This document shows, in pieces, positions 1 to 29,750 of a DNA stretch of 29,750 bases. The stretch lies in the IMG/VR virus record IMGVR_UViG_3300043570_000854, positions 1 through 29,750 of that record; one strand, given 5' to 3'. Position 1 is the first letter of the stretch. Each line of letters begins with the position of its first letter. The DNA is from a virus. Made by a program: the position numbers and the translations under genes. The notes beneath the pieces are model-generated. The model was not told the DNA's origin. It was given only the letters and a program-made list of their open reading frames with translations, and did not search any database.

Positions 1-2
1 AA

Positions 3-1289
3 TTTCAGTCATACGAAATTGGATCGGATCCTTTACCTGACCTGAGTGGTAAAATCGTCGTAGTTGGTGTAACTGCTGCTGGTATTGCGAATCCAGTAGC
101 GACTCCCGCAGGTGCGCAACATCCCCATCAGTTGCAAGCGTCAATTCTTGAAACTCTGATAAAAGGAGATTCGGTTGCGATTCCTGTGTGGAGTCAACTT
201 GCGGATCTTGCAGTTTTTCTTGGTCTTGCTCTGTCATTGATTATTCTTTCTCGTTTTAGATTCTCAATAGTATATATTGCAATTCTACTAGGTGGATATC
301 TATACTTACCAACATATTTATTTCAAACGCAGAATATTTTATTCGATGTTTCGTTTAACGTCTTTGCCATTGCATTAATCTATATGCACATCTACACTGC
401 TAAGTTTATCAGTGAGTTCCTACAAAAACAACAAATCAAGAAGCAATTCGGAACCTATCTGTCACCAGATCTCGTAGCACAACTACAACGTCAACCAGAA
501 CTATTGCAACTGGGTGGTGATTCTAGAGAACTGTCGATCATGTTCACAGACGTTCGTGGGTTCACTACTATTTCTGAGCACTACGGCGAAGACGTTCAGG
601 GTCTGACTAAGATTATGAATCGTTACATGACAGTTATGACAAGAGCAATTTTAGAGAATAAAGGTACACTTGATAAGTATATCGGTGATGCGCAAATGGC
701 ATTCTGGAATGCACCTGTAGATAATAAACAACATGCATTGGATGCTGTGCGAACAGCATTCCAAATGTTAAAGGATTTGGAGACTTTTAATGAAGAAGTT
801 ACGAGAGAAGGCATTCCCGCTTTTGGCATGGGTCTTGGTATTAACACTGCCACTGTGGTTGTTGGTAATATGGGCAGCGACCAGCGTTTTGATTATACTT
901 GCTTGGGTGATGGGGTTAATCTGGCTGCTCGTCTCGAAGGTCAGTCCAAACCTTATGGTGTCAAACTCGTCCTCGGACCACAAACGGCCGAATTGGTTGG
1001 GGATGTATACCAAGTCGTAGAACTTGACCTGATTGCAGTGAAGGGTAAGACAGAACCTGCGCGAATCTATACAGCATTCCCATTTTTTGATGCTCCTGGC
1101 GAATTGCAACATAAGAAGTTCTTGCAACTATATCGCGAAGGTAAATGGGAGACTGCTAAAATGTTTGCCAGCGACTTAAAGAAGTGCTGGCAAGGAGAGT
1201 TGGTCAATTATTATGATATGATGCTCGAGCGCATGGAGGGCGAACCTCCTGCTAACTTCGATGGTGTTTATCGAGCAACGACCAAGTAA
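3..1289 (+). CDS. CHASE2-domain class III adenylate/guanylate cyclase, 5' truncated
   Basis: The reading frame is open from base 3 with no start, so the N-terminus lies outside the window; 428 residues remain. The first ~50 residues read as the end of a CHASE2 extracellular sensor (GKIVVVGVTAAG, then a TP..G motif and a conserved Ala-rich helix). Three hydrophobic segments follow (about residues 63-80, 85-105 and 110-130). A class III cyclase catalytic domain follows at about 175-360. The metal-binding aspartates are visible in FTDVRGFT and in KYIGDAQMAFW. The YTCLGDGVNLAARLE block supplies the Asn and Arg of the active site, so the enzyme looks intact. The family makes cAMP or cGMP from ATP or GTP; Lys in DKYIGD slightly favours ATP. 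Cyclases are very unusual in T4-like phages. It converges on the minus-strand gene at 1252-1434, overlapping by 38 bases. Confidence 0.88.
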   Translation, partial: FQSYEIGSDPLPDLSGKIVVVGVTAAGIANPVATPAGAQHPHQLQASILETLIKGDSVAIPVWSQLADLAVFLGLALSLIILSRFRFSIVYIAILLGGYLYLPTYLFQTQNILFDVSFNVFAIALIYMHIYTAKFISEFLQKQQIKKQFGTYLSPDLVAQLQRQPELLQLGGDSRELSIMFTDVRGFTTISEHYGEDVQGLTKIMNRYMTVMTRAILENKGTLDKYIGDAQMAFWNAPVDNKQHALDAVRTAFQMLKDLETFNEEVTREGIPAFGMGLGINTATVVVGNMGSDQRFDYTCLGDGVNLAARLEGQSKPYGVKLVLGPQTAELVGDVYQVVELDLIAVKGKTEPARIYTAFPFFDAPGELQHKKFLQLYREGKWETAKMFASDLKKCWQGELVNYYDMMLERMEGEPPANFDGVYRATTK

Positions 1290-1434
1290 GTAGGAATGTG
1301 TTCGGGTTCTTGAGATCGTAGAACACAGGTTCTTGTTTTGGGTTTATCGTATAACTATGTTCTAAACTATACAGATCCTGTTCTACTTTCTCAAAATGCG
1401 TATCGAGTTCCTGATCGTGGATTGATGTGCTCAT
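1252..1434 (-). CDS. Small hypothetical protein, last gene of coupled operon
   Basis: A 60-residue ORF of unknown function. Its ATG overlaps the stop of the gene before it in an ATGA arrangement, which suggests translational coupling. The N-terminal half is acidic and probably helical (residues 4-28 rich in Asp, Glu and Gln). The C-terminal half has a hydrophobic patch (FLLTW). Its 3' end runs 38 bases into the end of the cyclase gene on the opposite strand. No family is recognised. The main support for it being real is its position in a run of four genes joined by overlapping start and stop codons. Confidence 0.55.
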   Translation of the reverse strand: MSTSIHDQELDTHFEKVEQDLYSLEHSYTINPKQEPVFYDLKNPNTFLLTWSLLDKHHRS

Positions 1435-1601
1435 TGCTTTTCCAGTTCTATCTTATTTACTAACTTCCACATAATCTGTTCTATGATGTTTGCTTCTTCG
1501 TCCAGGTCTGCGTCAAACAATGCATTCTGTAATGCGCCAACGCTACCATCGACCAATTCGTCGAAATATGGTGCATCTTCTTCAAGAAAAGAAACGGTCA
1601 T
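1431..1601 (-). CDS. Small acidic hypothetical protein
   Basis: I chose the ATG at 1601 rather than the upstream ATG at 1631. It follows an AGGAG ribosome site at good spacing and overlaps the preceding stop as TAATG. This gives 56 residues, rich in Asp and Glu (EEDAPYFDELVDG, then DADLDEEAN), predicted helical, with no membrane segment and no recognised family. Such small acidic proteins are typical of the early, host-takeover regions of T4-like phages, but no function can be assigned from the sequence. Confidence 0.65.
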   Translation of the reverse strand: MTVSFLEEDAPYFDELVDGSVGALQNALFDADLDEEANIIEQIMWKLVNKIELEKQ

Positions 1602-1819
1602 TAAAAACTCCTGCCAAGATTTTGTTGACAATATTTGCGAAATAGATCTTCATAATCACCAGTCTTATAAACCCATGCTTCATATAGAAGTTGGAGTGGA
1701 GTTCTACAATCTTCGACTAGTTTGTTAACGTAGTAACCTCGATCGACTAGTTCTTCAATAAGTTCTTCGTCGTCAAAATCTTCAAGTTCAATATGGACTT
1801 CTGTGGTAATGTATGGCAT
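1601..1819 (-). CDS. Small acidic hypothetical protein
   Basis: 72 residues. The ATG overlaps the stop of the upstream gene as TAATG and is preceded by AAGGA. The N-terminus (MPYITTEVHIELEDF) suggests a beta strand. An acidic helix follows (DDEELIEELVDRGYYV), and the C-terminal half is aromatic-rich. Its beginning (a short strand, then an acidic helix with a D-x-x-x-L-I-x-x-L pattern) resembles small phage proteins often found in early regions, but I do not recognise a named family. It is the second gene of the coupled minus-strand operon. Confidence 0.7.
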   Translation of the reverse strand: MPYITTEVHIELEDFDDEELIEELVDRGYYVNKLVEDCRTPLQLLYEAWVYKTGDYEDLFRKYCQQNLGRSF

Positions 1820-2052
1820 TATGCTACTTCCTTCTCATCAATCATATCGCTCTTCAGAGACTGCTTCCATTCCAACTTACGGCGGAGAAACTCTTCGAAC
1901 GTCTTATAACTAGGGACACCATTGGCTTCTAACTCACCATTGATTTCTAGGAAATCTTGGGCGATATATCCCCATCCATTCCACTCATAACCAAGAGTTT
2001 CAAGTAGGGTTTCTGCTTCTTCAGAAATTTGAAATTCATTCATATCAATCAT
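1819..2052 (-). CDS. Small acidic hypothetical protein, first gene of operon
   Basis: 77 residues from the ATG at 2052, which is preceded by GGAG at a spacing of six. The same frame continues up to an ATG at 2088, but that codon lies inside the predicted promoter spacer and cannot be transcribed from it. ATG codons at 2067 and 2064 sit almost on the predicted transcription start and are alternatives. The protein is acidic with a GYEWNGWGYIAQDFLE segment, suggesting a small globular fold. No family is recognised. It is the first of four genes linked by TAATG/ATGA overlaps down to 1252. Confidence 0.72.
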   Translation of the reverse strand: MIDMNEFQISEEAETLLETLGYEWNGWGYIAQDFLEINGELEANGVPSYKTFEEFLRRKLEWKQSLKSDMIDEKEVA

Positions 2053-2076
2053 CTTAGTCTCCATCATAATATTACC

Positions 2077-2105
2077 AATATACCCCATTTTCTGGGAAAA
2101 GTCAA
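2077..2105 (-). promoter_or_regulatory. Sigma70-like early promoter for the small-gene operon
   Basis: On the minus strand, TTGACT (2105-2100) is separated by 17 bases from TATATT (2082-2077). The -35 box is preceded by C and followed by TTTT, as in the other early promoters of this window. Transcription should start near 2070, just ahead of the 1819-2052 gene. Confidence 0.8.
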
Positions 2106-2112
2106 GCTCTTT

Positions 2113-2406
2113 TTACTTTCTTATGATATATTTTAAAAGTGGGTTGTCGCGCTTGACTCGTCCTTTTCTGAATTCGTATTCTAAATAATTTTCTACGGTT
2201 TTGACTCCGTTTATGTACGTCGTGATTTCTCCGTCGTACGCTCGTTGAAGGCGATAAACCTCGTCTGCTTTCTTTTCGTGGTTGAACTTTAAACGTTCAA
2301 AATTACCGTGCTTACTGATCTGTGCTTTAATTCGGTTAAACTCGTCTTCCATTTCGAAAATTTCGGCGGTTTCTAGGTCTTGAAAAAGGTGATAAAGATC
2401 GGTCAT
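2113..2406 (-). CDS. Hypothetical protein, predicted coiled coil
   Basis: 97 residues of unknown function. The ATG at 2406 is preceded by AGGAG at good spacing, and a near-consensus promoter lies just upstream. The sequence is highly charged and mostly helical: residues 10-60 have heptad-like spacing of Leu/Ile/Phe among Glu and Lys. It ends in a basic tail (RKGRVKRDNPLLKYIIRK). The shape suggests a small nucleic-acid- or RNA-polymerase-binding early protein, but that is a guess. It is transcribed divergently from the 2549 gene and lies directly upstream of a second minus-strand promoter. Confidence 0.72.
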   Translation of the reverse strand: MTDLYHLFQDLETAEIFEMEDEFNRIKAQISKHGNFERLKFNHEKKADEVYRLQRAYDGEITTYINGVKTVENYLEYEFRKGRVKRDNPLLKYIIRK

Positions 2407-2424
2407 TACATTCTCCTATTATCC

Positions 2425-2453
2425 ATTCTACCGCAAGACGAGATAAAAGTCAA
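2425..2453 (-). promoter_or_regulatory. Sigma70-like early promoter
   Basis: On the minus strand, TTGACT (2453-2448), 17 bases, then TAGAAT (2430-2425). It is placed to transcribe the 2113-2406 gene with a leader of roughly 10-15 bases carrying AGGAG. It faces away from the plus-strand promoter at 2488-2516, so the ~140-base gap holds two divergent promoters. Confidence 0.78.
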
Positions 2454-2487
2454 CACCTCATTTGCTAAAATAATATCTTTTTTTCCC

Positions 2488-2516
2488 TTGACTTTTGTCT
2501 CGATAACAGGTATACT
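2488..2516 (+). promoter_or_regulatory. Sigma70-like early promoter
   Basis: TTGACT (2488-2493), 17 bases, then TATACT (2511-2516). Predicted start is near 2523, giving a ~26-base leader with AAGGAAAAGGA before the ATG at 2549. It may head the long plus-strand run through the radical SAM genes, since no clear terminator is seen before 13097. Confidence 0.8.
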
Positions 2517-2548
2517 GACTATGTCGTCTAAGGAAAAGGATAAGTTTT

Positions 2549-2959
2549 ATGTCAATGCACCTCATGTCCCCTGCGTTCACTACCACCAGCACTCGCAAGC
2601 GCAAGACTGCGAACAAGGGTGTGACTGCTAAGTATGCCCAAGATTGGGTTGCATATAACAAGCATATGAAGAAACTTGGATGTAAGACCAAGACGTTTGA
2701 CGAATACGTTACTTATCGTCAGGGTAAGTATAAACCCAAACTGAAGGGTGTCGTGTCGAACCCTATGCATGCAACTACCCTTCGTCGCGAGTCGCCTAAA
2801 TACGAGAGCGGTGATGGCATCGGTGTTACGTTTGCCAAGAAACCTAATGAATATACTGGCACTCTGATCAAGGGCATCGCTACTATGCACAAGAGCAATG
2901 CTGTTCCTGTCATTGATCAAAAACAAATGGAAGAAATCTCAAGGATGCGTCGTGGTTAA
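2549..2959 (+). CDS. Conserved small marine T4-like phage protein
   Basis: 136 residues, basic. The start is supported by an AAGGA ribosome site eight bases upstream and by the promoter at 2488. The C-terminal part (YTGTLIKGIATMHKSNAVPV, then Q-x-x-x-ISRMRR) is a pattern I recall from small proteins common in cyanophages and other marine T4-like phages. No biochemical role is known to me. The N-terminus is rich in Thr, Lys and Arg and probably disordered or nucleic-acid binding. Its end overlaps the likely GTG start of the next gene by eight bases. Confidence 0.8.
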   Translation: MSMHLMSPAFTTTSTRKRKTANKGVTAKYAQDWVAYNKHMKKLGCKTKTFDEYVTYRQGKYKPKLKGVVSNPMHATTLRRESPKYESGDGIGVTFAKKPNEYTGTLIKGIATMHKSNAVPVIDQKQMEEISRMRRG

Positions 2960-3536
2960 TTTTGATGTTGTAATGAAGTGGATGGAATACATCCGCAACA
3001 ATCCAGAGAATGCATACAGATTCTCGGAGAACTTTTGGTCGAGTCAGATCGACAGTAAGAAGTGGTTACTCGAACACGTAACTCCCATGGATCTATCTAT
3101 CGTAATTTTTGGTGGATGGCATGGAATTCTTGCGCAGTTTATTGCACACAAGTTTCCCGATGTGCGTATTGTAACTACTGACGTCGATCCTAACTGTGAA
3201 CATGTCTTCAATGCGATCAACGAGCATTATCACGAAATTAGTTTCCGTCACCATGACATGCAAAATGGAATGCCTGCTGCCTGTATGTATCCTCATCTAG
3301 TAATCAATACAAGTAGCGAACATGTGACGCAGGAAGTTTATGATGCTTGGTGGAACGCTATTCCTAGCGGGACTAAATATATCGTCCAAGGAAATAATCT
3401 AGAAAATCCTGAGCATGTTCGTCTTGCCGATAATCTAGAGCAATTCTTAAACATAAACAGAATCAAAGAACCAGAATACGCTGGTATGTTGAAGTGTGGG
3501 CATTTCTATAGATACATGGCAGTGGGATACAAATAA
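2952..3536 (+). CDS. Class I SAM-dependent methyltransferase-like protein
   Basis: 194 residues from a GTG at 2952, which follows AAGGA at a spacing of six; ATG at 2973 is the alternative. The core reads as a Rossmann methyltransferase. IVIFGGWHGILAQFIAHKF supplies the first strand and glycine loop (GGWHG). The second strand ends in an acidic pair (TTDVDP), followed by an HHDMQ segment and LVINTSSEHV at the strand 4 position. The substrate cannot be told. It ends in the TAATG overlap with the first radical SAM gene, so it is translated as part of that cluster and probably acts in the same pathway. Confidence 0.72.
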   Translation: MVNFDVVMKWMEYIRNNPENAYRFSENFWSSQIDSKKWLLEHVTPMDLSIVIFGGWHGILAQFIAHKFPDVRIVTTDVDPNCEHVFNAINEHYHEISFRHHDMQNGMPAACMYPHLVINTSSEHVTQEVYDAWWNAIPSGTKYIVQGNNLENPEHVRLADNLEQFLNINRIKEPEYAGMLKCGHFYRYMAVGYK

Positions 3537-4960
3537 TGAGCGATGGTGCACACGAAGAGCATAAGTTAGATGTTCACTCAGTAGATTCTTACTGGAATTT
3601 TCTAAAAGAAAAACGAGAACAGATTAATGCTGTCAGTCCTTCGTTTTGCGCTGCGAAATGGAAGCAGTCTACGATCTTGCTTTATAGTGGAGAGACACAT
3701 AGTTGTCACCACCCATCAAGACACAAAATTACTCTAGAAGACATTAAGGATAATCCAAGAGGCATTCATAACACAGCGGTCAAAATGGCAGCAAGAAAGG
3801 ATATGCTAAATGGAATTCAAACTAAAGAGTGTGACTATTGCTGGAAAATTGAGAATCTGAATAAGGATTGGATGAGCGATAGAATCTATAAATCCACTTA
3901 TTCTTGGGCATTACCGCATATCGAAGAAATTGTCGAGTCAGGAGAAGGTGCTAACATAGATCCTTCTTATCTCGAGGTTGCATTCGAATCAACTTGCAAT
4001 TTTAAGTGCGTCTATTGTAGTCCCGAAAGTTCTTCTCGTTGGCAAGAAGAAATCGAAACACATGGACCAATAGAACTTGAAGACTTCAACTTACATGATC
4101 TTGATTGGTTGAAGGAAGTTGGTAAACTGCCAATCCATCGTAAAGAACAAAATCCATATATTGATGCTTTCTGGAAGTGGTGGCCTGATCTCTATCCCAA
4201 TCTCCATACGTTTAGAATTACTGGCGGTGAACCCTTACTCAGTAAGCATACTTGGCGAGTTCTTGACTACATCGCAGAGAATCCCAATCCGAATTTGACA
4301 CTTGCGATTAATACTAATCTCAATGTTCCTGATAAATTGGTCGAAAAACTTGTAGAGTACATCAATAGAATCTCGTGCAATATTAAATTGTTCGACGTTT
4401 ATACATCCCTCGAGAGCACTGGCAAGCATGCCGAGTATTCTAGATTTGGTATGCAATTTGATGAGTTTAAGAAGAACTGTAAATATGTTCTGGATAATAC
4501 AGCGAATACAACACGGTTACATTATATGACCACAATTAATTTGACTAGTGCTCCGACATTTCTAGAATATCTCGGGTATATCAGAGAAATGCGATTGCAG
4601 TATTATAGCAAGTTGCACGAATTTAGAGTAAGAACCCACTTGTCATATCTTCGTTGGCCTCGGATGTTATGTTTGACACTACTATCAGATGAAGATAAGC
4701 AGAGGTTTGGTGACATGTGGATCGATTTCGTCGAGACGCATAAATTAACACCAAAAAAAACGACCCAAGAAACATTTTATTTGGAAGAAGTCGATCAAGT
4801 AAAACGATTAGTTGACTATATGAGATCGACAAAAGAACCTCAGTCTCTTTATAAAGACTTTAGAAACTATACTCGCAGTTTAGATAAACGTAGAAAAACA
4901 TCATTTGTTGAAACGTTTCCCGAACTTGCATATTTGATGGACGATGACTATTATGGATGA
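3536..4960 (+). CDS. Radical SAM protein with N-terminal cysteine domain (1 of 5)
   Basis: 474 residues. The radical SAM signature C154-x3-C158-x2-C161 (CNFKCVYC) should bind the 4Fe-4S cluster that cleaves SAM. TGGEP at 229-233 is the SAM-binding glycine motif. Ahead of the core is a second cysteine set (C38, C57, C99, C102; FC..KW, SCHHP, CDYC), which looks like a twitch/SPASM-type auxiliary cluster site placed at the N-terminus instead of the usual C-terminus. It is a paralogue of the next protein: both share SGET-x-SCH, the CDYCWKIE block and the NPYI-x-AFW-x-WWP block before TGGEP. The product is unknown. It overlaps the next gene by 17 bases. Confidence 0.88.
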   Translation: MSDGAHEEHKLDVHSVDSYWNFLKEKREQINAVSPSFCAAKWKQSTILLYSGETHSCHHPSRHKITLEDIKDNPRGIHNTAVKMAARKDMLNGIQTKECDYCWKIENLNKDWMSDRIYKSTYSWALPHIEEIVESGEGANIDPSYLEVAFESTCNFKCVYCSPESSSRWQEEIETHGPIELEDFNLHDLDWLKEVGKLPIHRKEQNPYIDAFWKWWPDLYPNLHTFRITGGEPLLSKHTWRVLDYIAENPNPNLTLAINTNLNVPDKLVEKLVEYINRISCNIKLFDVYTSLESTGKHAEYSRFGMQFDEFKKNCKYVLDNTANTTRLHYMTTINLTSAPTFLEYLGYIREMRLQYYSKLHEFRVRTHLSYLRWPRMLCLTLLSDEDKQRFGDMWIDFVETHKLTPKKTTQETFYLEEVDQVKRLVDYMRSTKEPQSLYKDFRNYTRSLDKRRKTSFVETFPELAYLMDDDYYG

Positions 4961-6278
4961 TAGATTGCTTCAATTTAGAGATGGTATATTAAATTCTAAA
5001 TCTGCATCGTTTTGCGGCGCGAAATGGGGAAATAGTACTCTGTGGTTGGGTAGCGGAGAAACCAGCAGTTGTCATCTTCCTCCTGTGCATAAAATAGATC
5101 CAGAGCAAATTTTATTAGATCCAGCAAAACTGCATAATACTGATCATAAAATAAAAATGCGGCAACTCATGAAGGACGGACATAAACCTTCTGAGTGTGA
5201 TTACTGCTGGAAGATTGAAAGTATGGGAACCGATTATATTTCAGATCGTGTCTTTAAGTCGTTGCAGTTTAGTCCTGAAGAAATGCAAGAATGGTTTAAT
5301 AAACCATCAGATGCTCGTATCATTCCGCCTACATTGGAAGTTATGTTCGATAGAACTTGCAATTTTGCATGCAGTTATTGTAATGCAAATTTCAGCACAA
5401 CGTGGGAACGAGACATAAAGAAACATGGTCACTATGATCTTGAGACTTCTGGTGGTGGCGCATTTAAACATGATGGTACGGTAAATAATTGTTATGAGAA
5501 AACAGAAAATCCATATATCAAAGCATTTTGGGAATGGTGGCCAGAACTTAGTAAAGAACTTCGCACACTAAGGGTTACTGGTGGTGAACCATTAATGAGC
5601 ACAGATGTTTGGAAACTGATTGATTTATTTGCGGAAGAGAAATACCAGTTTGAATTGGGAATCAATACCAATCTGGGCGCAAAAAAATCTATCATAGATA
5701 GACTGATAGAGAGATCACACGACATTAACAATCTTACTCTCTTCACAAGTATGGAGACCACAGGTGCGCAAGCAGAGTATATTCGCGATGGGTTAAATTA
5801 CGAATCTTGGTGTGATAATGTTGAGCGTATTCTCGGTGAATCTAATGTGAAACGCATTGTTGTTATGATGACAATTAATGCGCTGTGTCTATTTAACATA
5901 ACTGAAATTATGGACCAGATTATGTTGTGGAAACGTCGATATGGAAATCGGATAAGTATGAGCATTAACTTCCTTCGGTTTCCTGCGTTTCAGAGTCTAA
6001 CTGTTTTACCTGATTCCATCAGAGAAACTGCTTATCATAACCTAAGCAATTGGTTCGAAAGAAATCGAGAAAACCCTGATCTTATTGTTACTGAGAAGAG
6101 TGATGTTGAACGATTAATTTCGTATGTAAATATCATTGAAACGCCACATTCCTACGACACAGATTTAGAGAAGAATCGAAAAGATTTTAAAAAGTTCTAC
6201 ACACAATATAGTTCTCGTAGAGACCTGTCAATTAACGTATTCCCCGAGGAGTTTTTACAGTGGTTCAACACTCTCTAA
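4944..6278 (+). CDS. Radical SAM protein with N-terminal cysteine domain (2 of 5)
   Basis: 444 residues. Auxiliary cysteines are C24, C43, C85 and C88. The radical SAM motif is C139-x3-C143-x2-C146 (CNFACSYC), and VTGGEPLMS follows the NPYIKAFWEWWPEL block. The close match in layout to the preceding protein points to an old tandem duplication, although the two have diverged widely outside the motifs. ATG at 4953 is an alternative start three codons in. The enzyme is probably cytoplasmic and oxygen-sensitive, and acts on an unknown substrate together with its neighbours. It overlaps the following gene by 19 bases. Confidence 0.88.
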   Translation: MTIMDDRLLQFRDGILNSKSASFCGAKWGNSTLWLGSGETSSCHLPPVHKIDPEQILLDPAKLHNTDHKIKMRQLMKDGHKPSECDYCWKIESMGTDYISDRVFKSLQFSPEEMQEWFNKPSDARIIPPTLEVMFDRTCNFACSYCNANFSTTWERDIKKHGHYDLETSGGGAFKHDGTVNNCYEKTENPYIKAFWEWWPELSKELRTLRVTGGEPLMSTDVWKLIDLFAEEKYQFELGINTNLGAKKSIIDRLIERSHDINNLTLFTSMETTGAQAEYIRDGLNYESWCDNVERILGESNVKRIVVMMTINALCLFNITEIMDQIMLWKRRYGNRISMSINFLRFPAFQSLTVLPDSIRETAYHNLSNWFERNRENPDLIVTEKSDVERLISYVNIIETPHSYDTDLEKNRKDFKKFYTQYSSRRDLSINVFPEEFLQWFNTL

Positions 6279-7453
6279 GAAATGACGGGTATTGTACCCT
6301 CCCGTTCAATCATATGAATCTACATCCCAACGGCAACGTTTCTATTTGTTGTGTTGCTAAAATGGATGGTCCAGATAGTGGATTCGCCAAAGATAGTCAA
6401 GGAGAATTGCTAAATTTAAAAACACACACATTTGATGAAATCTTTAATAGTTATTCGACGAACAGAATTCGCGAAGAAATGTTATCCCAACAGTATCCAT
6501 CTGCTTGCGAGGGTTGTTATAAGATTGAGCAATATGGTGGAAAGTCGCGACGAATTACTGAAAATAATCGATGGGAAAATATTGAGAAACCTAAACTAGA
6601 ATTTCTAGATATCAGATTAAGTAACCTTTGTAACTTAAAGTGTTTGATGTGTTATCCTGACTCTAGTTCTTCCCTTGTGTCTGATTATAAAGAATGGTCT
6701 GACCAACTTCCATTTATGACAAAAAACAGTGCTGAACATGAATTGTTTCAGTGGTTCGACGAAAGTATTATTGATCAACTATATGCACACAAAGACACTT
6801 TAAGGTATCTGTATATTAATGGCGGCGAACCGTTTATTATGCCGATGCACTGGAAATTACTTGAAAAACTAATAGAATGGGGTGTCGCTAGTAACATTCA
6901 TATCAGTTACAACACCAATTGCACAACTTATGATGAATCGTTCAGCGATTATTGGAAACACTTTAAGGTTGTTACGCTTGGTTGTAGTATGGATGCAGTA
7001 GGTGATAGAAATAAGTTTATTCGATACCCAAATGATTGGGAAAAGGCGAATAGAAATATTCAAAAGTTTCTAGAAAATCCTCATATCGCTGCTATAAACA
7101 TTACATGTAGCATTCAATGGTTGAATGCACCATATCTACCTGAGTTTTATGAATGGGCAGTTCCGCTCACTAAACTCAAACCCCACACAACTATCAATCA
7201 GAATTTCATTGTGTTTCCTGAGTATCTCTCGTTGAATTGTGCATCAAAACAATTCAAAGAAGATTTAAAGTTGCTATATGAAGACTCTCCGTATTCAAAC
7301 TGGATTCTTACTGAAACAATGAAATCGTATCTTCGTGTTGAATCTGAAGATGATAAACTTTGGAATCAGGGTAATAAATACTTAGACGTTGTTCAACTGA
7401 GTAGAAAAATGGGCCCGTGGAAAGATATATTCAATTATGACTATCAATACTGA
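6260..7453 (+). CDS. Twitch-type radical SAM protein (3 of 5)
   Basis: 397 residues from a GTG at 6260 with GAGGA nine bases upstream. The N-terminal segment has the classic twitch/SPASM look: YC-x-LPF-x-HMNLHPNG-x-VSICC, an acidic helix, then CEGCYKIEQYGG (C12, C30, C31, C83, C86). The radical SAM motif is C124-x3-C128-x2-C131 (CNLKCLMC), and NGGEPF follows at about residue 200. It belongs to a different subgroup from the first two, being closer to the widespread twitch-domain radical SAM proteins reported from marine phages. Substrate unknown. It overlaps the next gene by 17 bases. Confidence 0.88.
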   Translation: MVQHSLRNDGYCTLPFNHMNLHPNGNVSICCVAKMDGPDSGFAKDSQGELLNLKTHTFDEIFNSYSTNRIREEMLSQQYPSACEGCYKIEQYGGKSRRITENNRWENIEKPKLEFLDIRLSNLCNLKCLMCYPDSSSSLVSDYKEWSDQLPFMTKNSAEHELFQWFDESIIDQLYAHKDTLRYLYINGGEPFIMPMHWKLLEKLIEWGVASNIHISYNTNCTTYDESFSDYWKHFKVVTLGCSMDAVGDRNKFIRYPNDWEKANRNIQKFLENPHIAAINITCSIQWLNAPYLPEFYEWAVPLTKLKPHTTINQNFIVFPEYLSLNCASKQFKEDLKLLYEDSPYSNWILTETMKSYLRVESEDDKLWNQGNKYLDVVQLSRKMGPWKDIFNYDYQY

Positions 7454-8726
7454 AAATAATAAAAGTATTTGTAAATATCCATGGGACCATAGTTATATTG
7501 GATCGCAGTATGAGCGAAAACTTTGCTGCATATCAGATGATATTGTTTCAGAGGAAAAGACAGAAACTAAAGATTTCTGGAATTCTTCTGTAATGAAAGA
7601 TGTTAGAAAAAAGATGATTGCAGGAGAAAAGATTGATGCATGTTCAGTATGTTATAAAAATGAAGAACAGAACATTGAATCTTTGCGTCAACAGAGTTGG
7701 AAAGGACAACAACCCGAAGAAGAAATAATCGCTGATGTTGTAAGTAAAACTAGCGAAGATGGTTCCGTCTCAGAACTTCCCACATATTTTGACTATAGAA
7801 CCATCCATTGTAATTTGCAATGTTTAAGTTGTGGTAGTATCTACAGTTCTAAACATGTTTCATTATTCACGGAAATGTGGGGCAGGAAACCTAAGATGTG
7901 GGCGACTGGTAAAGAGTTTGTTATAGATTACAAGTTCGAAGATTCCATGGCGGAAGAAATCATTGAGTGTTTAGACCAAAGAAGGTTGACAAAGATTTAT
8001 TGGGCTGGTGGTGAACCAATGATGTCCAATATGCATTGGAAAGTAGTTGAAAAATTAATGGAGATTCAATCTCAAGATCCTGCATTCCTATACAACATTT
8101 TTATTCATTACAACACCAATCTTACTCGCCTTCATTGGAAGGGGAAAATTATACCCGAAGTTTTGAAGTTTTATCAACCAAGCATACAAGCAAGTTTAGA
8201 TGGAACGCACGAAACATTTGAATTTTGCCGTGATGGTGCATCCTGGGAGTCTGTTTCTACTAATTGGAAAGAATATCATTCTAGATTGAACGAAAGAAAC
8301 CAATTTGGTCTTTCTAGTGTTATGTCTGCACCAGTTCTTATGGATATTGATAGATGGTTTGAGTTTTATGAACCGTATGATCCAGAACTGCATTCTCACA
8401 AATTATTTAATCATATCAATAAAGACACTGCACAGGGATTTTTGGATATTCGATTATATCCGCAACCAATTTTTGACAGAATAATTGATCATGCGATTAA
8501 AAGATTTGAAAATTGTTCTTTACGAGGAAAAGAAAGAACAATTGCTATATTAAAATCTTATAAATTGGACAAAAGAAATAACCCAATTTATTCGGATATA
8601 GAAACGATAAAACTTATGAAGAAAAACTGGGAATATAGAGAAAAGTTTCTTCTAGGAAAACACACTTTTGAAAGTTTAACTGCGATCATCGATCCAGAAG
8701 TTAGAGATTGGTATATGTCGATATGA
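7437..8726 (+). CDS. Twitch-type radical SAM protein (4 of 5)
   Basis: 429 residues. N-terminal cysteines are C12, C30, C31, C69 and C72 (CKYPW, LCC, CSVCYKNE). The radical SAM motif is C125-x3-C129-x2-C132 (CNLQCLSC), preceded by His, and WAGGEPMMS provides the glycine motif. The gap between the auxiliary CxxC and the radical SAM motif is longer than in the third protein and carries an acidic linker. It shares the (S/P)-x-MHWK-x-(L/V)-EKL-type helix after the GGEP motif with protein 3, so these two are likely paralogues. It ends in an ATGA overlap with the next gene. Confidence 0.87.
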   Translation: MTINTENNKSICKYPWDHSYIGSQYERKLCCISDDIVSEEKTETKDFWNSSVMKDVRKKMIAGEKIDACSVCYKNEEQNIESLRQQSWKGQQPEEEIIADVVSKTSEDGSVSELPTYFDYRTIHCNLQCLSCGSIYSSKHVSLFTEMWGRKPKMWATGKEFVIDYKFEDSMAEEIIECLDQRRLTKIYWAGGEPMMSNMHWKVVEKLMEIQSQDPAFLYNIFIHYNTNLTRLHWKGKIIPEVLKFYQPSIQASLDGTHETFEFCRDGASWESVSTNWKEYHSRLNERNQFGLSSVMSAPVLMDIDRWFEFYEPYDPELHSHKLFNHINKDTAQGFLDIRLYPQPIFDRIIDHAIKRFENCSLRGKERTIAILKSYKLDKRNNPIYSDIETIKLMKKNWEYREKFLLGKHTFESLTAIIDPEVRDWYMSI

Positions 8727-9868
8727 GCGAAACTAAAATTTATTGTCCATCTATGTGGAAATCGGTTCATGTTGATACCGATGGTTACTTAACTCCATGT
8801 TGTCTTTTCATTCACAAAGAAGACAAAAAAAGTAAACTTGTCGATATACAACACGCAGAAACAATTCTACAAGAGGAATTCCAGGAATATCGTGACCAAT
8901 TATCGAACGGTATTTGGCCTAGTGGATGTAATCAATGTAAATTCGCAGAGGAAGAAGGCAGAGATAGCAAACGTCAACAAGATATGTGGATGTTACATAA
9001 TGGAACAATGCAAACTCCACCTGAAGACGTTTCCCTTGAATATCTACAGTTAAAAACTGGAAGATTGTGTAATCTTCGATGCACAATTTGCACTCCTGCA
9101 TGTTCAACTGCAATATCCACAGAACTGTTGCGCATAGGAAAATTGGATAGAGCAACATACGATCGACTAAACGAAGAGATTGCTTGGTCTTATGATGTGG
9201 AACAATATAAAAAATTGAATCCAGGTGAAAATGGATATTTCAGAATTGATATTGCGGGCGGAGAACCTCTATTAAACAAGACACACTTCGAGTGGTTGGA
9301 TCAATTACCAAATCCAGAAAAAACAATATTGCTATACAATACAAATGGAACGCAAAGACCTACCAGAAAAGAAATTGATATTTGGAAAAAATTTAGAGGA
9401 ATTATTCTATCCTTTAGTATAGATTCTTACGGCGACAAATTCGAGAAACTTAGAGTGGGTGCTAAATGGGATCAAGTATTGGATAACTTAAAATACTGCC
9501 AAGAAGAAATTATAGCAAAGGAATTCGATTTACATACATCAAATGTTTCTGTTGTTATGACAGTAAGTAAGATGAACGTAAGAGACGCAATTCCTCTTTA
9601 CAAAATATTGAATCAATATGTGCGATTTAATAATTCAAATCCGCTGAATTTTAACTACTTGTATTATCCTGACAACATGGCATGCCATAATATGTCACGC
9701 AAAGAACTCGAAGAAGTAATCGGATTATATGATGCAGAAATTCCTTCTTTACCCAAAGAAGGTAAAATGCGAAAACAATGTGTCGATTTACGAAACAGTC
9801 TATCTTCATTTTTGAACGGAAAGGAAGTAGAAAACCCAAGACCAATGCCGAAAGATCATAGAGAATGA
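8723..9868 (+). CDS. Twitch-type radical SAM protein (5 of 5)
   Basis: 381 residues if started at the ATG at 8723, which overlaps the previous stop as ATGA; a TTG at 8708 would add five residues. Auxiliary cysteines are C8, C26, C27, C69 and C72 (YCPSMW, PCC, CNQC). The radical SAM motif is C116-x3-C120-x2-C123 (CNLRCTIC), with AGGEPLLN following. SFSIDSYGDKFEKLR is the strand and turn typical of late barrel strands in twitch enzymes. The three twitch-type members (3, 4, 5) share the paired CC in the N-terminal set, which members 1 and 2 lack. It is joined to the SGNH-like gene by another ATGA overlap. Confidence 0.87.
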   Translation: MSETKIYCPSMWKSVHVDTDGYLTPCCLFIHKEDKKSKLVDIQHAETILQEEFQEYRDQLSNGIWPSGCNQCKFAEEEGRDSKRQQDMWMLHNGTMQTPPEDVSLEYLQLKTGRLCNLRCTICTPACSTAISTELLRIGKLDRATYDRLNEEIAWSYDVEQYKKLNPGENGYFRIDIAGGEPLLNKTHFEWLDQLPNPEKTILLYNTNGTQRPTRKEIDIWKKFRGIILSFSIDSYGDKFEKLRVGAKWDQVLDNLKYCQEEIIAKEFDLHTSNVSVVMTVSKMNVRDAIPLYKILNQYVRFNNSNPLNFNYLYYPDNMACHNMSRKELEEVIGLYDAEIPSLPKEGKMRKQCVDLRNSLSSFLNGKEVENPRPMPKDHRE

Positions 9869-10695
9869 ACCTTCACGGAAAAAAGCGACTAATTTCATTT
9901 GGATGTTCATTTACTTCTGGCGCAGAATTAATAGACCATGAGTTACTTGGAATTAGTTTTGACGATTGTAATAAAATGAAACATAAGTGGACTTCTGATA
10001 AAATACCAATGCATGAATTTGAAGATTATGTTGCTCGAAATGCTAACCTGACATCTAAACAATATATAAACATGGGTTCGAAACGATCTTATGTGTATAA
10101 ATTGGCAGATAAACTTGGGTTAGAACATGTCAATTATGCTGTACCTGGTTCTGCAGTGGATCATATGGTTTTAAATTTGTTCCAAGCATATCACACGCAA
10201 CAAATAAATCCTGAAACGGATATAATCTTTCTTGGTATAACAACACCACATAGATACTTAACATTTTCACCAGAAAGAGTGGGTGCAGCACTTTCTAGAG
10301 TTATGGACTACTATCACGTTCAAGACAGCGACATGCATTATAATGACTATAAGATAATGCAAACTTATTTTTTCGCACTTCAAAATTTTAAGAATTTTTG
10401 TATTGCAAATAACTTTGACTTTTATTTACAACCAGTGCCACCGATAAAACTGCTTTTCTATAATGATACGGATCCAAAAACTGGTAATATGTTTGCAGAC
10501 ATAAATTCTGCTTGGTCATTTTTACCCATATTCAAGAAACTATTCGAAGACATAATGCAGTATAGTGTATCTTCCAATTTATCTTTGTTTAGTGGACACG
10601 ACCGCACTTTTTGCGGGTTTATGCATCCAACCGAAACTGCACACGAAAGGTTCTCACAGGAATTGTATGATAAAATTGTTGCTAATCAAAATTAA
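9865..10695 (+). CDS. SGNH/GDSL hydrolase-like protein
   Basis: 276 residues. The N-terminus ISFGCSFTSGA holds the block I nucleophile serine (S15 in GCSFT), and NYAVPGSAVDHM resembles block II/III glycine and asparagine positions. A C-terminal histidine block lies at MHPTETAHERF (H254, H260). The Asp normally found three residues before the catalytic His appears to be Gly here, so activity is uncertain or uses another residue. SGNH proteins usually cleave esters, often O-acetyl groups on sugars or lipids. There is no signal peptide, so action in the host cytoplasm or virion is expected. It follows radical SAM protein 5 with a four-base overlap. Confidence 0.72.
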   Translation: MNLHGKKRLISFGCSFTSGAELIDHELLGISFDDCNKMKHKWTSDKIPMHEFEDYVARNANLTSKQYINMGSKRSYVYKLADKLGLEHVNYAVPGSAVDHMVLNLFQAYHTQQINPETDIIFLGITTPHRYLTFSPERVGAALSRVMDYYHVQDSDMHYNDYKIMQTYFFALQNFKNFCIANNFDFYLQPVPPIKLLFYNDTDPKTGNMFADINSAWSFLPIFKKLFEDIMQYSVSSNLSLFSGHDRTFCGFMHPTETAHERFSQELYDKIVANQN

Positions 10696-10771
10696 GAAGT
10701 ATTTCGAAAAAAAGAAACATATTCGAAGAATGAAAAAACTTAGAAAATTAGATCCGTTCATCTATGATTGA
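10667..10771 (+). CDS. Small basic peptide, 34 residues
   Basis: The ATG at 10667 has AGGA six bases upstream, inside the end of the SGNH gene. The ORF runs past that gene's stop and overlaps the start of the carbamoyltransferase gene by eight bases. The peptide begins with a short hydrophobic stretch (LLLIKI), is dominated by Lys and Arg (KKKHIRRMKKLRK) and ends in the distinct LDPFIYD. It fills the only gap in the cluster. It could be a coupling leader, an RNA-binding peptide or a modification substrate; none of these is shown. No cysteines are present. Confidence 0.5.
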   Translation: MIKLLLIKIKKYFEKKKHIRRMKKLRKLDPFIYD

Positions 10772-12188
10772 GTGGGGAATCTCTGCTGCCGCACATGACG
10801 CAGCGCTGACTGTTGTTAACGGGAAAGAAATCCTGTTTGCCTCGAGCGCAGAGCGTTATAGTGGTGTTAAGAATGATAAAGATCTTAATAAGGATCTGAT
10901 TGATGCTGCTCTGAAGTTTGGTAAACCAGAGAAGATCCACTGGTACGAGAAACCAAAACTTAGGGGGATGCGTAGACTGCTTTCTGGTCAAGGAATTGTT
11001 CGGTTCAGCGTTCGGCAGTATCTAAAACATTTTGGTCTTGAAGTTCCAGTCGAATTTGCTTCACACCATGAGTCGCATGCAGCAGCAGGATTCTATACCT
11101 CTCCATTTCATTCAGCAACCACTCTAGTAATTGATGCTATCGGTGAGTTTGATACGGCATCTATCTGGACATGTTATGCACATGTTATGAAGAAACAGTG
11201 GAGTATGGATTATCCAAAATCTCTTGGTTTATTTTATTCTGCTATGACTGATCGTGTAGGTCTGAAACCAAACGAAGATGAATATATCCTCATGGGTATG
11301 GCAGCGTATGGCGTAAAAGAACGTTATTATGCTGAGATTAGAGAATTGTGGGAGAAAGAAACTCTTCATCGTGGATGTAAGTGGTGGAGAATGGATGATG
11401 AACCACATCCATTCGATATCGCTGCTGCCACTCAACAGATATATGAAGAAGAATTCGAAAAACTACTGATACGTGCAAAGAAGATAGATCCATTTCAAGA
11501 AAATTTAGTTCTTATGGGAGGGTGTGCATTAAACTGTAGTGCAAACCATATTGCTCTAAAACATTTTAAGAATGTTTGGATTATGCCAAATCCTGGCGAT
11601 GCAGGAAGCAGTCTTGGAGCGATTGCTGCCAACAATCGCGAGAAGTTAAATTGGCAAGGTCCATATCTCGGTGAGAATATCGAGGGTGAATATCCTGTCG
11701 AAAATCTATTGACTTATCTCAAAAAAGACGGTATAGTGGGTGTTGCAAATGGACGTGCAGAGTTTGGTCCACGTGCTTTAGGTAATCGTAGTTTGTTAGC
11801 AGATCCAACTAGGAATGATATCAAGGACAAGGTAAATGCAATTAAACGAAGGCAACAGTTCCGTCCATTTGCTCCAGTCATCATGGCAGAATATGCAAGA
11901 GACTATTTTGACATGCCAATTTCGGCATCCCCTTATATGCAATTTACTTCAAGATGTAAATATCCTGATCAATTTCCTGCTATTGTTCATACTGATGGAA
12001 CAAGTCGAGTTCAGACTGTAACCAAGGAACAACATCCTGGATTGTATAAACTACTAGAAAGATGGTTGGAAGAAACAGGTTGTCCGATGTTGCTCAATAC
12101 AAGTTTGAACATCAAAGGATTTCCTATGGTAAATGATTTGCGAGATGCTGATATGTTCCAAGGATTATACCGAGTGAAGGTCTTTTAA
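10764..12188 (+). CDS. NodU/TobZ-family carbamoyltransferase
   Basis: 474 residues. Family members transfer a carbamoyl group from carbamoyl phosphate, through carbamoyl-AMP, to a sugar hydroxyl or similar acceptor. The N-terminal Kae1-like half shows AHDAALT, HHESHAAAGFYTSPF (about 101-115), DAIGEFD (124-130) and GGCALNCSAN. The C-terminal YrdC-like half shows GRAEFGPRALGNRSLLADP and NTSLNIKGFPMV. It is somewhat shorter than the usual 550-600 residues, but all main motifs are present, so it is probably active. Carbamoyltransferases of this type are known in marine T4-like phages. Here it closes the methyltransferase / radical SAM / SGNH run, which suggests it decorates the same product. No strong ribosome site is seen; coupling to the 34-residue peptide is likely. 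Confidence 0.9.
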   Translation: MIEWGISAAAHDAALTVVNGKEILFASSAERYSGVKNDKDLNKDLIDAALKFGKPEKIHWYEKPKLRGMRRLLSGQGIVRFSVRQYLKHFGLEVPVEFASHHESHAAAGFYTSPFHSATTLVIDAIGEFDTASIWTCYAHVMKKQWSMDYPKSLGLFYSAMTDRVGLKPNEDEYILMGMAAYGVKERYYAEIRELWEKETLHRGCKWWRMDDEPHPFDIAAATQQIYEEEFEKLLIRAKKIDPFQENLVLMGGCALNCSANHIALKHFKNVWIMPNPGDAGSSLGAIAANNREKLNWQGPYLGENIEGEYPVENLLTYLKKDGIVGVANGRAEFGPRALGNRSLLADPTRNDIKDKVNAIKRRQQFRPFAPVIMAEYARDYFDMPISASPYMQFTSRCKYPDQFPAIVHTDGTSRVQTVTKEQHPGLYKLLERWLEETGCPMLLNTSLNIKGFPMVNDLRDADMFQGLYRVKVF

Positions 12189-12189
12189 T

Positions 12190-12197
12190 AATAAATA
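12190..12197 (+). promoter_or_regulatory. T4-type late promoter motif AATAAATA
   Basis: It matches the NATAAATA late motif of T4-like cyanophages. The ATG of the 12203 gene starts exactly six bases beyond the last A, where transcription is expected to begin. No ribosome site separates them. Confidence 0.55.
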
Positions 12198-12202
12198 TTG
12201 TT

Positions 12203-12481
12203 ATGGGTAAAGTAGTCAATTTTCCAGATAGATTTCTCTCTTGCAGAAGGTATCGTATATCTTTATATACGGACTTCGAGGTAGAACTTGTTCTTGCTGC
12301 ATTGAATACTTATCCAGAATGCGATAAGAGATATAATGCTGATATGTTACAGACATTAGATCCAATTTTTGTTAGAAAAGCACTTGACTTTTCGATAGGA
12401 AATAGTATAATAAGTGATGTCGCTAAAATTGCGATACAAAACATAATTAATAACATGGAAGAGATTCCATTTGACGAGTAA
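12203..12481 (+). CDS. Hypothetical protein
   Basis: 92 residues, function unknown. It begins MGKVVNFPDRF, followed by a basic segment (SCRRYRISLYTDFE) and two predicted helices (residues 28-40 and 60-85). The composition suggests a small globular cytoplasmic protein. There is no Shine-Dalgarno sequence; instead an AATAAATA motif lies five bases before the ATG. The ORF also holds a sigma70-like promoter near its 3' end that could serve the next gene. Confidence 0.65.
   Translation: MGKVVNFPDRFLSCRRYRISLYTDFEVELVLAALNTYPECDKRYNADMLQTLDPIFVRKALDFSIGNSIISDVAKIAIQNIINNMEEIPFDE
12384..12411 (+). promoter_or_regulatory. Possible sigma70-like promoter inside the 12203 gene
   Basis: TTGACT (12384-12389), 16 bases, TATAAT (12406-12411). 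The -35 box is embedded in CTTGACTTTT, as in the intergenic early promoters. Predicted start is near 12418, about 70 bases ahead of the 12488 gene. It lies in coding sequence, so chance cannot be excluded. Confidence 0.5.
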
Positions 12482-12487
12482 TACATT

Positions 12488-13027
12488 ATGAATATTTTTT
12501 ATCTCGATAGTAATGTCACCAAGTGTGCAGAATACCACAACGACAAACATGTCGTCAAGATGATTCTAGAGTATGCCCAATTGCTGTCAACAGCACATCG
12601 TGTTCTTGACGGTAAAGAATATATTGATGCTTCCTCTGGACGAAAGATCAAACGATGGCGGTTAGAAGATACTTCTCTTGAAGCGCATCTATACAAGGCA
12701 ACGCACATCAATCATCCGAGTGCTGTTTGGGTCCGCCAGTCTAATAACAATTATAACTGGCTTGTTTGTCTATTCCAATCCCTCCTTTCAGAATACACTC
12801 ATCGCTATGGTAAAATCCATTCTTGCGATCGTCTAGTCTATTGGGTGCGTAAACCTCCAGTTAATATTCCTGTTGGTTATAAGACACAACCGACTCCTGC
12901 TATGCCAGACGAATACAAGGTTCCTGACTCTGTTCAGTCATATCGTAATTATTATCTCGGCGCAAAAAATAATATGGCAAAATGGAAAAATCGTCCGATT
13001 CCAGAGTGGTGGAGCGTCGCACTTTAA
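12488..13027 (+). CDS. Conserved phage protein of unknown function
   Basis: 179 residues. The pattern MNIFYLD-x-N-x-x-KCAEYH, NDKHVVKMILEYAQLLSTAHR, then NHPSAVWVRQS-x-x-NYNWL and EYTHRYGK-x-H is a strongly conserved arrangement I recall from uncharacterised proteins of many T4-like and other marine phages. The conserved His, Asp, Lys and Arg suggest an enzyme, possibly one acting on nucleic acids, but no function is established as far as I know. The C-terminus (YRNYYLGAKNNMAKWKNRPIPEWW) is also typical of that family. It ends six bases before a late promoter motif would be complete, so the two overlap. Confidence 0.82.
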   Translation: MNIFYLDSNVTKCAEYHNDKHVVKMILEYAQLLSTAHRVLDGKEYIDASSGRKIKRWRLEDTSLEAHLYKATHINHPSAVWVRQSNNNYNWLVCLFQSLLSEYTHRYGKIHSCDRLVYWVRKPPVNIPVGYKTQPTPAMPDEYKVPDSVQSYRNYYLGAKNNMAKWKNRPIPEWWSVAL

Positions 13028-13033
13028 TAAATA
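13026..13033 (+). promoter_or_regulatory. T4-type late promoter motif AATAAATA
   Basis: This motif overlaps the stop codon of the preceding gene. An ATG begins exactly six bases after its last A (13039), and a strong terminator follows at 13097-13128, defining a possible ~90-base transcript. Confidence 0.5.
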
Positions 13034-13038
13034 CTTGT

Positions 13039-13095
13039 ATGAAACAAACAAGAACTCCCATCCCTATCCTAGATACCGATGTCCTCGGTAATTAG
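13039..13095 (+). CDS. Possible 18-residue peptide
   Basis: ATG at 13039 to TAG at 13093-13095, encoding MKQTRTPIPILDTDVLGN. It has no ribosome site but sits directly at the predicted start of transcription from AATAAATA and ends two bases before a strong hairpin terminator. This could be a leaderless micro-gene. It could equally be a chance ORF in a short transcript whose function is RNA or promoter clearance. The position is the only evidence; codon composition is uninformative at this length. Confidence 0.3.
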   Translation: MKQTRTPIPILDTDVLGN

Positions 13096-13096
13096 A

Positions 13097-13128
13097 GGCG
13101 ACTCCACTGTATGTGGAGTCGCCTTTTT
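13097..13128 (+). terminator. Rho-independent terminator
   Basis: A perfect 11-base-pair stem, GGCGACTCCAC (13097-13107) with GTGGAGTCGCC (13113-13123), five-base loop TGTAT, then five T (13124-13128). It separates the preceding run of genes from phoH. Confidence 0.95.
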
Positions 13129-13161
13129 CGTATCAACCCTCTAGAAAAATAAGGACTGTAA

Positions 13162-13920
13162 ATGTCGAGAAGAAAACAAAATAATCTACAACTCGTCACA
13201 CCATCTGAAACTGTCATTCAACAGGAGAGAAGTTCTAAATGCAAAGTTTCTTATAATGATTTGAAAAACATTTCCCCTCTTAATTTTAATCAAAGAACTT
13301 TTTTCGAAATTTATGATAAACAAGCATCAGCAGTCCTACTACACGGTGTCGCTGGCACTGGTAAAACATTCATCGCTCTATATAAAGCACTAGAAGAAGT
13401 ATTAGATAGTTCAACCAATTTCGAACGTGTAATTATCGTCCGATCCGCTGTTCCTTCTCGTGAAATTGGACATCTTCCTGGAGATGAGAAAGAAAAGACA
13501 GAAGTTTACACTATGCCATATGTTGAAATATGTGAAGATCTATTTAATCATATTCAACCCTTCGCTCGTCTACAAGAACAAAAAATCGTTCACTTCTTAA
13601 TTACATCATTTGTTCGTGGTATCACTCTGGATAATTCCATCGTCATTGTTGATGAATGTCAGAATATGACTGATATGGAACTAAATTCAGTTATGACTCG
13701 TATCGGTAAAAACTCAAAAGTAATTTTCTGCGGAGACTTCCGTCAAACTGACCTATATAAGAAGAACGATATGTCTGGATTGCAAAAATTCATTGCAATC
13801 GCTGACATGATGCCTTCGTTTAAAACTGTTGAGTTTACCGTAGACGATATCGTTCGTTCAAAACTTGTAAAAGAATATATAATTGCACGACTAGAATACG
13901 AAAGTCGCTACGCAGCATAA
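13162..13920 (+). CDS. phoH: PhoH-family ATPase
   Basis: 252 residues. The Walker A motif GVAGTGKT is at 62-69 and Walker B VIVDE at 161-165. The RSAVPSREIGHLPGD segment between them is diagnostic for the PhoH family, which shares the superfamily 1 helicase core. A basic N-terminal extension of ~35 residues precedes the core. An AAGGA ribosome site lies before the ATG. PhoH is a very common auxiliary gene in marine phages; its role is unresolved (RNA helicase or phosphate-stress roles are discussed). No phosphate-box operator is evident upstream. It starts just after a terminator, so it needs its own promoter, which I could not place. Confidence 0.92.
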   Translation: MSRRKQNNLQLVTPSETVIQQERSSKCKVSYNDLKNISPLNFNQRTFFEIYDKQASAVLLHGVAGTGKTFIALYKALEEVLDSSTNFERVIIVRSAVPSREIGHLPGDEKEKTEVYTMPYVEICEDLFNHIQPFARLQEQKIVHFLITSFVRGITLDNSIVIVDECQNMTDMELNSVMTRIGKNSKVIFCGDFRQTDLYKKNDMSGLQKFIAIADMMPSFKTVEFTVDDIVRSKLVKEYIIARLEYESRYAA

Positions 13921-13930
13921 GGAAACAAAT

Positions 13931-14215
13931 ATGGAAATTTTAGAACTATTTCACGCATCACTTGGTGATGCATTTACTGGCGTTCCAAAAATGCCAAAAG
14001 ATCATGCACTTCAACGTCCAGCACATCTACAGACAGAATTAGATGCGCTGAATCCAGATAATCCAGCAAATGAATCGCGAATTGCCACTCTTACCCGCGA
14101 AATCGGAGAAGCGCAGGCAGTTGTTGATACTGCAGATTATACTGAAGATGCCGCAGAAATTGCATATTATACTATGTATCAAACTGCATTAAAAGATTGG
14201 GTAGAGCAAAATTAA
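13931..14215 (+). CDS. Small hypothetical protein
   Basis: 94 residues with AAGGA upstream, eleven bases after phoH, so cotranscribed. It is acidic, and the middle (PDNPANESRIATLTREIGEAQAVVDTADYTEDAAE) looks like two helices separated by a polar loop. Residue composition is Ala-, Asp- and Glu-rich. I recognise no family. Similar small acidic genes commonly follow phoH in marine phages, but no function is known to me. Confidence 0.75.
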   Translation: MEILELFHASLGDAFTGVPKMPKDHALQRPAHLQTELDALNPDNPANESRIATLTREIGEAQAVVDTADYTEDAAEIAYYTMYQTALKDWVEQN

Positions 14216-14218
14216 AGC

Positions 14219-14247
14219 TTGACTTTTCTATAAAATTATAGTATAAT
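14219..14247 (+). promoter_or_regulatory. Sigma70-like early promoter
   Basis: TTGACT (14219-14224), 17 bases, TATAAT (14242-14247): near-perfect sigma70 spacing and boxes. Transcription should begin near 14254, which is the A of the ATG of the nuclease gene, predicting a leaderless or nearly leaderless message. Confidence 0.85.
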
Positions 14248-14253
14248 GAATTT

Positions 14254-14928
14254 ATGATGTTTAAAACGATATATGAATATGAAGATTTCGCTCAGTCAAC
14301 TACAAACGAAGATGGTAGCAGAGTTTACGTTAATGCCTCTGGCGTAGCGTATCCTTCTGCTACCACCGTCCTTTCAGTTCTATCCCGAGACGGTATTACT
14401 GCTTGGCGTAAGCGTGTTGGCGAAGAAGAAGCGAACAGAATCTCAAAACAGTCCTCAACTCGCGGGACTAAGCTCCACAATGTAACTGAATCGTTTCTGA
14501 AGAACGAAGATCTTGATTTTCAAGCGCATAATTTCAGTCTGTTGGATCTAGAACTTTTCAATAAGTTTATGCCCATCCTGATGCCGATTGATAATATCCA
14601 TTGTCAGGAATTGGCGCTCTATAGCGACCATCTGCGCATGGCAGGTCGCGTCGATTGCATTGCCGAATATAACGGACAACTTGCAGTTATCGACTTCAAA
14701 ACTTCTAACAAGTTAAAGGAGAAAGAACATATCAGTTCCTACTTCATGCAGACTGCAGCATATGCAATCATGTATGAAGAGCGCACTGGTATTCCTGTTC
14801 CTTGGTTGGTAGTTCTTATTGCAGTCGAAGGCGATGAACCACAGGTGTTCATTGAGAAACGAGACAACTGGGCAAAAGAATTGCTCCGAACACGGGATTA
14901 TTATGAAAATGGTTACTATTTGGCTTGA
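14254..14928 (+). CDS. PD-(D/E)XK nuclease, RecB/Cas4-like exonuclease family
   Basis: 224 residues from ATG 14254; ATG 14257 is equally possible. The RecB-family active site is complete: a histidine in GTKLH (H75), a glutamate in CQELALYS (E119), aspartate in AGRVD (D134), then D147 and K149 in VIDFKTSN, and the downstream Q-x-x-x-Y motif (QTAAYA, about 166-171). There are no cysteine clusters, so no Cas4-type iron-sulfur domain. It probably processes DNA ends during replication, recombination or host-DNA breakdown. Such single-domain nucleases are common in marine T4-like phages. The start sits on the predicted transcription start, with no ribosome site. The stop codon is inside the -35 box of the tmRNA promoter. 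Confidence 0.87.
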   Translation: MMFKTIYEYEDFAQSTTNEDGSRVYVNASGVAYPSATTVLSVLSRDGITAWRKRVGEEEANRISKQSSTRGTKLHNVTESFLKNEDLDFQAHNFSLLDLELFNKFMPILMPIDNIHCQELALYSDHLRMAGRVDCIAEYNGQLAVIDFKTSNKLKEKEHISSYFMQTAAYAIMYEERTGIPVPWLVVLIAVEGDEPQVFIEKRDNWAKELLRTRDYYENGYYLA

Positions 14929-14955
14929 CTTCTAAACAAAACTATAGTATAAATA
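14925..14955 (+). promoter_or_regulatory. tmRNA promoter, dual sigma70 / late type
   Basis: TTGACT (14925-14930), 17 bases, TATAAA (14948-14953), extended to TATAAATA (14948-14955). The same -10 region therefore fits both the host sigma70 pattern and the T4-type late consensus exactly. The predicted start, about 14960, coincides with the first bases of the tmRNA acceptor piece. Confidence 0.82.
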
Positions 14956-14959
14956 GAAT

Positions 14960-15372
14960 ATCAGTTGTTGATACAAACTGAATGCTGCGTAGGACAGGGG
15001 TGCAACTCCCCTCGCCTCCACCATAAGCACTGCTCCGATAGAGGGTTCAGTCGCCGAAAAGGGCAGTGCTTATGATGGGGGCGTACTTAGGATTCGACTG
15101 CGAGTTGAAGGCGAGAGTAGACTGATTGCTTGGGTAAAGTGCCCACAAAAAGTAAATGCAAACGATAACGTTGCCTTTGCCCTTGCTGCGTAAGCAGTAA
15201 GTCATTGGGTTTTCGGCGGTTTCCCTCGAAACAGAATAAACCGCCAACCGTTCTAATTTAGCGGTGAAAAGAGACTATCAGGGGTCTCGAAACCCTAAAT
15301 ATAATGCACCTTTGAAAAAAAGTGCCCAGTGTAGGGAGTCACTGGATAATCCTCTCTCCAGTTCAACAATCC
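14960..15372 (+). ncRNA. ssrA: Two-piece, circularly permuted tmRNA
   Basis: The acceptor piece comes first: T stem AGGGG/CCCCT with loop TGCAACT (14996-15012), acceptor strand CGCCTCC (15013-15019), then ACCA. After a 53-base spacer the coding piece starts at 15077 with GGGGGCG, which pairs fully with CGCCTCC and includes the G3-U70 pair that identifies alanine tRNAs. GGATTCGACT follows, as in all tmRNAs. CTGCG (after GATTCGA) pairs with CGTAG before the T arm. The tag starts at GCA 15158 and reads ANDNVAFALAA, stop TAA 15191-15193 in a GTAA loop closed by an 8-bp stem. Pseudoknots are visible at 15271-15296 and 15326-15359. TTGTTGA (14965-14971) can pair with TCAACAA (15363-15369), which would join the two pieces; ends are inferred from this. 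It rescues stalled ribosomes and tags their products for proteolysis. Confidence 0.93.
15023..15073 (+). repeat. Inverted repeat in the tmRNA intervening spacer
   Basis: ATAAGCACTGC (15023-15033) and GCAGTGCTTAT (15063-15073) are perfect 11-base inverted repeats. They overlap the end of the CCA and lie three bases before the coding piece. They extend the acceptor stem into one long precursor hairpin that must be cut to free the CCA end and the coding-piece 5' end. Confidence 0.9.
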
Positions 15373-15383
15373 GAGGAATAGAG

Positions 15384-16004
15384 ATGCCTTCCTTCAATAA
15401 GAAGACATTGAAAGTTCTTTCTGCATTTTTACTAGTAATTGTAACATATTGTATATCATTGAGTTATGCAAAAGAAAGAATCGAAGACACCGCAATGGAA
15501 TACACTGTCGGTGGATATGAGAAAGTCGAAAGCGTAAAACGACAAAAACAAGAAATCTTACAAAAACAAGAAGAAATTATACAAACTAAAATTCAAAAAG
15601 AAAAAAAGAAATACCTGTCACAAAACTCTCAGGCAATAACTTGCCTAGCAGACAACATCTACTACGAAGCAGGTAATGAACCCAGAAAGGGTAAAATCGC
15701 GGTTGCTGGTGTCACAATGAATCGTGCACGCAATCCAAAATATCCATCAAACGTTTGCTCTGTCGTTTATCAGAGAACAAGTAGGGTCTGTCAGTTCAGT
15801 TGGACGTGTATGCGTCGACCTGCTAAAGACCCAGTATTATATGCTGAAGCAAAAGATATTGCGAAAAAAGTATTGACTTCTGAGATCAATACGCGTATAG
15901 TAGTTAATAATAACGTGTTGTTCTACCATGCGGATTATGTCAATCCAGGTTGGAAATTACAACGAGTTACTAAAATCGGTAGACATATTTTTTACGCAGG
16001 ATAG
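15384..16004 (+). CDS. SleB/CwlJ-type cell wall hydrolase, membrane-anchored
   Basis: 206 residues. The ATG at 15384 follows GAGG at good spacing and lies just after the tmRNA; the frame extends upstream to 15264 but only through tmRNA. Residues ~9-28 form a hydrophobic signal or anchor segment, preceded by Lys residues. A charged coiled coil (about 40-78) comes next, rich in Lys, Gln and Glu. The hydrolase_2 (SleB) domain follows at about 85-206, with CLADNIYYEAGNEP (likely catalytic Glu), GVTMNRA and the C-terminal YHADYVNPGW block. It should cleave peptidoglycan from the periplasm. The role may be lysis or wall remodelling. Four domain cysteines may form disulfides. Placement outside the tail block argues for lysis rather than entry. 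Confidence 0.85.
   Translation: MPSFNKKTLKVLSAFLLVIVTYCISLSYAKERIEDTAMEYTVGGYEKVESVKRQKQEILQKQEEIIQTKIQKEKKKYLSQNSQAITCLADNIYYEAGNEPRKGKIAVAGVTMNRARNPKYPSNVCSVVYQRTSRVCQFSWTCMRRPAKDPVLYAEAKDIAKKVLTSEINTRIVVNNNVLFYHADYVNPGWKLQRVTKIGRHIFYAG
15873..15901 (+). promoter_or_regulatory. Possible sigma70-like promoter inside the SleB gene
   Basis: TTGACT (15873-15878), 17 bases, TATAGT (15896-15901). Located about 100 bases ahead of gp33, it would allow gp33-gp59 expression apart from the tmRNA promoter. It lies in coding sequence; chance is possible. Confidence 0.45.
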
Positions 16005-16007
16005 ATT

Positions 16008-16274
16008 ATGACAACGGAAGAAATTCCACTAACTGATGAGTTTTTAATTACAAAGCAATTTAAGACAGCAGCAGAGTTTTCCATCTTTATTGAGAAACTT
16101 GCAAGAGAATCTAGAACACCCTGTATGGATATTCTAATAGACTACTGCGAGAAGCGAAATATTGAGGTGGGCTCTGTTGCTAGTCTCATCAGTTCATCAC
16201 TTAAAGAAAAGATTCGAGTCGAAGCGCAGCAACTCAACATGTTGAAAAACGATGATGGGGTTTTGCCTCTCTAA
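16008..16274 (+). CDS. 33: gp33-like late transcription co-activator
   Basis: 88 residues. T4 gp33 binds the beta flap of host RNA polymerase and links it to the sliding clamp gp45 and the late sigma gp55. The pattern here, SIFIEKLARES-x-x-x-CMDILIDYCEKRNIEVGSVASLISSSLKEKIRVEAQQLNMLK, matches what I recall of short gp33 proteins of marine T4-like phages. The C-terminus ends acidic-then-hydrophobic (NDDGVLPL), which suits a clamp-binding tail. Its position beside gp59 and gp32 matches T4. The gp59 ATG overlaps its stop as TAATG. Confidence 0.8.
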   Translation: MTTEEIPLTDEFLITKQFKTAAEFSIFIEKLARESRTPCMDILIDYCEKRNIEVGSVASLISSSLKEKIRVEAQQLNMLKNDDGVLPL

Positions 16275-16858
16275 TGGACTCACTTCAAGTGTATCAATTG
16301 TATCTCTCATTGAGATTACATTTCACTAGACCTGATTTCGATATTACCAAATCCCGTAAGGGGGTGAAGGTTTCAAGAGAAGCATTTCTGAAACGCAAAG
16401 ACTTATTTGCTCTGCGCAAACTTGCAGAAACAAAAACTAAAACTGAGATCATTGATTTTCTAGTTGCTAATTTTGTGTCTGGGAATCAGTGGGGTGGTGT
16501 CTTCGATGCAGAGGCAAATGAAGTCTATGCAGAGTGGCAGATACGTATGCAGAAATTGGGATACACTTTTAAACAAGATATCCAGACTCTCTATGCAGAC
16601 GGTGATCCATTTGAAGTAATTGACGGACAACATCCTAAAGTAATAAAACTTTATCTTGGTAAAAAGATTTCTCTAGAATCTATTGCTATTTTGGCAAAAA
16701 TAGGTATAATAGAGAATACCGACTATAGTTCTTTATCGAATGATTTTATTTGGAATGACTTCGTGCATTTGGTAAAGAAATATAAACCCTTTGTCAAAAT
16801 TGACAAAGATTACTATATCCGCCAACTAGAACAGGAGATTGGGACGGTGGTACACTAA
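16274..16858 (+). CDS. 59: gp59-like loader of the replicative helicase
   Basis: 194 residues, slightly shorter than T4 gp59 (217). T4 gp59 loads gp41 helicase onto gp32-coated forks. The order of features agrees with T4: VYQLYLSLRLHF near the N-terminus (T4 VYKLYLMIKQHM), a KLAE/FLVANFVSGNQWGGVFDAEA segment, EWQIRMQKLGYTFKQDIQTLY (T4 YIGRLKQIKFKFEEDIRNIY), then HPKVIKLYLGKKISLESIAIL and NDFIWNDFVHLVKKYKPFV. The protein is basic and mostly helical. It sits between gp33 and gp32, as in T4, although the T4 order is 33-59-32 in transcription direction, matching here. Confidence 0.87.
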   Translation: MDSLQVYQLYLSLRLHFTRPDFDITKSRKGVKVSREAFLKRKDLFALRKLAETKTKTEIIDFLVANFVSGNQWGGVFDAEANEVYAEWQIRMQKLGYTFKQDIQTLYADGDPFEVIDGQHPKVIKLYLGKKISLESIAILAKIGIIENTDYSSLSNDFIWNDFVHLVKKYKPFVKIDKDYYIRQLEQEIGTVVH

Positions 16859-16860
16859 CT

Positions 16861-17028
16861 ATGGGTAAGTCTCGTAGAAACGATTATTATGAAGATCGTG
16901 GTTCTGACCGCATTCGTCATAATGAAAAAGACGTAAATAAAATACGTAAAAGCAAAAACAATTTGTATAAATACTATAGTAATCGGGAAGATGATTCCGA
17001 CGACGACTTATATTATGATACAAAGTAA
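16861..17028 (+). CDS. Small charged hypothetical protein
   Basis: 55 residues, starting two bases after the gp59 stop. The N-terminal half is basic with Arg, Lys and Tyr (MGKSRRNDYYEDRGSDRIRH). The C-terminal part is acidic (NREDDSDDDLYYDTK). It lacks hydrophobic residues and is likely disordered. No ribosome site of its own; coupled to gp59. A TATAAATA motif lies within it. Function unknown; position between gp59 and gp32 hints at a replication accessory role, but this is only context. Confidence 0.6.
   Translation: MGKSRRNDYYEDRGSDRIRHNEKDVNKIRKSKNNLYKYYSNREDDSDDDLYYDTK
16966..16973 (+). promoter_or_regulatory. T4-type late promoter motif TATAAATA ahead of gp32
   Basis: It matches the full T4 late consensus and lies about 90 bases upstream of the gp32 start, inside the small 55-residue ORF. 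It could raise gp32 expression late in infection. Confidence 0.5.
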
Positions 17029-17063
17029 AAACAACATACAACGCAAACATAAGGACAATACAT

Positions 17064-17990
17064 ATGTCAAATAATTCACTATCTGACCTCCGCAAGAATC
17101 GCGGAAATTTCGACTCACTCATGAAGGCAGTTGAGTCAATCGCAAACCCCACTACAGAAAAGCGTGGAGACGATGATCGTTTCTGGAAACCGACTGTCGA
17201 TAAGGCAGGCAACGGTCAAGCAGTGCTTCGTTTCCTCCCTGCTCCTGCAGGTGAAGAACTTCCTTGGGTTCGCATTTGGGACCATGGTTTCCAAGGTCCA
17301 ACTGGTAAGTGGTATATCGAAAATTCGCTTACTACCCTTAACAAACCCGATCCTGTTGGCGAACTGAATTCCGAACTTTGGAACTCAGGTATCGAAGCGA
17401 ACAAGGAAATTGCTCGTAAGCAAAAGCGTCGCCTTTCTTACATCTCCAACGTTCTTGTGATTCGCGATCCCGCAAATCCAGAGAATGAAGGTAAGGTCTT
17501 CCTCTACAAGTATGGTAAGAAGATCTTCGATAAGATTAAGGACGTGATGCAACCGACGTTTGAAGACGAGAAGCCTGTTAATCCGTTCGACCTTTGGGAA
17601 GGTGCTAACTTCAAGTTGCGCATTCGTCAGGTAGAAGGTTATCGTAACTACGATAAGTCAGAATTCGACGGTGCAACTCCCCTCGACGATAACGAAGATA
17701 AGTTGGAGCAGATTTGGGGTAAGACCCATTCGCTTAATGCGTTCCTGGATCCTTCAAACTTCAAGTCATATGACGAACTGAAGAACAAGTTGAGTGCTGT
17801 TCTCTCAACTGGTGCTCGTGTTCCTACTGCAGAAAGGACTACTCCTCTCGATGCTGAAGACGAACTGTTCGTTGAAACTAAGATGAAGTCTGCACCAGCA
17901 GCGTCCAAGGCGAGTGATACTCCGCCATGGAATACTGATGATGATGAAGATGACACGATGAGTTATTTCTCGAGTCTCGCAGACGACTAA
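17064..17990 (+). CDS. 32: gp32-like single-stranded DNA-binding protein
   Basis: 308 residues (T4 gp32 has 301). gp32 coats ssDNA during replication, recombination and repair. The basic N-terminal region (SDLRKNRGNF) fits the cooperativity domain. The OB core keeps DHGF-x-GPTGKWYIENS, KQKRRLSYISNVLVIRDPANPENEGKV, KYGKKIFDKI, WEGANFKLRIRQVEGYRNYDKSEF and FKSYDEL. The C-terminus is the acidic tail that binds partner proteins (NTDDDEDDT, SSLADD). The protein has no cysteine at all, so the zinc site of T4 gp32 (His and three Cys) is absent; its loop reads SLTTLNKPDPVGEL. AAGGA precedes the ATG. Codon use is more GC-rich than in the radical SAM genes. Confidence 0.95.
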   Translation: MSNNSLSDLRKNRGNFDSLMKAVESIANPTTEKRGDDDRFWKPTVDKAGNGQAVLRFLPAPAGEELPWVRIWDHGFQGPTGKWYIENSLTTLNKPDPVGELNSELWNSGIEANKEIARKQKRRLSYISNVLVIRDPANPENEGKVFLYKYGKKIFDKIKDVMQPTFEDEKPVNPFDLWEGANFKLRIRQVEGYRNYDKSEFDGATPLDDNEDKLEQIWGKTHSLNAFLDPSNFKSYDELKNKLSAVLSTGARVPTAERTTPLDAEDELFVETKMKSAPAASKASDTPPWNTDDDEDDTMSYFSSLADD

Positions 17991-17993
17991 ATG

Positions 17994-18024
17994 AAAAGGG
18001 GGACTTAATCGTCCCCCTTTTTTT
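17994..18024. terminator. Bidirectional terminator between gp32 and tape-measure genes
   Basis: AAAAGGGGGAC (17994-18004) pairs with GTCCCCCTTTT (18011-18021); the plus strand ends in T7, the minus strand in TTTT. It lies between convergent genes and overlaps the stop of the minus-strand gene by two bases. Confidence 0.93.
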
Positions 18025-20953
18025 ATCCGAAAGATCTTCTATTTTGGAACCGTTGCCAACTACTGTCTTCAGTTCTGACCGTATCCATTGGTAGAGAACC
18101 GCCACCATTATTTTGTTGTGGTGGAGCAGGTTGTTGAATTACAGTCGGCGGCGGAACATTAATGACTGGTGCAGTATCTTCTTTTGCACTTTCTGTCATC
18201 TCTTTTAGATTTGCCGCACCGCTATTATTTCCTGTTTCTAGATTACTCTTGGTAACAGGATTGGTTTTAATAGACCCTGCAGTATTCGGTGAGAATATCT
18301 CTGGACCATTTTCACCAACAAGATAAGAACCATTAGCAGATACAGGACCACCTGCTGCTCTTGCTCCGTCGACGGATTGAGTTGATCCCTCCGTCGATTC
18401 TTCGTTATTTTCATTGGCAATATCTCTTGCTGCAAGAGCAGCATCAATCCCAAACGATGCAGCAGTTCCTGCTCCCCCTGCTAAAAATCCAACACCACCA
18501 GCAAGTCCTGATGCAACTTCTCCTGCAGCACCTAAGAAGTCACCTTTCATCAGGCGACCAGCACCAAAGGCAAGACCAGCGCCAACACCAAGAAGCGGAA
18601 TTTTCTTCAGCAGAGATTTACCTGCTGCTTTACCTGCTATCTTCGCTCCACCCTTGCCTGCTGCTTTAGTAATTCCCTTGCCAGCGGAAGATGCCATTGC
18701 TTTCTCAGCAACATTACTAATCGCACCCTTTGCCTTTCCAAGCATATTCATACCACCTTTGGCAATTTTACCAATGGTGCTTCCCTTATCGACTTCTTTG
18801 CCGATAACTCCAGATGCTTTACCAAACATCCCTTTACCAAATTGAGATGCCTTTCCAAGAATCCCCTTACCCTTTTCGGCGACTCCTGCAGCGCGATCTC
18901 TATACAATTTACCGATTCGAGATTGCCTTGCAGCACCACTCAGAGTCTTACCGTTTTTGTCTACCAGTTGCTCTGCGGCAATACCTCTGTTCTTGATGAC
19001 GTCGGTTGCTTTACTACGCAAAGCACCTACGCGATCTGAGATAAAGTCTGTCGCCTTGCTCTTTATTGCATTTGCGCGACTTACAACTTTTCCTGCCGCA
19101 CCTTCTACAACGGTTGTTCCTTTGTTGAAATATCCTTGTGCTTTATCTGCAAATCTGGAAAGTCCTGGAGAATATCTCTGATTCTTGAGACCAGTTAGTA
19201 GTTTCTGTCCGCCAGATTTGAATCCAGCATATGCCCCAGTTATTCCGCCAAGTAGAGATCCTCCACCACCTTGCGACCCAGAATCATCTTGCGAACCATT
19301 GCCAGTTGCAGGGGTTTCTGGTGTTACTCTAGAATTTGCTGATTCCGTACCACCGATCACTACTTTTGGAGTAGATTTTTCTTTTGCTTCTACCTTCGCC
19401 GATAGTTTTTCAGCGTTTTGCCTGTCGATGTTTTCTGCACGTTTTTGTGCATCAGCAGCTGCTTGTTCTGCCTCTGCTTGTGCTACTTTGTTACGATTCA
19501 TAACTTCTTTTACATTGGAACTTGGATCCAACTGTTTTTTACCAGAAGGTGCAACACCAGCACGTTTTTTATCGAACAACTTATCCTTGATTTCTATAAT
19601 GATGTCTTTAATTTCATTTAAGATAGATGAAATATCATTTTTATCTTCGGGTACAATTCCACTCTTGGCAGACTGAATCTTTACCTTTGGTTGCTGCGAT
19701 TCTTTGTATTTTGCTTCAAGAGTTTTGTTAATCTCTTCCATTGATACAGGTTTACCATCTTTTCTGTAAGAAAAGTCTTTTTCAGAAGAAGGTTTGATGC
19801 CTTGTTGTTCTAAAATCTTTTTGTGTTCTTCGGTAAGATTTGACATCTTATCAATAGACTTGAATTCTGCAATCGATTGTTTTTCCGACTGATTAGTTTC
19901 TGTCTTGCTCGAATCAGATGCTGAATTATTAGTTTCTGTCTTGCTCGAATCAGATGCTGAATTATTAGTTTCTGTCTTGCTCGAATCAGATGCTGAATTA
20001 TTAGTTTCTGTCTTGCTCGATTCGGAAGTTGAATTATTAGTTTCTGTCTTGCTCGATTCGGAAGTTGAATTATTAGTTTCTGTCTTGCTCGAATCAGATG
20101 CTGAATTATTAGTTTCTGCCTTGCTCGATTCGGAAGTTGACTGATTGTTCACAGACTTATTATTGTCATTTGTTGACTGATTAGTTTCAGTCTTACTATT
20201 AATTGCCTCGGAGAACATTTTCTTCAGGCGATCTACTTCAGAAACTCTTTCATTAGATTGGTTTACTTCGCTACGAATTTCTTCTCGACGAGATTCTTGA
20301 GAATTGAATACCTTTCCAAGCACTCCGTTCTGCGGAGTTAATCCTTTTTTGAATCCTGTTGTGAATTCACTACCAAAGTTTTTGAAACCTTCGATCAATC
20401 CTTTAGTTGGCGTTCCTTCTCTTCCAGGTTCCTTTGAGTTTCCGAAAAACTCTTGCTTCAATCTATTGACGAATGTGTCGTCTTTTCCTTCTAAGGTGAG
20501 ACCTTCTGCCTTGAAGCGTTCGTCTAGAGATTTGTTTTGTAATTCTTTACCGATGTCGCCAAGTTCTCTTGGTCCACCACTCTCGCTTCTAGCAATCATT
20601 TTTGCTGCGAGGTCATTGATTTCTTTTAGAGATTTCTTAAACTCTTCTACGGTCTTGAATTGCAATTTTGTGATTGCATCCAAGGTGTCTTCCATGAGTT
20701 TCTTATCTTGAGATTCTAATGATCTGATTGCCTCGGTAGTATTCTTATCAATAGATTCAATAAAACTGTCGATCAATCTTGCTGATGCTTGCTTATCTGC
20801 AGGTCTATTTTTATTGACATCAAGAACCTTGCGAATTTCAGAAAACAATTTGTCCTTGTCTCCAGATTGCATTGGTTTTGCCCCAGAACTTGAATTGTTC
20901 TTGGCGGTTTCTATGACCGTAGCAAATCTTTCTGATGCGGACTTGGTTTCCAT
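18023..20953 (-). CDS. Tail tape-measure protein
   Basis: 976 residues. The N-terminal ~350 residues are charged and helical. Then comes a 7-unit, 12-residue repeat (SSKTETNNSASD type). A coiled-coil stretch rich in Ala, Glu and Lys follows (about 500-550), then many short glycine/lysine/alanine repeats (KGKGILGKASQFGKGMFGKA). A hydrophobic, possibly membrane-active segment lies at about 790-860 (IPLLGVGAGLAFGAG, LAGGVGFLAGGAG). The C-terminal GGPVSANGSYLVGENGPEIFSP is a motif widely found in tape-measure proteins. It sets tail length inside the tube and probably enters the host membrane at ejection. It is longer than T4 gp29 (590). It follows gp51 and gp26 genes as hub genes do in T4, with a TAATG overlap to gp51. 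Confidence 0.85.
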   Translation of the reverse strand: METKSASERFATVIETAKNNSSSGAKPMQSGDKDKLFSEIRKVLDVNKNRPADKQASARLIDSFIESIDKNTTEAIRSLESQDKKLMEDTLDAITKLQFKTVEEFKKSLKEINDLAAKMIARSESGGPRELGDIGKELQNKSLDERFKAEGLTLEGKDDTFVNRLKQEFFGNSKEPGREGTPTKGLIEGFKNFGSEFTTGFKKGLTPQNGVLGKVFNSQESRREEIRSEVNQSNERVSEVDRLKKMFSEAINSKTETNQSTNDNNKSVNNQSTSESSKAETNNSASDSSKTETNNSTSESSKTETNNSTSESSKTETNNSASDSSKTETNNSASDSSKTETNNSASDSSKTETNQSEKQSIAEFKSIDKMSNLTEEHKKILEQQGIKPSSEKDFSYRKDGKPVSMEEINKTLEAKYKESQQPKVKIQSAKSGIVPEDKNDISSILNEIKDIIIEIKDKLFDKKRAGVAPSGKKQLDPSSNVKEVMNRNKVAQAEAEQAAADAQKRAENIDRQNAEKLSAKVEAKEKSTPKVVIGGTESANSRVTPETPATGNGSQDDSGSQGGGGSLLGGITGAYAGFKSGGQKLLTGLKNQRYSPGLSRFADKAQGYFNKGTTVVEGAAGKVVSRANAIKSKATDFISDRVGALRSKATDVIKNRGIAAEQLVDKNGKTLSGAARQSRIGKLYRDRAAGVAEKGKGILGKASQFGKGMFGKASGVIGKEVDKGSTIGKIAKGGMNMLGKAKGAISNVAEKAMASSAGKGITKAAGKGGAKIAGKAAGKSLLKKIPLLGVGAGLAFGAGRLMKGDFLGAAGEVASGLAGGVGFLAGGAGTAASFGIDAALAARDIANENNEESTEGSTQSVDGARAAGGPVSANGSYLVGENGPEIFSPNTAGSIKTNPVTKSNLETGNNSGAANLKEMTESAKEDTAPVINVPPPTVIQQPAPPQQNNGGGSLPMDTVRTEDSSWQRFQNRRSFG
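19893..20144 (-). repeat. 36-bp tandem repeat in the tape-measure gene, 7 units
   Basis: Seven head-to-tail 36-base units encode a 12-residue Ser/Thr/Asn-rich repeat SSK(T/A)ETN(N/Q)S(A/T)S(D/E). Units differ at a few bases (gaatcagatgct versus gattcggaagtt), giving two alternating subtypes. There are no spacers, so this is not a CRISPR. The repeat likely forms a flexible linker. Confidence 0.95.
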
Positions 20954-21111
20954 TAATACTGCTGCCTTTGTTTATCTGCTTTTTCTTTTAAGTGCATTGC
21001 CAATAAACCAACATAAACTTCCCTTTCCCAAGGAATCATATTTTCAAGTTCACTTAACGAATATTTATGTTCGTGCATTAAAATAAAGTTGGTCTTATAA
21101 TGATTCCTCAA
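20953..21111 (-). CDS. 51: gp51-like baseplate hub assembly protein
   Basis: About 52 residues, start uncertain. The core HEHKYSLSELENMIPWEREVYVGLLAMHLKEK resembles the short gp51-type proteins of marine T4-like phages (a (H/Y)-x-(K/Y)-S-x-x-ELE-x-M-(I/M)-P-(W/F)-ER-x-IY pattern). The frame is open up to 21183, but those codons are out-of-frame gp26 sequence. TTG at 21111 keeps the likely NHYKTNFILM beginning; the first in-frame ATG is at 21078. A GAGGA lies just after the TTG with no normal start at good distance, so a rare start codon or a sequence error is possible. T4 gp51 catalyses hub assembly. It lies between gp26 and the tape measure, joined to the latter by TAATG. Confidence 0.65.
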   Translation of the reverse strand: MRNHYKTNFILMHEHKYSLSELENMIPWEREVYVGLLAMHLKEKADKQRQQY

Positions 21112-21128
21112 GTTATCATGAGAAAGGG

Positions 21129-21809
21129 TTATTCGAAAAAACTTTCTACGCCATCGAGGAAAATAACATTGTGCGTCGAACAACTAGGACAATTATAATC
21201 AATCTTGTGTTCAATTCTGGGCATAGAAAGGAAGAATTCTGTAATCTTCTTAAACTGCTCAGAAGTTAAATTGTCAACAAATTGCTCTACTTCTTTTCTT
21301 TGGATGTCCTTGGTCGTGAAGACTTCATCTGCGGTATATACACTATCGATACATGAAACGACCAAATCATATGTTGTCGAATCACCTTTCATATCGAGTG
21401 CAGTTGGATACCGCATAATAACTCCAAGACCATTACTGAGATCAATCTTGTTTGTATGACCTTCAGTAATTGTAGGTTTGATTGATGTCAAATCAAGTTC
21501 TGCTGGAGTTTTGTGTCCGCACTCTCCGCATACCAAATTAAACTCTGTAACTTGTCCGATTGATTCAGAGCGAAGTTTAATAAAGATATTCTGAAGTTCA
21601 AAGAATGGGAGATCTTTACCGATCAGTTTACCGAAACTGCAAACTTCGACGATTTCTTGCATCGCGTTTAACATTTCGTTTTGATCTTCTGATTCTGATG
21701 CCAAAATCAGTAGTTTTTCTTCTCTGACCAAGAATGGTCTGAATTTAACTCGTTCTTTACTTCCAATCATATCAACGTGAAACGTTGGTGTTTCCATAAC
21801 GGGTAACAT
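21129..21809 (-). CDS. 26: gp26-like baseplate hub protein
   Basis: 226 residues, close to T4 gp26 (208). The N-terminal VKFRPFLVREEKLLILASES resembles T4 gp26 (KYKTRPFTVKEELVLMTSKE) and fits the T4_baseplate family. FELQNIFIKLRSESIGQ is a second family pattern. A zinc-ribbon-like set of cysteines, CGECGHKT (about 136) and CPSCSTHN (about 210), probably binds zinc. It is a hub component or chaperone needed for baseplate assembly. AGGAG lies upstream of the ATG. It is part of the minus-strand tail operon. Confidence 0.85.
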   Translation of the reverse strand: MLPVMETPTFHVDMIGSKERVKFRPFLVREEKLLILASESEDQNEMLNAMQEIVEVCSFGKLIGKDLPFFELQNIFIKLRSESIGQVTEFNLVCGECGHKTPAELDLTSIKPTITEGHTNKIDLSNGLGVIMRYPTALDMKGDSTTYDLVVSCIDSVYTADEVFTTKDIQRKEVEQFVDNLTSEQFKKITEFFLSMPRIEHKIDYNCPSCSTHNVIFLDGVESFFE

Positions 21810-21825
21810 AATATTCTCCTAATAA

Positions 21826-22524
21826 TTATCCAAGCGGTTGACCTCTGTCCGCATATGTATCGCCAGCCAGTCGACCAAGCACATTTTCCATTCTTGATCC
21901 GACATTTTGCTGCAGTTTCCAAGTTTTGAAAGTAAAGGTTACTGGCAGTCTAACGAATTGCGTATTTGACCATGCTAAAGAAACAGGTGCCATTGCTCTA
22001 GGCCATGCTTCTTCGATGATCCATGTTTGTGTTACTTCGTCTTTTTGATCCAAAGAATTTAAGACGATTTGACAAGTATAATCCGAATAGTAACCAACAT
22101 ATCTCTTCTCTGGATCTACGATTTTGCGCATCCATGTATCGAAATACTTTTTCACTTTCCAGTCTTTGTCGCAAAGAAAGGTAAAGGTTGCAGATTCGCC
22201 ATTATAGTCTAAGAATGTTGCACGATTTTCAACACGGTTATTATACTTGAATGGTTTGGACCCCATCATTAATCCAGGGAAGATTGCTTCTTCGCACATC
22301 AGTGAAGTATACGCAGTGTTATTGTTTTCGGGAGTGTTCTTTTGCCCAAGAAGAAATTCTGATGCTTGTGGAACCCCAGGAATATTCAACAGCGTATTGG
22401 TAATACTATTTTCCAAACCGTTCATGCATTTCGGCGTTCCGATAATTACTTCGAATCTATGCGATCTGGCCAAGTCCTTTTCTTGCACTTCTGCAAGGAA
22501 CTGTGTGATGCCATTACCTGCCAT
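21826..22524 (-). CDS. Tail-tube-fold protein (T4 gp19/gp54 family)
   Basis: 232 residues; T4 gp19 has 163. The middle and end follow the gp19 tube fold: CEEAIFPGLMMGSKPF, RVENRATFLDYNGESATFTFLCDKDWKVKKYFDTWM, YYSDYTCQIVLNSLDQ, TWIIEEAWPRAMAPVSLAW and VRLPVTFTFKTWKL. It could be the main tube subunit or a baseplate tube protein such as gp54; its position beside hub genes rather than a sheath gene favours the latter. The C-terminal extension is Gly/Arg-rich. AAGGAG precedes the ATG, which overlaps the upstream stop as TAATG. Confidence 0.75.
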   Translation of the reverse strand: MAGNGITQFLAEVQEKDLARSHRFEVIIGTPKCMNGLENSITNTLLNIPGVPQASEFLLGQKNTPENNNTAYTSLMCEEAIFPGLMMGSKPFKYNNRVENRATFLDYNGESATFTFLCDKDWKVKKYFDTWMRKIVDPEKRYVGYYSDYTCQIVLNSLDQKDEVTQTWIIEEAWPRAMAPVSLAWSNTQFVRLPVTFTFKTWKLQQNVGSRMENVLGRLAGDTYADRGQPLG

Positions 22525-23096
22525 TAATATTTACTCCTTGAATCTCTGAATACTTCTTCTTTTGTCTTTTTCTGGAATGCTTCAAGGGGTAGGAATATCG
22601 CACTTTTCCAGTCGACTGGATTTATCTTCATAAATCTTGATTGAACATGCGCAGTTAAATAATGCTTGATGCAAGGTTTAACTTCACTTGCACTGCTTAT
22701 ACCCTGTAACATTTGGTACGACATTCTAATTTTAGTTGTAGGACTAAAGGTTTTCGAGTCTGCAAATTTTAGTAACTCGCCTAGAATTTTTCCTCGTACT
22801 AAATATGGTGCATAGTGTAAATTGATACCATAAAACCCTCCTGGCGCTGGACCAAATGGCAGCACTAACGGGAAGGCATCATAGAATGGCAGTTCGTTTT
22901 TCCATTTGGGATCGTAATAGTACATATACATCGAACCGACTTCGATGTTTGACTGAAGTTCTCCAAAATCAGATTGCATTACTCCACTCGGCGTGATGCT
23001 TGCGCCGACTAGTTTTTGAGCGTTGCGCATATACCACCAGATAGACTTTTGTCCATCTCCAGCTTTAGCACGAAGGTTTTCGAACGGATTTGCCAT
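22524..23096 (-). CDS. Conserved T4-like marine phage structural-type protein
   Basis: 190 residues, basic. The centre YYYDPKWKNELPFYDAFPLVLPF, then GGFYGINLHYAPYLVRGKILGEL, is a pattern I recall as common among uncharacterised proteins of marine T4-like phages, usually near head-completion and tail genes. It is probably a virion component, perhaps of the head-tail junction, but no function can be stated. An AATAAATA motif lies on the same strand just before the ATG. It lies between gp4 and the tube-fold protein. Confidence 0.72.
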   Translation of the reverse strand: MANPFENLRAKAGDGQKSIWWYMRNAQKLVGASITPSGVMQSDFGELQSNIEVGSMYMYYYDPKWKNELPFYDAFPLVLPFGPAPGGFYGINLHYAPYLVRGKILGELLKFADSKTFSPTTKIRMSYQMLQGISSASEVKPCIKHYLTAHVQSRFMKINPVDWKSAIFLPLEAFQKKTKEEVFRDSRSKY

Positions 23097-23101
23097 AATA
23101 A

Positions 23102-23545
23102 CTATTTATTCGTGATTCCCAATTCTTTTTCAGTTAATATCAGGAATTTCCATTTTCTATCTAAACAGAACTCAGTTGCTGCTTTCCACTTTGCCTGATT
23201 AACTCCCCAAGTCATAACCTCTTGGAGAAACTGTTTAGTTTTTCTTTTTGGGATTTTGGGTTCTTGAGTAAACTTTGATGGTTTAATTTCGATCAAATAT
23301 CGCTCACCATTGACTTTAATATAGAAGTCGACGAAGTATCTGTGCACTCTACCGTCAACAGGAGATCTATACGGGATTGCAAGTTCTTCTGAACCCCATT
23401 CGGTGACACTATCATTTGCATCACACCACTTCATAAACTTCAATTCATAACTAGAACGGAAGATGATATTGGTCGGATCCCCAATATACTTACTGGGTTT
23501 CTGAATATTGTATCTACCTTTTAGGGAATCTCTTGAATAAACCAT
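23102..23545 (-). CDS. 4: gp4-like head completion protein (nuclease fold)
   Basis: 147 residues, the usual gp4 length (~150). The family pattern is clear: KGRYNIQKPSKYIGDPTNIIFRSSYELKFMKWCD, SVTEWGSEELAIPYRSPVDGRVHRYFVDFYIKV and the YLIEIKPSKF strand. The residues E...D...E-x-K (SYELKFM, YFVDF, IEIKP) form a PD-(D/E)XK-type active site. T4 gp4 acts after packaging to ready heads for tail joining. No clear ribosome site; a TATAAATA motif on this strand lies 32 bases upstream of the ATG. It is the first gene of the minus-strand tail/head operon. Confidence 0.92.
   Translation of the reverse strand: MVYSRDSLKGRYNIQKPSKYIGDPTNIIFRSSYELKFMKWCDANDSVTEWGSEELAIPYRSPVDGRVHRYFVDFYIKVNGERYLIEIKPSKFTQEPKIPKRKTKQFLQEVMTWGVNQAKWKAATEFCLDRKWKFLILTEKELGITNK
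23103..23110 (-). promoter_or_regulatory. T4-type late promoter motif AATAAATA (minus strand)
   Basis: It overlaps the gp4 stop region and lies six bases upstream of the ATG at 23096, the same motif-to-ATG placement as at 12190 and 13026 within one base. Confidence 0.45.
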
Positions 23546-23552
23546 ATAAATA
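23545..23552 (+). promoter_or_regulatory. Late promoter motif TATAAATA for gp48 operon
   Basis: Full T4 late consensus on the plus strand, 33 bases before the gp48 TTG. It overlaps the first base of the gp4 start codon on the other strand. Confidence 0.75.
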
Positions 23553-23576
23553 TAAGAAAATAACCAATCTAAGGGA

Positions 23577-23584
23577 TATTTATA
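23577..23584 (-). promoter_or_regulatory. Late promoter motif TATAAATA for gp4 operon
   Basis: Full T4 late consensus on the minus strand, facing gp4 (ATG 23545). It sits between the gp48 ribosome site (AAGGG) and its TTG, so the two late promoters are divergent, interleaved and share 40 bases. Confidence 0.75.
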
Positions 23585-23585
23585 A

Positions 23586-24698
23586 TTGTCCGACAGTCAA
23601 AAATTCGCTAGAGAAGATCCTGCGAGAGAAGCACATATTCAAAAATATGCCAATATTGGTACTGCAACTCGGTATCCAATTGACTTGGAAACAGAATCTC
23701 CGCATTATGTTATCTTTTATCCATTGGTAAGAGAAGGTTCTCGTCTTGGTGAAGTATTTAAGAACCAAGGTGCTCCTGTTTTTGATAAGAGTCAACAAAA
23801 CACACAGCAACCTAAAAATTCTACTGCCCAAACTGCTGCTTTAGGTGCAGGTATTGGCGCTGGACTTGGTATCGCTGAGCAGTTGACTAATGGTGGCGGT
23901 AAAAACGCAGGTGGTGTCAGTCTCGCCCAAAGACTTGGTAGTGTAGTAGCCAAAACTTTAGGTGGCGGACTTGTTGGCGGGGCAGTTGGCGCATTATCAG
24001 GAAATCAAGAACTATACACAGGTTCTGGTGCTATTGCCCTTCAGATGCCTGAAAATAAAGTGTCTGCTGGGTATAAGGCAAATTGGACACCACAAGAAAT
24101 GGGTGCATTGCTTGGCGCAATCGGCGCTGGCAATCAGTCTCTCTTAGGCGCAATGAATCCACTGAGTCCAGATAACATGAAACTGGCATTACGTTCTGGC
24201 GGTAAACTTTCCAAAGTTCTGAGTGATAATGCTCTTGATGTTAACAAAGTATTAGAATCTACGACCAAAACTGTAACCAATCCATATAAAGAACAATTCT
24301 TTAAATCGATGAACAATAGATCTTTTGTCTTTGAATATAATTTTGCTCCAAAAAGCGAAGAAGAAGCAAAGGCAGTTTTCTATCGATACGCTGGTGCTCC
24401 TGGAGATAGAATGGGGATCATTCAAAAGTTCGCATACCATATGCATCCAGAACTTAGAGATTCTGGATACTTCTTCAACTATCCATCAGAATTTAGTATT
24501 GTTTATTACCACGCAGGAAAAGAGAATCAATACGTTCGTAAAATTTCTACTTGTGTTCTAACTAATATGACTGTGGATTATGGTAGTGATACTGGATTTA
24601 CCACGTTCGATAATGGTATGCCAACACATGCTACTATGCGTCTAGAATTCTTAGAACTAGAACTGATGACAGCACAAAGAGTCTTCCAAGGATATTAA
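23586..24698 (+). CDS. 48: gp48-like baseplate tail-tube protein
   Basis: 370 residues from TTG at 23586, with AAGGG about ten bases upstream; T4 gp48 has 364. In T4, gp48 caps the baseplate hub and starts tube growth with gp54. The N-terminal YPIDLETESPHYVIFYPLVRE leads into a Gly/Ala-rich hydrophobic stretch (AALGAGIGAGLGIAEQL, then GGGLVGGAVGALSG). The C-terminal tube-like part shows FEYNFAPKSEEEAKAV, YPSEFSIVYYHAGKEN and TATMRLEFLELELMTAQRV, as in gp48/gp54 proteins. Assignment to gp48 rather than gp54 rests on length and the next gene (gp53). Confidence 0.82.
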   Translation: MSDSQKFAREDPAREAHIQKYANIGTATRYPIDLETESPHYVIFYPLVREGSRLGEVFKNQGAPVFDKSQQNTQQPKNSTAQTAALGAGIGAGLGIAEQLTNGGGKNAGGVSLAQRLGSVVAKTLGGGLVGGAVGALSGNQELYTGSGAIALQMPENKVSAGYKANWTPQEMGALLGAIGAGNQSLLGAMNPLSPDNMKLALRSGGKLSKVLSDNALDVNKVLESTTKTVTNPYKEQFFKSMNNRSFVFEYNFAPKSEEEAKAVFYRYAGAPGDRMGIIQKFAYHMHPELRDSGYFFNYPSEFSIVYYHAGKENQYVRKISTCVLTNMTVDYGSDTGFTTFDNGMPTHATMRLEFLELELMTAQRVFQGY

Positions 24699-24699
24699 T

Positions 24700-25230
24700 A
24701 TGTATTTCAGACAATTTCCAGTATTACGAGGAAAGTTCGATGGTACCTATAAGGGTGTCACGGATATTTTTCTTCGTGTTGCACCAAAAACTCCAATTAA
24801 AAATGTAGACTTTTTAGAAACAACCTATATTCAAGATGGAGAAACTCCAGAATTACTCGCATTTAAAATGTATGAACGAGAAGACTATCACTGGGTTCTA
24901 CTACTAACAAATAGCATCGTTGATGTTCGCGAAGAATGGCCAAGGAAAGATAAAGATCTTTACTCTTACTGTGTAGAAAAATATGGCGAGAATAATATCT
25001 ATCAAGCAGTACACCATTATAGAACAACAGATATGCTTGCATCGCAAGGCGTTCCGAAGGGAATTATTGTTGATTACGATTCAGCAAAGGTTTTATCTGG
25101 TGAGCACGAACCAGTTACAAACTGGGATTATGAATATGAATTGAATGAGGATAAGAGAGAAATTAAGTATATTCCAAAGAATTTAATTGGCAAGTTTGTC
25201 TCGGAATTTCAACGATTAATTAGAGTATAA
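24700..25230 (+). CDS. 53: gp53-like baseplate wedge protein
   Basis: 176 residues (T4 gp53 has 196). In T4 it is part of the wedge and helps join wedges to the hub. Family features seen are the FLETTYIQDGETPELLAFKMYEREDYHWVLLLTNSIVDVREEWP segment (LysM-like in T4), followed by YSYCVEKYGE and a C-terminal YELNEDKREIKYIPKNLIGKFVSEFQRLI. AAGGA lies upstream of the ATG. One base separates it from the hub gene. Confidence 0.92.
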   Translation: MYFRQFPVLRGKFDGTYKGVTDIFLRVAPKTPIKNVDFLETTYIQDGETPELLAFKMYEREDYHWVLLLTNSIVDVREEWPRKDKDLYSYCVEKYGENNIYQAVHHYRTTDMLASQGVPKGIIVDYDSAKVLSGEHEPVTNWDYEYELNEDKREIKYIPKNLIGKFVSEFQRLIRV

Positions 25231-25231
25231 T

Positions 25232-27208
25232 ATGTCGGATTCAAAATCAAAACACTTATCTAATCCAGGTGACGTATCGTTTAAAACTGTTGAGATTCAA
25301 AGTGTCAACGGTGAGGTTCTTGACATCAAAAATTTTATCGTAGAACTTAACATTTATGAAGATATTTTCTCGAATGCATTACAGGGTGTTTTGATTGTTG
25401 TTGACTCAAAAGAACTTCTTTCTGGGTTGCCACTTGTGGGTGACGAACTATTAAATCTCTGGATTCAGACTCCTACGTTCGGCGACGAGTATGGCGAAAG
25501 TATCAAAAAGACTTTCTCAATTTATTCGATTAAGAATAGAATGTTGAATGCCGACCGTGAACAAATGTATGCATTATACTTCTGTTCTATGGAAGCAGTC
25601 AGCGATAATATTACACAGGTGAGCAAAAAGTACGAAGGTACTACAGATGAAATTGCAGATAAACTTTATACTGATTTTCTAAAGCAACAACGTTGTTTCG
25701 GTGGAATCGAAAATAAAGATGAAACTCCAATGGTTATTGCGGACACTCCACACGAAGGTAAAATTGCATTCGTTGCAAATATGTGGTCGCCATTCCGCTG
25801 TCTTAATTACGTGGCACAAAGATCTATCGGCGCAAAACAGAAGTCGCCAAGTTTCTTATTCTATGAAACCACAAGACAATTTTACTTCACTTCTATTGAT
25901 AATCTAATTAAGAGTCAATTGGATGATAGTTCTGTGTTTGCTGAATATGTATATTTGCCGAAACCTGTCAATCCTACCATAGATTTGAATGATGGTTCGA
26001 CGTTTGATACTACTAAACCTGACTTGGACAAGGGATTTAATACAGTATCTGATATTCGCTTTAGTGAGCAAGTAGATATTCTGAAGTCTCAAGATCAGGG
26101 AAGATTCGCCAGCACTACGACAATCTTTGATATTATGATTAAAGAAGCGACGAATGCACCACACGATTATTCATATTCGTATCCTGATATTATTCATATG
26201 GAAAATTATCGTGTTGAAAACGGCAAAGCAACATTCCATGAAGAGTCGAAGGATAATATGACATATCCTGCGAACGTAACTCGTTCAGCGTTGTCTAAGC
26301 GTTTCTTCCGTCCTGTGCATAGAAAGGTTCTTACTACCAGCGACGACGAATTATTAGACTATGCACCTGATAAATGGTTGGGGATGCGTCAAAGCGTTCT
26401 CGAAGATATTTCTGGTCTGCGTATGCATATTACAGTTCCTGGAAGAACTGATGCGGAAGTTGGTAAGATTGTAAACTTCAAATATCCTAAAGTTGGAGAT
26501 AGTGCAGATAAGTCAGACCCAAAAAACCTTTGGGACCCATTCCTTTCTGGTGTTTGGATGATCACTGCGATTCACCATAAGATGACTCCAGTTGCGCATA
26601 GTATGATTTTGGAAATTGCTAAGGACTCGTTCCATACAGCGTTCCAAGCAATTACACGTGCACCTGCACCAACTCCTCCTGCTGCAGATGATAAAGAAGC
26701 ACTGGAAGAACAAGGATCTCCTGAAAATGGTGCAACTCCGTCGTCCAATGGTGCAACTCCTGCGTCTACTGGACCAGTAAATAAAGCAGGATGGACTCAT
26801 CCAACTGGCGGTGCGGGTCGTGTTTCTAGTAAATTCGGACCCAGACAATCTCCTGGTGGACAAGGTTCTACTAACCATCAGGGAGTAGATATTGCTGCAC
26901 CAAAGGGTACGACAGTTTATGCTGCTAGAGACGGCACAGTTTCTCTGACAGGATGGCAAAAACCAGAGAAACGTTCAGGAAAGGGATCTGGTGGCGGGAT
27001 TCGTGTTAAAATTGAGCATGCTGGCGGTTACTCAACCTTCTACGGTCATGGTGTCGAAGGTTCTATAATGGTCAAACCTGGAGATAAGGTAAAGGCTGGG
27101 CAAGCAATTATGAAAGTCAATAGCACTGGTCAATCGACAGGACACCATCTACACTTTGAGATTTGGTTAAATGGTAAAAAAATAAATCCGCTTCCTTATA
27201 TTTCGTGA
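25232..27208 (+). CDS. 27: gp27-like baseplate hub with C-terminal M23 peptidase
   Basis: 658 residues; T4 gp27 is 391, so the extra length is an added enzyme. The N-terminal ~490 residues form the hub (FKTVEIQSVNGEVLDIKNFIVELNIYEDIFSN near the start, a tail-hub pattern). A Pro/Ala/Gly-rich linker follows (about 475-515). Residues ~525-658 are an M23/LytM metallopeptidase: NHQGVD gives zinc ligands His and Asp, TFYGHG the middle His and HHLHFE the last His-x-His. All ligands are present. It should cut peptide cross-links of peptidoglycan during entry. The hub label rests on the N-terminal pattern and on location between gp53 and the gp5-like spike. Confidence 0.82.
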   Translation: MSDSKSKHLSNPGDVSFKTVEIQSVNGEVLDIKNFIVELNIYEDIFSNALQGVLIVVDSKELLSGLPLVGDELLNLWIQTPTFGDEYGESIKKTFSIYSIKNRMLNADREQMYALYFCSMEAVSDNITQVSKKYEGTTDEIADKLYTDFLKQQRCFGGIENKDETPMVIADTPHEGKIAFVANMWSPFRCLNYVAQRSIGAKQKSPSFLFYETTRQFYFTSIDNLIKSQLDDSSVFAEYVYLPKPVNPTIDLNDGSTFDTTKPDLDKGFNTVSDIRFSEQVDILKSQDQGRFASTTTIFDIMIKEATNAPHDYSYSYPDIIHMENYRVENGKATFHEESKDNMTYPANVTRSALSKRFFRPVHRKVLTTSDDELLDYAPDKWLGMRQSVLEDISGLRMHITVPGRTDAEVGKIVNFKYPKVGDSADKSDPKNLWDPFLSGVWMITAIHHKMTPVAHSMILEIAKDSFHTAFQAITRAPAPTPPAADDKEALEEQGSPENGATPSSNGATPASTGPVNKAGWTHPTGGAGRVSSKFGPRQSPGGQGSTNHQGVDIAAPKGTTVYAARDGTVSLTGWQKPEKRSGKGSGGGIRVKIEHAGGYSTFYGHGVEGSIMVKPGDKVKAGQAIMKVNSTGQSTGHHLHFEIWLNGKKINPLPYIS

Positions 27209-27216
27209 GATAAAAA

Positions 27217-28320
27217 ATGACAGACAATTTCTTTTCAAATAATGATTCAAACTTTTATTGGTTCTTCGGGTGCGTCGAAGATCGTGGAGATCCTATGCGT
27301 ATTGGTCGTGTAAGATTACGAATCCTCGGTTATCATACAGACGACAAAGAACAGTTACCAACTGACGATCTTCCTTGGGCGATGCCGATTATGCCATCAA
27401 ACAGTGCAAGCACTTCTGGAATTGGTTGGTCGCCAACTGGTCCAGTGGAAGGTACTTGGGTGTGGGGATTCTTTATGGATGGTGCGGAAGGTCAGCAACC
27501 TGCATTCGTAGGAACAATTGCTGCTACTCCCGAGAGTAACGGTAGTGGCGGTGACGGTGGCGGTGGAGGTGATGATACAGGAAACTCGCCCACCTCTGGT
27601 GGTAGTAGCGGTAAGGGTAGTTCCAATAAGGTTGACCCTGCTGCTTTGGAAAAATTGAAAAATTGTAATTGCAGTAGTTTTGCTAAAAACATTATGGCAC
27701 GTGGCAATAAATCCAACATCAATCAAATCGTCAAAGCATGTAAGGCAGCAGGATATAGTAACGAAGCGACTGCTGCGTTTCTAGCAATTGCTGGTGTTGA
27801 ATCTGGATTCTCTCCTGTTGCTGAAAATACCAATTGGTCAGTTAAAACCATGCTGAAGAACTTTAGGAAAGTTCGAAATAGGGGTGAAGCATTCGCTCGT
27901 CAATTAAAGGCAGCAGGTCCAATTGCTATGGCAAACTTTATCTACGGTGATAAAAGTAAGGGTCTTGGTAATGCAGAATGTAGTGTCGTAACCACCTCTC
28001 CGTTGGATGGATATAAATTCCGAGGTCATTCTTTTGTGCAAATTACTGGTAAAGACGCATTCGCTAAAATTGGTAAGATAATTGGAGAAGATCTGGTATC
28101 TAATCCGCAAAAGGTAAACTCCAGTGTTGAATTTAGTGCTAAGTGTTGTCTTGCCTTTTACCAATACAAGGGCGTTAAAGTTTCTTCTCTTGTAGGTAAT
28201 AATGCTATTGAAATTTTGATTAAACAAACTGGTGCCGATATTGGGCAAAATCACCAGCATAAGAGAGAATTGTATAAGTGCTTTATGGAAAACTTTACTA
28301 AGAATGGAAACTTTATCTAA
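27217..28320 (+). CDS. 5: gp5-like spike protein with GH19 lysozyme-like domain
   Basis: 367 residues. Residues ~10-105 fit the gp5 OB domain (FYWFFGCVEDRGDPMRIGRVRLRILGYH, DLPWAMPIMPS, WVWGFFMDGAEGQQPAFVGTI). A Gly/Ser linker follows (~108-145). Residues ~165-355 are a GH19 chitinase/lysozyme-like domain: FLAIAGVESGF with the likely catalytic Glu, AENTNWSVKTML, PIAMANFIYGDKSKGLGN, and FRGHSFVQITGKDAFAKIG, the family's (Y/F)RG-x-x-(F/L)(I/V)Q-(L/I)TG signature. T4 gp5 instead carries a phage-type lysozyme followed by a beta-helix needle; no such helix is seen here. It probably cuts the peptidoglycan glycan strands. The next gene's ATG overlaps its stop. Confidence 0.85.
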   Translation: MTDNFFSNNDSNFYWFFGCVEDRGDPMRIGRVRLRILGYHTDDKEQLPTDDLPWAMPIMPSNSASTSGIGWSPTGPVEGTWVWGFFMDGAEGQQPAFVGTIAATPESNGSGGDGGGGGDDTGNSPTSGGSSGKGSSNKVDPAALEKLKNCNCSSFAKNIMARGNKSNINQIVKACKAAGYSNEATAAFLAIAGVESGFSPVAENTNWSVKTMLKNFRKVRNRGEAFARQLKAAGPIAMANFIYGDKSKGLGNAECSVVTTSPLDGYKFRGHSFVQITGKDAFAKIGKIIGEDLVSNPQKVNSSVEFSAKCCLAFYQYKGVKVSSLVGNNAIEILIKQTGADIGQNHQHKRELYKCFMENFTKNGNFI

Positions 28321-29750
28321 TGTTAGATATTCTACGCGACCAAGATTTATCTGGTATTCTAGACAAAACCAAAATAAGTAAGGTTCTGTCTGAAACTGAA
28401 ATTAAGCAGGTGATGGGATCCATTGCGCATGACGTTGGTGGAGGATCCCACTCTACAATTTCAGATAGTGGTAAGGTTGGAGCATATGGTTTCAACCTCG
28501 AAGCATTACAGACAGTTGGTGCAGTTGCACCTAATGCTATTGAAAAAACATTAGAGAACATTAAAAAGAATATTCCTGATATTTCTTCGCTGGTGAAGAA
28601 AACATGGGTCAGAGAGCAAGCATCAGATGCACTGGGTAAGTTAGGTCTTAGTGGTCTGATCGGTAAAAACCTCGGTAAAAACTTTGCTCTTGATGCTCTT
28701 AACAAACTGAAACTACCAATCCCAACCAACATCGGCAATGTTGGCAACAACCTAAATTTTGCTGCTCTTGCAGATCCTAAAATTTGGACAGCAAAACCTG
28801 GTAGTGCTGCAGAAACAGCAATCAATGTTGTCAACCAAGCAAATGGATCTATTACCTCTGCAGTTTCTTCTGTTAAGAATACTCTTTCTAAAGAGGTCTC
28901 GGGTCTTACTACAAAGATTGCATTGTCGAGATCTGAATCAGGGTCGAATGAAGTATTAAGTACTACAAACAAAATGGTTTCGACCATGACAAAGACACTT
29001 ACTGCCTCGGCGACAAAATCTGCTACTGCGTTAATTACCAATTCAGTAAAACTTCCATCTGCAACTAAGGTTGCCTTCGAGTTAGTTTCTAAACAAATTG
29101 ATAATAAAACTTCTGCTGTAAACGAAGCAATTGATGTTTCTTTCGATCCATTCAGAGCGTCACCATCTATTGAAAATATGACAAGTGCTGTTTCTGTTGT
29201 TACTGGATTAATTGACGCACACGAAAAAGAAATTACTCAAATTATCGATGATACACACATCGAACAGACCACAAATCTTGGCGGCGGTGGCGGCGGATTT
29301 CTAAATGATCCAGAATCTCAAAACAATGCAATGATTTCTCTGCTCGATCGAAATATTAAATCCCTTCTTTCTGCCAAGGCAATTTCATTGGACTCTCCCA
29401 AAGATGTTATCATGGGAATGTTGTCCGTTGCTAATGGACAAGGAATCGACACGGCAATTAAGTTTGCTAATGGATTGATCAAAACTAGTTCTAGTGGGAA
29501 AACTTCTCTAGATTTCTTTGGGGTTGGTTTTTCAGCAAACAAATTATTAGATGAATTGTTGGAACCAAAACCTGGATCACCAACAATCTCAGCACCAAAT
29601 CCTGCTGCGCTTGCGCAGGCAAAACCAACTGTTGCCAATTTACCGACTAACGAGAATCTGAGGAATACTGATCCAACAAAGGGATATAAGGATCCCAACA
29701 ACGTCTATCCTAAAAAGGAATATCTCGAAGCAGGTAATGGCGACGTTAAT
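28320..29750 (+). CDS. Tail/baseplate structural protein, 3' truncated by window end
   Basis: The ATG overlaps the previous stop (TAATG). The frame is open for 477 codons to the window end, and no stop is seen. The first ~330 residues are rich in Ala, Ser, Thr and Lys with amphipathic helices, suggesting a fibrous or coiled-coil structural protein. A glycine run (NLGGGGGGF) lies at about 320-328. The end, YKDPNNVYPKKEYLEAGNGDVN, resembles the linker before the C-terminal spike-like domain of large cyanophage tail proteins (a YP..EYL...D-x-N pattern). This comparison is from memory. It lies directly after the gp5-like gene. Confidence 0.7.
   Translation, partial: MLDILRDQDLSGILDKTKISKVLSETEIKQVMGSIAHDVGGGSHSTISDSGKVGAYGFNLEALQTVGAVAPNAIEKTLENIKKNIPDISSLVKKTWVREQASDALGKLGLSGLIGKNLGKNFALDALNKLKLPIPTNIGNVGNNLNFAALADPKIWTAKPGSAAETAINVVNQANGSITSAVSSVKNTLSKEVSGLTTKIALSRSESGSNEVLSTTNKMVSTMTKTLTASATKSATALITNSVKLPSATKVAFELVSKQIDNKTSAVNEAIDVSFDPFRASPSIENMTSAVSVVTGLIDAHEKEITQIIDDTHIEQTTNLGGGGGGFLNDPESQNNAMISLLDRNIKSLLSAKAISLDSPKDVIMGMLSVANGQGIDTAIKFANGLIKTSSSGKTSLDFFGVGFSANKLLDELLEPKPGSPTISAPNPAALAQAKPTVANLPTNENLRNTDPTKGYKDPNNVYPKKEYLEAGNGDVN

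Follow-up and report, generated by a model that had tools for sequence, protein, structure and literature searches.

Several described tail complexes share parts of the architecture considered here. The hub gp15 of cyanophage A-1(L) (PDB 8KEA) is dual-hydrolytic, with two domains proven active, and it places glycan- and peptide-cutting domains on the contractile-tail hub of a phage whose host is of the Gram-negative type (cyanobacterial); its lysozyme, endoglucanase and peptidase domains all reside on one protein (PMC10966104). In the T4 gp27-gp5 complex, the hub is joined by a spike with a gp5 OB domain beside an enzyme domain and a beta-helix needle, but there is one enzyme, of the T4 lysozyme type, and a single gp5 gene, the product of which is cleaved at Ser351-Ala352 (PMC3004832). 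The tail tip of phage phi29 also bears an M23 endopeptidase, gp13, which is, however, a single tail-knob protein of a Bacillus podophage rather than a T4-type hub and spike (PMC9662197). Evolved VgrG proteins and other type VI secretion effectors are also spike-like carriers with C-terminal enzymes, but these are inter-bacterial weapons, not phage entry tools. To our knowledge, the T4 hub-spike complex includes no M23 and no M15 domain. According to a 2017 review of virion lysins, every virion lysin with two lytic domains then known belonged to a phage infecting Gram-positive bacteria, endopeptidase activity had been demonstrated for just one virion lysin from a phage of a Gram-negative host, and two different virion lysins were known in only two bacterial viruses (PMC5380687); the 2024 report on the A-1(L) hub alters part of this picture (PMC10966104). 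A proven dual-hydrolytic hub (A-1(L)), spike lysozymes and domain shuffling are already known.

Two sequenced phages come closer in gene content. In gp5 of Synechococcus phage BUCT-ZZ01 (ON615601), the OB, GH19, needle and M15-type parts follow one another in the same order as in the locus described below, but within one 939-aa protein instead of two, and the gp27-like neighbour lacks M23. Methylophilales phage Melnitz (MZ577098) has two adjacent spike genes and a needle protein with an M15-type end; however, its first spike gene yields a weak VanY-type match (below cut-off) and no GH19, and BLAST detected no M23 on its gp27-like protein. Neither PMC10448857 nor the excerpted text on Melnitz (PMC9004378) contains anything on a comparable hub-spike set, and we found no description of the combination of gp27-M23, OB-GH19 and needle-M15 in the titles, abstract openings and excerpts consulted from the open-access literature.

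The window analysed here, a 29,750-nucleotide stretch of viral DNA, encodes what we take, with a probability of about 0.78, to be the hub and spike at the centre of a contractile tail of the T4 type, bearing predicted wall-cutting domains of three families. The relevant features are the following:

15264..16004, + strand: separate SleB-type cell wall hydrolase, domain at 15675-15995 (PF07486, E 1.2e-22)
23586..24698, + strand: baseplate tail tube cap protein (phrog_230, E 1.3e-42)
24700..25230, + strand: gp53-like baseplate wedge protein (PF11246, E 4.8e-8; phrog_232)
25232..27208, + strand: hub protein, gp27-like, 658 aa, ending in an M23 peptidase (phrog_350, PF01551)
26639..26794, + strand: hub-M23 linker of variable length, rich in Pro, Gly, Ser and Asn (alignment of hub proteins)
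26873..27190, + strand: M23 peptidase domain, residues 548-653, with H549, D553, H606, H639 and H641 (PF01551, alignment)
27217..28320, + strand: gp5a, gp5 OB domain followed by GH19-type domain, 367 aa (PF06714; phrog_430 at residues 1-153, phrog_181 at 165-301)
27637..28305, + strand: GH19-type domain, residues 141-363, with E195 and E203 (profiles, solved-protein matches, alignment, model)
28318..28320, + strand: gp5a stop and gp5b start with one-base overlap, TAATG (sequence)
28320..29750, + strand: gp5b, first 477 codons, running off the window end (complete in overlapping contig L076, 91-3099)

The initial annotation described a gp27-like hub ending in a complete M23 peptidase, and the profiles bear this out. 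In the PHROG profile search, residues 8-469 of the hub match phrog_350, labelled 'tail protein' (E 8.2e-73), and the hub of the window shares 26% identity with the annotated proteins encoded beside gp5 in BUCT-ZZ01 and in Melnitz. Residues 548-653 match Pfam M23 at E 1.1e-27 and 96.5 bits, against a curated cut-off of 28.7 bits, and cover profile positions 2-96 of 96. In M23 peptidases, the HxxxD and HxH motifs supply the zinc and catalytic residues; H549, D553, H606, H639 and H641 are all kept in 15/15 aligned hub proteins. The hub of the window shows M23 only, with the glycan cutter sitting on the spike, and is therefore not a hub of the A-1(L) type: that hub unites its enzyme domains on one protein, while the complex described here distributes them among the hub, the spike and the needle protein. 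8KEA is absent from the matches to the M23 domain of the window at E 1; the 8KEA hub chain does match the lambda-type spike domain of a relative (L061, E 2.3e-5). The hub complex of the window may work like the A-1(L) hub without being a member of that type. A solved chain titled 'Gp16' (9m7n, 915 aa, three chains) also carries M23 close to the C-terminal end; it is possibly a phage hub, and a hub-borne M23 may perhaps already be present in the structure archive.

The adjacent spike protein, gp5a, likewise agrees with the earlier description of a gp5-like spike ending in GH19 and devoid of T4-type lysozyme, given that the T4-type phage lysozyme profile (PF00959) produces no match in it at E 0.1. 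Its OB domain matches PF06714 at E 5.8e-15 (56.2 bits, cut-off 25). For the GH19-type part, phrog_181 matches at E 1.9e-20, and five solved proteins bearing GH19-type domains match at E 2.4e-9 to 1.5e-6; Pfam GH19 itself scores 23.3 bits (E 6.1e-5), slightly below its cut-off of 25.5 bits, which is exceeded in two relatives (34.3 in L056 and 35.0 in L083). In the structural model of gp5a, block means of pLDDT in the GH19 region range from 68 to 95, with the OB region modelled poorly, and a Foldseek search with residues 146-363 ranks GH19 endolysins and chitinases first. The best VIA-align match to the GH19-type model has Z 13.4 (rmsd 5.3, 194 aligned), TseP (8xcl), which its title calls a dual functional effector, reaches Z 13.0 with a sequence match of E 2.4e-9, and the phi29 gp13 chain 3csq reaches Z 9.5, although helical models can attain Z 13 through common arrangement alone. 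GH19 enzymes have two catalytic glutamates, and E195 and E203 are kept in 16/16 aligned GH19-type proteins. Loss of catalytic Glu or zinc ligands had been named in advance as a refutation; neither the M23 nor the GH19 alignment shows any such loss. In one of the main comparison contigs (L002), the OB and GH19 parts are encoded in separate reading frames, owing to a frameshift or a sequencing error.

The statement in the initial annotation that the spike has no needle helix does not stand. The needle lies in the next gene, gp5b, which starts at 28320 and is known in full from a contig that overlaps the window by 1521 bases at 98.9% identity; the needle and the M15-type part are thus known from this contig and from relatives, outside the window. 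There, gp5b is 1002 aa long, with the needle at about 530-745 and an M15-type domain at about 838-1002. The beta-helix repeats of the needle give a period-8 score of 0.55 compared with a shuffle mean of 0.16, and 0/5000 shuffles score as high. Because the relatives have the needle in the next gene, the spike is best described as gp5-like and split rather than as T4 gp5 proper; a needle-less spike was rejected accordingly. The one-base overlap of gp5a and gp5b recurs in 12/15 loci compared.

The end of gp5b matches phrog_894, labelled 'endolysin', at E 9e-22. Pfam M15 falls below its cut-off of 23.2 bits in most members (17.6 in L044) and passes it in L121 (25.0), NCBIfam gives no match for the M15-type domain in four members, and, among solved proteins, a single-sequence search for relatives of this domain returned one chance match (E 0.94) and a profile search none. 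The M15 motif comprises SxHxxxxxxD, a Glu and WxH, and four M15 residues are kept in 15/15 aligned M15-type domains. The structural model of gp5b is weak (mean pLDDT 46), the exception within the first 450 aa being long helices at about 163-315; residues at about 50-65 look faintly lysozyme-like by eye, with the catalytic Glu missing. In two other phages, an M15-type domain is fused to PAAR tip proteins, and a Pfam PAAR search of 5/5 records, possibly fragments and including that of the window, detected no PAAR tip protein.

The earlier count of three wall hydrolases in the phage missed the M15-type peptidase domain of gp5b and is probably too low. Given the complete gp5b with its M15-type end in the overlapping contig, the number of wall-cutting domains is probably three in the hub complex and, once the SleB-type protein is counted, four in the phage as a whole. 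This separate protein, as previously noted, is real; it is present in 5/5 records, the window's included, matches the spore_SleB model at 1.8e-16, under its cut-off, and is likely an endolysin.

Comparison with relatives shows exchange of the enzymes. Among 51 near-clade contigs, M23 is present in 40, GH19 in 30 and a lambda-type domain in 7; 27/51 combine M23, a spike enzyme and a needle with M15. Across relatives, the spike slot holds GH19, a lambda endolysin domain, a T4 lysozyme domain (PF00959, in the more distant L175) or, by a weak match, a SleB-type domain. In identity profiles against the relatives, M23 and the spike enzyme diverge while the scaffold stays alike, and nucleotide identity begins to drop in the hub-M23 linker. 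In one pair (L010 and L019), 472/478 hub residues are identical as opposed to 81/135 in M23. The trees conflict, as do the AU tests and the dS values. In seven pairs, dN/dS is about 0.04-0.47 for M23 and thus exceeds the hub values of about 0.03-0.07; two GH19 pairs and two M15 pairs have values of 0.02-0.05. As shown by these sequence comparisons, M23 and the spike enzyme behave as cassettes that are swapped independently among relatives on a conserved scaffold. Endolysins and tail proteins have been described as trading enzyme domains while keeping a common scaffold, but the excerpts of that work (PMC10684548) include no hub M23 or spike GH19 cassettes, whereas here two adjacent sites vary independently in near-identical phages.

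Local wall digestion during DNA entry is most likely the role of the enzymes on the predicted hub and spike. Three copies each of the gp27-like hub, gp5a and gp5b would form a torch-shaped complex, as in T4. Upon tail contraction, the needle would cross the outer membrane, and M15 at the needle end, GH19 on the spike and M23 on the hub would cut peptides and glycan strands locally, allowing the tube to pass; the SleB-type protein would serve the final lysis. The gene break between gp5a and gp5b would substitute for the protein cleavage of T4, parting the needle from the portion that bears the enzyme, and cassette swapping would allow the phage to keep pace with host walls of differing chemistry. 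The dual entry tool proposed initially appears sound in pairing a hub-borne peptide cutter with a spike-borne glycan cutter, considering the identity of the domains, the kept residues and the fact that relatives retain the two side by side; it is incomplete in that the spike does have a needle, whose separate gene ends, in relatives, in a further peptidase domain, and in that M23 and the spike enzymes are exchangeable.

We lean, by a small measure, towards an extended version of this model, with three ports (the C-terminal end of the hub, the spike and the tip of the needle), each carrying a different wall enzyme. On a near-constant tail, cassettes of unrelated folds at the hub port (M23, SGNH-like or none) and the spike port (GH19, lambda-type, T4-lysozyme-type or SleB-type) would be swapped independently, adapting the phage to walls of another chemistry much as a change of tail fibres adapts it to other receptors. 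In this T4-type hub complex, predicted cutters of three families sit on three separate proteins, and two of these cutters are visibly swapped among phages that are otherwise nearly identical; natural pairs such as L010 and L019 thereby offer a test of how far one wall enzyme shapes host range.

Conceivably, one or more of these domains are remnants without enzymatic function, or serve to bind the wall or to activate other enzymes, which would leave one or two real cutters. Some M23 domains, such as that of EnvC, are activators, and the solved matches to the M23 domain of the window include EnvC-type proteins; the dN/dS of 0.47 in one M23 pair is also in line with this possibility, as is the failure of GH19 and M15, in the window or in the relatives nearest to it, to reach their Pfam cut-offs. 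Nevertheless, the five M23 residues, the two GH19 glutamates and the four M15 residues are all invariant in the alignments, and a replaced spike enzyme gives way to another wall enzyme, so we regard such a loss of function as improbable. That the enzymes serve release or virion assembly instead of entry, for example as extra late-made lysis enzymes, appears even less plausible: the swapped spike enzymes do resemble endolysins (lambda endolysin at E 6e-27, and GH19 endolysins), but the enzymes are fused to hub and spike proteins within the baseplate locus, the phage has a separate SleB-type protein, and the spike lysozyme of T4 is required for infection, not lysis (PMC3004832).

The chance that the gp5a-gp5b split and the needle are assembly artefacts, with a truly needle-less spike in the window, is in our view minute. 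The needle does lie outside the window, and, among the 40 of 1960 records listed, no match in named phages at E 1e-5 covers residues 1-391 of one gp5b (L044). Against this, many contigs have the same gene order and a complete gp5b of about 1000 aa, phrog_430 spans both the OB domain in gp5a and the needle in gp5b, and the spike of Melnitz is likewise split.

Elsewhere in the window, a 976-aa protein encoded at 18023-20953 on the minus strand matches PHROG families labelled peptidase and endolysin. It was rejected as a fifth hydrolase: the matched stretch is Gly/Ala-rich and hydrophobic by eye, with no Pfam family and no solved relative. The C-terminal 50-odd residues of this protein match tape measure proteins.

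The hub and spike genes lie downstream of a gp53-like gene and a tube-cap gene, and for this reason we regard the region as a baseplate locus. Its relevant features are as follows.

25232-27208, + strand: gp27-like hub, an ORF of 658 aa, with phrog_350 at residues 8-469 (E 8.2e-73)
Hub residues 548-653: C-terminal M23 domain (PF01551, E 1.1e-27, profile positions 2-96 of 96)
27217-28320, + strand: gp5a, first spike gene, 367 aa, with OB domain, Gly/Ser-rich linker and GH19-type domain in that order
28320 onwards, + strand: gp5b, second spike gene, directly after gp5a, leaving the window after 477 codons

In the hub, a variable linker separates the phrog_350 part from the M23 domain, in which H549, D553, H606, H639 and H641, presumably the residues with known roles in M23 enzymes, are unchanged in all 15 aligned proteins, including that of the window. 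Thus, the proposal of the initial annotation that the hub ends in a complete M23 peptidase holds. The dN/dS of the M23 domain (Nei-Gojobori) was uneven over seven pairs, from about 0.04 (between the relatives L002 and L016) to 0.47 (window and L003). Because these values exceed those of the hub in the same pairs (about 0.03-0.07), the M23 domain evolves faster, or under looser constraint, than its carrier.

The OB domain of gp5a is well supported (PF06714, 56.2 bits; cut-off, 25), and T4 gp5 chains match the protein with E 1.3e-20. For the GH19-type domain, the Pfam score of 23.3 bits falls slightly under the cut-off of 25.5, which is exceeded in the relatives L056 and L083; phrog_181 matches with E 1.9e-20. 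Five solved proteins that contain the domain match with E 2.4e-9 to 1.5e-6; one is the secretion effector TseP, and the other four are endolysins or phage-type enzymes. In the structural model, the block means of pLDDT were 68-95 for this part, and pLDDT was below 50 for the OB part; GH19-type endolysins were the top matches of the GH19-type part in Foldseek and in VIA-align (best Z 13.4, rmsd 5.3, 194 aligned). E195 and E203, which we take to have the roles described for GH19 enzymes, do not vary in an alignment of 16 GH19-type proteins, both spike-borne and free, and dN/dS was 0.039 and 0.053 in two pairs (Nei-Gojobori). These observations bear out the assignment of a GH19-type domain to the end of the spike; the loss of catalytic Glu or zinc ligands, named at the outset as the argument against the two enzymes, was looked for in the alignments, and the residues proved invariant.

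The initial annotation also stated that a needle helix was lacking, and here it requires correction, because the needle, to judge from the relatives, sits in the next gene. The start of gp5b overlaps the gp5a stop codon by one base (TAATG), and the contig L076, which overlaps the window end by 1521 bases (98.9% identity; 470 of 476 residues identical), carries the complete protein of 1002 aa. Residues 589-745 of this protein show a period-8 repeat (score 0.55 against a shuffle mean of 0.16; 0 of 5000 shuffles as high). In the homologue from L044, residues 504-752 match the needle part of phrog_430 (E 5.5e-55) and residues 852-987, near the end, match phrog_894, labelled endolysin (E 9e-22), with weak, sub-cut-off Pfam matches to the gp5 trimer domain and Peptidase_M15_3; in L121, the Pfam M15 match is above the cut-off (25.0 against 23.2). 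The His, Asp, Glu and His that we assume to form the M15 motif are unchanged in 15 of 15 aligned proteins, and dN/dS was 0.021 and 0.048 in two pairs (Nei-Gojobori). Sequence and profile searches found no solved M15 chain for this domain, and the whole-gp5b model is poor (mean pLDDT 46), with short strands spaced 8 residues apart in part of the needle. Neither the needle nor the M15-type domain lies within the window; judging from L076 and the relatives, both would follow beyond its end in the window's phage as well. The first 450 aa of gp5b (L076:91-1440; the gene occupies 28320-29750 of the window) belong to no known family, and long helices are predicted at about 163-315 with fair confidence.

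The one-base overlap occurs in 12 of 15 loci compared; in the other three (L003, L017 and L040), the spike has a lambda-type domain, a relative of lambda endolysin (1am7, E 6e-27), and a short gap replaces the overlap. In phage BUCT-ZZ01, by contrast, OB, GH19, needle and M15-type domain all lie on a single protein of 939 aa, and BLAST found no M23 in its gp27-like neighbour, unlike in the window hub. The spike of phage Melnitz is, as in the window, encoded by two adjacent genes, the first with a weak VanY-type match, and two adjacent, overlapping spike genes are tabulated for cyanophage S-CREM2 (PMC10665884). T4 gp5 is made as one chain, in which later cleavage at Ser351-Ala352 parts the lysozyme from the needle (PMC3004832); in the window, the break falls between genes.

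Among 51 near-clade contigs compiled by hand (window and distant loci excluded), and counting a domain as present when at least 80% of the M23, GH19 or lambda-type domain was seen within the fetched stretch, M23 occurred in 40 and GH19 in 30, with the lambda-type domain replacing GH19 in 7; 27 combine M23, a spike enzyme, needle and M15 within that stretch. L038 alone has a nearly full hub without an M23 match, and this contig ends inside the gene. The M23 and spike-enzyme cassettes change independently, given that L002 differs from the window in M23 (DNA identity 61-69%, against 87-95% in the hub, 85-91% in OB and 91-99% in GH19), whereas L061 differs in most of the spike enzyme (33-41%, against 83-91% in M23 and 89% in OB). 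In L002, the reading frame also shifts on the way from OB to GH19, perhaps through a sequencing error. Furthermore, the hub and M23 trees conflict: M23 data reject the grouping of window and L002 (p-AU 4e-94), and hub data reject those of L002 with L016, L010 and L014 (p-AU 1e-38) and of the window with L003 and L015 (p-AU 2e-6), although the tested clades were named only after the trees were seen and many M23-tree branches are unsupported. Synonymous distances concur (L010-L019, hub dS 0.12 and M23 dS 1.47; window-L003, 1.12 and 0.26).

Among the best 80 of 201 hub relatives, the more distant 40 (L150-L189, 37-43% identity) yielded no M23 of the window type by BLAST at 1e-4; in eight of these 40, the hub ORF is 650-700 aa long and carries a different C-terminal extension. 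In M23's place, the hubs of L150, L153, L157 and L166, the four tested, weakly match GDSL/SGNH hydrolases (E 2e-4 to 1e-3, sub-cut-off). All 37 gp5a proteins of wider-clade loci have the OB domain at E 0.01, with GH19 in 25, T4-type phage lysozyme in 6, and Hydrolase_2 (SleB-type) and Phage_lysozyme2 in one each. The enzyme slot is T4-lysozyme-type in L175:6516-7481 and, by a weak match, SleB-type in L155:3512-4648; the SleB-type matches of L155 and L160 are sub-cut-off.

The sequences establish that the domains are present, that they are fused to structural parts, that their residues are conserved and that they are swapped. By analogy with T4, the hub-spike assembly would be trimeric, and during contraction M15 at the needle end, GH19 on the spike and M23 on the hub may act on the wall. 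A needle-end position fits M15, because the domain comes after the beta-helix and PAAR-M15 fusions exist elsewhere: Pseudomonas phage Aura and also Vibrio phage 1.255.O have PAAR tip proteins with the same M15-type domain in the C-terminal part (L190:1958-2962 and L191:1967-2953; by tblastn match, Pfam sub-cut-off). However, jumbo-phage PAAR proteins are mostly standalone according to a review (PMC7824862), and PAAR was not found in five of five records of the window's group, which does not prove absence. The separate SleB-type protein noted initially is indeed present (15264-16004), also in 4 of 4 relatives' records, and probably serves lysis.

The nearest functional counterpart is the hub of cyanophage A-1(L), a single protein with endoglucanase and peptidase domains, both of demonstrated activity (PMC10966104). 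Lysozyme on the T4 spike and M23 at the tail tip in phi29 gp13 (PMC9662197) are already known, and endolysins and tail proteins are known to undergo domain shuffling (PMC10684548). In searches of the open literature, we found no description of wall enzymes spread across three proteins of a T4-type hub or of independent exchange at hub and spike. In the named-phage collection, 0 of 1241 matching records reach 80% coverage of the hub-M23 protein and 0 of 2750 that of gp5a, so the combination is unseen among named phages at that sensitivity.

Elsewhere in the window, 18023-20953 (- strand) encodes a probable tape measure protein of 976 aa with near-identical SSKTETNNS repeats; its PHROG label of peptidase/endolysin was rejected, as it arises via a low-complexity stretch. 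At a head-completion-like position, 23102-23545 (- strand) matches the TnsA-like endonuclease N-terminal domain (PF08722, E 2.8e-21); a head completion protein is annotated at the matching place in Mosig and Melnitz. An adenylate/guanylate cyclase catalytic domain, to our knowledge unusual in phages, is encoded at 132-1289 (+ strand; PF00211, E 2.6e-18; also phrog_35576, function not known). Radical SAM matches (PF04055) occur in each of five consecutive, slightly overlapping ORFs at 3536-9868 (+ strand), of which three exceed the cut-off and two contain SPASM domains. Next come an ORF that matches no Pfam family and, at 10764-12188, a Nol-like carbamoyltransferase; the whole run resembles a phage-borne cluster for modifying small molecules or glycans.
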